A stretch of DNA of 64,000 bases from Liolophura sinensis (taxonomy: Eukaryota > Mollusca > Polyplacophora > Chitonida > Chitonidae), in contig NC_088303.1 in the NCBI RefSeq assembly GCF_032854445.1, positions 28,093,501-28,157,500 of the forward strand, given 5' to 3'. The notes under the pieces were generated by a model that saw only the letters and a list, made by a program, of their open reading frames with translations, was not told the origin of the DNA and searched no databases. Below are positions 1-64,000 of this stretch, piece after piece. How positions within the stretch are numbered: position 1 is the stretch's first letter; each line of letters starts with the position of its first letter. The translations under genes and the position numbers were made by a program.

Positions 1-496
1 TGTTGGAAACGTTTGGTACAGAAAGGACGTAGCGTGGTTTAAGACATAGGACTTCAAAACGAAATTTCTTCCAATTACAATTTACACAAACCTACTGATT
101 ACAATTCCGTTGCAAGACACTGTGGTTTGTTTTGACAGGAGCTTAAACAAGCGAGATAACCGGTTGGCGGTTTCCCTCAATTCTTCCAACACATGCGAGG
201 ACTTGACAACCAAACATTTATACTCTCTAACATAGTAACAACCAAAACAAAAACCAATTCTCTAAATATATCATATAACAGCTATGAATTCTTTCGCATT
301 TTACCAAATATACATTTATAATCATAAAATACTTCCAGATTTCTGCGTTCTGTGCAAAAACTAATGGATAATGTTGGAGAGTAGAGGCAAGTGCGTTGAG
401 GTCAAGGTCGTATCGCATGGTCGAAGGTCACTGGCCCTTCAGGTCTGTTAAAGCAGCTTATCGAACACTTGTTTTGTTTGTAGAAGAGAAAACAAA
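1..496. other. Upstream flank of PARK7
   Basis: AT-rich sequence before the PARK7 start codon. I see no convincing exon of another gene and no clear TATA box. The promoter and 5' UTR of PARK7 must lie in or before this stretch, but I cannot place the transcription start. Short open frames here have no recognisable content. Confidence 0.4.
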
Positions 497-3400
497 ATGC
501 CGACAGCTCTTGTCCTTCTCGCCGAAGGCGCCGAGGAGATGGAAACTGTGATAACCGCCGACGTGTTGCGACGTGGAGGGGTGAGTAAACCCATGACATG
601 AGACCGGTTCGTTAAAACCGTGCTTCCCTTCCAATTGCAACAGGCAAACGGTTAAATATTACCTGTGGCGTAAACAGCCCTATATTAGCAATTATTTCGA
701 AGAGCTCTGTTGCCTCTTCAGGCAATTAATGACATAAAATCCAGATAAAATTATACCAGGAAACACAAATAAAAATAAAAAAGGGACATTACATATACTA
801 CAGGCTGTCAACGGAGAAAAGTTCAAGAAAACCGAGTTTCACCCATGTTAAATAAAATGACAGTATTCATAATTCAATGTACTGCACTTAGATTAACCAC
901 CACATACCATAACTAAGCAGAAGATCTGCATTGGTGATTGCTATAGCACCCAGCCCTCTATAGTCTTATGCCCAGGAGCCTCTCACCAATGCGGTCACAG
1001 TAAGTTCAAGTCCAGCTCATGCTGGCTTCCTCTCCGGCCGTAAGTGGGAAGGTCTGGCAACAACCTGATGGTCCTGGGTATCCCCCGGGCTCTGCCTGTT
1101 TTCCTTCCACCATAATGCTGTCCGCCGTCAGTGATACATTCTTGAGGATGTTGTAAAACACAAATCAAGTAAGTCAAGCAAGTCTATAGTCTTATGTGGA
1201 CCCTGGTATACAATGCATGTTGTATGAATGTAGGCATAATTAACACATGCTGACTAAAAATTAACAATTTTATTACTCTATTAAATGATTCTGTACATGT
1301 ATCTTCATGGTGTATTCCACTGAGGCAGCACCATAAACTTATGTTCACATCAGGACTGGTTCAACATGAGGAAACACTGTCATGATATTCATGAAATAAT
1401 GACACGAGAGTCCTGTTTTACATTATCCCCCACTAAATGAGTACCATTCTCATTACAGGTGGAGGTAACTGTGGCTGGCTTGTCTGGGGATTCTCCCGTG
1501 CTGTGTAGTCGTAAGGTGTCCATCAAACCAGACAAGAGTTTGACTGAGGCACTGAAGGCAGGACCTTATGATGCTGTTGTTATCCCTGGAGGGGGTAATG
1601 GTGCACAAAACTTAGCAGAGGTATAGTCTTCAATCTGTTCATAGGTGTTATTAGGAAGGATCTGAAATAGATCTACCTAGAAAGAGGATTCAACTAATAA
1701 ATGGTTGTTGTTTTAACAATACATCAGCAATTTATTTGGCTATGAGGTGGTGAGAATAATTTTAATGCATGGAATCAGTGTAGTGAAAGAAGGTTGTATG
1801 AGCTTGTTGAGCTTCTGGGATTTGTGGTGTTTCAGTGGTTCATGTTATATGGCCAAAACATTGTTAATGTAGCATTAAACAACATCAGTCATTCATTCAT
1901 TTCTGATGTATCATCCTGGTATGGCTGAAACAACGCCACTGTGGAATTAAATACCAAATAGTCATTCAAACACTCATTTATGTCTGGTGTATCATCATTA
2001 TATTGCTGATATATTGCCATTGTGGATTTAAACACCAATTATTCATTTATTCATTCATTCATATCTTACGTGTCATCATCATATGGCTGAAATAGTGCCA
2101 CTGTGGCATAAAACACCAATCATTCATTTCTGGTGCTGTGCTGCTCACTCTATCACATGGTCTGTTGCATGAATACTGAAGGCGAGAAACTTATGAAAGC
2201 TTAAGAGTGTTGAACAATTTAAAATTTACAATTATGTTTGACCATGCACTAACTCTTTTTGTACATACATAAATCACTTTGATTCATATCCCTTCTTATT
2301 GACGATGTGATCGGCCATGGCACAATTTGGACAACTAGCCCTTAACTAGTGAGGTCACATTTTCAAATCCACCTCCTGCTGGTTTCACAGCAGCCATGCA
2401 TTAGGAGATATGTCGAGTACACAGCAAAGTGCTGTGGCTATATCCTGCTTTCCTTCACACACTAGCCAGATTGCCTTCAATATTCCACAATTTATCCAAA
2501 ACAAAGAGACAACTTGGGGAAATAGATTAATGATTATTGTGGTACTTTTTTTCTTTTTTGCAGTCCAAAGCTGTTGGTGAAGTTTTAAAAGAACAAGAAA
2601 AAAGAGGTGGTGTAATTGCTGCTATTTGTGCTGGTAGGTTGAAAAAAAAACCTTGTTATAAATGCCTAAATCTAAAATGCCTATCAAGTACACAACCTCT
2701 CATTTCACATAACATCAGCCATTGAAGGATTTGAAACCATTCTTGATACATTTGATATCCCTACTAATGATATGTTATTTCAACATTTTAAACTGGATTT
2801 TCTTGTTGCAGCTGTTTCTCAAAGTGGTCATAAATGTTATGCTTGTCGCAAGTACAAATTAAGGCGGAATGTGCCATCTCTATGGTATGTCATGCTGATT
2901 TGGCCGGTGTAACCTTACACCCCTTTGAGAAACAGCCCTCATACGTTTGTGGTTGTGTGTATGGCTCATGTAATGTAGTGTAACGTGTATCTTCTTTTTG
3001 ACAGGCCCCACTGTTTTGTTGAGTCACGGAATAGCTGCAGGTAAAACGGTAACCTCGTACCCCAGTGTCAAGGACAAATTAACAGGTATGTTGTCTGGAT
3101 AGCTGGCCTGTAGTAGCCCAGGGTAGAGAGTTATTACCTGGCTTCAGTCCTCGGGTTACATCCAGCACATAAAAATTGGTAATTGTTGCACATTTTTTTC
3201 TGTATTTCGTATTCAACATAAGGGGTTAAGCTCATGCACTTGTTTGCACTTGTCTGTATATTAAATTAGGCATCATACATGGCATTTTTGGCATATCATT
3301 CTAGTGATGCAGCACTTAAATATGCAGTATTTAGATAAGACTTGATTTATGGTCTAAAGTAGAAAGTAAATTTCAAATGCAAAGATCCAGCCTTAAACCT

Positions 3401-4517
3401 GACTGCCAAAGAAGAGGTCAAAACTACCACGGCCGGAGAGGAAGCCAGCAGTGTTATATCATGTAAGAGTGGCACATATTAAAAATGGACTTTCGTTGTT
3501 TGTTGCTGGTAATGGAGAACCTCTCCTGCTTAAAATAGTTGAGGTGTAGGCTGTGTGGTCTGTTGTTCATTCCTGCCATTGTGATGTCATTTGCTGGGCA
3601 GACCAGTAATAGGCTGTTTGGTGTGTTGTTCATTCCTGACCCTGTGATGGCATTTGCTGTGCAGACCAGAAATAGGCTGTGTGGTCTGTTGTTCATTCCT
3701 GCCATTGTGACGACATTTGCTGTGCAGACCAGTAATGGGCTCTTTTGTGTGTTGTTCATTCCTGTCATTGTGATGACATTTGCTGTGCAGACCAGTAATA
3801 GGCTTTTTGGTGTGTTGTTCATTCCTGCCAGTGTGATGACATTTGCTGGGCAGACCAGAAATAGGCTGTGTGGTCTGTTGTTCATTCCTGCCATTGTGAT
3901 GACATTTGCTGTGCAGACCAGTAATGGACTGTTTGGTGTGTTGTTCAATTCTGTCATTGTGACGACATTTGCTGTGCAGACCGGTAATAGGCTGTTTGGT
4001 GTGTTGTTCATTCTTGCCATTGTGATGACATTTGCTGGGCAGACCAGTAATAAGCTGTTTGGTGTGTTGTTCATTCCTGCCATTGTGATGACATTTGCTG
4101 TGCAGACTGGTAATGGGCTATTTGGTCTGTTGTTCATTCCTGCCATTGTGATGACATTTGCTGTGTAGACTGGTAATGGGCTATTTGGTCTGCTGTTCAT
4201 TCCTGCCATTGTGATGACATTTGCTGTGCAGACCATTAAGCTACTCCAGTACAGTTACTCCGAGGAGCATGTGGTTCAAAAAAGTGGTCACAAGTCATGG
4301 ACCAGGCACAACCTTTGTTTCCAGTTACTATTGATTCTGCTTTTCTCTAATTCCAGGTCAGTACAGTTACTCCGAGGACCGTGTAGTACAGGATGGTAAA
4401 CTGGTGACCAGTCAGGGCCCTGGTACAACATTTGAATTTGGGATAAAACTAGTGGAAGTTTTACAAGGCAAGGAGAAAGCCGAGCCTCTGGCTGGACAGA
4501 TGTTGGTTAAGCTGTGA
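497..4517 (+). CDS. PARK7: Protein/nucleic acid deglycase DJ-1 (Parkinson disease protein 7 homologue)
   Basis: DJ-1/PfpI-family homodimeric redox-sensor and stress-protection protein of cytosol and mitochondria. Coding exons 497-580, 1459-1620, 2564-2633, 3005-3085 and 4357-4517 join in phase with GT-AG borders and give 185 aa, against 189 in human. Visible family marks: GAEEMETV near the N terminus (Glu16 = human Glu18), LCSR (Cys44 = human Cys46), [10 protein letters not shown], the nucleophile-elbow motif IAAICAGPT (Cys104 = human Cys106), and QGPGTTFEF near the C terminus. The position of human His126 is Tyr124 here (TSYP), which I believe is also the case in some other invertebrate DJ-1 proteins. 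The start is the first ATG in frame and the N terminus aligns directly with the family. Introns carry a truncated SINE, a small inverted-repeat element, a minisatellite and a decayed copy of exon 5. The downstream neighbour EDC4 is convergent. Identification is secure; exact UTRs are not known. Confidence 0.96.
971..1182 (+). mobile_element. SINE-A, 5'-truncated copy in PARK7 intron 1
   Basis: Carries the body and tail of the commonest SINE in the window (GTTCAAGTCCAGCTCATGC, CCCCCGGGCTCTGCC, GTAAAACACAAATCAAG) but lacks the tRNA-like head. It is flanked by a perfect 14-bp target-site duplication, TCTATAGTCTTATG, at 957-970 and 1183-1196. That shows a genuine retrotransposition event that was truncated at its 5' end on insertion. 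Confidence 0.9.
2811..2936. repeat. 126-bp inverted-repeat element in PARK7 intron 3
   Basis: Starts with GCTGTTTCTCAAAG (2811-2824) and ends with the exact reverse complement CTTTGAGAAACAGC (2923-2936). The interior is about 98 bp without coding content. This fits a small MITE or foldback element; no clear target-site duplication was seen. Confidence 0.6.
3548..4239. repeat. 63-bp minisatellite, about 11 copies, in PARK7 intron 4
   Basis: Tandem units beginning AGGCTGTKTGGTSTGTTGTT and ending CAGACCAGTAAT, each 63 bp with a few substitutions per copy. Because 63 is a multiple of three and the unit lacks stops in some frames, long open frames appear on both strands (about 209 and 260 codons). 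They are by-products of the repeat period and not genes. Confidence 0.92.
4247..4319 (+). pseudogene. Decayed duplicate of the 5' part of PARK7 exon 5
   Basis: CAGTACAGTTACTCCGAGGA occurs here and again at the start of real exon 5 (4359 onward). Translated, the copy reads [11 protein letters not shown] against [11 protein letters not shown] in exon 5. Similarity continues to about the GPGTT motif, but a small deletion breaks the frame. It is preceded by CTCCAG, which could still serve as a weak acceptor. It lies between the minisatellite and the true exon. Confidence 0.75.
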
Positions 4518-5356
4518 GGAGACACTCCCACAATGAACTTGACTGAGATCTGCACAACACACTAAGAGCTACATGTATAAAGGTGCTCAAACAGAAAGTG
4601 CTAGGCAACCCATAAAATGGGTGTTCTGTTTGTTTTTATGTTTTTTGTTTTTTTAATATCCAAAGCATACTGTTGAAGTATTTTGGGCTGGGTTCACTCT
4701 ATAGATGGCTAAACCTTAAAAGGACACAGAATTGTTGCTGATTAGCTCATGTGAGAGAGACGTTTAGGCAAATCCAGGTTACACGTATGCCTAGCCTTAT
4801 CAGAATTTTATGTACGGCACATTTATTCAAGCATGGCCCAGCTTTAACCCAGAAAATCCTATATCTTCATGGGTCAGCCAACCAGCATTGATTCGATATC
4901 TCTATAACCAGTGAGGTGAGGTCCATATCCTGTTCTTACTGGTATGGCTAGCTGTTGTCTTGTAAGAGGACATTGTAGTACCTAGCAGTATGTCGTTTTC
5001 TCTGTCTCTGCCTGGTTTGCTCTACCTGTAAACTGCACCTCTGTAACATTAAGAGATTGGGGTTCTTTTTCCACCCACATTTGGAAGTCATACTGAGGCA
5101 TACTGGTGCCTGAAGTTTCTCACATTTGTTATGTCTTTGATGCATAGTAATTGTTCCATCTTTGGCTCATTATGAGAAATATTCTCATTGGACATGTTTG
5201 AAATGATCTACATTTAATTGCATTTGACGAATAGATGCTTTTGTTGCAGAAGAAAACAAAATGTATAGATTACTTCAGCTGGAGTGCTTACTCGGGCAAT
5301 AGTCTTTATATTGTGTGCCATTTTCAGATTTGATGTTTACATGAAATGTATATGTT

Positions 5357-5362
5357 AATAAA
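5357..5362 (+). terminator. Candidate PARK7 poly(A) signal AATAAA
   Basis: AATAAA lies about 840 nt after the PARK7 stop codon and is followed by a T/G-rich stretch (GTTTTGTTATGG and onward), as expected of a cleavage/polyadenylation site. Inferred from sequence only; nearer, weaker signals are possible. Confidence 0.45.
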
Positions 5363-6135
5363 TGTTTTGTTATGGTGAATTGTTGTCAGCGTTTCTTTTG
5401 ATGAATAAATTTATACATCTGCTTGTAGTCAGCATGTTTACATCTTAAAATGCGGTAGACCTTCACTAGGTTTGGGTGCTAATTTTGTATACCTGTATGC
5501 AATCTTTAAGCAGAAATGTACCACACAGAAATCTGGATAGCATAGTTTTCTCTACACACCATTTTTTTTTCCTGTGACCATCTGCGAGGACGCTATATAA
5601 AACCGATACATTTGATGTGACAATGTTCTTAAGACAGAGATATTCAGCAATAGACAAGACAATAAATAACCGTAAATTTCACTTACAAAATGGTCATAAA
5701 ATCAAATATTACTTCCCACTTGGATGTCATCCTACTTTTAAAAAACCCCAAACACCTTTCTAGCATCAATAGAGCTCACAGAATGAGCAACTTTGTCATG
5801 AATGAGCAAATTTGGGTCATTTTATACCGTAGTAAAGATTTACATAAAAATTCTAAGTGATCAAAACCCTCGATCTTGTTAACTCACTGATGATAAAAGA
5901 AAGCACTCAGTATCCAGCTACAATGGATGCTTGCACCAGGCATCCATAGAAATAGACGTGTTATCTGTATCAAAGAGTTGTTCTCATGAAACTCCATGAA
6001 CAGCGCAAGAGCTTGGGAATCTACAAAATTCCCAAATACAAGTGAGGTCTGAACACGCATCAAATTCTTTAATTTGTGTTTAATGCCATAGTGTTACTCA
6101 AGAATTTCCTACTAGTATACAATGGCAGTCAGTGG

Positions 6136-6405
6136 AAAAGGTGGAGGAAGCCAGGGTACTCGGTGTTAAACCATACACCTAAGGCAAGTCACTGACAAAC
6201 TTTCCCCATGTGTGATGTACACATATGCACACCAGACTGGTGGAAGACAAGTGGTCTTCTACAAGTGTTGGACTGCGCAAAAGCTCACCATATTGTTGGC
6301 GACCACTTATTGTCATCAAGGTCCCACAAGCAGTGAGAGCAGGAGAATTCACATATTCCCTGAGCAACCCCCACTTCTTGTGTCTAGCTATTACCAGGCC
6401 AGCAC
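6136..6405 (-). mobile_element. SINE-B copy
   Basis: Shares with copies at 11437, 12508, 45655 and 63215 the diagnostic blocks CAAGTCACTGACAAACTTTC, CACACCAGACTGGTGGAAGA and AAGGTCCCACAAGCAGTGAG. In full copies the right end reads, on the minus strand, as a tRNA-like head, so the element is oriented leftward. Confidence 0.75.
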
Positions 6406-6411
6406 TTTTAC

Positions 6412-6540
6412 CTCACTGATTTATTTGATTGGTGTTTTACACCATACTCAAGTATATTTCACTCATACAAAAGTGGTCAGCATTAAGGTGGGAGGAAACT
6501 GACAAACATCCGCAGGTTGCTGCCAGACCTCACGTACACA
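6412..6540 (-). mobile_element. SINE-A, 5'-truncated copy
   Basis: Begins with the reversed tail TTTATTTGATTGGTGTTTTA, followed by GGTGGGAGGAAAC and CCGCAGGTTGCTGCCAGACC, which are SINE-A body blocks. It stops near 6540, before the tRNA-like head. It abuts the SINE-B copy. Confidence 0.75.
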
Positions 6541-7420
6541 CCCTTCAACTTATGTCAAGTAACTTTTTCTGAAAAAAAAAAAGAAATAAAAAACAAATAT
6601 TATAATAAAAACCATGATTTATTTGTGAAAAAGCTTACTTTTATCGAAATAAATCCTGAGACAAGTTGTCTCTGCTTATGTACAGCTTGCAGTAAAAATA
6701 CCTAAAAGAACCTGACGATTTGTCTAAAAAAAAAAAAGTTTACTAAAATGCTGACTGGGTAAGAAAGTTGACAATGACCTACAAAAGTGAATACAAAAAG
6801 ATGAGGGTTTTTTTTAGCCTGACATAGGGTACAGAAACCGCTGCAGGAAAACACAACGAAAGGGTACTTTTAAAAACAAAATCAGGTTCTGTGCTTCCAT
6901 AAGACTTGCAATAAAAAAAAAAAAAAAAAATAAAAAAAAAATTCACTCAAAACATTCTTATTGCAGTTATTTTACAGTAATACAAGGTATCAAAATACAT
7001 TCTTATTACCCACCAGAACATCTAACAGGAGCAAATAGGTTACAGATTTGAAACCTCTTTGAAGACTGCCTGTAAATCATAACAGTCTCTCCTAAAAAAA
7101 AATTCACATTTGATCTGACTTGTTTACCTAACAGCTGTATAATTCTCTGACAACAAAACAAGAAAACAAACTTTTAAAGAGTGGCTTATTCAACTGTGCA
7201 GAACAAGTGGGAAAAATATATCCTGTGAAAAGCCCAGAAGATATTTTGCTCAGTCAGGAGATGCCACAAAAATCTTTCTAAATGTCTGCAGTCTTAAAAT
7301 GGAGTCTAACCACTTCGGTAAAATATATGTTCAGATGAGGAGGAACTTCTTAACCAGCAGGTCATTCCCACAATAAGGTCTTTACAATTAAGGACATTTT
7401 CTGATCCATTTTATGGCCTT

Positions 7421-7460
7421 GTGTGTAGTGGGGTGGGGGTGGGGGTGGGGGTGGGGTTGG
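7421..7460 (+). repeat. G-rich run with G-quadruplex potential
   Basis: Five or more runs of four to five G separated by single T residues (GTGGGGTGGGGGTGGGGG and onward). This matches the simple pattern for a G-quadruplex on the plus strand. It may lie in the 3' region of either convergent gene. Confidence 0.7.
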
Positions 7461-9954
7461 CAGGGAATAGGCCTGCAGCAACATGTCCGACTTACAATTC
7501 ACAAATGGCACAACTTTTGACAACAATGAAAAGCTGATAAAAAAATTAGTATTGCTCTCAGGTCCTAAACCTTGAAAACACTCATCACTCATATATCTAG
7601 CTCTTAGGCCCCCTTATCTGACCTTTTTGGATGGCTAAAATTAGAAACCAAACGATGACTGGATTTCACAATGTGTGACTGGTACAGATCAAGATGGACG
7701 AAAAGGCAAAATGACAGAAACCAGACTGGTTTTGAGGAAAACTGGCAATTATCCGGAAAATGGATATATAAATTGAATTCTCTATGCTCCTAAATACTAA
7801 CCAGTTTGATTGTATCCGTGACAATATTACAACATATGACAACAGACGCTAAAATCTTGAGTAATCAAATCTTTCCTTTTCTTTGTGGTAAAATTAGCCA
7901 TACAAATTATGATAAGTCACCTACATTTGCATTAAGCTTTTCTTTAAGTTACATGATTTACCGTTAATCAAAGTTTTCATATAAGCTTTCATCAACTTAA
8001 TGGGCCTAAAGCAGTGAGATTTACTGGTAAAACATGCCTTAAAATTACAGATAACTTACCGTTAATATGGATATGCGTAGCTTTACTTAAACTGCTCGTT
8101 AGCTTGCTCTCAGCCTATTGGGTAGGCTGTGCACAAATTTTGTAAACAACTGTCCCTGTGAACTGGATTTGCTCATTAGGGTATGTGTCAAATCTGCTCA
8201 ATCGGCAAGATCACACTACTTAAGTCTTTGTTGACGTTCGTACAAACGTTTGACGTTTGTAGATTGGAATAAAATGCCTTTAACACAATTTTAATTAATT
8301 GCCTTGTTCCTTGACAAAATTTTAATTAATTCCTCATTATAGTGTCTATTATGTGAGAAATGTGCTGATTTTACAATATTTCAATGATTTTAACTCTTCT
8401 CTTACTTTGAACCTGGCGCAGACCTAGTCGTCAGATAGAAAACTACAACCTGAAACTGTCACTGCTCATCTTGCTAGTTGCTAGAACACGGAGACAAAAA
8501 TACTTGCTGAGATATACCGTTTCCTAGTTTCAAACTTCCTGCTAACACATCATCAGTTTTTGGTTTGACTTTCCATAGGGTAATGAATGCTACTGAGATG
8601 AAACTGTTAGTACACCAATTATGCCAATTGTTTCCTGGAGACAAAGATTCAGGTCTCTTGTTAAACAGAGAACTATCTGTATCTCGTAACCTTGATCACT
8701 CTTCCAAAATTGAAAGAGGTCTTTAATCAGATCAAATCACTCTTTAGCACTTATTCACAAGAAATCTACATGTTATTAAGTCTACAGGAAACCCACTATA
8801 TTTTTATTCCTAAAGTGACTTTGGTAAAAGCTTGTGGCTGATTATCAACCTGCCCAAACCTCTTAAAAATCTCGGAGAAGTACTAGGCAATCTGGAAACT
8901 GATGAAGAGCACAACTGGTTCAGATATGAGAAGAGAATAGGCTGGATGCTATACACAAATGAAATCTGAGATAAATATTTCGGTCAGGAGTGCAACAAAA
9001 ATATTACCTAGTTTGGTACATGATGAGCATCAGAGTTAACAATTCCGCCACTAGATATTCATTCTTTTACACTGATTTTGATGTTCTCAACAGCTGTACA
9101 TAGGATATTAAACAACTGTGGCAGGTTAACAGTTTACAGGCATTCAACTGCTGTCAGAATGATTATCAATGAAATTAAAATCAACCAACAAAAAAAAAAA
9201 CTTTGAATATGTCAGCTGTCTCCAACAGATAAATGACACATCTGTTTTATGATCAGTATAAACATGAACCTGTTGTGTGTCAGAAGACTGAGATGAAAAA
9301 AAGTCTGCAAATAAATAAAATTTACACTTAACAGAATTATTTACAAAACAGGAGGTAATACTGAAACAGCGCCTAAGTCGAGCCCATGTAATTACTTTGT
9401 ACAGTTGTTAAAGACCGTAACAGACATTACCTACCATCACAATGACTCCTCACCACGCTAAAGCTTCTCAGTGGCATGCCACTAGCCTGTTTGTGGTAGG
9501 CTCCGAACACAACATTACACTCATCTTTATGTTCATGAAATGCTGTGATCTGAGGATTTGGGGCTGGTATGACACAGCTGTTGCAGCATTATGCACAGTG
9601 CATTTACCATGATGATGTATCAGTTCACTATGTGCTGTCATGGAAAATATGCCATACTCGATTTGTGACTTCTTCGTACAACAGGCCCATAATGACCTCT
9701 TCTTTCACAGTTCCACAGGCACACGATAATCATACCACAGGCATGCTAAGGGATTTAACCTTGACTGGGACAGTACTAACTCATTAGATAATCTTACTGT
9801 GCCAACTGTTAACAACTAACACTCTTCTTCTGCACACAAAACACCAAACTAATGTCAGTCATTCTCACCAAGTAACTTACTGCTTGTGTGGCTTGATAAC
9901 ATGAGAAGATGTGTTACATGTATCAAGTTTGGCAATGTGCGTAGATTATTGAAC

Positions 9955-9960
9955 TTTATT
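9955..9960 (-). terminator. Candidate EDC4 poly(A) signal
   Basis: TTTATT on the plus strand is AATAAA on the EDC4 strand, about 360 nt beyond the stop codon at 10321-10323. It is the nearest canonical signal I found by eye, but alternative signals exist further left. Confidence 0.3.
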
Positions 9961-10320
9961 TCTTGATACAAGGTAAAAAATGGCTCATGTCTTATGTTTA
10001 TATCATCACAGAAAAAGATCAGAACTTCATAAATCTGTTTTCTTGTAATAATTTAGAAATTAGGTGATGTGACTTTAAGAAGAGAAGTTAAGAATACTTA
10101 ATTTAAGAAGCTTCATGAACATGGGCTAATAAGTCAACATTAAATTACCTATATCTGCACAAATGGTAAAAGCAATGAAATGTTCAAGATCATTGACACC
10201 TAGAATTAAAACCACTGTACAGCGAGGGAGTAAGAGTGACTGCTGAAGATTTCTATCACAAGATGGATGGCCAGCTATCACACATCACGACAGAGCACCA
10301 GGGAAATTCTTCGGCCAAGG

Positions 10321-13300
10321 TCACTGCTTGAGGAGGGACTGAGAGGCCATCAGTAACATGCGCAAACTTTTGGCCGACTTCTCCGTGGGATTGGCCTGTA
10401 TGAATTGTTTGAGTTTTTGGCAAAGTCCATAGAGCACTCCCTGCATGTGTTCCTGAGTGACAGGGTGACTGGTGTCCAGGTTCATCACAGCTTCCTCCAG
10501 GTATCTGAAACAATACAAAACCATGCAGGATTTGATTTATTTATTTATTTTAATTGATAAATTTGGGAAACCCATGACCGTCCACAGGTTGACGTCAGAC
10601 CTTTCCACATATGACCAGAGGGGAAGCCAGCATGAGATGATCTCTCAGCAATCGCATTGGGGCTTTTTGACTTGGCAGTGGAATTTGTAGTTAGTTGTAT
10701 GTTATCATGGGAAGAACTTGACAGCAAAAGTTGTACTTTGTTGTGTTATAGTGGGAATAACTTGACGGCAGAAGTTGTACATCGTTTAGTGCTATCATGG
10801 GAGTAACTTGACAGCTGAAGTTGTACATCGTTGTGAGCTATCATGGAAATAACTTGGCAGCAGAAGTTGTACATCGTTGTGTGCTGTCATGGGAATAACT
10901 TGGCAGCAGAAGTTGTACATCGTTGTGTGCTATCGTGGAACTAACTTGACAGCAGAAGTTGTACATCGTTGTGTTATCGTGGAAATAACTCTGACGGCAG
11001 AAAATGTACTTAGTTGTGTGTAATAGTGGGAATAACTTGGAAGCAGAAGTTGTACATCGTTGTGTGTTATCGTGGAAATAACTTGACAGCAGAAGTTGTA
11101 CATCGTGTGCTATCGTGGGAACTAACTTGACAGCAGAAGTTGTACTTAGTTGTGTGTTATCGGGGGAATAACTTGACAGTAGCAATGAAACTTACTTGTG
11201 TTTGAGCTCTGTGTTCTGACCAAGTTCTGCCGAGAGTTGTTGTATTAGGGAGAGTAGCACCGGCTGCTGGAGGGGGCAGGGGCTCTGGTTGAACACCTGA
11301 GAGGGGATAACTGTGTCACAGACAAACATCACTAGATCCAGGTTAGATGCCGATAGGGCCTGCAATAGACATATGTACTTGATTAGTGCTTAATGCCATA
11401 CTTCAAAACTGAAATGAGACTAACAGCATTTATTACTTGATTGATGTTCAGCACCATACTCAAGATTTTTCTGCTTACTTATACCATAATGGCCAGTCTT
11501 ACGGATGGAGAAAATCCTGGAGCAAACCTATGACCTTTGACAAGTTATTGATAAATTTGCACATCATACTGGTTGAAGACATGTCTTCAATAAACATTTT
11601 ACAGTGTCACCACTGTTTATTGTCACCAAGGTCCCACAAGCAGTGAAAGCAGGGGAAATAGGGAGGGAGGGACTTTGTATTTAATAACCTACCTGGCAAG
11701 GGATATGTCAAGAAGACAGATTATTATTTACTTGAGTAGTGGACAATGGAATACACTCACGACTTGTATTAATGAAATACACTCAAAACTGTATTACCAC
11801 GCTTGTATTAATGGATGGAATACACTCAAAACCACTGGACCACTGGTAAAAGTGGAAAACTGCGCAAACGATCACACATCATCGACTGCTTAATGTTACC
11901 AAGACATCACAAGCAACAAGAGTGTGGGAAACAAATTCCCTGAACAAAGCCAGTTTTGAGTCTACAGCTCGTGTGTCTGATCAATTGAAAGACAAGGACC
12001 TTTAACCACTTAGCCAAGGGCTACTCCCCGTGCTCTCCATATACTATACCATACTGACCTTCTCATAGTATATGTAGCTTACCAGACTAACCTTCTGAAA
12101 TGCAGCACAGAGTGTGTGCTGAACATATAGTACAGCAGACTAACCTTCTGAAATGCAGAACAGAGTGTGTGCTGTATACGTACATGTAGCATACCAGACC
12201 AACCTTTTGAAAAGCAGCACTGAATATGTGCTGAACATGCAGCACACCAGACTAACCTTCTGAAATGCTGCATTGAGCTGACCCTGTTGGAGAAGACTCA
12301 AAATGACTTCCTGTTGTTGTTGTGGGTCTGTAGGCATAGGGACTGGCGTGGCGGCACTGGAGCGTACAGCGTTGACAACTGTGTCGCTCAGTGAAACACT
12401 CTGCTCCTTCATGATCGCGTTCACCTCCTCTTTCACTACGTCCCGCACATGGGACAAGAGCTTTTCTTTAAAACTGAAATGAGACGATCAAAGTCAGACT
12501 ACTGCATCTGTTACTGTTGTTCAACACCATATGCAAGGTTTTTTGGCTTATACAATTATTTACACAAGAATGGCCAGTTTTACGGATGGAGAAAATCAGA
12601 GTTCCCACTGATCTTTGGCAAGTTACTGATAAATATGCACACCAAACTGGTTGAAGACAAGTGGTTTTCAATGAACATTACATTGTCACCACTGTTTACT
12701 GTCACCAAGGCCCCATAAGCAGTGAGAGCGGGGGAAATGGGCAGGGTATAACAAACCTACCTGGTAAGGGACGTGTCAAGTTGACTTTGTACTTCTGTCT
12801 GTACAGTATGCACCACCTGGGACTCAATCTTGTTGGCTGTCGTCTGGAAAGTCTCCACTAAAGCATTTAGCTGATGAATAATGGGGTCTCTTGATTCTAG
12901 ATGTTTCTTCCGTAACTTCTCTAGGTGACTTTCCAGTTGTACTGAATCTGTTTACAAAAAATTGAAAACAAAAATTATGCTCTTCCAAATAGGAAATTCA
13001 TACTCATACAGCCCTTCAATCATACATTCACCTGCATATACATGTAGCACTGTTCATATTGTAAGATCTGAAAGTAACTGTGATTAGGAAGATATTTCAA
13101 ACAGAAAGATCAAAGCAAAATATTTATTCCTTGCGGTGTATTGAAGGATTCAGGGAATACAAATGTTAAACAGTGATCTTAAATGTTCAGTGTTAGAGCT
13201 AATATTACAAAAAAAACCCAAAAATAAATAAATAAATTAAAAAAAAAATAAAAAGTCAAAAACAGTTAATTTTCATTTTGGGACATATTTGTTATCTTGT

Positions 13301-16300
13301 AATTACAATGTGTACTTTCCCTCATCATTCGAAATTTTTCTAAAGTGACATGGTCACTTCAGCACATCAGGTTTACCCTAGCAACAAGCCAGATGTAGAG
13401 CTCATATACAGTACAGCTCAGGCTAAAAGTCAATACCAGGCAGGAGATTAGCGCGATCCTAGAGGTCTTATAGAGAGTTTGTAGAGGACTTGTAGACAGA
13501 CAGTCACCTGAAGAGTCAGTGATCCGTCCACTGTGACTGATCACACACGTAGCTGAGCATTGGTAGGCCTACGCGCTGGCTGTGGGATGTTGACGACAGA
13601 AAATATAGTTCTTTGTTAGAATGATTTAAAAGACTTTTGAAAGACCAACACAACACATGAAACTGATTTACCAGTGAGTCCAAGCAAGATTGGTAATGGA
13701 ACACTACGACTGCTAAAAATAGCAGATTCTTCATCTCCCATAACGAGTTAAAAGAAGGACAAATATCTTTTGGTTCTTCCATAGAAGGTTTGCCTTTTTG
13801 TGGGAGTCATTTGCCAGTGAAAAAATAATCAGCCACTCAGTGATTTAGAAAACCAAATTGACACTTTGACACTGACACGCCGTGCAACAACAAAGCGGTA
13901 TTACAATATGAATTTCATGTACAAAAGTGGTAAAAAATAAAAACAGGACAAATTAGATTTTGACTATGTGGAGACCGTGACTGTGGAGAATTTGTAGTTT
14001 ATATGAAACCATGTAGAAAAAGCACCCACATAGCAAACGCATTAAGGAAAAAAATGATCTGTTTGAAAGGTTTTTCTCACAGAAAAAATAATCCAGTAAT
14101 AATTTCCCATTTGTACCAATAAACTTTATTTCAATCTTTGGCTTACCAGACATGGTGTGCCTTTTCTTTTCTGATTCTCGGACTACAAAATGCCTTCGTG
14201 GAATTCATTCCACTAATTCATTTATGCTTAACAATGAATTCAGATAGGCCTGTCAAATTTTATTTGTAAACTTGAATAAAAGTTGAGGCAAAATGTATGT
14301 GAATAGCTTATATGTGTATCCATGAACATATGATTGCGAGTTTTTTTTTTGTTTTTTTTTTTCAGTTTGGACAATAATGTTTTGGTGTTCACTATATTTG
14401 TGTGAAAAAATATCCTGGGTGTTTAATAGGGAGCAACAACAAAGCAGATTATTTTAGGCTTAACTAAAATATTTTGAAGTGTCATGCAGAGACCTGGAAG
14501 AAGAACCCATGCAAGCTTAGTATCCAGCAGCGACACTTTGCCAAAATTGAACAACAATAGGTATGTTGTATTGGAGTAAGTAAATAATACTCACAAATGT
14601 CAAACTTTATTAAATGACATACATCGTTTGGTTTTGAAAATTGTAAACAGCAGGAATAAATTAATCCCCCAAAACTGGCTGCTGGGGCTAAATTCTCTGT
14701 TTCGGTGTAAATCACTCTTCTGTACATCTCCCTGGGTGGCAATTTAGTCAGCAACTGAGCAAGTCTGTATAGACAATCAATGATGAAGGTTAATCTTGAA
14801 AACTTCGTAAACACACCAGTCACACTAAAAAGAAATTCACCAGCCATTTAGGGTTACTTCTTGAAAACACATGTAGCTGTGCCTCAGCCTAGATCCGTCC
14901 AATAGCATACAGTGAAAGGTCTGCAGCCTGGTGATGTCCGATTCTGACATGAACGTACATGTTTTGGGTTATCCTTTTTTTTTTTAGTTCTCCTGACATG
15001 AGGTTCACACGATCCTTACAGTGATATGAATACATGATGTTATTTAGACGTTGGTTTGTGAAATTTATTCGAAGATTTATCCAATTTACTATAAAATATT
15101 TGTTGCAGGGTTCTAAATGGCATAATATAAATGTAAATCAAACCTAGAGTGCCAACCGTCAACTCCAATTGGAGACTTCGATCGCATATTAACTCCTTTA
15201 ATCAAGTTGATAAACTGATTTTGTTAGGAAGAGGTAGGTTATATATTGTCATGTGAGATAAATTTTCTGCTTTTGTCGGCTAGTATATGTTTAAATAGCT
15301 GAAACATGGGGACTGCACCTTTGCTTGTAAACTAGGATAGGCCTTTGTCTGTAGGCGGAACTATATTCACACCTTCCGGCCATAATATTGCCGGCCTCAG
15401 CACATCACTGAAACAGCCCTTTAGAGAGTTTGTCACGTGCCAGTGGAGCGTTATTCAGTATATTGTAGCGCGATACGAGCGGTAAACAATTGACTTATAA
15501 CGTGAGCTGTACTGTATGGGATTAAATCCACTGCTCTTCCTCTAGTACCTGTTTTGAGAGTGTTCCCTAGCTAGGTCTCAGGGCTAGCTCAGTAACCAGT
15601 GGACTCATTGTTGAGATCTGATGACGCCTTGATAATTGAGTCATTTTTGTTCTCCTAACATGGGGTGAGAAGCTAACTTGTTACACATCACAAACTAAAC
15701 ACAGTGTTAAAAAAAACAAGCAAACATTATAGATCATAAAAACATTTAGGTACAGTAAAATACATACATTCTTTTGATCCTCTTTGAAATGTTTCGTTTA
15801 TCTGCTGATACATCATCTGAGTTGCCCGTTCAAATGAAGGTACCACGGTGTTATGAAAGATTTCTCTGTAGGCTGCTGCTAGAGGGGCTTGTATCGCATT
15901 CCCTGCTGCAGTTCCTACGGCTTCTACAGTAGCCTGCAAGAATCAAAGTATGTTTATAATTTCTTTTAGTTTACATGTTTTGTGGGTGGAGTCAAGCAGA
16001 GATTCTGGTCTGAATCACCTACCTGTGGCAAGTTACTGACATGAGGCCTGAATGTACAAAACCCCACCTGATTCCTTATTGTCACCAACGCCCCAAAAGC
16101 AGTAAGAGCTGTGGAACTATAATTCCCTGTCCAAGACTAGTTTTGAACCCACATCTTGCAGGTCATAGTGATTGAAAGGCAAGTAGCTTTAACACCTATA
16201 CCATGGCCCACTCCATGTTTTTTGAAGTGATATAGTCGCCCAACATTTGGGTTTTTAAACAAATTCTGATTGCGACGTCTTAACAAAGTTTTACAGTTTG

Positions 16301-19095
16301 TTCATAAACTAAACAGCTCATGTTGAAATACAAAATATTCACTGAGTATGTAGCTTGTACGAACCAGGAGAAATCCGGTCAAAATTCAAATTAAACACAA
16401 AGAGGGCCGGCCATTTGCCTCATTAACATTGAACTGGAAGTGTCTGAAGCTAATGCTCAGCGTATAGAAAAATTCTGGTCATACTCAATCAATATTGCTC
16501 CAGCTGAGTATTCTATTGAAGATATACAAATGGTACCATAACTGACATGCAATAAAAAGAAAGAAGCTTGGCTAAAAATGCTACTTATAATAGAGTTTTA
16601 AGGCCGAATGCATTAGTCCATGAAGTATGCTGTAGGTAAGTGGCAAGTTCAACAAGCACTAACTAAGCGACATCTTCGTGCTTCGCGAAACCCTATCCTT
16701 TATCTTCGTGCTTCGCGAAACCCTATCCTTTATCTTCGTACTTCGCGAAACCCTATCCTTTATCTTCGTACTTCGCGAAACCCTATCCTTTCTTCAGTGT
16801 ACTCCACCGCTCCAACAGACAACCGATTACAACTCTAGAGTTGCTTGTTAACCTAACAAGCTCTTTTTCATGGCATCTTTTGGCTGAACCAGTCAGGAGC
16901 AACCTTTAAGTCCTTCTTTTATGCTCCATTTCCACTGAATTGACAGCGCCTCATTCTAAATATTCTTTTTTTTTTTTGTTATTTTTAAACACTCACTTAA
17001 CATACAATGCTGGTGGCGGGATTAACGAAAAGCTTGCAACTTTTCTTGAGAAAAATATCTGAGACTCATATCATTGTGTAACATCGCAAAAATATCTAAT
17101 ATTTGGGCGACTTTGTCTCTTTTAAGTACAAGAAATATTTGACAAAAAATTACATATTGTATACAACTGTAGATTGATCAGGCTTCCTCTGGCAAGGCAA
17201 AAAGAGCAATGAACTGTAGCAATGAACTGTAGACTTCTTGAGAAAAATATCTGAGACTCATATCATTGTGTAACATCGCAAAAATATCTAATATTTGGGC
17301 GACTGTGTCTCTTTTAAGTACAAGATATATTTGAAAAAAAATTACATATTGTATACAACTGTAGATTGATCAGGCTTCCTCTGGCAAGGCAAAAAGAGCA
17401 ATGAACTGTAGACATGTTATTTTCATGAGTAAATATTAAGTCAACTTACCCGAGAGCGGACCATCTTGCCAATACTGTCTTTTAACAAGGCATCAGTTGC
17501 TGTAAGTTTCTGAGCAACGTCCTGATGAAACTGATCCTTCATGGGTTCTAAAACTCGACTTACATCTACAACACAGAAGGGGTCAAATCAGGTGTGATTA
17601 TTTCACAGAATTGAAAGCTTGCACACATGTAGACAAATAACTGGTCTACTGGCTTACTCGATTCACTGGACTCCATAAACAATGGTGTTCAGGTTTATGG
17701 GAGCAGAAACCAGGCCTAACAGTCCAAAGTTAACACCTGATATGGCCAAATATGTGACAACCCATAAGACCTGAAAACTTTTGATTTGAACGCTCGACCA
17801 AAGACCTAAATATGATACATACACATGCAGCTAAACATACAAATAAAGCTATTACATTTGTTAATAAATATTAAAACCAAATGTCACAGTGTTGATCTTT
17901 GAGGTACATCAGCATTCTCTGACTTATCCGTTGTTTAAGCATTCTCTTTTTGTGCTCCTTGGCCTCAATTGTCTATGGATTAAGCTAGCGAGTATCAATC
18001 AGTACACACTTACGTGGAGTTATAGTGTTTTTCATCTCTTGACGTACAACCTTTTCAATCCTGCCAGGCAGGGAAACTGTGAGGGTTTGATTAACAGAGT
18101 TCATGAGCTGCTCCTGGCGCTGGTGTTCTTGCATCTGCTGAAGACGTAATACTTCCTGCAACCTCTGGTCTGGAGGTCAAAGGTTAAAGGAAATGACCCA
18201 CATGTTCAGATATATTTATTCGAATTTTTTCCTTAAAAGATGCGAGTTTTAAGGCTGGAGTGCCTGAGGTAAACCACCAACCTTTGGTAGAAGATACTAC
18301 CTACTTTTCCTATATGTGCGGTACACACATGCACACCATACTTGCTAGAAAGTGTGTTGACAGCAAATACAGCTATACTAGCCTTGTCGACCGCCTACTG
18401 TAATGAAAGCATCACTTAAGATGTTAGCCACAACATAACTGATACTTCAAGGAACCATCACAATCACATTCATTTCTTGACATAACGCCCATGACTCCAG
18501 TGTTGATGGCCAAGTCCACACTGATGTCATATTTCCCCCATATTAATGTCAAGATCACCACATAGACAGGAAATGGACACATATCCATAGCATAGGCCTG
18601 AACACTTTCAATAAGTTATGATCATCAGCATTTATCTCTGCAGACTAAGTTTCAAGATGCCAAGTGGTATATAAGTGAAAACAAAGCCAGAAGACACCGG
18701 ACCATAATATTTTAAAAATCCTGAGGGGAGTAGCCATGGCGTAAAATTCAATAGTTTTTTGTACTTTTACCAAAAATAATCCATAGAACTAGACGTTCTT
18801 TCAGGGCACAATTACAAGTGGACTTAACACTACAAAGGATACTTTCTCTTTGAGCATGATGTGTGAGAAGACGTTCAACCCGAGACCCCATTACATTTTC
18901 CAGTTTACCCAGCTGTTCGTCCATATTAGGTGCCGAGGTTGCCATGGCAACTTGTTGTAGTTGTTGCTGTTCCTGCACTTGTTTCTGGAACTGTGTTTGT
19001 TGGTCTTGTTGCTCTTGAACTGCCAGATGCAGGCTGTTCACCTCTTGTTGTTGAGCTTTCAGTAACCCTAATACTTGTGCTAAGCCTTCTTGTAG
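10321..19095 (-). CDS. EDC4: EDC4 exons 21-28: coiled coil and Ge-1 C-terminal domain
   Basis: About residues 931-1410. Exon 21 is Gln-rich and predicted coiled coil (QEQQDQQTQFQKQVQEQQQ). Later blocks match vertebrate EDC4 closely: LPGRIEKVVRQEMKNTI, PLAAAYREIFHNTVVPSFE, MYQQINETFQRGSKE, LLQQGQLNAAFQK, VCDTVIPSQVFNQSPCPLQQ and YLEEAVMNLDTSHPVT. The final exon ends SQSLLKQ-stop at 10321-10323. In the family this region oligomerises and localises the protein to P-bodies. Confidence 0.95.
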
Positions 19096-22000
19096 CTGGG
19101 AACAGTGAACAGAATACAAGTGTACTCTAGTGGCATACATTCACGGTAGATACCTCGCAAATGCTGCAAGAGGTGGATTTGAACACATGGCCTCATTGAC
19201 CACGGGTCTATTAATCGCTGCATGCCAGTACCAGATGATCACCAACTCACATGTGAAGACAACCACCATTTTAGAAGTACATTTTAAACATGTAATTACG
19301 TCTACCTTAATTTATCAATCATTTGTCTATCTTCATTGAAAAAATTACATCTGTACTTAAAATGAAATCCTCATATAAAGAAATTTAAAGCTGCTTCTGA
19401 AGCAGGCGGAATCTCAAAATGGGTTTACTGCCACAAACCTCTCTCAAAGCTTCTCTGTCAATGACTTCCTTAATAACCTGAACTTCTTCTTCTTTCCTAA
19501 AATCATAGAATATAATACATCAGGATTCATACAGTAGAAGAATTCTCCTCCAACCATCTCTGGAGCACTGACATGTTTAAAAGAATACATTCACTTATTT
19601 GACTGGTATTTATTGCTAACATTTCAAGAATTTTCTTTACCTCTATGCCAGTCAGGGGTGGGTTTCATGAAGCGTACTTAGTGTTTAGTAGTCCTCAGCC
19701 AAGTGCACTTCACATCTGTACAACATAGCCAAACACTGGGATGCGCCATGAACATGCCAACTATGTACTTCAGAGCGTAAGTCAAAACCAGCGAAAGCAG
19801 GCTGACATCCTTACTGCAGAAATGGGACAATGGCTGAGCTTAGAATAATGCCTAAGTCAAATAAGCCAATAAGAGCCCTGCTGAATCTTCAACGGATACC
19901 AGAGCACAGTTTTTTTCAGGTTGCTTTACAAATCACTTTAGTACCAGCTGGGGTGTTCACCTTGAGCCACTTGGCCTTGGTTGTCTCCCCTGTGGCAGCG
20001 ATGTGCAGATGAGAGGGCTAGCAGCACGCAGCTCACTGTCCTTGGCTTTGGTTGTGGGGGTGGGGAGATACAGGTCTCCACGCTCCTCTCCTGAGGTTTC
20101 GTGCTCCTCCACAGCCTCTTGTGGTTCATCTATCTCTAGGGCACTAAGCAAGTAAGGCAAATAGTCATTAACAACTCTCAGATATAGCTCATACCAAGAA
20201 AGAAAGACAAAGCACTGAGGAACTTTTCAGAACTCTTCAAGAAAAGGCAGGTGTAAGCTACAAAGCACTCTTCAGCTGGAAAAGGCAAAGTCTTTCCTGA
20301 AGATGTTTCAGATCTGCCTGAGCAGTGTACTGTTTTGTTCTTTTCTCCCATACCGTTTTCTGTTTTCATGTGGTTATAGGAGGTAATTAAAAAGTACTGC
20401 CGTGTAATAGCAGAGATACATTTTTGAACAGCTTAGCCCCCACTTGTGTAGGTGGAAATGTTGTGCGATCACACACATTAGGAGTTTACACAAACTAGAC
20501 AAATATGTGACAATAACTTACTTTACAGGGCCATGGTACTCATCAACAACAATTTTGCCTGCTTACTAAAACATGAGACTATTTCAGGTATACAAGCAAA
20601 ACTTAAAGGTGGAGGAAACATGATAAAGATAAGATGGCATTTTTTCTGATTTACCACTCTTTAATCATCATTGCATCACCAATACTGGATGAACATTCAT
20701 GTTAACAAAAGCCGTATTCCCAGCACACTTTGACACAAAAAACCAAATCTGAGCATAAAAAACAAAATTTAAATACATTACAAGCTGCTTCTGGTGTAAA
20801 CTATGCTCTGTGTATTCTGGGAGTGGGGGGGAGGTGTCTGTGGCCAAGGGGGTTAGAATGCCAGTGCAGAGCAATGACCCAGGAGCCTCTCACCAAAGCA
20901 GTCGTTGTGAGTTCTTCATCTCCGGCCTTACGTGGGAAGGTCTGCCAGCAACCTGCTGATGGTCGTGGGTTCCCCCAGGCTTTGTTCGCTTTCCTCCTAA
21001 CATAACACCGGCTGCTGTTGTATAAGTGAAATATTCTTGAGTATGACGTAAAACACCATTCAAATAAACAAATAAATATTCTGTAGAGTTTCACCCAATG
21101 CAGACTTTGAGCAACCTGCATAACCTTGTAGGACAAAAGACTTACCCCTGGTCAATAGCCTCAGTTGCCAGTCTCTGAGCCTCTGACCCAACAGTGGGGG
21201 GCTTGGGCCAGGGTGGACGCTCCTCAGAGCTCTCCTCTAATGACTCTGCCACGTCTTCCCCTTGACCATCCTCAGACTCTTTGGAATCTTAATACACACA
21301 GAAACAGAGAAGTGAGTAAAAAACAAAAATTCCTATCATGACACCTTTGCATGTGCAGAGCTCAGGAAATGTAACTAGCTTTTTTCAGTTGGCTGCTTTA
21401 AATATTTATTTATTTATTTTGATTGGTGTTTTACGCCGTACTCAAGAATATTTCACTTATATGACGGCAGCTATCATTATGGTGGGAGGAAACCGGGCAG
21501 AGTCCGGGAGAAACCCAGGACCATCTGCAGGTTGCTGGAGGACCTTCCCATGTTTGACTGGAGAGGAAGACAGCATGGGCTTGACTTGAAATCAAAGCAA
21601 CCACATTGGTTTGAGGCTTCTGGGTCATTAGGCTGTGCTAGCACGTTAACCAACTGAGCCACGGAGGCCCACGCTGCTTTAAATAAGATAGACTTGAAAG
21701 TCCTTTTGCCTCATATGAGCCTGTGTACAAAATGTGGAATCCCTGTTTGTAACCATACAATTTCCATTGTGTTCACGTCTTTGAATGGTCTGTTGACATA
21801 AAAAACCAGACATTTCATCTATACAGTTTGGGCTGTTTAGATTTAACCAGTTTATATAGGAGCTTAATAACCCCAAATCCTATGAGAAACAGAATGGCAA
21901 CTACTGTGTGAAACAGAATGACAAGTGCTGTGTGAAACAGAATGGCAGGTACTATGTGAAACAGATGGCAGGTACTGTGTGAAACGGAAAGACAAATCCT

Positions 22001-25000
22001 ATGAGAAACAGAATGGCAACTACTGTGTGAACAGAATGACAAGTGCTGTGTGAAACAGAATGGCAGGTACTGTGTGAAACAGATGGCAGGTATTGTGTGA
22101 AACGGAAAGACAAATCCTGTGAGAAACAGAATCGCAGGTACTGTGTGAAACAGATGACAGGTACTGTGTGAAACAGATGGCAGGTACTGTGTGAAACGGA
22201 ATGACAAATCCTGTGAAAAACAGAACGGCAACTACTGTGTGAAACAAAATGGCAACTACTTTGTTCAAATCATTCATACGAACAAACAGACATGCTGTTG
22301 ACATAATTACACCGCGCACATAAAAAGGAAAGTGACAGGTGGAATTGGAAAACCCTTAGCAGGGATTAAAAAGGATTAAGATTGAAATATCAATGCCCTG
22401 TTACCAGTCGCTCTTACCTTTGACATCAACATCCATTCCTCCTTCATCCTCCTCTGAGCTCTCATCCTCCTCTTCAATCTCTACCTCCTCCACCTCGGCC
22501 ATTACCCCAGCCACCTCCTCATCGTTTTCATCGTAAGGAGCAAGCACCTTGGGCTCCGTTGTCAACGAGGCTCCGAGGTCAACAGGGTCAACACTAGAAC
22601 TCGTTGAGGCTCCAACACTCGCGATAGTCTCACTGTGTTTGGCTGCTTCTCCCATGAACAAGTCATCCACAGTAGTTTGCTCCTGAGGCTGAGGTGCGGA
22701 TGATCGTGGGCTCATGTCAGTCCTTGAAGGTAAGGACTGCGTGGAGTGGGTGGAGCGTGAGCTCTGGGGGGTGGCCAGGTCGCGTTCTTCTGACGAGGAA
22801 ATGGGAGGGAGAGGCACTGAGGAGGGGGTGAGGTTATGACTGGTGGCAGGGGAGAACTCTTTGGTTGAGGAGGGTGTCATGGTGAGCGAGCTGTCGGGTG
22901 TCAGGATGGTCTGCTGATCCAGGAGGCTCTGTACGGAATACAAGTCCTCATTCATGCCTGTCACCTGGGTGAAGCTGCTGGAGGTAGACGTGCTCTGCTG
23001 CACACTGGACTCCCCGGCATCCCGTCTGTAAGAAAAAACATGTGTCAATCAATTGTGGAAACAATCAACCAATTTCTCACTAAAAGGTAAAACCGCTTGC
23101 AATTTATTTGTATCATGATACTCTTGCTTGGGATGTTGGCTAACAATTCCTTCATATTACACCATTCTCGGTAGGGGTTTTAACTGGTAAAATCGATTTC
23201 CCACATTTTCACCTAACTTTTAGAATCTGATGGGTGATGACACTACAAGTTTAGTCTTCCTACTGATCCACCTATTGTTTAGACATGTCTGTACAGGTCA
23301 GCATACTAAAAACAGGCTCTTGACATTTTAACGATCTGATGCTCCGCCTTCTCTTTAGAGACAAGTCTGCGATCTTGAACTCAAGGGCATTAGTTTTTCT
23401 ACGTTTTCTTAATTTTACAGGCTTTGAACTTGGTCGTTTTTCATTCAAGTAATTTGTTATCTTGAGGACGTGATTTTTCCAAAATTTTTTTACATATTTA
23501 GAACTTGGCCATTTTATGTACTTTATACCAGAAGAGGAGATCCTGGTTTTATTTCACCCAACTGGGTACAAGTTGTCATTAGCTAGACAGCTAGACCTGG
23601 AATCAAACAAATTCAAAATCTGCCAGATTAAGAAAACATAGGAAAGCCAATGTCCTTGAGTTTAAAAGTAAATATGGCCATACCTTGAGGAGAATAAGTG
23701 AACCACATTTAGAATTCCTTTAACTATAGAGATATTGTGTGCACACTTAACAAACATGGCGTTACATACAGTGAGACTGACAGGTACAAATTATGATGTT
23801 ATGTCTGATGGCTGTTTTTCAGAAAGTCACCGCTGGACCAGCTCCAGGGAATTGCGGTTACCTTAATTGTGAAGTGGTGAAAGCATCAGGTGTGAGCAAA
23901 ACAGGCTGTAACATATCTTTAGAGGCGTCACTGTCAGAGGTCATGTTGTCAAGGCTCATGTCAGACAGCAGGTCTCGTAATCCTGAAATGTACAACCAAT
24001 ACCACACCTGTGAGCTGTGGTGTGAATAATGTAACCCTAGTACATTGATTTTTAACAGTTTGCAAATGACAGGCTAAATTATATGCGCATACAAGAATAG
24101 CCAGTGACAATGAGAGCCTGAAGAATGGATATGGCTCTTTGGTGGAGGAAAAGGATAAACCGTTCCAAAAATATTGTGGCGATTACTTAAGACTGAGGGA
24201 GGGGGGACAAATCTGACCAAAAATATTTTGGTGATTACTTAAGACTGAGGGGGTCAGGTTTCACACGCCTGACGGCCCAAAAAAATTCAAGGGCTTTGAA
24301 ATACAAATTCAAGGACCTCAAATGACAGTCACAATCTCCGTTTTCGCTTACAAACTGCGACAACAGGTGCAGACTGAATAGTTTTTTAGGTCATTTCGTA
24401 AGCGTGGTACAGCCATGCCATAGCATTCGACCGGTATGCAGCCTTGTGTTGGTGCCATAACCTTCATGCAGTCGGTGCAGACATCAATGATAATCAGACA
24501 ACCTATCATTGATTCTTATAAATTTTCCACCGTCCGACAGAATAAAAAGCGCAGCTTAAAATATTTCTGCACAACGCACATGTTTGTAAACAGCGCCATT
24601 GTCAGTCACGAGTTGTCCAAAGCTTTCCCATACTGGAGACATCTATACTTCGGAGACACAATCAGCAGTATGCCCAACTGCAAATCTGACCAAAAATATT
24701 GTGACGATTACTTAAGACTGAGGGGGAGGGTGGGGTGGGGGGGATAAATAAAGAAACAGCGAGACTTGTGGTGCAGATGAGTAAAGGATATTGCAGACCT
24801 GACTTTATTTACATCACTAACCTGTCTCATCCTGGGACACTGAGCTGATGGATGGGGGAGGAGGCTGTGGGGTTGAGGAGTGAGGGATAAATCGCACCTC
24901 CAGATTCTGTAATGCCCTGAAAACAGACCAAACAAAGCAATACCTATAACAAATACATTTATTACCAAAGGTCTAGATGAGGCTAAGCACCTTGCTTATT

Positions 25001-28000
25001 AATATTCAATTTTATTTTATTACCAACTGCTAACTTGCTTTCAACAAATCACATTCACAAAATTGCTCTTATCCAGTCATCAAGTTTTGCATAAATGGAT
25101 TTTTTATTTGGCAAGATTTTGTTCAAGATTCAATGAACAAGCAAATATCTCAATCATCCTTTCATAATGAAATTTGATAAATGCCAGGAGGAAACTAGAT
25201 GAGGGGGAAAAAGTTAATGCAAAACTTAAAGGTTTGGGGTTACCTTATACAATGCTATATATGCCATCATAACAAACATACAGATGGACAAATGAAGAGT
25301 TGATCTTACTTTGTGTGAACTGAGAAAATCTTAATCTGCACCCCTGTTGTTTTATCCTCAGTCTCTGGGCCATCTTCTTCCTCTGCCCCATTGTCTGCCT
25401 CAATCTCCCCTTGAACAGTGGAAAATTAGTTCACAAGCTTAGCACATGATTTAAGATATAACCTGAATCTAAATCTACTCCTGATGACTAAAGCATCAGT
25501 AATCAATATACAGTGTAGCCTCGCTATAAGTCGCCTCAATATAGCGTGCAATCGGGCCCAATATAACGCGACCCAAATCTTGTCCCCCAAAATCTGTGGT
25601 GTACTTTCAATCAATATACAGTGTAGCCTCGCTATAAGTCGCCTCAATATAGCGTGCAATCGGGCCCAATATAACGCGACCCAAATCTTGTCCCCCAAAA
25701 TCTGTGGTGTACTTTCATGTGAGAACACCTAAAACTTCAAACGAATAAAGATGTTTCACCAAGACGCATACATAACACGACATCATTTGCTTCATTTCCT
25801 AGAGTTCGTAAGTGAATCCATGTTATTTCATATTTTAGGCTTAAGCTTTTGAATATTACGTGAGTGTAAGGAAATACAGTTCGATTTTTCCATGAATAGC
25901 AGAAGAGATTGTAACTGGTTACATGTCCTGGCGAGGCAGTTTGATTCTAAATGCACGTGTGATGTTGTTGTTGCAGCACTACTTCCGTGCCTGTGTGTGT
26001 GTGTGTGTGTGGCTTCGTCTGCAAAGCAGAGGACACACTGCTCACTGTGACAGGCATATTTCATAAAGGGATTAATATTTGTACACTTTCAGTAAATGCT
26101 GAAAACTAATCAGATTAATGAATGCCTATGATGCGAGGTGTGAAACTGCAGGGAGTGAGCTTTGGCTTACCGGCATGAGATGAGCTCACTCACATGTTTG
26201 AGAATGACTTTTTAATTTTTTTCTCTCTTTCCTTCATTTAATACACTGATTTAGCATTATATACATTAAAATGGTGAACATTTTTTTTCTCGGTTCAGTA
26301 GCTATAATGCGGTCACCAGATCGGGTTGACAGTTGTCTGCAGTCCGCCATTCTGAATCAGACATATTTGATTTATTTATTTGATTTGTGTTTTATGCCGT
26401 ACTCGTGGATATCTCACTTATACGATGGCGGCCAGCATTATGGTGAGAGGAAACCGGGCAGAGCCCGGTGGAAACCCACGACCATCCGCAGGTTGCTGGG
26501 AGACCATGAATCAGATATAAGTTTCATGAATTGTTTCTGATACGAGCAGATATGGATGAATTGGATACCAAATGCGCTGTAACTATTTTTATTTATAAAT
26601 ATTTATAAATAAAGACGATGAAACTACGTTAGTTGAATTTTAGCTTGTGGAAATTGTCAACATGCACAAGTTCTGTAAATCAGCTCAGTCCTGTGATTAA
26701 GCCATACGAGGCTAGCTTTGTGAGATATGACTCGCAGGACAGTGCTGAGATGCTTACACACATGAAAATTTACCATGTACCGTAGAATACGAGTTAAATC
26801 CTTAGGTAATAAATAATTTCATGCATTTATAGTAAACTAACAAAACGAAATCATTTGAAAAAACACATTTTGCCACTGACAAAACTTTGTTCAATGTCAA
26901 AATCATGACCTACAGATAGACCGTAGCCCTATATAATGGATCCCAGGGTCATTTCCTTACAGCATGCACAGGAGCCCGTCCCCAAAGTGGCATGATATAG
27001 CGAGGTTAAACTCTAATTAAAATTAGCAGAGGAGACATAACAGTGTCATAAGTAAGTTTGAAGAAGTATATAGGAACGAGTTACTGTAGTTTATCATTGC
27101 AGCATGAGCCATATCCAATGAAAACTTCATCCCCCAAAACAAAAGAGAGTCAACACAATCATTTTGTACCTGTAGTAATTTCATCCATGTGAGAATCATC
27201 AGGGGACTTCTTAAATTTCTTGGTGCTGGCTCCATATATAGAGAGGCTGAGACAAGGTTGTGTAAGGAGAAATTCAGAAATGGAGCTGACATGAGCCATG
27301 CCTGCTTCATTGTCCTGGAACAACTGTAGTACATACAGCACCTGCACAACAACAACAACATGAGAAACTCAGAAATGGAGATCACGTGAGCCATGCCTGC
27401 CTTGTTACCACAGAACAGCTGTAGTACATACAGCACCTGCACAACAACAACAGCATGAGAAACTCAGAAATGGAGATCACATGAGCCATGTCTGCCTTGT
27501 TATCACAGAACAGCTGTAGTACAACAGCACCTGCACAACAACAACAACATGAGAAACTCAGAAATGGAGATCACATGAGCCATGTCTGCCTTGTTATCAC
27601 AGAACAGCTGTAGTACAAACAGCACCTGCACAACAACAACAACAACATGAGAAACTCAGAAATGGCGCTCACGTGAACCATGCCTGCCTCACTGTCCTGG
27701 AACAACTGTACATACAACAACAACATGAGAAACTCACTAAGGAGACATCCCTGCCTCCTCATCCTGGAAAAACTTTAGCACATATAGCACCTGTATAACA
27801 ACAAGCTTTGTTAATTTATTTCTATGTTGAATGCCACACTCGCCTGCTTGATAGGCAAAGAGAGCCAACATTTGAACCTTTTGAGCCAGCGAGGGCTTTG
27901 GCTCACATACAAATTTTCTGGAAATATATCTAATAGAGAGTGGCAGACCTATAATATTTTCATCTTTTTTATATTTATCTTTCTATTTTGTCCCACTGGT

Positions 28001-31000
28001 TGCCAATTATAACTTGGCAGTAGTACATATTCCAATCCACTGTGGTGTAATGTAATACCATAGCCGTTAAAACCACTGTACATATCCAAAGACATTTCAA
28101 TAAGCCACTCACCTTCCTCTTAATATCTGTTAGAACCAGGTATTTAGCACTAAGGTCCAGGCAAGCCTTTAGCGAGGGCTCCACGTGGAAGTTTGTGGGC
28201 AGATTCGGAGGCTCAAGAAATCTGACAAAAAAACATCAAGACCTCTTTCTTTTCTTTTGACAATAACCCCCTCCGCCAATAATCTTAACAGGTACAACAA
28301 ACAATGTGCCTCACGACTCTAACGATCTACACCCATATTGTCGTTAGAAGCCAGATCACAATAAAATTACGTACTAAATTTGATCTAAAAGATTTTTAAC
28401 AGCTCTGTTAATTATTACAAAGGTTTCTTTGGAAGGTATTGGGATATAATCCTAACAAAATGTATGCTTCTTCAACAAAAGCCAATTCACCTCTAAAAAT
28501 GTACTTTTTGGGGGCAAAAATTTCAGATCAAATACAGTAGCCTATCTATACAGAAATGCGTAATGGTGACTCAGGCCCTAGCGGGATTAATAATTTTGTT
28601 TATTTATCTATTTATTCAATGGTGTTTTACGCCTTGCTCAAGAATATTTCACTTCTACGACGGCGGCCAATATTTCTGTGGGAAGAAACCCTAACAATTT
28701 TGTTCTCTTGAAATACAAGATACTACATTACCAGTTTGCGCACAAACTATCATAGCAAAGGCAAAAATGACCAACAGATACACAGCTAGGACTCAAATTA
28801 CTTTAGGCAGGATCCCCATTGCTGTTCCTGTCAAAGAGGATAGGTAAACTACCTGATGGTTTGTAGACAGTTCCACGACTCACAGCTCCATATCTTTATC
28901 TCTTGATTGTTGTTTGCTCCTGTCACAGCATACTTCCAAAACTGTGTCCTTCAAAACAAGAGGCAGAAAAAAAAAGACAAATGATTCATTTGTTAACAAT
29001 ACTCCAACATGCAAGTCAAGAAGCTACAAGGCATAATCCAGGTTAATTTAGGGTTGTTTCCTATCCAAATGTTGGTTAAAGAGTGAATTTGGCCTAATTT
29101 CAATAAAATTGGCACATTTAGAGGTAATGAAGAGCTCTTTGTATACAAATTCAGTACCTGCCATTTACATTGTACAAACATCTTAATTATGGCTTGATGC
29201 CTGTAAGCCAACAGTTCAGTATCTAATGATATGTACTCCATGTTTTAAAGGGAAAACAATGTGGAATAAAATAAGAATAGAAAAAAAAAACACTCAAAAA
29301 GGATCTGCTTTAAAATGCAAGAAAACGTTATATAAATGTTAATTTATAAAGTCAAGGACATAGCCATTTTGACACCAGGTGGTTAAGTGGCGATCAAATA
29401 CCATGTGCGAGACTACCCAAACTTACTCCAAATTGGGATTTTTATGGTCGTCTAAGAAGGCCAAGTATGACATGGGTTTACCATCATGGGGTTTCCACTG
29501 ATGTAAACATCTGAAAAATTGAACACGAAGAAGACGTTAGAAGTGAAGTGTCTTTCTCCTCCCATCATAACAAAGTCAAAATAAAACTGTGAATCCAAAT
29601 CCTAAGATCACAGCAGAAAACTACAGTGGTATCACAGTGAATGTTTTGTGATAACTGAAAGGCCAGCCAGTGTTACTTCCACACACACTAATAATCTATC
29701 TTATCCTGCATAAGAAAAAACACTCCCAGCTTCACATGGAGGGCGTGCATATTCTTTTTAAAAGAAAAGAAAGATCTCTTTCTGAACGAAAAACCCATTT
29801 ATCTGTGAGTATAATTTTCGGCTTACCTTGGGTTAGTTCCCTCGTGCATGTAGACCTGAAAAAACTTGACTTCACCATCAAGACTAGCAGTGGCCAGTGC
29901 ACTCCCATCTGGAGAGAAAGCTGCATCCATGATGGGCTGGAAGTCAACAAACAACAACAGCCTACATGTATCATCTGTATGTTGTTTTGTACAGTTGTAT
30001 GTGATTGAATAGTGTTCCTAATTAAAATTCTGCAGGTATGGAACAAGTCCTTTGTACCATCTTTTGCTTAATATACTGACATTTGAATTTTCGTCTTTCA
30101 CAAAGGTATCTCAAGGTGAATATCATTACATGTAGTGTCTAACTGTACTGTTCCCAGCAAAGGAAAACCAACAGACTTAGGATTTTGGTATGCAAGGATG
30201 TCAGGGGGAAGCTAATGCACTCCTGTGTTAATGGTGCAAAATGTACATGTACATGTAGACAAAGGTCTAATGATGAATCTCCTCAGTGGCTGAACTGTAA
30301 TGAATTCATCATGAATAATCCTCTAGTCACAACTATCATTAACAAACTTCTGGTATCACTTTTCTCGGCAGCATTAAATCGACCCAACAGTTTAACTTCC
30401 AAGACGGCTATTCCTGCTTCCTGCTGATGTTTCAATTAATTCAACTTTTAGCTAGCCATGTTCTTACCACTGGAGTTATGTAAATGGCTACCAGTCTTAT
30501 CTTCCAATAGTCCTTAAGTTAAAGTTTTGTCTCAGCTAATTTAAAGCACTGTATCTATCCTTCTAGTTTACTGCCAAGGACATCGAGAAGCCGAGTTGTT
30601 TTTGCCCTTCTGGTTACTTACCTGAGTGTGACTGTTCACAAAAATTTTTCCAGACTGCACAGTTTCTGGGTCTATCGGCCCAATTCCCATATCACGTCCA
30701 ACTATGTCAACACTCCAAATCTCGGCCTACAAATCAAAAGAGTGTATGCAATTTGGTAACACTGAGAAAGTCTGGGGGCCATTACACCTACATAAGGTGT
30801 ATTGAGAAGAAAAGAAATACACACTGTTCTCTTCAGTGATATAGCAGTGCTTGTGCAGAGCCCTGAGGGCACATGTAGGTAGCGCAATCACCTCGTAAAA
30901 GTCAACAACTGTGTATACCTAATTTATCTGGTTTCACATAAAAAAAAAAAAAAAAAAACGCTCACCATATGATTATAATTCAACTTTCCTAAATGATCAT

Positions 31001-34000
31001 GGATTTCGTCCATGGCTAACCTGCCCATTTTCCCTGATTCTGAGATTTCTACTGATTTTAGCAAGGTGTTTTGATGACTGCTTGGAACATTCTACTGGAA
31101 AATTGAAAGTTTAAGCTCCAAAAATAATATTTTGTGACATTTATTTGTCTCTAAAAATGCGTTTTTGTGGACGAAATTTTAGGTGATTTAGGGCAAACTA
31201 TTTTTTAAAATGAGATACTTTCAAAATATGACTGAATCAAAGCTCACAACCATATTCATATCAGGTGTACTATATGTACATGTACATTCAAGTAGTACTA
31301 ATCTCAGCGAATACAAACGTAATTAACAAAAATAGTCCTTACACAGCACCCATATTAATTCAATTCAACTTAAAATTGTAAACAATAAGAATCGTACATG
31401 ATTTTAATCATTCAAACAATAACAATGCAAAACAACTTAACCACAACCAAAGTGCTGCCTATAAGGGGCACACATCACCGTTTACTATTAACAATGTTTT
31501 CCCCCGTCATCGGTATGACACAGAGTCAACCATCTGATTGCTGACTTCATGACACTCATAACAGAGACCTCCTTTATGAGTGGAGGACGCTGGTGCATGG
31601 AGCACACCACTGCACTTAAATAAAACCGATACCTGCCAAAAGTTTGTAACACAATTCTGCTGATGACCACCAAACATGTTGACTCTGGCATGGCCGAATA
31701 CATTAAAGGTCAAAAGCTGACGATACAAGTATCTCACCTTCTCATCATGTGTAAGAACGAGTATCTTGGACACATCACTGACGGAGCCTTCAGTTGTGCT
31801 ATCATCTCCATCTTCGGGGATATACGGGCACCAGATCACACGGTGAAAATCACTCATTTTCGTGCCAGCAGGTCTTGTTACATGCAGGACAAGAGTGGTT
31901 CTCACACAGAGTTAAGCAAAGTGAAGATCACAGAACTTAACAGATGAATGATGGCTTAATGTCAAATTATTGGAGATGGTGAGGAGCAAGTGTGAATTTT
32001 TCATTTGACAAACTGAAATTGCCTTTTAATAGTTGTCTTGAAGATCATGCTTCTTCAAAGTCAAAGAGAAAACAATTCTTACAAAACCTGTGTAAAAAAG
32101 TTGTGAAGAATTTGTAATATTTCTATGTGAAATTTACAGGTAAATAGAAACTGCTGGGTCATTGTTTTGCAAAAATAACGACACCAACTGTGGCATGTAA
32201 ATATGACATCATGCCATAAAGGAACACAGCCAAGCTGTCAAAAGATTACCTAAAACTACATGTTTATTTCACATCGTAGAGCATGTAGGCATTTTTAAAA
32301 AGGATACATAAGTTTCCTGTCTTCATTTTCTTCTATTTCATAGACAAAGAGGTTGCCTATTTCATCCACGGCTGCTAGCATCACTTCATCTGTGTGAGCA
32401 AAGGCTATGTCAATCACGCGCCCTGTGAAGTCCTTGAGTAACGCCCTCTCCGCACTGCGACTGTTAATAATGCGTACAATACCTCCACTTTTCCCTACAT
32501 AAATAATGAACAACTGATGTTACCAAGCAAACAGGGGAGTAAACTCCTACTAAAATTCATGCAGTGTCTCGTTCAATACAGATTTTCAATACAACATGGA
32601 CTTGTACAATACCACTCCATAATGCATAAAACACTTCACAATGACCTAATATCAGGGATGGGAAAGGTAACTGGAAAAAACAGTGTGAAAATATTATATA
32701 CTCCGAATGCAACAAGCACCGCCAGTGAGAGAACGAGCAACATGTCTGCTGGGTGTGGAGGGTGCAGGGCTTTACTTTCCACGGGAATCAGATTCTGCCC
32801 ACGACTCCTGTAAATCAAATTTACAGTAATCTGCTTGGATTCCTGTAAGAAAGTCACAAAAACAACTTTTAAAATGACCAATTGTTCTCAAATTTCCAAT
32901 TCACACCTATCCCTCCTCTCACTAAGAGGACATACAATCATAAACATTGCCATAATGCGCATTTTGTTCGACTTTTTTTACTTATTATTATAGTTATTTC
33001 GAATGGGCATCGTTGTTGTTCGTCATGATAACTTTGAAAACATATAAACACTACAAGCTCTATACTGATGAAAGAGATCAAAATAAATTGTGCAAAAATT
33101 TTGAAATGAATCATCTAACCGTTGGTTTACCATACATTGCAAACAAATTCTGTATCATAAACTGACAAATAATGAAATACAGCAGGGGTCGAAATATCTG
33201 CTGGCGTGCTGATAGTGAAATCTTTGCCGTGCTGGCGAGAGTTGGGATAAGAAAGTCCAGCAGAGCAGGCTAAATTTTAACAGCAGGGAGGGAAAATAAG
33301 GGCTTTAAATGTGTACACAAAGTCTGGTGAATTAGGTCATGGTGGGTAAACAAAGTGGGAGTTTATTTGTCTTTAGTTTCATCAACTGGCATGCTGGCAT
33401 GCCGGCAAAAGTGAAATAAAGTACATAACAACACGTGCTGATTTCTTGTGAATACTGATATGATACAGGCTATCCCATTGGCTTTGTCCCTGCTGTGGAC
33501 CAATGAGTGAACTTGTAACAAATTGTCTGAAATGTCGGTTGTGTACAACAATGCAAGAGACGATTGACAGTTACAACACTGGCTACGGTACTGACAGGCT
33601 ACAGAGGACGAATAAAACCAAAATATATCCAAAACTAATGAGAAGATTGCAATGACATGAACACAGAGCTATGGAAAGGGGTGCATGAAGACATTTTTAA
33701 AAAATATTTGTTGGCTATTAAGCAGCAATGAAACAACAAAAGCAGAGGGAATCTGGATGACTTCAAACAGTTTGCTGGTAAATTTAATTGCATCTACACT
33801 GGAGTTTTGGAACTAAAGAAAAAAGTTTATTGCGCATGCTATTGTCAAATGACACTTCTTAAAAAAATCATTATTCGTGTCATCAGTAGCCAGTAATTGT
33901 GTAAATTACAAAGATAATAATAGTAATACACTGTATACATATCTCAGATCAACCTACAATGTTAAAACTTATTGGTGTGGTGCTTTTTTTTTTTTTTCAT

Positions 34001-37000
34001 CATGAAGGGCCTAACAAATTCAGGTAAGGCCAGTTGATTTCCAAGCCAAGCTGCTGGCCTTTTGATTTGTGGGGCTTATTTCTACCCGTGTATTTTGATA
34101 TTTATGTCACTGGGAATACCCAAACATTTGTACACCACATATTAAAGCTTGGAATAACTGCATACTTTGTGGTACTAAAGTTGACCAAGATTTTGGCGAA
34201 TTTCAGCAAAGCGCATCTGTGGGAATCCATTTTGATTCTGATAAAAATTAAAAAATAAAGGCCTGGGGCGTGAATAGAAATTTTTAATGTTTTGAATATG
34301 GTAAGATGTACTGAGACACCATTTCAGAGGGTATATTTTGTATTTCACATTGATACATTGTGTGAAGAAAGCCACATAAAGCAATTTTTAATCCCTGCCT
34401 CTTTATCTCTTAAATGAGTATGGTTTACGTCTTTTTTTTTCGAAAAATTTGCCAGGCTAATGTGCACACGTAGATACAGTTGCACGCTGTCAGGATGCTG
34501 TAAAAGCTCAGGATGCTGTAAAATGGTTGGCATACACCCTGTTCCCAATGCCCAATCATTTCAAAGCTTCTCAGTTACTGCTTGTTGCGTTATACAGTGA
34601 CGCGCATGTGTTACGTCGAGTTTGTTTTATGCTATCGCACGGCAGTCAGCCAGTTCTATTCAGTAAAGCACCTCCACTGTTCATCTGGACTTGTCTTCTT
34701 CATTCTGAATGTAACACTGGTGATATGGAGGGATATGCGTCTCAGGTAAAGAAGTCTTTTGCGAAAGGAAGTAGTAAAGCACTGTTACTGGATCAAGCCC
34801 TTAGCACGCTTCGGTCTGCTCAATTTTATTTACAAATTCAAACAAAACTCAAGAGTCTCTTTGGCAGAAAAAATGGATTCCATGAATCCGCAGAAAATTC
34901 TCATCTCTGTAATATCATTTCTACATATATATACAAAATATTACAATTATAAGATACACTTCAAGTCAAATACTGGCCGTACATGAGAAGGCCTTCCAGC
35001 AACCTGCGCATGGCCGTGGATTTCCCACGGGCTGTACCCGGTTTCCTACCATGATGCTGGCCGCCGTAATATAAGTTTAATATTCGTTGGTATGATGCAA
35101 AACACAAAAAACAAATAAATAAATCAATCAATCAAATAATGTCATATAACTGTGCATGCATACCAGCTATGAGTGCTCACCTTTGAGAACATAAGCCACG
35201 TATTCACTGGCTCTGTGAGTGGTCACTAGGCTGCCCACGTAGCGCCGGTGTTCCCAGTCATAGTTCACCACAGGCACGATCTTCACCTGAAAAGGTGCAG
35301 TGAATTGTACAAAAATCAAAATAACATCAAAACTGTTTAATTAGTTGATATCTATTATCCAGTCAAGACACAGCACAAAGCGAATCTTTGTACGTTTCTA
35401 TCATGTCTGATTTTTTCATTTTGCTTTCTCGTTTGTCAGAGATTTTCTGTAAGAAAAACTCATTTTCAATTTAACAAATAATTTTTAGTTTGGCTTGTAA
35501 AAATTCGAAATCATGTAAAGGCTTTAAAATAATACTTTTGGTATTTTGGTAACATGTAAGTTTGTCTGATATGAAATTAATCAAACTTCACAAAAAAACT
35601 CTCTCTATAATAATGTGGATGAATTGCTCAGAGTTAAACAAAATATGTCCTTTTGAAAGCTAAACTTCAAGCGAAATACAGCAGTTGTTAACTGGCTTTC
35701 CCTGTGTTTCCCAAGTCCCTCTTACATGCCCCTAAGAGAACAGATTTACAATTGTTGTTTAGGATATTGTGGCGCACCTATATGAATACATTTTTGACTG
35801 GTAAGTGGTTCTTGGTTTACAATCCATGCATACTGTCTATTTAGGTATATATATTAGATTAATATTAGCCAACAATGCACTTCAATACTTCAATAATTAG
35901 AACAGATTTCAGAACTGAATTATTTTAGTATGACATTTCTGATTCAAACTTAACAACTGAGACAAATGAAGAACACAGAAGAGGACTTTGTACAAATACA
36001 GAAATAGCATTGTTGATGAATAAAAGTTCACCTGCTTCCTCCTCTGTCCTCCTAGGGAGCAGGGTTACAATATTTCAAAGTAAAGAGTTACCTTATTGCT
36101 TCCAGCAGAGGAATGGCTGACATTACTTGTACTACTAGCTACGATATCCACCTCCTTTCCATACACACTGAAACTGTTCACATTGTCGTCTCCTGTCAGC
36201 AAGCTGCAAAGTACCAAGAGCTGGAGATGAGACACTGTTATAAATATTACAGCTGGCCAGACTCACTTGCCGCAGTTATCTCCCATTATACCAGATCACG
36301 GTATCATTTTGTCACACCAAGAGGTATTTACAAGGAAAACAACAGATTCACCTGAAACTATTAACTATTGGTCAAAAAGGAGACATTGTTATGAAACTTC
36401 TTACAGACATATGAAGAGTAAAAATTCAAATTAAACTGTAATATATAATTATGCTATATACACTGATATCAAATTAGATTGTATGTCTTAAATCCTTCTG
36501 AGACTATGGTCTGACAGCAACCTGCGGATGTTCGCGGGTTTCCCCCAGGCTCTGCCCGCTTTCCACCCACCATAATACTGGCTGCCATCATATAAGTGAA
36601 AGATTCTTGAGTACGGCGTAAAACACCAATCAAATAAATAAGTAACTTCTGAGAATATGTCTTTGTTTAATTTTTCAATAACTTCTTATTTTATACACAC
36701 AAGAGAGAGATCAGTTCACAAAGGAAAAACATTTTCTGATCACATGTAACTGACAAGCATAATAAATTGTCACAAAATTCAGCCCCATAGAGTAACAGAA
36801 TGATCAAACGAAACTCTGAAACTATGAAGCTGAAACTTTCAAATCCAAACATCAAACAAATCAGCTACTTGAAAATAAAAAAATCAACCTTCCATTAGCA
36901 CAAAATTTAATTTAAAGGCAAAGACCACTCTGAAGTAAAGTATGTATCAGATGAAAGACCATTAAAACAGCTCAGGAATATTGTTGGATTTATCTTCTTT

Positions 37001-40000
37001 TTTAAAACTTGTTTAACCCAGGAAAATGCATTTGAATATTTTATTCCATCATGGCCCAAGGGTGACATTACATAAGGTTTTTGCTACTTAACACACATTA
37101 GACTGCTACATTTCATCATTCAAAATGTATAGATGTAATGTAACGGATACTTTCTGGGTCACAACATACCACTGTAGAATCTTTTAATACAATTTAACAC
37201 TTCTAAAAACTATAAATTCAACTGTTTTCCTGGACAGTTTTTCAAGGTCTTTCATATGAATAATACTTCATTTTAGAGTGGTCTTTGCCTTTAAGAAAAT
37301 TCTGTTTACATCTACATATAGATAAACTGCATAATTAACATACATACATACATACATACATACATACATACTTTATCAGAAAGGCTTGAAAGGAAAGAAG
37401 AAAACTTGATGACCTACATCTGTTGTCTGGGTACAGAGTTGTACATAGTCTTCATCAGCTCAGTGAGTGTCTGTGCACTGGAAGCATCACCTGATCCCTC
37501 ATGGGAGCTAGCAAAACAAACACAAAATATGCAGAATATCACCACTATTACTATCTCAGTTTGGCATAAGATCTATCTCCTCCTCCTCTGCCCCCCCCCC
37601 CACCCCCTTCCAAATTCCCACACTTTGTTTGCTACTCATCTGACACAGCTTTTAAGATCAGTATTCACACATCACTGACTGAGAGTTTCGAATTCAACAA
37701 AGGAATCACCCAACTTAATACCTCCCTTCAGGTCCCATTTTTATGGTGGCCCTGCCGTTAGGTGGGACCTCTAAAGAAATGACTAACAGCACGTTTGAAA
37801 GTTGAGGTGGCATAAGCTAGATTAAGACCTACCTTCAGGACAACTTTACCTTCCCAAATGTACAACAGATAGCTTCTACGACTATGTATATGCGAATTCC
37901 ACCTTAGTTCAAAAAAGCTGACTATATCACACGTCTCAACTTTTCCGTGAGTTTCACTGCTGTCATGCTTTATACATTCTCCTACCTAGAAAATAGTTCT
38001 CAATGGCTTGAAATAGCCTACATGCTGCATACTTGAACAGGGGAGGTCCTGCTTCTTGTAGTTTCATGCCTCAAAAATATCATATTTACATATTTAACTC
38101 AAGCAAAAAGTTATCTATATCTTAGTAATGTACCTGGCATAGAGATAATATAATTTAGAGCATTTTTATCTTTAATTCTTGAATAAAATATATAAAAATA
38201 ACACCTGTTCAAATTGAAATTTCCATTCTTTGTTGCTCCATGGAGACTGCTTAGGGAGGATCCTGCAAACAGAAAAAAATATTGTTCCACATTCTGCCTA
38301 ATCAATACACGTACTGATACACGTATTTCCACTTCCTGACTAGTTTCTACATCAAGCAAGGCTATGACCCTTTGTGATATAGATGTTAATGTCTTTACAA
38401 CAAAGGTCAAGGTCAAAGACTTTAAATATGGTTTTTGTCCTTCGTGGACAGAGGGTTAGCCTGAAATGTGAAAGAGGGTATCCAAACATCACTTTTGGAG
38501 GCCATTTTGTTAGAGCAGGTTTCCAGATTTCATTTTCTCCTATCTCTTCCATGTTAAAAGTGCAGAAAACAGGGTGTCCTAATTGCACCAGTTTTCTATT
38601 TCACCGCTCTGCTTGGACAGGTGGATGAGTAGATGGCTAACCCGAGGTTCGTGGATCTACACTTTGGATAATTCTGACAAACTACTGGTGGTGCAACAAT
38701 TGCAGGACACAACAAAGTACAAATAAGTTTAAAACAATGGAGAAACTGATTTCTAAAATAGGTGGAACGCCAATTCTGACCTTGGCTAGTTTCTTTCTGC
38801 ATAGAGTTCACATACAGCAGTACAACCAAGCATGCTGGATAGATATAATGGTCTGTGTCTTCTGTGCTTAGTATGATAAAGTTATGTTTTACAGTTAGCA
38901 TTAGTTTGTGCCACTTACCTGGTGCTAATGGGTTACACGCCCCTGAGCTCAATTTTTTAAAAAACAATTGAGAATTGAGAAAATTGTCTATTTGAAATAC
39001 ATGGACCTTATTCAAAAATATCCAAAACTGGTCATGTTGGAGTTCCATAAAATCACATTTATGTACAACTAATGGTGTACCGTTTGTAAAAATAAGAACT
39101 GGGTAATACTTAACTGCATGAGCACATGTGGCAATCAAGTTTCATTTCGTGAACACATTCCGATATTTCATAAAAGCATCGTTGACATAGTTGCGCATTG
39201 ATATGTCATATACATGCTCTATATGCACACAGCTTCCTATTGTTTTTAAGATTACTAGAAACATTGCGGGTGAAATTCCAAAAGGCCATATACAAAGGCA
39301 TACATGCACTGGGACGGGCAATATCAGAAATAAGTCAGGCATAAGTTGGTGACTTCTTAATCAGCAACCAAGCACTCATTCAGCATGATAAATATTTTTT
39401 TGAATAGTATGGACAAGAACAAGGATAACACCTTTGGCTATAATTTTGTTGAAATGAAAACAAATCAGACCAGTTTCATCTGCTACGACAAGTGAATCAA
39501 AGTAGTCTGACATCTTGTTTTCCTATTTTCATTATTCGCCGCCTGTACATGGGGCCTTAGTTGTGAGCAAGTGACGGATGACTGGGTGTTGAGTACCTAT
39601 CACAACGGGTGTCAAAAGCTACTGGTCTCCACAGCGATAAAGCAGACAGGGTAATGCCCTGTTAAACCTGGCGCACATACTGGAAGTTGGGGTCAGAAAA
39701 CACTCCATTCGCCCAACGCTCGTGCGCGAAGATCGTGTAGGTCCAGGGTTCTAACCCCAACTTCCTGCATATGCGCTAGCACCCCCAACACAGAACTCAC
39801 TGGAACATGTTTCTCACATAGACCCTATACCTCCTAGGTGTTACGATGAATGTCAGAATTTTAAAATAGCATACTGTGTACATCTAGATGGACTAGCATT
39901 GTTATTAGCTCATCGCCTTCCTTTCTGACATCGACTACTTGTTTTCGTTTGTGTTCTTTTACTTTCATTTGTTTCCATTTACTTTCATTATCTGCATTTG

Positions 40001-40243
40001 CTTCCAGTGATGTCCATTGCTCACAGCTGACCTGTGTTTCTTGATATGCAGCCACAACTGTGCAATTTGGTCATGTTATTACTGACAGAATTCTAGAGTT
40101 TAACCCAACAGCTTGAACACTTTCACTATCTTATGTTAATGCGTTAATTCACCTGTTGATTTGCCAACATTTAGCAACTCTTTCAGGAGCTGACTTGCAT
40201 CTGAACTGTTCAGGGACGACGAAGCGCTTTGGTGGGCATCCAT
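10321..40243 (-). CDS. EDC4: Enhancer of mRNA-decapping protein 4 (Ge-1/Hedls)
   Basis: P-body scaffold that couples DCP1 and DCP2 to drive 5' cap removal. Coding exons, 5' to 3': 40243-40153, 38262-38205, 37507-37418, 36203-36092, 35286-35181, 32494-32308, 31900-31738, 30726-30622, 29936-29827, 29510-29427, 28948-28853, 28221-28113, 27341-27170, 25409-25310, 24916-24822, 23982-23862, 23025-22418, 21287-21146, 20143-19961, 19496-19439, 19095-18843, 18169-18014, 17565-17450, 15933-15768, 12947-12761, 12473-12257, 11359-11196, 10504-10321. All borders are GT-AG, all phases agree, and the sum is 4233 nt (1410 aa plus stop; human about 1401). Order: short N-terminal tail, WD40 propeller, Ser/Pro and acidic linker, coiled coils, helical Ge-1 C-terminal domain. 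The start ATG at 40243-40241 begins MDAHQSASSS. Introns total about 25.7 kb and are repeat-rich. Confidence 0.96.
10533..10672 (-). mobile_element. SINE-A copy with internal deletion, EDC4 intron 27
   Basis: Reversed tail TTTATTTATTTATTTTAATT is joined directly to the body block CATGACCGTCCACAGGTTG, so the middle of the tail region is missing. It ends in the GAAGCCAGCATGAG block. Confidence 0.65.
10685..11190. repeat. 46-bp minisatellite, about 11 copies, EDC4 intron 27
   Basis: Units contain GGAAATAACTTGACAGCAGA and AGTTGTACATCGTTGTGTG with small indels. The array comes within a few bases of the donor site of EDC4 exon 27 at 11196/11195, so its length could affect that splice environment. 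Confidence 0.9.
11437..11660 (-). mobile_element. SINE-B copy, EDC4 intron 26
   Basis: Tail TTGATTGATGTTCAGCACCA, then GACCTTTGACAAGTTATTG, CATACTGGTTGAAGACATG and CAAGGTCCCACAAGCAGTGA. It lacks the tRNA-like head. Confidence 0.75.
11885..12025 (-). mobile_element. SINE-B head fragment, EDC4 intron 26
   Basis: Begins in the ACCAAGACATCACAAGC block and runs to the tRNA-like head. On the minus strand the head reads TTGGCTAAGTGGTTAAAGG, which resembles an A box. It overlaps in content with the neighbouring copy, so it is a second fragment rather than its continuation. Confidence 0.65.
12080..12256. repeat. Three decayed tandem copies of the EDC4 exon 26 donor end
   Basis: ACTAACCTTCTGAAATGCAG recurs at spacings of about 53, 59 and 53 bp and matches the last codons of exon 26 (AAFQK) with its GTTAGT donor. 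Each copy keeps a potential donor. They lie inside the intron, immediately downstream of the genuine donor. Confidence 0.8.
12508..12740 (-). mobile_element. SINE-B copy, EDC4 intron 25
   Basis: Contains CTGATCTTTGGCAAGTTACT, CACACCAAACTGGTTGAAGA and CCAAGGCCCCATAAGCAGTG. It fills most of the 287-bp intron between exons 25 and 26. Confidence 0.75.
12948..15767. other. EDC4 intron 24, no recognised element
   Basis: About 2.8 kb of AT-rich intron with A-rich runs near 13210-13250 and T-rich runs near 14340. I see no SINE, no exon with family similarity and no long tandem repeat. Confidence 0.5.
16018..16212 (-). mobile_element. SINE-B copy with tRNA-like head, EDC4 intron 23
   Basis: Runs from CCTGTGGCAAGTTACTGAC to ATACCATGGCCCACTCC. 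On the minus strand the end reads CATGGTATAGGTGTTAAAGC, then GATGTGGGTTCAAAAC: A-box-like and B-box-like elements of a tRNA-derived promoter. The tail is missing. Confidence 0.7.
16671..16790. repeat. 30-bp tandem repeat, four units, EDC4 intron 23
   Basis: Units ATCTTCGTRCTTCGCGAAAC plus CCTATCCTTT, four nearly identical copies. The 30-bp period creates a 10-residue repeating open frame of no likely coding value. Confidence 0.9.
17045..17413. repeat. 192-bp tandem duplication, EDC4 intron 23
   Basis: CTTGAGAAAAATATCTGAGA begins both units, at 17045 and 17237. They share more than 170 bp with only a few differences and end AGCAATGAACTGTAGA. This is a recent local duplication. Confidence 0.9.
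18250..18400 (-). mobile_element. SINE-B fragment, EDC4 intron 21
   Basis: Contains CTGAGGTAAACCACCAACCT and CACACATGCACACCATACTT, the middle of SINE-B, without clear ends. Confidence 0.5.
19439..25409 (-). CDS. EDC4: EDC4 exons 14-20: end of propeller and disordered acidic linker
   Basis: About residues 495-930. Exon 14 carries VQIKIFSVHTK, exon 15 ALQNLEVRF and exon 16 LLTPDAFTT, each with a clear vertebrate counterpart. Exon 17 (608 nt) is the largest and encodes a Ser/Thr/Pro-rich tract, then a very acidic stretch (EVEIEEEDESSEEDE). The remainder is low-complexity and poorly conserved, so the limits of exons 19 and 20 rest mainly on splice sites and phase. Exon 20 is only 58 nt. Confidence 0.88.
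20820..21076 (+). mobile_element. SINE-A, near full-length, EDC4 intron 18
   Basis: tRNA-like head (GTGGCCAAGGGGGTTAGAAT), body and tail (GTAAAACACCATTCAAATAA). A 7-bp duplication TATTCTG at 20813-20819 and 21077-21083 flanks it. Confidence 0.88.
21405..21672 (-). mobile_element. SINE-A, full-length, EDC4 intron 17
   Basis: Complete from the tail TTTATTTATTTATTTTGATT to the head, which on the minus strand reads TGGCTCAGTTGGTTAACG. The perfect 13-bp target-site duplication GCTGCTTTAAATA sits at 21392-21404 and 21673-21685. Confidence 0.93.
21872..22255. repeat. Minisatellite with higher-order structure, EDC4 intron 17
   Basis: Basic unit of about 25 bp (GTGTGAAACAGAATGGCAGG-like) grouped into a repeat of about 130 bp that includes a distinct CAAATCCTRTGAGAAACAG unit. 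Open frames rich in CFTQYLP-like repeats on the minus strand are artefacts of this structure. Confidence 0.85.
24165..24731. repeat. Dispersed direct repeats, EDC4 intron 15
   Basis: GATTACTTAAGACTGAGGG follows CCAAAAATATTNTGG-like sequence at about 24165-24199, 24217-24252 and 24689-24731. Copies two and three also share CAAATCTGAC upstream and bracket about 430 bp. Confidence 0.7.
25501..25716. repeat. Perfect 108-bp tandem duplication
   Basis: Units 25501-25608 and 25609-25716 appear identical by eye. Each starts AATCAATATACAGTGTAGCC. The unit includes the TIR-like CAGTGTAGCCTCGCTATAAG and a TATAACGCG motif. It lies in EDC4 intron 13. Confidence 0.93.
25509..27014. mobile_element. Candidate pogo/Tigger-like non-autonomous DNA transposon
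   Basis: The left end CAGTGTAGCCTCGCTATA (twice, owing to the 108-bp duplication) is matched in inverted form at about 26994-27014, whose reverse complement is AGAGTTTAACCTCGCTATATC. The arms agree at about 15 of 17 central positions. TIRs with CCTCGCTATA are typical of pogo/Tigger-type Tc1-mariner elements. No transposase frame is seen, and a SINE-A copy sits inside. Family assignment is inference. Confidence 0.5.
26362..26506 (-). mobile_element. SINE-A, 5'-truncated copy
   Basis: Reversed tail TTTATTTATTTGATTTGTGT through CCGCAGGTTGCTGGGAGACC. A 9-bp duplication TGAATCAGA is present at 26353-26361 and 26507-26515. Confidence 0.85.
27170..40243 (-). CDS. EDC4: EDC4 exons 1-13: N-terminal tail and WD40 propeller
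   Basis: Covers roughly residues 1-494. Motifs that align directly with vertebrate EDC4 include GKEVDIVASS, YDWEHRRYVG, SERALLKDFTGRV, DEIGNLFVYE, FHRVIWCPYIPED, FSPDGSALATASLDGEVKFF, CLHQWKPHDG, ESWNCLQTIR, CLDLSAKYLVLTDIKRK and SSISEFLLTQP. The SPDG...ATAS.DG...F block is the clearest WD repeat. In the family this propeller makes protein contacts within P-bodies; that role is known from homologues and not shown here. Exon 13 has extra, decayed copies of its acceptor-proximal half in the upstream intron. Confidence 0.93.
27359..27815. repeat. Five decayed tandem copies of the EDC4 exon 13 acceptor half
   Basis: Units of about 95 bp starting CATGAGAAACTCAGAAATGG and, in most copies, ending at CACCTGCACAACAACAAC. 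On the minus strand most read (TTG)nTGCAG, then the codons for VLYVLQLF...AGMAHV..ISEFL, so they repeat the acceptor and the first 25 or so codons of exon 13. None keeps the donor; the last two copies are the most decayed. Confidence 0.88.
28598..28692 (-). mobile_element. SINE-A tail fragment, EDC4 intron 11
   Basis: TTTATTTATCTATTTATTCA, then GGTGTTTTACGCCTTGCTC and ACGACGGCGGCCAATATT. It stops at GGGAAGAAACCC. Confidence 0.7.
32495..35180. other. EDC4 intron 5
   Basis: Holds a SINE-A fragment near its 5' end. A 141-codon plus-strand open frame at 34527-34952 has no recognisable domain. The rest is AT-rich with nothing specific. Confidence 0.5.
34973..35137 (+). mobile_element. SINE-A, 5'-truncated copy, EDC4 intron 5
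   Basis: GGCCGTACATGAGAAGGCC, CCAGCAACCTGCGCATGGCC and a tail of ACAAATAAATAAATCAATCA. Several substitutions mark it as an older copy. Confidence 0.75.
36504..36645 (+). mobile_element. SINE-A, 5'-truncated copy, EDC4 intron 3
   Basis: From TCTGACAGCAACCTGCGG to GTAAAACACCAATCAAATAA. The 9-bp duplication CTTCTGAGA is at 36495-36503 and 36646-36654. Confidence 0.87.
36916..37290. mobile_element. MITE flanked by TTAA, copy 1, EDC4 intron 3
   Basis: Left end AGGCAAAGACCACTCTGAAG; right end, read inverted, AGGCAAAGACCACTCTAAAA. Similarity of the arms extends about 45 bp to GAAAGACC. TTAA lies on both sides (36912-36915 and 37291-37294). The 375-bp element has no coding potential. A second copy is at about 42155-42697. 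Confidence 0.8.
37341..37372. repeat. ACAT tetranucleotide microsatellite
   Basis: Eight or so uninterrupted ACAT units just beyond the donor of EDC4 exon 3 (37418). Confidence 0.95.
38263..40152. other. EDC4 intron 1
   Basis: About 1.9 kb. It contains the imperfect palindrome at 39667-39780 and a 180-codon minus-strand open frame (38596-39138) without recognisable similarity or coding signals. Confidence 0.5.
39667..39780. repeat. Imperfect palindrome (32-bp arms), EDC4 intron 1
   Basis: Arms 39667-39698 and 39749-39780 pair at about 26 of 32 positions, with the core GGAAGTTGGGGT / ACCCCAACTTCC perfect. The 50-base centre is GC-rich (CGCTCGTGCGCGAAG). It could be a small foldback element. 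Confidence 0.75.
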
Positions 40244-41667
40244 CCCAACAATCACGGGTAAAACAGTTAAAAAATACCTCCTCAAAATAGAGATAATGAC
40301 TAGTCAATCACTTGGTGCGGCTCAAGAGCCAAAACAGTCAACACAGAATCTGACAGATGATTTTTCACGCGGTAAAAACGACGACCATGCTACATATTCT
40401 CGGTCAAATATGGCGGCGTTCAGAAAAATCTCATTGGCACGAGAATTGATAAATAAACAGACACAAAAATAGGAATACGTAAAAATTGAGGTCCTCAAAT
40501 GTTTCAAGGAAAACCATGTCATTAGTTAACAAAACAGAAAATTTTTTACATTTATTTGCTTAAGCATAGTCTCGCAAAATTTCAGATCCTCTGGGTTTGC
40601 AAGACATAAAGTTAATCCAGAGTTGTCGTTCCTGTTTGTACACAAATTGGCCATCGAAACACAATCTCTCGCTGATCCTTTATTCCACCGGAAAGTCTAC
40701 TGACGGTACGTGGAAAAATGTTTAATACAAAACAGCAACAATAGATAGCAGTGATATTGTAGCCATTTAAAGTGCCCAGTTGTTTTCTTGTTCTACTGTT
40801 TAAACCGGCTCGCGTGCGGAAACCATTAACTTGAAAGCTAAGCACTAGTAAGACTCACCAGATGGGTACTATAAACTCCTTGTAAAGTACTTGCTTTAAA
40901 TTATTTATTATCATTATTAGTTTTTTTTTTATAGATTTTTATAAATCTATAAAATCAAATGTTTGAATTCTATGTTGGGAGTCGTGCTCCATATATGTAG
41001 CTCTAGTGTTTATATTAAATATCTTGTTCGATTTTTCTTTAAAGAGAAAAGTATACATGAAAATAATTTTTGTATGGTGGGTACTTGGGGCCATGTCTTG
41101 GTATACATTGTCTTTGTGTAATGATGACACAAACGAGGATGTAACACATGTTTAATAAATATATTTGCACTAGAATTTGGTCTTTTCAACTAGCAATTTT
41201 GTTGACCATGGGCTTTGATCATGTTTATATTTTTAAATAAATTAATGCACAAGTATCATAATTCAGATCAAATGCATGTGTTTGGATATAATCAACACAT
41301 TTACAGTCTAATAAATTTATTAGACGTGCACCACAGCCTTATTTTTAGAACACTACTTTTGGTAAGACGATATATACCAAAAAGTGGTCCCAATCACCCA
41401 TCATACAAAAATACTTTCAAATATCCTTTTCTCCTGAAAGGAAAAATCAAAAAAAAAAAAAAAAAAAAAGATATTAAAGGCCATATTTGCAAAAAAGTTT
41501 TCACGCTCTTTCATCTGATATTGGGATCATTTTTATGTTTTCCTCTGCTTTAAGGCCCTTCATACCGGTCATGATATTACAAATTCTTTTGTGATTTCTG
41601 GCTGATGGGTTCGCTATGTTTTGTAGACTGTAAACTTGCTAGTTTTACATAACTTAAATTTTGTTTC

Positions 41668-41942
41668 GTTGATAGGTTGATCGATCAATCTGTTCTACTG
41701 TCTGTCAGTATGTCGTTAAGTCAGTTGGTCAATGCAACTCCACCCCTCTGCCCATCCGTTCATCCATTCGTCCGTCCCTCCATCAGTATATCTGTTCGTC
41801 GGCCCGCCCGTCCTTCTGTTGGTCAGTATAGGTCGACCAGTCGGTTGATCTGTCGATCGATCAGCCTGTCCGTCAGCCTTTACGCCTGTCGGTAAGTAAG
41901 TCAGTCATCAGTCAGTCAATCGGTGGGTTAGTCAGTCGGTTT
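41668..41942. repeat. Degenerate GTCN-type tetranucleotide tract
   Basis: About 275 bp in which GTCA, GTCC, GTCG, GTTC and GTTG follow each other in four-base phase (CAGTCAGTCATCAGTCAGTC near its end). It looks like an old, eroded microsatellite. Confidence 0.75.
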
Positions 41943-42154
41943 CACAGGCCATACTTTACACTTTACATTTCTCTATATCTGTGTTTGCCAGTTTCTTTCT
42001 GTATCCACTAAGTAAATATGTATAGCTTCCTGCGCTAACAACAACTGCAGTTGTTTTGCATGCACGTAGATATATCTAACCAGAGGTGACCACAGGTTAG
42101 ATCTGGACATCTGTTCAGATACATCCATCTGTGAAAACACAGTTAAACGTTTAA

Positions 42155-42697
42155 AGGCAAAGACCACTCTAAACTGAAGTATATGAAAGACCATTAAAAA
42201 CTGTTCAGGAAAGTAGTTGAATTTAATATTTTTTTCAGAATTTTTCTAACTGAATTAAATTTTGTTAAAAGATCAGATTTTACGGTGGTCTGTCGTGTCA
42301 TAGACGGTATAAATTATGTTACATCTATACTTCTTTTTTCCAACTCATGTAGCCTTCCTCTCAGGCCGTATGTGGGAAGGTCTGACAGCAACCTGCGTAT
42401 GGCCGTGGGTTTCGTCCGGGCTCTGCCCGGTTTCCTCCCACCATAATGCTGACCGCCGTCGCGTAAGTGAAATATCCTTGAGTACGCTTAATGTGTGTTA
42501 AGTAGCAAAAACCTTATGTGATTTCACTGGTCACATTGTGGCCAGAAAGCCTAGGATAGAATAACATATTCAAATGCTTTTTACTAGGTTAAACAAATTG
42601 TAACAAAAAATAATAAATAAAACCAACTTTTTACCCGGACAGTTTTTAATGGACTTTCAGCTGATACATGCTTCACTTTATTGTTTTCTGTGCCTTT
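42155..42697. mobile_element. TTAA MITE, copy 2, interrupted by a SINE
   Basis: Left end AGGCAAAGACCACTCTAAAC after TTAA (42151-42154). The right arm ends TTCTGTGCCTTTAG near 42697, with the right-hand TTAA decayed to TTAG. Internal sequence matches copy 1 (CTTAATGTGTGTTAAGTAGC versus its inverse CTACTTAACACACATTAGAC). Confidence 0.75.
42345..42488 (+). mobile_element. SINE-A, truncated copy nested in the MITE
   Basis: CATGTAGCCTTCCTCTCAGG through GACCGCCGTCGCGTAAGTG and ending GAGTACGC, inserted in MITE copy 2. The MITE is therefore older than this SINE insertion. Confidence 0.8.
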
Positions 42698-42766
42698 AGT
42701 ATTTATTACACGAATGTATCCATAAAAACCTATGAAAAACTTCCTCCAGGGTTTCTTATTAAAATG

Positions 42767-43040
42767 ATGGGGCCTCGGTGGCCGAGGGGGTTAGCACACC
42801 AGCGCGGCGCAGTGACCCAATAGCCTTCCACCAATGCGATTGCTGTGAGTTCATGACCAGGTCATGCTGGCTTCCTCTCCAGCCGTACGCAGGAAGGTCT
42901 TGCGGCAACCTGCGGATGGTCGTGGGTTTCCCCCGGGCTCTGCCCGATTTCCTCCAACCATAATACTGGCCGCCGTCACATAAGTGAAATATTCTTGAGA
43001 ACGGCGTAACACGCCAATGAAATAAATAAATAAATAAATA
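42767..43040 (+). mobile_element. SINE-A, full-length
   Basis: Head GGGGCCTCGGTGGCCGAGGG, B-box-like GTGAGTTCATGACC, a complete body and an AATA-repeat tail. The 10-bp target-site duplication TATTAAAATG is at 42757-42766 and 43041-43050. Confidence 0.92.
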
Positions 43041-43189
43041 TATTAAAATGCGCCAGGTGTTCGGGTAAAAATTGTTTAAAACAATCAATACCCGCATAGC
43101 CCTCAAAATGACACGTCTTCATATTCAGGTATGGTGATGTTGTGTGGTGAGAACCACAGCTGCCAGAGGCCCTGGCTCTCTCTTATTGC

Positions 43190-43470
43190 GTTAATGCGCT
43201 GACTCGTACGTGCTATTATCAGGCCTTTGCCAATGAGATCGCTTGTTCAAATCCATCTCTTGCTGATCCAAATCCGGCTTTAAATTGGATGGGGTTTTTT
43301 GGGTGCCCTGTCAAGGGCGGTGGTTTTCTGCGAGCACTCCGATTTCTTCATCCATAAATCTTAGTTGCCGGACCGTGATGCACGTCAGTGAAAATTTCGC
43401 CATTTAGCACAATCAAGTACATGTACGTAAATATATATAAAGAAGTGTTTAAAAAAGAACTTCCTGAATG
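43190..43470 (+). mobile_element. SINE-C copy
   Basis: tRNA-like start (TTAATGCGCTGACTCG, B-box-like GCTTGTTCAAATCC), body CAAGGGCGGTGGTTTTCTGC and tail TTTAGCACAATCAAGTAC. Inverted relatives lie at about 57740-57960 and 58210-58290. Confidence 0.65.
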
Positions 43471-44189
43471 TAAATACATATATAATTCATCTCCACCCTC
43501 GATCTGTGATCTGGTTCCAGGCTGAGTATGGTCAATCAATCAATTCAATCTTTCCTTGTATAAAAAGGAGCAAAGACAGACATCGTTTGTAACAACATCA
43601 TGAGTTTATTTCCCAAGACTGAAGACAGCAGAACGAAAATGTAGGAAAAGTGCATATGGAAGTGTGACCGGAGGCTCAGTATTCTCCATTGATTGTGTGT
43701 ATTCCAGGGCTAGTGACGATTATCCACGAATCCGACTCGCTGTCAACCCGAGCAGGTTTCCGAGGTCGGAAAAATGTGCTACAGCGCAGACGGTCTTATT
43801 CGGAAACCAGCCATACAAGTTCGTCTTAAAGCCGCAACATCTCAGTGCTAGGCTTTTATAAATCTATATCGAAACGAAAGAAAGTGCATTCTTTGTGTTG
43901 ATTTAATTCTGTTTTCTTCTTTTTTTTTCTTGCAGAAGTAATTTAACATGGTGACAAACTGGCTAATTGAAAGGGTATGGATTATGACAATAAATTACTC
44001 CACAATTGTATAGGCTATTTAAAAATGATTTTTGAGAACCGGTTGATTATTTACCCAAGGGATTTTCTGTGCGTTGAACTGTGAAATTTTACAAAAAATG
44101 TGGCTATCGAAAGTTTGTTGAAAACATACACCCTTCCCAGGTACAAACCACGCCCCTGTAGGTCACCTGATAGTACTAATAAACCACTT

Positions 44190-44430
44190 CCAGGCTGCCG
44201 CGTGCTGGACCAAGACGCTGTACATCAATGTTGATGCCTTGTCTAGGATCCAGCACCACATCAACCGGATGTCCTGGGACCGGACTCCCAGAAACTCCGG
44301 GTTCCCGTACGGGTCGACCCTGGACGACCAGGCCAGAGCTGACGCCGGAATGTTTAGTGTCGGGAATGTGACCCCCAGGGCGAGCCGGATCGCCTCAAAC
44401 GTCGTGGCCGCTGGCCCCAACAGAACTTGA
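44190..44430 (+). other. GC-rich block with open frame, unit 1
   Basis: Much more GC-rich than its surroundings. A plus-strand frame stays open from about 44191 to a stop at 44428-44430 and contains SRIQHHINRMSW and DDQARADAGMFSVGNVT. The minus strand is also open (VLLGPAATTFEAIRLALGV). I do not recognise either product. 44282-44403 is identical to 51592-51713 in unit 2. An acceptor-like CTTCCAG precedes it at 44186-44192. Confidence 0.45.
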
Positions 44431-45344
44431 TGGAGTCGCTCACTCCGTGCGTTTCCCTTACACGGAAAAAAGACATGGCGTAGACAAAACATGTTTTTAA
44501 CGTTGATCAGTGAGTTATTTTTGTGTTGACTAAACATATATAGTCCGTGCAAAGGCTCTGTATTATTTTCCATTAAGCTATTCTATAATACGAGATTTAA
44601 AAATATATCATTCAGCAATGATTTTTGTTATATTTTTTTATATATATAAAACCTATTACAGATTTTCATTTTATAAAATTCAAATGTGAAAATCGAGGCC
44701 TTAAATGATGGAATCTATCTGCGACCAATCAAAGGACAGATGTTTTGGAAGTTACGTGTTTGTATGCATGTGGTTGCATACACAACTGTGGTACAATACA
44801 CACGAGGAAGACTCACCTATTCCTTACATGTCTGATAAATATTTTCCCATCGTAGACAGGTGGTTTGAGCAACAAAGCCCTGCAGAAGTTGTTGTTACGG
44901 ACCTACAATATATAAAGGCAACACGGCTAAAATATTGGTTAATAATATATGTGTGAATTTATGTAAAACAGTAGCCAATGAATATTATTATAGGCCTACA
45001 TTTCTGATGTTGACAATGTTATGGATACCAATAAAGTCAAATCTAAAAGATGGTCAATGCTTGGTCTCCAAGAAGAACTTATGTTTTCTTGGCAGGGGAT
45101 TCTTGCCACTCGAAGATGCGCTTTTCTGGAATAGAAAACATGCATTAGGCCTAATTATATGCTAAAGCTCCGATTTATCGCTATAGTATACAAAAGGTTA
45201 GCTATGCGTTTGGTAAACGTTTCAATATAGACTTAAGGGAACCAAAAAAAAAAAGTCACAGAAGACCACATTTAAGACAGTGTATTCCCGGTTTTACTTT
45301 ACTACCGTACTTTACTTACCGAAATGAAAGACCTTGCTGGCTCA

Positions 45345-45535
45345 GGAGATTCGCTGCCAATGTCAGTGCTTGCTTGTCGCAGGCTCAAATCCAGCTCTCG
45401 CTACTTCGGGTGTTTAGGTCAGAAGATTTATCGGATGTCTGACGAAGGGTAGTGACCTACTCCGCGCACTTCTTCCTGAGACATAAACCTGAAAGCCGCT
45501 ATATAAGTGAAACATTCAAGAGCACCGTGTTTAAA
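45345..45535 (+). mobile_element. SINE-D copy (unit 1)
   Basis: B-box-like CAGGCTCAAATCCAG, then CGGGTGTTTAGGTCAGAAG, and a tail GCTATATAAGTGAAACATTC that closely resembles the SINE-A tail. The duplicate copy is at 53490-53705. Confidence 0.6.
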
Positions 45536-45654
45536 AAAATCACATCAGAAAAATTGCCACTTACTTTTTTCCCCTTTTCCTCGAAGCGATATCACTTTTA
45601 AATATTTTCTTCGTAATGGCTTTTCTGGAAAAGAAATTAAAATTGAACTCTTTG

Positions 45655-45945
45655 ATTTATTTGATAGTTGCAAAACGCCAAACTGAGGAATTATTCCCTT
45701 GTACGATGGTCAGTTTTATTGATGATGTCAAAAGCTGAGTGCCTGGAATAAACCAATGACTTTAGGCAAGTTAATGATACACTTCCCCCGCCTGTGACGT
45801 TTACAATTAAACATCCACGCCATATTGGTGGTAGACGATGGTTTCAACGAATGTAAAACTTCACAAATGGTCCCACAAGCACCGTCTATATACCCTATAT
45901 AGAGGTCTGTTGCCATCAAGGCCCCACAATGAGAGTAGGGAGAGA
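45655..45945 (-). mobile_element. SINE-B copy (unit 1)
   Basis: TTTATTTGATAGTTGCAAAA through CCATATTGGTGGTAGACGAT to CAAGGCCCCACAATGAGAGT. The orthologous insertion is in unit 2 at 53828-54115, so it predates the duplication. Confidence 0.75.
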
Positions 45946-46104
45946 ACAGCAATTTTCAAATGAACTAAGCACTGAATAGCACAAAACTCTTAATACTGCG
46001 AGCCTAGTAATAAATCACAATGAAAATAATCAAAACTAAACCTTAGAAAAATGACACAATCCAGTTTACTTAATCGTCTTAATCGTTTTGTGTCCTTCGT
46101 GTTT

Positions 46105-46235
46105 TTATTTATTTATTTGATTGGTGTTTACACCTACCCAAGATTATTTCACTTATACGATGGTGGCCAGGATTATCGTGGGAGGAAAGCGGGCAGAGCT
46201 CGGGGGAAAAACCCAAGACCATCCACAGCTTGCTG
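46105..46235 (-). mobile_element. SINE-A fragment (unit 1)
   Basis: TTTATTTATTTGATTGGTGT, then GGTGGCCAGGATTATCGTGG and CCATCCACAGCTTGCTGGC. Shared with unit 2 at 54276-54400. Confidence 0.75.
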
Positions 46236-46747
46236 GCTGAACATACCACGCAAGACCGGAGTTAAGTGTCCTTCATGTATACACTTGAGACCATGTGGCA
46301 GATCTATATTAGCAATGCATGTATAGTAAAACGGGTTTTCATTCAGAAGTACCTTTCACTGGTTTCAACTTGAGAAAAACATACAGATACCAAGCCAGGG
46401 TGAGCATGGCGAACTCTGGATCAAAGTAACCTGTAATAAAGAAAGGTAAACAATTTTTACAATTTACAATTGATCCTGAGTGCAATCAGAAGTTTTTTGA
46501 GGAGAGATTCAAACATATAGAGTAAGAAAAATAGAGAGCAAAGAAAACTTTGGTTAAGTTGCTTAACAGTAAATATATGAAATCCATTCAGAGAATATCA
46601 TTATTAATTAATTATATATGCGGGTCCTTTTACTAAATAACCAAGTTAACAATCAGATGTATTGGAGAGAATAGGCCATGGCTTTTATTACTAAAAGTAC
46701 GTTATTATCTCATGGTGATTGAATCCCCGTGGGTACTGATCGCCACC

Positions 46748-47640
46748 CTACGGGACACACTGTACATCCGTCCCCGATACCAGACTGCGAAATCGGGACC
46801 ACTGGGAACCGGATAAAACATCAGCAATCTGGTTATTCCTCCCACAAATACCCTTTACTGTTAAATTGAGGTGAAGACACCCCAACACAAATGCCGAACT
46901 AAGCTTATCACTCGTTAAGATTTGGATGTTTGGGATTTCCAACATTCAGAAGACCAACACCCCTGAGACCCGCGCTAACTGTTAAAAGTTGTAACTGATC
47001 AGATGTCAATCAAAATCTGTCGCTGAAAGTACACTTACCATTAAAATTCCTAAAAAAATCGTAGCCACATAGAGAGATCATCCTTAACCCCAGTGTTAAT
47101 CCGTACAAAATGGTTAGGTCAAGTTAATCCCATTGTAAGGTCTATCAGCATCTGCCTTAGCCAAGATACAACCAACTCCTAGCTCTTGAATAATGTCCAG
47201 GGCTCTATCAAATTTTGTGTACAAAGTTTAGAGTTTAGGATCTATAAAATCACTGACTGAACCCCCCTGTTAATATGTGATGGATCATCTAAAATTTACC
47301 AGGTTCTTTCTTTTCAACAAGGCCAAGGGGGAAATTCGAAGGGTGCTTATGGGTTGATCCATAAATGGGCCAGCTATTCTTCCAATTTTTGTTTCTTCAC
47401 TTTTTTTTATAACTAGATCTGGATTTTTCCTTGCCGACTTTACGTTAAGTGATTCCCTGGGGTTTCCAGGCCCTGTGTAACACAAACTGAAACCACATCT
47501 GAAGTCTTGAAGTAACTCTTGTTTGATACCGAAAAGTGGGTAGTTCCTTAGCCTATTCTGTAGAATGTCTACTTTAACTGGACTTTTTGCGAATTGAAAC
47601 AGTTGGTTGGGTCTTTGGTTAAGTCGCATTTTTGTGTTCA
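46748..47640 (-). mobile_element. Degraded tyrosine-recombinase-type (DIRS/Ngaro-like) retrotransposon fragment
   Basis: The minus strand at 47640-47060 reads as the start of a reverse transcriptase with stops and frameshifts: GFSLCYTGPGNPRES, IAGPFMDQP and ISPLAL, then, in shifted frames, SVSDFIDP, FDRALDIIQELGVGCILAKAD. It then jumps to the RNase H end: DDLSMWLRFF, later GICGRNNQIADVLSGSQWSRF. The catalytic palm between these is missing. The pairing of this RT with the IADxLSxxQWxRF signature is typical of DIRS-like elements in marine invertebrates; the exact family is inference. It lies inside the roughly 2.06-kb insertion unique to unit 1. Confidence 0.72.
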
Positions 47641-48168
47641 GTAATTAACGAAAAGCGTTGAGATGGGATCATAAACGTTAGCCAGAGTTCTGCATTAATA
47701 GTATCTCACGAATTATTAGGATGTCTTGCCTGGCGGATTCTGGACTGTTCATTATACAGCCTATAAGCTTCCTCTCTCAACCGACTAACTGCCGTCCGAA
47801 TAGTGTGCATGTATTTCAGAATTTCCTAGATTTTATGGTGAAATCTGGGCAAGTAAACGCTGGAAAATATTAAAATTAAAATATTAAAAAAATGAAAGTC
47901 CAGGCTCCAATAGAGTCAAGTTTTGACATGGATGGGCGAGGTTTCATTTCGAATTGTCCACTACTATTAACCTGCACCGATGCAACTCTAACGTGTACCT
48001 CAGTTCTTGATCGCCTTTCTGTAACAAACCCAATTCGATGTATTCGCTGCGCCAAATTTTTTCGCGCAGGAACACAGGGACGTGTGTAGAGTCACATATA
48101 CTCACTAGTTAAGTGTATTAGGTGGATCAAGTGAAGGAAACATTGAAGATGTTATATGAACAGGATTT

Positions 48169-48390
48169 GTGTTTCGAAACTCACCTGTGCCCGGTACGGC
48201 AGAGGTTTGCCCCGCTATTGGGAGGTCATGGGCAGGAAAGGTTATGGGAATCCCAGGAGGGGTCGTGACCCAGACCGCACGCAAAGCAGCATGGCGTCGT
48301 GTCGAGGTGGGTGGGCGGCGTGACGTGACTGCCCTACTCGTGTACGGGATCGCCGTGATCTACCAAATAAAAAAACACAGTGAGAACTAA
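48169..48390 (+). other. Unrecognised GC-rich open frame
   Basis: A 73-codon frame in a locally GC-rich stretch of the insertion in unit 1. It contains AWRRVEVGGRRDVTALLVYG, with a short hydrophobic run near the C terminus followed by a basic end. I do not recognise it. It may be an exon, a fragment of the neighbouring retroelement, or chance. Confidence 0.25.
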
Positions 48391-48679
48391 CGAAGACAGC
48401 AACAATTAATCTAACCACAAAGCCACCTTTATGTGCGAAAAAAACAATCCCAGACTGCTCAAGAACACAATTTTTTACAAACTAATTTTTCGTCGAACTG
48501 AACGGCTTGCATGAATTTTGGAAAGAGGCCGTTTGACCTATATTGCATCGCCACGTAGTGATTGTGCAGATTAAAGGGCGATAACTCTAGTGACCTTGAG
48601 TAAATAACAACAAACACCCGGCCGCCACACAAGGAATTAATCGTGTTTATTCCATAAGAGATAAACTTATCATTATTTA

Positions 48680-48850
48680 TTTATTTGATTGTTGCTTATC
48701 ACCATGCAAGATTTTGTTTTACTTATTCCAGACTTACTTTACTTATATACTTAATGGTGTTAAGTTTTATGGATAGATGAAATCGGACAACCGACCTTTG
48801 GCAGGCTACTGACGAACTTTCCCTCATGTGAACATGGATTCTTTGGGGTT
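48680..48850 (-). mobile_element. SINE-B fragment (unit 1)
   Basis: TTTATTTGATTGTTGCTTAT, GTTAAGTTTTATGGATAGAT and GACCTTTGGCAGGCTACTGA. The counterpart in unit 2 is at 54905-55030. Confidence 0.65.
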
Positions 48851-49481
48851 TGCCAAGTTAGATTTTGAATTATCATATCGCCACGATGTCTGAAATGGTG
48901 TCCTTTAACTTTTAAGAGCTCCAAATGTTGAGGACAAACCAAAGGTTGTAGCTCTAAATGTCAAATTCCTATCATGTGTTCAGCAGAAGATAGACACAGA
49001 AACGAGCACGTTTTAAACAAGTTCATCAACGCCCCAAGTCTTATGGACAAAAACTCTAGTTTGTTAGTATAGATGCCATAGTTAGTAAAGATAACTCATG
49101 TTAAAACCGTACAATGCTTAAATTATGTTCTCACTCATTATTAAAAAAGATATTTTTGAAAGCCATTGTGACATATAGGGATACACTTACAGTAAATGAG
49201 TTCAGGGGAAGTGACTCTGAATCCATTGTTTACACCCCTAGATTTATTCCCCCTGCCAACCCGTTACAAAAATAGGCATATTATTTCCGACAACTTTTTT
49301 GTTTTATTTTGAGCACTCTGGGAGAGTTACATTTGTGTAATTACCAAAGTTTATATAGGGGAAGCTTCATTTTAGTGTTAGGTCATGTCTGGTGCATACA
49401 AACGCCGCAAGTAACGGGATATCTGTTTTCACTTTAGTCCGTGTCCATAAATGTTGTGTAAGTAGTAATTTTAATAGGCAA

Positions 49482-50241
49482 CTGGGATGACGTCATCGGT
49501 CGAGAAAACTATGTCTGTAGCGGTCGCTGCATTTGCAGATGCGGTGGGGGAAATAAAACGGCTTGTTTGTCTATTTACAGGTAATGTACACCTTGAATTA
49601 TTTTTTAACAATATTGCAAAACGTATTTTGATGAATCTTGTTTCAAGTTTAAGTGATGAGTAATGGAGATTTTCAGATGATGTAAGTGTAGAAATCCAGC
49701 TATCTACTAGCGTGTTCACATGTCGCGCGCGTTAACTGCACAAAGCCTAAATGTAGAGTGGACCAACCATAACTTTTTATTTTGACAGAAAATATTTTCT
49801 TGTAACCTATACGAAACAATTTCCATTAGCAGAGTAGTAATATTTCTTAAACATAGTATTTATTATAGAGTAAATGAAACTCACAACTCCAATATATGGC
49901 AAACCTGACGTATTAAAAATCTACGGAAACCCGTAGGCCTACACATCATACCTATGCTACCTAAATGCCGTAGCCTATATGTTTTTGTAATGCTAGTAAC
50001 GATCTTAGAATAGTATGGAATTAGTCATATTGTTTTGAATGTATGGAAGCACATAACAGAACAATATCAAAAGGCATGGTTTTTGAACATATTTTATTAT
50101 TTTCATTTGTCCATTTTCCATCAAAGTAAAAACGAAAACTCTAATTGGATGACGCCATCGCTCTATCGAACTATATTCGTAGACGTTGCTGTATTTGTTG
50201 ATGCGGTGGGGTAATAAAGCGCTATGTTTGTGTGTTTACAG
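49482..50241. repeat. Pair of about 100-bp direct repeats
   Basis: 49482-49581 and 50142-50241 share TGGATGACGYCATCG, a GTTGCTG/GTCGCTGCATTTG core, GATGCGGTGGGG and an end in TTTACAG. They bracket about 560 bp of unique AT-rich sequence. Confidence 0.6.
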
Positions 50242-50398
50242 GCCATTACAGACCTCTAGTTCCTCCTTACAACACACAACCCCATCCCGGAACAAGGAGA
50301 CATCATTAAATTTCGTGAATAATCCCAGGTAAAGCTGGCATGATCATAATCATGGATGGCAATGGCTTTAAAGTGAAGCAGCAAAAGCAAAGAGGAGC

Positions 50399-50679
50399 AT
50401 AACCATTTCACAAGCATTTCAACTATTCAAAGCTGACTATCTTGAATGTGCAGTGGGGAAATCGTCATTTGCTTCTCTTCGGCCAAAATTTGTGCTTCTT
50501 AGATCACAAATGCCACACAAATAACATGCTATTTTTGCTAGATGGTGCATAGAAAGTGTCCGTCCATACTATTATATTCGAAAGCAGTATTCTTCTGTGA
50601 TACAGAATGGGAGGCATGCATGCCAAGCCGTTGCGATATATATACTAATGGAAAACCACTTGACAGATGGCTTGGATGA
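50399..50679 (+). pseudogene. Relic of a transposon-associated gene, unit 1
   Basis: Reads FKADYLECAVGKSSFASLRP followed by KFVLLRSQMPHK and an in-frame stop. In another frame it continues CDTEWEACMPSRCDIY and LDRWLG. I recall the pattern of GKSxFxxLRPxxV.L.S.MP followed by a Cys-rich CDxxSExCMxxxC segment from uncharacterised, transposon-like proteins abundant in cnidarians and molluscs. The stop and frame shift show it is not functional. Confidence 0.5.
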
Positions 50680-51489
50680 TAAGAATGGTAATCTTGGCAC
50701 GCAGATCCATACCAAGTTAAAGGCCAAAAAGAAGTCAAGGTCGATGATGCAGTGAGAAATATCCGTAATCAATTACCAAGGTTCCTGTGGTAAACTGTCT
50801 CGTTTGTAACAACAAGATCGCAAGATCGTATGTAACAACATGATGAGTTTATTTCTCAAGACTGACAGCAGAATGAAAGTGTAGGAAAAGTGCATATGGA
50901 TCTGTGTGGTCGATGGCTGAGTATTCTCCCCTTAATGTGTGTATTCCAGGGCCAGTGACGATTATCCACGAATCCGACTCGCTGTCAACCCCAACAGGTT
51001 TCAGACATCGGAAAAATGTGCTACATCGCAGACTTATTCGGAAACCAACCATACAAATTCGTCTTAAAGCCGCAATATTCCAGTGCTAGGCTTTTATAAA
51101 TGTATATTGAAACAAAAGAAAGTGCATACTGATTTAATTCTGTTTTCTTTTTTTTTCTTGTGGAAGAAATTTAGCAAGGTGACAAACCGGTATGGTCAGC
51201 GGAAGGCTAATGGGAAGGGTATGGATTATGACAATAAATTACTCACTCGACAACTGTATAGGCTATTTAAAAACGATTTCTAAGAACAGGTTGATTATTT
51301 ACCCAAGGGATTTTTTGTGCGTTGAACAGTGAAATTTTGCAAAAAATGTGCTATTAAAAGTTTTTTGAAACATACACCCTTCCCAGTACACGACCAATGG
51401 CGTAAGGGCCCCAGCGTGAACCATACAGGACATTAGTAACCTGTTCGGTATGAACCACACCCTTGTGGGTCACCTGATAGTACCAATAA

Positions 51490-51735
51490 GCCACCTCCCG
51501 AAGGCGGCAGCGTGCTGGACCAAGATGCTTTATATCAATGTTGATGCCTTGTCTAGGATTCAGTACCGCATCATCCTTATGTCCTAGGATTGGACTCCCA
51601 GAAACTCCGGGTTCCCGTACGGGTCGACCCTGGACGACCAGGCCAGAGCTGACGCCGGAATGTTTAGTGTCGGGAATGTGACCCCCAGGGCGAGCCGGAT
51701 CGCCTCAAACGTCCTGGCCACTGGCCCCAACAGAA
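51490..51735 (+). other. GC-rich block, unit 2 copy
   Basis: Counterpart of 44190-44430. The plus-strand frame is broken by TAG at about 51586, while the following 122 bases (51592-51713) are identical to unit 1. The product, if any, is unrecognised. Confidence 0.45.
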
Positions 51736-52875
51736 TTTGATGGGGTCGCTCACTCCGTGCGTTCCCCTCAAACGGAAAAGAGACATGAAGTAGACAAAAT
51801 ATGTTATTAACGTTGATCGTGTGTTAATTCTGTGTTGTACATACACAGTCCGTGTATAAAAGCAAAGGCTCTATATTATTATCCATTAAACTATTCTATA
51901 ATACGACAATTAAAAACACATCATTCAGCAATGATTTTTGTTGTCGTTTTTTCATATGTAAAACTTATCACAGACTTTAATTTTATGAAATTCAAATGTG
52001 AAAATCCAGGCTTTAAATGATGGAATCTGTCTGCGACCATGGAAGCGACAAATGTTTTGGATGATACGTGTTGGTATGCATGTGGTTGCATACACAACTA
52101 TGGTACAATACACACGAGGAAGACTCAACCTAATTTGAACTTTGATATGGAATTCATGCCTGGAATATTCGTTGTCTGCCCAGCATCATTGAAAACTGAT
52201 GACCGCTTCTCACCTGTGTGTTACCGGCTTTATTTCTTATATACCTTTGTCTGTGGCAGTTAGTGTTAAACGTTGTTTTGGAAATGGATCTTGCGATTAT
52301 CGACTTGGAACGCCTTTCACGGACTACGAATGGTATATGAATGTCGGACTTGACGCTTATATTTACATGTTTGATAAATATCTTCCAATCGATGACAGGT
52401 GGTTTGAGCAACAAAGCCCTGCAAAAGTTGTTATTACAACATGGACCTACAAGATATAAAGACAACACAACTAAAATATTGGTTAATTATATATGTGTGA
52501 ATTTAAGTAAAACAGTAGCCAGTGAATATTATTATACGCCTACATTTCTGATGTTAATGTTAAGGATGCCAATAAAGTCAAATCTTAAAGATGCTTGAAG
52601 TCGCCAAGAAGAACTTACATTTTCTTGTTTTATATTGATGATTAAGGTGTTAAAACTTTCTGTTATTGTATATCTACAAGTTTTCTTAAATATTCTTTGT
52701 AAATTTTTCTTGTATATTACGTAGCAAAATGTGGATTAAAGACTTGAATCGAAGGATTAAGAACCATCCCAGGGATACTGACGGGTAACCAAGCCCAAGC
52801 CGAACAAGGCTGACAGACTTAGTTCAAACTTGTCTCGAACTTGTATCTGAGTTAACATGGATAACCGAGGCTCAT

Positions 52876-52996
52876 CCAATCAGTGAACGAGGCAAGTATC
52901 TTTAAAAACCAGTTCGGCATGGTATAAAAGACCGATCGTTCTGGCTGAAGTAACTTCATTTCATTACTGATTGGAAACCCTGTGTTGTTTAGGTAA
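52876..52996 (+). promoter_or_regulatory. Candidate Pol II promoter with leader exon
   Basis: In order: CATCCAATCAG (CCAAT box), GGTATAAAAGACC about 45 bp later (TATA box), then a short leader ending TGTTTAG followed by GTAAGTAAG, a strong donor consensus. The spacing suits a TATA promoter plus first exon. It is present only in unit 2. No downstream coding exon could be identified. Confidence 0.4.
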
Positions 52997-53203
52997 GTAA
53001 GTCAGATACTGATTAACTCGCCAGCTCTCATTTAAGATTATGTTTTATAAAGTACAGTATACAACACGTATACGAATATACACATTTATACCGCACATTA
53101 TTGTTACAATTATGGCATTTGTAAATTTTGAATTATATATATATATATATATATATAAATCAACTTCATTTCATTACTGATTGGAAACCCTGTGTTGTTT
53201 AGT
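52949..53203. repeat. Direct repeat of the leader exon around an AT microsatellite
   Basis: About 42 bp (ACTTCATTTCATTACTGATT, then GGAAACCCTGTGTTGTTTAG) occurs at about 52950-52991 and again at about 53162-53203. Between them lies an (AT)n run at 53137-53157. The first copy is followed by a donor-like GTAAGTAAG, the second by TATTTCAG, which is acceptor-like. Confidence 0.8.
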
Positions 53204-53489
53204 ATTTCAGGCCATTACCATTATAACTCGGTCCGAACTACAAAATACTTGGCAGCGATTCTTGCCACTCGAAGATGCGCTTTCCTGGAATAGAAAACAT
53301 ACATGTAGCTTTAGCATGCCTAATTGCATGCTAAAGCTCCGATTTATCGCTGTACTATACGAAGGGTTAGCTATGCGCTTGATAAACTTTTCAATATAGA
53401 GTTAGGGGAACAAAAAAAAATGTCACAGAAGACACTGATGGCAGTTTATTCCCGGCTTTACTTTGCTACCGTACTTTGGAAATGAAGGA

Positions 53490-53705
53490 TCTTTTTGGCT
53501 CAGGTGATTCGCTCATTCGCTGCCAACGTCAGTGCTGGGACCAATGATGTCGCAGGCTCAAAACCAGCTCTCGCTACTTCGGGTGTTTAGGTCAGAAGAT
53601 TTATCGGATGTCTGACTAAGGGCGGTGAGCTACTCCGAGCACCTCTGTTTGGTCAGACAAAACCTGAAAGCCGTCATATAAGTGAAACATTCCTGAGAAC
53701 CGTCA
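53490..53705 (+). mobile_element. SINE-D copy (unit 2)
   Basis: CAGGCTCAAAACCAGCTCTC, GGTCAGAAGATTTATCGGAT and tail GTCATATAAGTGAAACATTC. Same insertion as 45345-45535. Confidence 0.6.
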
Positions 53706-53827
53706 TAAAGAAAATCACATCAGAAAAATTGCCACTTATTTTTGTCCCCTTTTCCTCGAAGCGATATCACTTTTAAATATTTTCTTCGTAATGGCTTTTC
53801 TGGAAAAGAAATTAAAATTGAACTCTT

Positions 53828-54115
53828 TGATTTATTTGATTGTTGCAAAACGCCAACTGAGGAATTATTCCCTTATACGAAGATCAGTTTTATGAATGAT
53901 GTCAAAAGCTGAGTGCCTTGAAAATACCAATGACTTTTGGCACGTTACTGATACACTTTCCCCGCCTGTGACGTGTACATTTAAACATCCACGCCATATT
54001 GGTGGTAGACGATGGTTTCAACGAATGTAAAACTTCACAAACGGTCCCACAAGCACCGTCTATAAACCCCACATAGAGGCCTGTTGCCTTCAAGGCCCCA
54101 CAATGAGAGTAGGGA
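53828..54115 (-). mobile_element. SINE-B copy (unit 2)
   Basis: TTTATTTGATTGTTGCAAAA through CCATATTGGTGGTAGACGAT. Same insertion as 45655-45945. Confidence 0.75.
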
Positions 54116-54275
54116 GAGAAAATCAGTTTTCAAATGAACTAAGCACTGAATAGCACAAAACTTAATACTGCAGGCCTAGGAATAAATCACAATTAAAATA
54201 GTCAAAACTAAACCTTACAAAAAATGACACAATTTAGTTTACTTAATCGTCTTGATCGTTTTGTGTCCTTCGTGT

Positions 54276-54400
54276 TTTTATTTATTTATTTGATTTGTAT
54301 TTACACCTACCCATGATTATTTCACTTATACGATGGTGGCCAGGATTATGGTGGGAGGAAAGCGGGCAGAGCCCGGGGGAAAAACCCAAGACCATCCACA
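54276..54400 (-). mobile_element. SINE-A fragment (unit 2)
   Basis: TTTATTTATTTGATTTGTAT, GGTGGCCAGGATTATGGTGG and CCATCCACAGCTTGCTGGC. Same insertion as 46105-46235. Confidence 0.75.
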
Positions 54401-54904
54401 GCTTGCTGGCTGAACGTACCACGCAAGACCGGAGTGTCCTTCATGTATACCGTTGAGACCATGTGGCAGAACTATATGAGCAATGCATGTATATTAAAAC
54501 GGGTTTTCAGTCAGATGTACCTTTCACTGGTTTCAACTTGAGAAAAACATACAGATACCAAGCCAGGGTGAGCATGGCGAACGCTGGATCAAAGCAACCT
54601 GTTATAAAGAAAGGTGAACAATTTTTACAATTTACGCCTGTTTTTGCTGACTTTTAGTTTGATTCTTTCTTATTTGTATGTTTATAATTTGTAACTTTTA
54701 TTTCTGTTAGATGTTAATTTATTTATTTTCGTCAGATTCTTATATTGACATGTAATAATTTTCATCAATGACATTAAATCTCAGGTTTGTGGTAAGACCT
54801 ATAGGGTAAGAAACAAAATAAAGTGCAAAGAAAACTTTGGTCAAGTTGCTTAACAGTCAATATACTAAATCAAGAAGAGAATATTATCATTAATTATCAT
54901 TTTT

Positions 54905-55030
54905 TATTTATTTGATTGCTGCTTATCAGCATGCAAGATTTTCTTTTGCTTAATCCGGATGGTGTTAAGTTTTATGGGCGGATGAAATCGGACAACCGAC
55001 CTTGGGCAGGCTACTGACGAACTTTCCCTC
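54905..55030 (-). mobile_element. SINE-B fragment (unit 2)
   Basis: TTTATTTGATTGCTGCTTAT, GTTAAGTTTTATGGGCGGAT and CAGGCTACTGACGAACTTTC. Same insertion as 48680-48850. Confidence 0.65.
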
Positions 55031-55543
55031 ATGTGACCCTAAATTCTTTGGGGTTTGCCAAGTTAAATTTTGAATTATCATATCGTTACGATGTCTGAAA
55101 TGGTGTCCTTTAACTTTTCAGAGCTTCAAATGTTGAGGACAAACAAAAGATTGTAGCTCTAAATGTCAAATTCCTGTCACGTGTTTAGCAGAAGATAGAA
55201 ACAGAAACGAGCACGTTTTAAACAAGTTCATCAACAGCGGTGTCCGAAATCTTATCCGTGAAAAATTCAAAGATTTTGCTATAGTTTGTTAGTATAGATG
55301 CCATAGTTAGTAAAGATAACTCATGTTTAAACCGTGCAATGCTAAAACTATGTACTCACTCATTATTAACAAAGATAAGGGTGGTCTTTGCAACCCACTT
55401 CAAACCAATAAGTAACAAAATTATCGGCCATGTATTGACGATCTTCATCCTTGACGGAATACAGGCACGTCACTATCAACTAGAATTCAGTGTGTATGTC
55501 GAATGCGGTATATTTTTTACTCCCTTTGGGTGGCGTTAGTGTA

Positions 55544-55720
55544 AAGCAGGATCTTGCGCCATTGTTACGTCAAAATACGATAGTTGCTCAACGTTTACAA
55601 TGTTGCAGAGTGCTATATTAGTTTCTGCTGTAACGTCGTTCTGTCTTTATTATGACAGAATAATGATAAACTCGGAAACGAACGTTTGACGTCAGTAAAA
55701 TGGCATCAAGATCCTACTGC
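55544..55720. repeat. Foldback element, about 177 bp
   Basis: Left arm 55544-55574 (AGCAGGATCTTGCGCCATTG, TTACGTCAAA) and right arm 55685-55720, which inverted reads GCAGTAGGATCTTGATGCCA. The arms agree at most positions. It lies in the part of unit 2 with no counterpart in unit 1. Confidence 0.7.
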
Positions 55721-56185
55721 AGGGCGTTTGACAGGTCCCCATTCATCATGACTGACATATCCTCAGTTTTTCAGATGTATAACCGTTACTGTTCTGTTTG
55801 TGCGTAGCTTTGTGAAGCCACAGTGGTATATATTGCAATGTCAAGTCCTAGCGTCGAAGCGTCACAAAACGCTTTCATACACGATACCCCATGTTGACAG
55901 GCTTCCCCTGCTGTGAACGTATTACTATTTATAAACGACCAATTCTAGGGCCAATTCTGACATTTAAGGTACGAAGAGTGCTCCAGGGAACCAGACTATT
56001 TGTCGCCTTGCTGCCAGAAAGGCTGATACTGCTCAATAGGCTTCTTACTTAGCTGATATTGGACATCCTAACATGATTAAATAAAGATGATGTTTACAGA
56101 CTCTCGTGAATGACGTAGTCTATATTCATGTGAACATACAGAGATACAAGACAACATATATACAGTAAGAGAGTGAGTTTGATAA

Positions 56186-56212
56186 CGATGTAAGAACCTA
56201 CATCGAAACGTC
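56186..56212 (+). repeat. Hairpin followed by GAAAC-GTC
   Basis: A perfect 7-bp stem CGATGTA / TACATCG with a 6-base loop, then AAACGTC. It resembles a degraded catalytic core of the hammerhead-like motif found at ends of some Penelope-like elements, but the CTGATGA part is not intact (TTGATAA). Function unproven. Confidence 0.35.
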
Positions 56213-56649
56213 ACCAACACAATAAATCCAGGAATTGTTATCCATAAGTAATGCCTCTGTCAATCTACACCATCCCAATTTCTAAATGCCTCTGAAAGAA
56301 GCTATATCCATGTAGCAGCAACACTGGCCAATTATGAAACGCCGACAGGGGCAGCAACACCTGACATATGTCCTCAAACATTTGGGTGGGAAAAATGTAA
56401 AGTGGGGAGGTTCTTGCCCGTCAGTCTACACAAAGGACTGACAGTTATTACGTGACTGTATGGCTTGACGTTATTTGTCAGTGAAGTTTACAATATATCG
56501 AAGCACGAGAAGAGATGACAGCACAAAATTCGCAGAAGCGGAATTTTTGAAAGCCACTAAATTTTGTGAATACAACCAGGTAAAGCTGGCATGATCATTA
56601 TCACAGACGACAATGGCCTTGAAGTGAAGTAACAAAAGCAAAAAGGAGT

Positions 56650-56934
56650 ATGACGATTTCAGACGCATTTCAACTATTCAAAGCTGACTATCTTGAATGT
56701 GAAGTGGGGAAATCGTCATTTGCTTCCCTTCGGCCAAAATTTGTGCTTCTTAGATCACAAATGCCATACAAATAACATGCTATTTTTGCTAGAGGGTGCA
56801 TACAAAGTGTCCGTCCATGCAATTATATTCAAACGCATCATTCCCGTGTTTGTGATACAAAATCAGAGGCATGCATGTTAAGCAATTGCGATATATATAC
56901 TGATGGAAAACAACTTGACAGATGGCTTGGATGA
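56650..56934 (+). pseudogene. Relic of a transposon-associated gene, unit 2
   Basis: Opens with an ATG and reads FKADYLECEVGKSSFASLRP, KFVLLRSQMPYK, then one in-frame stop, then continues in the same frame to VCDTKSEACMLSNCDIY and LDRWLG-stop. Better preserved than the unit 1 copy: only one stop interrupts 94 codons. Family recognition is from memory of the motif pattern and should be tested. Confidence 0.5.
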
Positions 56935-57119
56935 TAAGAATGGTAAGCTCGGCTCGTATCAATGACAGACAGACGCAGACCGATACCTAGTTAAAGGCCA
57001 GTAAGAAGGCAAGGTCGATGATGCAATGAGAAATACCCGTAATCAATTAGCAAGGTTCCTGTAGCATGTATTCATTAAGGGCAAACAGCCTCAATTTTAT
57101 GAGTAAGATAAAAGTAATT

Positions 57120-58290
57120 TGCAAATTGCAAAACAAGCATATATCCGCATAATGGAATTGCATGAAATGACATAACGCATTCATATTCAGGTATGACGAT
57201 GTTCATATTGTGTGGTGAGGAATACATCTTCTGGAGGCTCTCTTTTAAGGTTAATGCGCTGACTCGGTGTGATTATCAGATCATTGGGCAATGAGGTTTA
57301 TTGACGAATCCGGCTCGCTGTCAATCCGAACGGGTTTCCGATGTCGGCAAAAATGTGCTACAGTAGAGACAGCGTTATTCGGAAACCAATCACAGGAGTT
57401 GGTCTTGTTCGGGTTGACAGCGAGCCGGGTTCGTGGATTATCGTCCCTGGTCCTGCAATACAGAACATTCAGCGGAGAACACTCAGCTTCCGGCCACACA
57501 TATCTATGTACTCCTTCAATTTCATTATGCTGTCTTCAATCTTGAGAAATAAACTCATTATGTTCTCATCAACGATGTTTGTCATTGGTAATTTTTTTAC
57601 CGAACTGAATATATAGACTGAATGAACTGGTTGACGGATTGATTGGTAGTACTCAGCTTGGAACCAGATCACAGTTTGAGGGTAGAGATGTATTATAGTC
57701 ACATTTATGTGTTCAGGCAGTTTCAGTATCGGGAGATTTTGTAAGAGACTTCTTTTGTTTATTTCATGTAAATGTACTTGATTGAGCTAAATATCGTTTT
57801 CATGAAATTTTTACTTACGCGCATGACAGTCGGGTAACTGAGGTTAATGGATGAAGAAAATCAAAGTGCCTCCCCAGAAAACCACCGCCCTTCACACGGT
57901 ACCTATAAACCACCCGATTTAAGGCGACATTTCAATCAGCGAGAGCAGCCCATGAGACAGCGTGGGCCTCCGCCAGATGCATTCCTCACCACGTAACACG
58001 AGCATCTTCATACATGAATATGTGAGTGCGTTATTTCATTTCGAGCAATTGTGTTATGTGGATAATGATTCAGAACGGACACTGGGCGGTTGATTGGTTG
58101 ATACTCAGTTTAGAACCAGGCCACAGGGTAGAGGTGTATTTTATATCTGTATTATTCCGGTGATTTCAGTAACGGGAGAGTTTTAAAGATATTTATTTTT
58201 TTTAATATTACATGTTTGATTGCGTTTAATGCCGTGAAAGTAGGGTAACTAAGATTTATGTGTGAAGGAAATCAGTTCTGTCTTGTATAA
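57120..58290. repeat. Partial third unit joined to an inverted copy of the unit start
   Basis: 57120-57295 is a direct copy of 43110-43250. 57295-57345 is a direct copy of the element around 43706-43760. 57410-58050 is an inverted copy of about 43110-43760, including SINE-C (57740-57960 inverted). 58090-58290 is a further inverted fragment of the same tail and SINE-C. The junction near 57345-57410 is therefore a head-to-head inverted repeat. Confidence 0.75.
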
Positions 58291-58505
58291 ACTGATTCAT
58301 AACAGACTGAGTCTCGGAAACAAAAACGCCTGACATGCAGACCTAACATTTCCCATTGAACATCCTATAGAAAGTTATATACCAGAAAACATATATTCGT
58401 TTGAGAACAGATGTAACTCTACTTTTCAGATAATGCCGATTTTCCAGCCAACCTGTCTTTCTGGTCAAATCAAAACGCTTGCAATCAACAACAGCATACT
58501 TTCTT

Positions 58506-61500
58506 TTAAACAAAGTTCTTTTTATTATTACAGCTATCATGTCCGTTTGTCAGCGCTTCAGAGTCTTTGGCGTTCAAATGTAGTTCTGTATCCGTAGGTT
58601 TTGTGAGCAGTGCCCATTCTTGGACATTTCCTCGGACAAGAGTCCCGAATACCAAAGCACCAAGCATCGCCACGCCTGCGCACAGAAAGAACACCAGCTG
58701 CCATTCTTCTTGAGTTTTCTGAAACAAAATATATTTGTTTGACCATGAACATGTATACGATCAAAGCTATACCTTATATGGTTTTGAAAAAGAAATGCTA
58801 AACGAGTAAACTGGCTTTCGATTCAAACGAAAGCTACAAATTGACTGATTGGTGTGTGACTCCGTGCTCAAGAATTCTTCACATATACGAAAGCGGTCAG
58901 GTCATGTTTATGAGTGGTGAAAACCGGAGTGCCGGGAGACCCACTGATCTTTCTCAGGCTTCTGTCAAACCTCTGGGCATAGTCAAAGCAGAGAGAATGG
59001 TATTTTAATATGCAACCTCACTGGTTAAAGACATTCTCCAGCAAGGTCCATTGTTTTATGAAGTAGACTTGCAACACTTTCAATAGACACATGATAACAA
59101 ATTGCACCCTGTGAAAGCGGCTTAACGGGGGCCCTAGACTAAGCATATGCGAACACTTTATTCGAAATTTCTAATCGGTTAATACTGGCTTCTCGTAAGT
59201 TTCTGCAGCAAATCCCTTCTTGGCACAAGTAGGCCTCCCAAATAGCCTTCCTAAGGAACCTATACGATTTTGTCCCCCAAAAAACGCCTCTTGGCAGGTA
59301 ATTTAAAGTAACCGCCAATGGAGATGATTGAAACGTGTGAAAAAGGTCTAAAGGTGAGAAAAATAATCTGATATATACTCGTGTACTCAATTTATCTGAA
59401 AGTCAAATATTTCTTAAAACCTGTTACCGTGTTATTCTAAATCCATGCGTGTGGGGCAAACTCTCTGAGTCGATGCATTGAACACAACTTGTCATCCGAA
59501 TGTGCACTACTGTTGCAAAGTCCTCTATTGTGAATTGGAACGCAAGACTTATTATTACCAAAAGTACTTCCATTTATAGACAATTGCTTGTGTTCCATTC
59601 TTGTAGAAATAATAAATGAAGGGTTTAAAGTGAAATGTCTTACATATATGCCGGGCAAAGGTGACTACTGTTTGAGGACGACGCAAAAATGAAACCATTA
59701 GTTCTATACTAACGCATCAAATTACACAAAAATGTTATTAATCTATTGCATTTTAATCCGTATTCATCCTTTCCTAAACTTCCACTCTTCCACTCCTACA
59801 TACAGAGAGATATGCCAACCAGTCCGAGGCGGGCAATTCTAATACCCCCCTTCCACCCGCAAGCCAACGTTTTACTTTTTCATCCAGACTGTAACTTGCT
59901 ATTCAGACAACACTTATGCACCTTTTTTGGAAGAGTACAACTTGGCTAGTCCTTCACAAGTGCAAGTCTTGTCAAGATGCCATCAATCATATCACATGTC
60001 GACATGCTTTATGGTGACTGTCCGTACTATGCCTCCTAGGCTAAAGAATCAACATGTGTGTGTGTTAGAATTGACAGTATTCTGATCTCAATAAGCGGGC
60101 GACAAGTTATTTCCCGCAATTCCTCATTATGGTGTTGCCTATTTGTAGACAACATCATCATCGCTTCAATAGCTAGTCAGACTGGACGGAGTACAGACAG
60201 CCAGTGGCATGCTTATTTTTATGTTCATCTGTCAATGCTTGTAAGTGGTCTACCATATAAATAAATCAAGGCCTGGGTTTGCCTGGTTATAAATACTTAC
60301 GTTTGGAGTAAGCGCTCCACTCACTAAGGGTGTGACCATACCCGGGATTGTCGCCACTGTGTTAGTGATACCGTACAACTCTCCAGCGAATCTGTCAAGG
60401 TAAAGGTAATGTTGAACCAGCAAGAAAACACCAGGCTCCAGTGCTCGTTTTAATCAGGCAACTTGAGACAAGTAATAAATTGCAGGTGATTAAGAAAGAC
60501 AAACCGAGAACAAGAAAGAACTCAAATTATTGTAGGTACATTGTTCTGCAGTAAGGAATCAGTGATTTTTTTTTTTTTTTTTTTTTTTTGATTGGTGCTT
60601 TACGCCGTACTCAAGAATATTTCACTTATACGACGGCGGCCAGCATTATGGTGGGTGGAAACCGGGCAGAGCCCGGCGGAAACCCACGACCATCCGCAGG
60701 TTGCTGGCAGACCTTCCCACGTACGGCCGGAGAGGAAGCCAGCATGAGCTGGTCTTGAACTCACAGCGACCGCATTGGTGAGAGGCTTCTGGGTCACTAC
60801 GCTGCGCTAGCGCGCTAACCGACTGAGCCACGGAGGCCCCAGGAATCAGTGAACAATTTGTAAACTTCCAAGAGCAAAACATTTTTTTTTGTAGTTTTGT
60901 TTGAATATTACGTCTTAAGACGTTTGAGAAACAAGGACCCAGGTTTCTATTTTCTACGGTTTTCGAGTACCTTCTGAGTTTCGCGTTTACAACGTCCAAA
61001 TTGTGCACTTATTCGCTTGTTTGCTAAATATTATCTTATACATTTTGATGCATAAAACATTGAACATGTGCTTACGGAAAAATCTATCAGCCATAATCAG
61101 TTTTTTTATCGTTTCCAAAGACATGTTGATGCCCTTAAGGAATATATTGGCAAATTTCATTGTTTTTGTTTTGCAGAGTGAGAAATGACCAGTTTCAGCC
61201 TCTTGGGAATGACGTTAATCAACGAGACATTTCAGCACGCACATTTTAAAGGGTACTTTTTTTGGAGATAAAAACGACAGAAGAGTAAGAGGAATTAGAA
61301 TTGTATTGATTTTAGTTGGTATACCGAAGACTTTCAGTTCAAAAATCCTCTCCAGCATTGTCACGAGTTAATTTTTTGGACTTCTATGCCAAGCGCATTT
61401 TGATGATTGTTAAGAGACTATCGCGTCGACTAGGCGACAAGGTGTTAGTGATAGCTCGTCTTGCTTTCTGGCAGGCTGAAATGGACATAACCATTCATCA

Positions 61501-63156
61501 TGATCATCGATGTCAACATCATCATCATCGCCGTATGCAGTCATTATTAGTTTTATCAACTGTTTCCTGACTTTTGCGTTTGCCTGAAGTGATTTTACCT
61601 TGGTCCAAAGTCGACATGATTTGCCATGTATCCACCCCTTTCGAGCCCCTTGAAGGTAACAGCCAATGAGAGGAAGACAACAGCCAACATACGGTTTTCA
61701 CACTGCACAAATCCAGTGGCTACTAAGAAAACAGCTGCGCCAACGAAAGCTAAGAAGAAAATAAAAGCGATATTATATGCAAGGCACTCCTCCCTTAGCG
61801 AAGTATAATAAAACAGACACAGAGATACGACAAAGGGAAAAGAAGGCTCAATGTGAAAGAATTTCCAGTCATATTCTTATTCTAGCCTGAAATAGGTAAT
61901 GATAATCAATTTAGGTAATGACAGTCAAACCTGTGACTTGCATAACTCGTCTAGTTGACCTCGTCGTGAGAATTTTCTGTTCTCGGAGAAAATCGGCAAC
62001 TTGTCCGGAAAGTACCGAAGATATGAATTGACAAACATAAGGCACGGCGGAAAGGAAGCCATTCTGAAAACAGAAAAGACAACATCATGTCATTTGTATG
62101 TGTTTTCACACTGCTTTTTTTCTCATCCGATTTAATTATCATTTTTTGAAATACAAAATGTGAGTTCATGTCCAGCTCATGCTGACTTTTTCTCCGGCCA
62201 TACGTGAGAAGGTTTTCCAGCATCCTGCGGATGGTTTTCGGTTTCCCCCGGGGCTTTGTACGCTTTCCTCCCATCATAATGCTGGCCGCCGTCATATAAC
62301 TGAAATATTCTTGAGTATGGCGTACATATCTTTTCCACGAAGTCGGGTATAGAATGACTTTTATATATTACGGGTGTTAAACACAAACTTTTTGCGTGAA
62401 GCCCAGTGTCTGATGAATGCTGTAAGCTCAAATTTTCAAATGCTCTCAACAGGATGATTTGTTTTGTTTATAAGATTCATACATTACATTATGTGATCGA
62501 CTACAAGCAGACCTTGGAGAACGCATCACAACTGGACAAATATAGCCGACCATTCGGCCACAAATCAATTCTCATTATTTGCTTGTTATCTGTCGAGTTT
62601 CAATTGATTTCTGCCTAAAATACTTACATAATATCTAATTTGACCTGTTTTAATGCCGAGTACACTGGTCTTACCGGTGTTGTGTTGAGCTTCATCTGTT
62701 TAACGTTGTTTTATCTCTTTTGTGTTGACTATTAACTGTTTAATTTTGAGTTATAACTATTTTGTGTTGAATTTTACCGGTTTTATGTCGAGTTGTACGT
62801 GTTTAAACTTGAGTCTTACCTGATTTGGGTCGAGTTTTACCTGTTGCATCTTGAATTTATCTGTCATAATATTGAGTTTTCTGTTTAGGGTTAAAGTTCA
62901 TCTGTCATAATATTGAGCTTTTCTTGAGCTTTAACTGTTTCATCTTAAGTTTTGTCTGTTATAATCCTGCTGTTTATGTATAGTGTTGAGTTTTTACCTG
63001 TTTTATATCAAACTTGAGCACCTCCTTCATGTAGGTGGGCAGGGCGGTGAGCAAGGTGTAGTTAGTCCAGTTATTACAGAAGTGAGCTGTCACACAGGCC
63101 CAGAGTGCTGGCGACTTCAACATGGCTAGCCACGGAGTGCGGCGCCGACGGTCCTG
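58506..63156 (-). CDS. SLC17-family anion transporter (sialin-like), C-terminal part
   Basis: Multi-pass membrane carrier of the SLC17 branch of the major facilitator superfamily, which transports organic anions such as sialic acid, glutamate or phosphate. Exons in the window: 63156-62998 (its 5' border could be 63153), 62063-61931, 61749-61599, 60391-60301 and 58718-58506. Phases agree and give 248 aa to the stop at 58506-58508. Matches to sialin: TPWLAMLKSPALWA, NWTNYTLLTALPTYMKEVL, NGFLSAVPYVCQFISSVLSG, GYMANHVDFGPRFAGELYGI, TNTVATIPGMVTPLVSGALT and EEWQLVFFLCAGVAM. Several hydrophobic helices alternate with short loops. About half of the roughly 490-residue family length is present; 5' exons lie beyond 64000. 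The substrate cannot be told from this part. The C-terminal tail codons contain AATAAA within the coding sequence. Confidence 0.93.
58840..58960 (-). mobile_element. SINE tail fragment, 3' flank or intron 4 of the SLC17 gene
   Basis: ACTGATTGGTGTGTGACTCC, CTCAAGAATTCTTCACATAT and GAAAACCGGAGTGCCGGGAG. The tail is shared by SINE-A and SINE-B, so the type is uncertain. It lies between the last two SLC17 exons. Confidence 0.5.
60566..60840 (-). mobile_element. SINE-A, full-length and apparently young, SLC17 intron
   Basis: About 24 T (poly-A tail on the minus strand), an intact body and a complete tRNA-like head (TGGCTCAGTCGGTTAGCGCG, then TGAGTTCAAGACCAG). A perfect 12-bp target-site duplication AGGAATCAGTGA is at 60554-60565 and 60841-60852. 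It looks like the best-preserved copy in the window. Confidence 0.95.
62160..62330 (+). mobile_element. SINE-A, 5'-truncated copy, SLC17 intron
   Basis: TGTGAGTTCATGTCCAGCTC, CTGCGGATGGTTTTCGGTTT and GCCGTCATATAACTGAAATA. It ends at GAGTATGGCGTAC. Confidence 0.78.
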
Positions 63157-64000
63157 CTCGTTATAACGGTTAAACCATTATTACTGAATGATGAACAAAT
63201 CATCACATTATATAGATTGATTGACTGTTGTTAACCATCACACTCAAGAGTATTTAACATATATACGATTGCTGTTAGTTTCAGGAATATGTGGGACTTT
63301 GAGAGTCTGGTGTAAGGCACTGACCCTAGAGAAGTTACTAACAACCTTCCTAAACGACGTTAAACCCCAAGCATACAAACATACATACATACAACCTTTC
63401 TCACATGCGATGTACAGATATGCGCCTCACATTGGTGGAAGATAAGTGGACATCAGCGAACGTTTGACTGCGACCACATGTGTGGCGTCGACTGCTGATT
63501 TTCACCAAAGACAGTGAGAGATTGGAAATCAATTGTAGAAAACAACACACAAAGTAAACCCCTAGAAACAATACCTGGCACATGCAAACTAATAGGTAAA
63601 GGCTCGAAAAATGAAATATGAAATACTCTAAAGCAAGAATGTTATTCTTTGTCAACGAATTTCAATATTTATTCAATTTATTTATTTTCTCTGGTGCAGC
63701 GACGTTCTGTGGAAACTAAGGCCACTATTAGGCAGGCGTCTGGCGTGAAGTGGAGGGAACCGGAATCAGTTTCAACTAGGTTGTACTAATATCCTTGGGT
63801 CTAACCAGCATATTTGGTTTTCTTTGGCAAAACATTGCAGGTGATCACCAATGGTGCATTAAAGCTCAATCAAAATAGGTATAGGTGTTGAATAAACCAC
63901 TTTGTCATCGAATTTTCAACAGAGTGTGCCATGACGAAAAGCTTTATAGTTTTCAACTTGTTTCGTACCTTAGTTTATTGAGTTTAATCTCCTCAGTCAA
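63157..64000. other. SLC17 intron running off the window
   Basis: Contains a SINE-B copy and otherwise AT-rich sequence. I found no further exon encoding the preceding SLC17 transmembrane helices. Confidence 0.5.
63215..63525 (-). mobile_element. SINE-B copy, SLC17 intron
   Basis: Tail GATTGATTGACTGTTGTTAA, then TAAGGCACTGACCCTAGAG. A CATACATACA interruption near 63374 precedes CACATTGGTGGAAGATAAG and CACCAAAGACAGTGAGAG. Confidence 0.65.

Follow-up and report, generated by a model that had tools for sequence, protein, structure and literature searches.

An old, probably non-coding tandem duplication flanked by EDC4 and a sialin-like SLC17 gene in Liolophura sinensis

Kilobase-scale copies lie side by side between two genes of the mollusc Liolophura sinensis, raising the question of whether they are a duplication of the genome, an artefact of its assembly, a pair of mobile elements or a pair of genes. 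We analyzed a window of 64,000 nucleotides (NC_088303.1, positions 28,093,501 to 28,157,500) in which EDC4 lies to the left and a sialin-like SLC17 gene to the right of the array, both on the minus strand. A query joined from the frames 35170-35340, 32298-32519 and 29826-30017 matched the Pfam family Ge1_WD40 (2.3e-39), and the SLC17 neighbor matched sialin chains (1e-59), in agreement with the gene identities originally assigned. The C-terminal pieces of EDC4 gave no Pfam family at the cut-off, and the candidate first exon (40139-40303) gave no Pfam family, so the identity of EDC4 rests on Ge1_WD40. A PDB search with the C-terminal pieces gave no EDC4 chain; its best match, a phycobilisome protein (E 6.8e-05), had no stretch that passed and was rejected.

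35170..35340, minus strand: most upstream EDC4 piece within the Pfam match (Ge1_WD40 joined query)
58509..58760, minus strand: frame of the last SLC17 exon, sialin-like (sialin chain match)

Self-BLAST revealed seven collinear direct blocks at 83-89% gapped identity, with E-values down to 0. These blocks bear out the collinear diagonals expected of a self dot-plot and support the original prediction of a local tandem duplication between EDC4 and SLC17. The limits of the two units were set by exact edge words, including TCGTTTGTAACAACA at 43583 and CAAGGTTCCTGT at 50777, each of which occurs twice in the 64 kb, at both unit starts or at both unit ends.

43582-44145 / 50825-51390, direct: collinear block 1
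44140-44819 / 51447-52132, direct: collinear block 2
44824-45091 / 52363-52627, direct: collinear block 3
45088-46467 / 53248-54635, direct: collinear block 4
46513-46610 / 54797-54896, direct: collinear block 5
48667-49152 / 54894-55377, direct: collinear block 6
50304-50788 / 56555-57062, direct: collinear block 7
43583..50788, plus strand: unit 1 of the tandem duplication (collinear blocks, edge words)
50789..50799, no strand: 11-bp junction of units 1 and 2 (exact edge words)
50800..57062, plus strand: unit 2 of the tandem duplication (collinear blocks, exact edge words)

The two direct units thus stand as predicted, with their limits corrected from 43110-50800 and 50805-57060; the predicted start at 43110 is not the start of unit 1, since 43110-43582 (~0.47 kb) has no counterpart in unit 2. 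The 11-bp join contains no N. Adjacent, direct, collinear copies of at least 1 kb are one mark of a tandem segmental duplication, and units 1 and 2 show it: they are a genuine direct duplication.

Between the units we counted 344 differences in 3801 chosen, alignable columns (9.05%, or 90.95% identity); these columns make up 53% of the first unit and 61% of the second, the rest being private to one unit. Ungapped identity per block was 89.1-92.3%, and K80 distances were 0.081-0.119 in all six blocks measured; the divergence is even across blocks. In 38 windows, differences per 100 columns had a mean of 9.0 and a variance of 11.4, an overdispersion so mild that we rejected it as a sign of conserved blocks. 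The longest run identical between the units is 122 bp. A published figure for homologous recombination, from mouse cells in culture, is 132-232 bp of perfect identity (PMC1352149). Because the units differ by 9%, leave 39-47% of each unaligned and share no identical run as long as this, their divergence appears to disfavor copy-number variability of the array.

The following segments occur in one unit only:

46611..48666, no strand: ~2.06 kb, unit 1 (self-BLAST; 18-bp direct repeats, 89% alike, on both sides)
49166..50303, no strand: ~1.14 kb, unit 1 (CATT at either edge; flanks align once the segment is omitted)
51386..51446, no strand: 61 bp, unit 2 (unit alignment)
52130..52361, no strand: ~231 bp, unit 2 (unit alignment; no GT-AG placing)
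52627..53247, no strand: ~620 bp, unit 2 (CTTG at either edge; no GT-AG placing)
54651..54794, no strand: ~145 bp, unit 2 (unit alignment)
55379..56543, no strand: ~1.16 kb, unit 2 (unrelated to 49166-50303)

A 2-kb insertion in unit 1 (2.06 kb, at about 46611-48666) and two smaller segments in unit 2 (~231 and ~620 bp) had been predicted and are present; the two unrelated ~1.15-kb segments and the 61- and 145-bp segments of unit 2 had been overlooked. The 18-bp repeats around 46611-48666 are possibly a target-site duplication, and we found no Pfam family within that segment. The sites of 49166-50303 and 55379-56543 lie 13 bp apart within shared sequence; we rejected the idea that these segments are versions of each other, as their matches were at chance level only (E 0.076 and above). 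We likewise rejected the 231- and 620-bp segments as introns lost from unit 1, as their best placings on both strands lacked GT-AG.

The ends of the array contain these pieces:

43069..43582, plus strand: left end piece (counterparts at the right end; none preceding 50800 at the start of unit 2)
57123..57406, plus strand: third direct piece, partial (counterparts of 43069-43276 and 43707-43827, joined)
57406..58070, minus strand: inverted end piece (corresponds to 43257-43754 and to part of the left piece)
58090..58274, minus strand: another partial repeat of that inverted piece (corresponds to 57639-57863)

The left end matches the right end both directly (43069-43276 / 57123-57328) and in inverted orientation (43257-43754 / 57945-57406), and 57135-57406 forms an imperfect palindrome with the inverted piece. 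Across aligned columns, the right-end pieces (57123-58274) share 75-85% identity with the left end. In short pieces (116-164 columns), identity is 81-85% between the right-end copies and units 1 and 2, compared with 90-92% between the two units over the same stretches. Because it is more diverged than the units are from each other, the right end seems to be an older layer that arose in a separate event. A third partial unit and an inverted end piece exist as predicted, while their assignment to the same array is not supported, given this lower identity and apparently greater age.

We identified one SINE fragment at the same position in both units:

46104..46261, plus strand: SINE fragment of unit 1 (96.2% identical to 54277-54434)
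54277..54434, plus strand: SINE fragment of unit 2 (counterpart of 46104-46261)

This pair is 96.2% identical, compared with 74-85% to 10 other copies from the window, and the top identity among the remaining 65 pairs of the 12 sequences is 90.2%. This SINE was inserted before the duplication. The claim that three insertions (SINE-D, SINE-B and SINE-A) are common to the units and predate their duplication is solid for this one and weak for the other two: SINE-like sequences at approximately 45655-45872 and 48668-48812, with their unit-2 counterparts, match other places in the window weakly (62-76%), and a reversed-query control gave one match at an equal E-value limit. A dispersed repeat of ~270 bp has many copies in the window (e.g. 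42768-43038 versus 60841-60571), and an ARAGORN search found no tRNA. This repeat may resemble SINEs of molluscs such as MetaSINEs or V-SINEs. Families of this kind are common in bivalves (PMC10294476).

Unit 1 contains 30 frames of at least 60 aa, 17 of them comparable with unit 2 and 13 without a counterpart there. A frame change or stop interrupts 13 of the 17, which together carry 217 nonsynonymous and 60 synonymous differences (overlapping frames counted separately). The other four (60-75 aa) can be read through in unit 2 as a single open frame:

44179-44394, minus strand: frame open in both units
44183-44368, plus strand: frame open in both units
45731-45955, minus strand: frame open in both units
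46083-46262, plus strand: frame open in both units

In a neutral simulation that takes frames as independent, 0.65 frames stayed open on average and four did so in 13 of 2000 runs; these four are not independent, because 44179-44394 and 44183-44368 overlap each other and the 122-bp tract, and 46083-46262 lies largely inside the SINE. Their 42 nonsynonymous and 8 synonymous differences do not look like protein constraint. Six-frame Pfam scans of the array, with X at each stop, gave no family at the curated cut-off, a negative that is weak for short exons because the identical scan missed real SLC17 exons. We rejected Iron_permease in the array (E 0.0068; 16.7 bits against a cut-off of 25), Colicin_im in the SLC17-side scan (below cut-off) and the best PDB matches of array frames (E 0.33 and 0.93). 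Single array frames matched no Pfam family, their 16 and 25 pattern matches to viral contigs yielded 0 confirmed, and Rfam found no family in the array. So far, nothing in the array clearly points to a gene or function.

The 122-bp run is a GC-rich tract:

44282..44403, no strand: identical 122-bp tract, unit 1 copy (GC 0.64; identical in both units)
51592..51713, no strand: identical 122-bp tract, unit 2 copy (alignment to unit 1)

An identical run of 122 was attained in 13 of 5000 column shuffles, and the remaining 550 columns of the block hold 71 differences (12.9%). Among 63878 windows of the same length, 131 are as GC-rich as the tract, and the two GC-richest in the 64 kb overlap its two copies. 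This identity hints at conversion or constraint. One could read the units as a decayed or living tandem pair of protein or non-coding-RNA genes with the tract as an exon or regulatory element, particularly as two of the four open frames overlap it, but we consider this quite improbable: would-be silent sites in the tract are identical too, stops closely flank it in unit 2, its frames have no relatives in Pfam, viral contigs or the PDB at convincing E-values, no Rfam family matches it at E up to 1, and its fold is not unusual (z 0.8 and 1.0). There is a slim chance that the tract, upstream of EDC4, works as an enhancer, insulator or functional RNA or still undergoes gene conversion, having been duplicated together with the unit and preserved while its surroundings decay.

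Sharp unit ends could also mean that a large non-autonomous transposable element inserted twice, side by side. Helitrons start with TC after A and end in a CTRR-type motif; unit 1 begins with TC directly after A, and the similarity of the first 80 bp of unit 2 to the reverse complement of its last 80 bp was equalled in 19 of 500 shuffles, a marginal result. However, the same terminal-repeat test is at chance in unit 1 (260 of 500), no CTRR-type end occurs at 50788 or 57062, neither unit is flanked by an exact target-site duplication, and the inverted copy runs past the left edge of the unit into 43257-43582. Elsewhere in the window (49 kb), only SINE and weak (62-76%) matches and no further whole copy were found, and no transposase, RT or Rep family reached the Pfam cut-off. 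We consider such insertions highly improbable. If a single locus had two strongly diverged alleles that were assembled in tandem, the same geometry of unit starts and ends would result, and this error is documented in polymorphic genomes: in the Ciona savignyi assembly, the predicted-contig-overlap class comprised 395 tandem allele misassemblies with a median length of 3.5 kb (PMC1868934). Against this stand the 11-bp join without N and the right-end copies, which point to other duplications at the site. In addition, 9.05% divergence with 39-47% of each unit private exceeds the allelic differences of the most polymorphic animals, roughly 5-8%; our literature search found no printed heterozygosity figure for such animals. 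We therefore regard a misassembly as unlikely.

We favor, at a probability of about 0.77, an ancient tandem duplication of low copy number that is probably non-coding. In an earlier step, the unit's left end would have given rise to copies on the right side, both direct and inverted, which now form a palindromic scar; 6-7 kb of the sequence separating EDC4 from the sialin-like SLC17 gene would then have been copied head-to-tail, perhaps by template switching in replication or unequal exchange. Both units may since have evolved without function, drifting to about 9-10% divergence while gaining or losing separate 0.06-2 kb segments. The array looks like real yet ordinary genome turnover, a clean example of local duplications that seem to lie in layers between two animal genes, and carries little weight alone; the palindrome at its end flags a site of apparently repeated duplication. 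Such a duplicated stretch can mislead short-read mapping and haplotype purging.

Among known systems, the array shares adjacent direct copies of several kb with tandem allele misassemblies (PMC1868934), but its divergence seems too high, its join is gap-free and it has extra copies at its right end. It resembles local tandem segmental duplications (low-copy repeats) in its adjacent, kilobase-scale direct copies that carry earlier repeats. In cattle, 75-90% of segmental duplications lie in local tandem clusters, according to a study with thresholds of 1 kb or more in length and 90% or more in identity (PMC2796684). Compared with duplications catalogued at 90% or more, the array shows 83-89% gapped and 89-92% ungapped identity and large private segments, and for these reasons it falls at or below the usual catalogue limit and is older than "recent" duplications.

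Self-comparison of the window (64000 bases, no N, A+T 61%, CpG observed/expected 0.56) revealed a tandem duplication between EDC4 and an SLC17 gene, in which the direct matches form a single collinear chain of seven BLAST blocks. The original prediction of collinear direct units is confirmed; its description needs corrections, such as the addition of further private segments (stretches present in one unit only), and its interpretation is supported in part.

Features of the array (window coordinates)
43583-50788, unit 1, 7206 bp, with exact edge words
50800-57062, unit 2, 6263 bp, with exact edge words
44282-44403 (unit 1) and 51592-51713 (unit 2), GC-rich 122-bp tract, identical in both units
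44179-44394, 44183-44368, 45731-45955 and 46083-46262, frames open in both units
about 46611-48666, unit-1 private segment, 2.06 kb, 18-bp direct repeats (89% identity) near its edges
about 49166-50303, unit-1 private segment
55379-56543, unit-2 private segment, near-equal in length to 49166-50303
about 61, 231, 620 and 145 bp, other unit-2 private segments
57123-57406, right end, direct piece, shortened copy of 43069-43276 plus 43707-43827
57406-57945, right end, inverted copy of 43257-43754
57966-58070, right end, inverted counterpart of 57135-57238
58090-58274, right end, repeats part of the inverted piece; holds minus-strand AATAAA/ATTAAA words (58192-58230), downstream of the SLC17 coding part

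The units are separated by 11 bp and differ at 344 of 3801 chosen aligned columns (~9%). These columns represent 53% of unit 1 and 61% of unit 2, outside the private segments and the middle part that cannot be aligned, and the 9% applies to them alone. K80 distances for the six larger blocks are 0.081-0.119. The longest identical run is the 122-bp tract, a length reached in 13 of 5000 shuffles; the remainder of its block shows 12.9% differences, and its two copies overlap the two 122-bp windows with the highest GC content in the 64 kb. Neither its frames nor its fold offered a clue; gene conversion, a conserved element or chance could each explain the identity.

The 2.06-kb segment had been recognized previously, and the unrelated pair 49166-50303 and 55379-56543 had gone unreported. 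Compared on both strands, these two show only chance-level similarity. TTTTTGAAAGCCA borders its segment on the left in unit 1 and on the right in unit 2, with no third site in the window, and the flanks align when both segments are omitted, indicating two distinct insertions, or a reciprocal pair of deletions, at points 13 bp from each other. Lost introns, considered for the 231- and 620-bp segments, were ruled out by the GT-AG rule.

Three SINEs had been proposed to predate the duplication. For one fragment this holds on sequence comparison: its copies at equivalent places (46104-46261 and 54277-54434) are 96.2% identical, against 74-85% to 10 other copies and 90.2% for the best of 65 other pairs. 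The two further SINE-like stretches are possible only, because their matches elsewhere reach 62-76% and a reversed-query control gave one hit at equal limit. Outside the array, another element occurs twice in inverted orientation (36913-37294 and 42151-42698); its right copy appears to be split by a SINE (about 42360-42491), a nested insertion.

Thirty unit-1 frames, each 60 aa or longer, were compared with unit 2, ignoring gapped codons, which makes the comparison somewhat lenient. Thirteen lack a counterpart; of the 17 comparable frames, 13 carry a frame change or stop and four (60-75 aa) are open in both units. A simple neutral simulation gave a mean of 0.65 open frames and at least four in 13 of its 2000 runs, so the observed number exceeds expectation. 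These four fall in just three locations, among them the SINE and the 122-bp tract, and their nonsynonymous:synonymous ratio of 42:8 speaks against protein constraint. Over every frame, with overlaps counted, nonsynonymous differences number 217 and synonymous ones 60, the former being in excess in 17 of 17. Six-frame Pfam scans of the array found no family at curated cut-offs, by a method that also missed real SLC17 exons, and Rfam and tRNA searches returned no match.

Both neighboring genes lie on the minus strand, so that the array is 5' of EDC4 and 3' of the SLC17 coding sequence. Joined EDC4 frames (35170-35340, 32298-32519 and 29826-30017) match Pfam Ge1_WD40 at 2.3e-39. The SLC17 gene is sialin-like: its exon frames, joined from 63177 down to 58509, match PDB sialin chains at 1e-59 and, less strongly, vesicular glutamate transporters (4.6e-43 to 7.2e-42). 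Some 235 bases lie between the end of the array and the final SLC17 exon frame, and the SLC17 transcript may end inside duplicated DNA.

Elsewhere in the window, an 11-copy array of a 63-bp unit (3547-4239, 89% match) is open in both directions, with a minus-strand frame of up to 266 codons. Tandem duplications at 25501-25717 (108 bp x 2.0, 100% match) and 17043-17411 (192 bp x 1.9, 98%) are probably young, since their copies are very similar. Minisatellite-like arrays occupy 27267-27710 (period 95 bp), 21874-22264 (118 bp) and 10694-11179 (46 bp).

The right end (57123-58274) contains an imperfect palindrome (57135-58070) with arms 78-82% complementary. Its pieces are 75-82% identical to the left end of the array (from 43069 into the start of unit 1) and 81-85% identical to unit 2 where a counterpart exists; at those places the units share 90% and 92% identity. 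The right end is therefore likely older than the pair, short of proof because the three-way comparisons are short (116-164 columns). In the rest of the window, matches to the end pieces are weak: 53-159 bp at 63-74% for the left one and 79 bp at 65% for the right one. That the left end recurs in direct, shortened and inverted form would be consistent with recurrent template switching during replication; the unit pair would have arisen by template switching or unequal exchange. Two adjacent transposon insertions are a less probable origin: we found no exact target-site duplication, the terminal repeat scores no better than chance for unit 1 and marginally for unit 2, and the homology of the inverted copy runs beyond the left unit edge.

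The main rival to duplication is misassembly of two alleles in tandem, an error described in Ciona savignyi (PMC1868934). Ongoing instability through homologous exchange is not favored, because no identical run exceeds 122 bp and the requirement in cultured mouse cells was put at 132-232 bp of perfect identity (PMC1352149). As a duplication, the array is another, ordinary example of a well-known kind.
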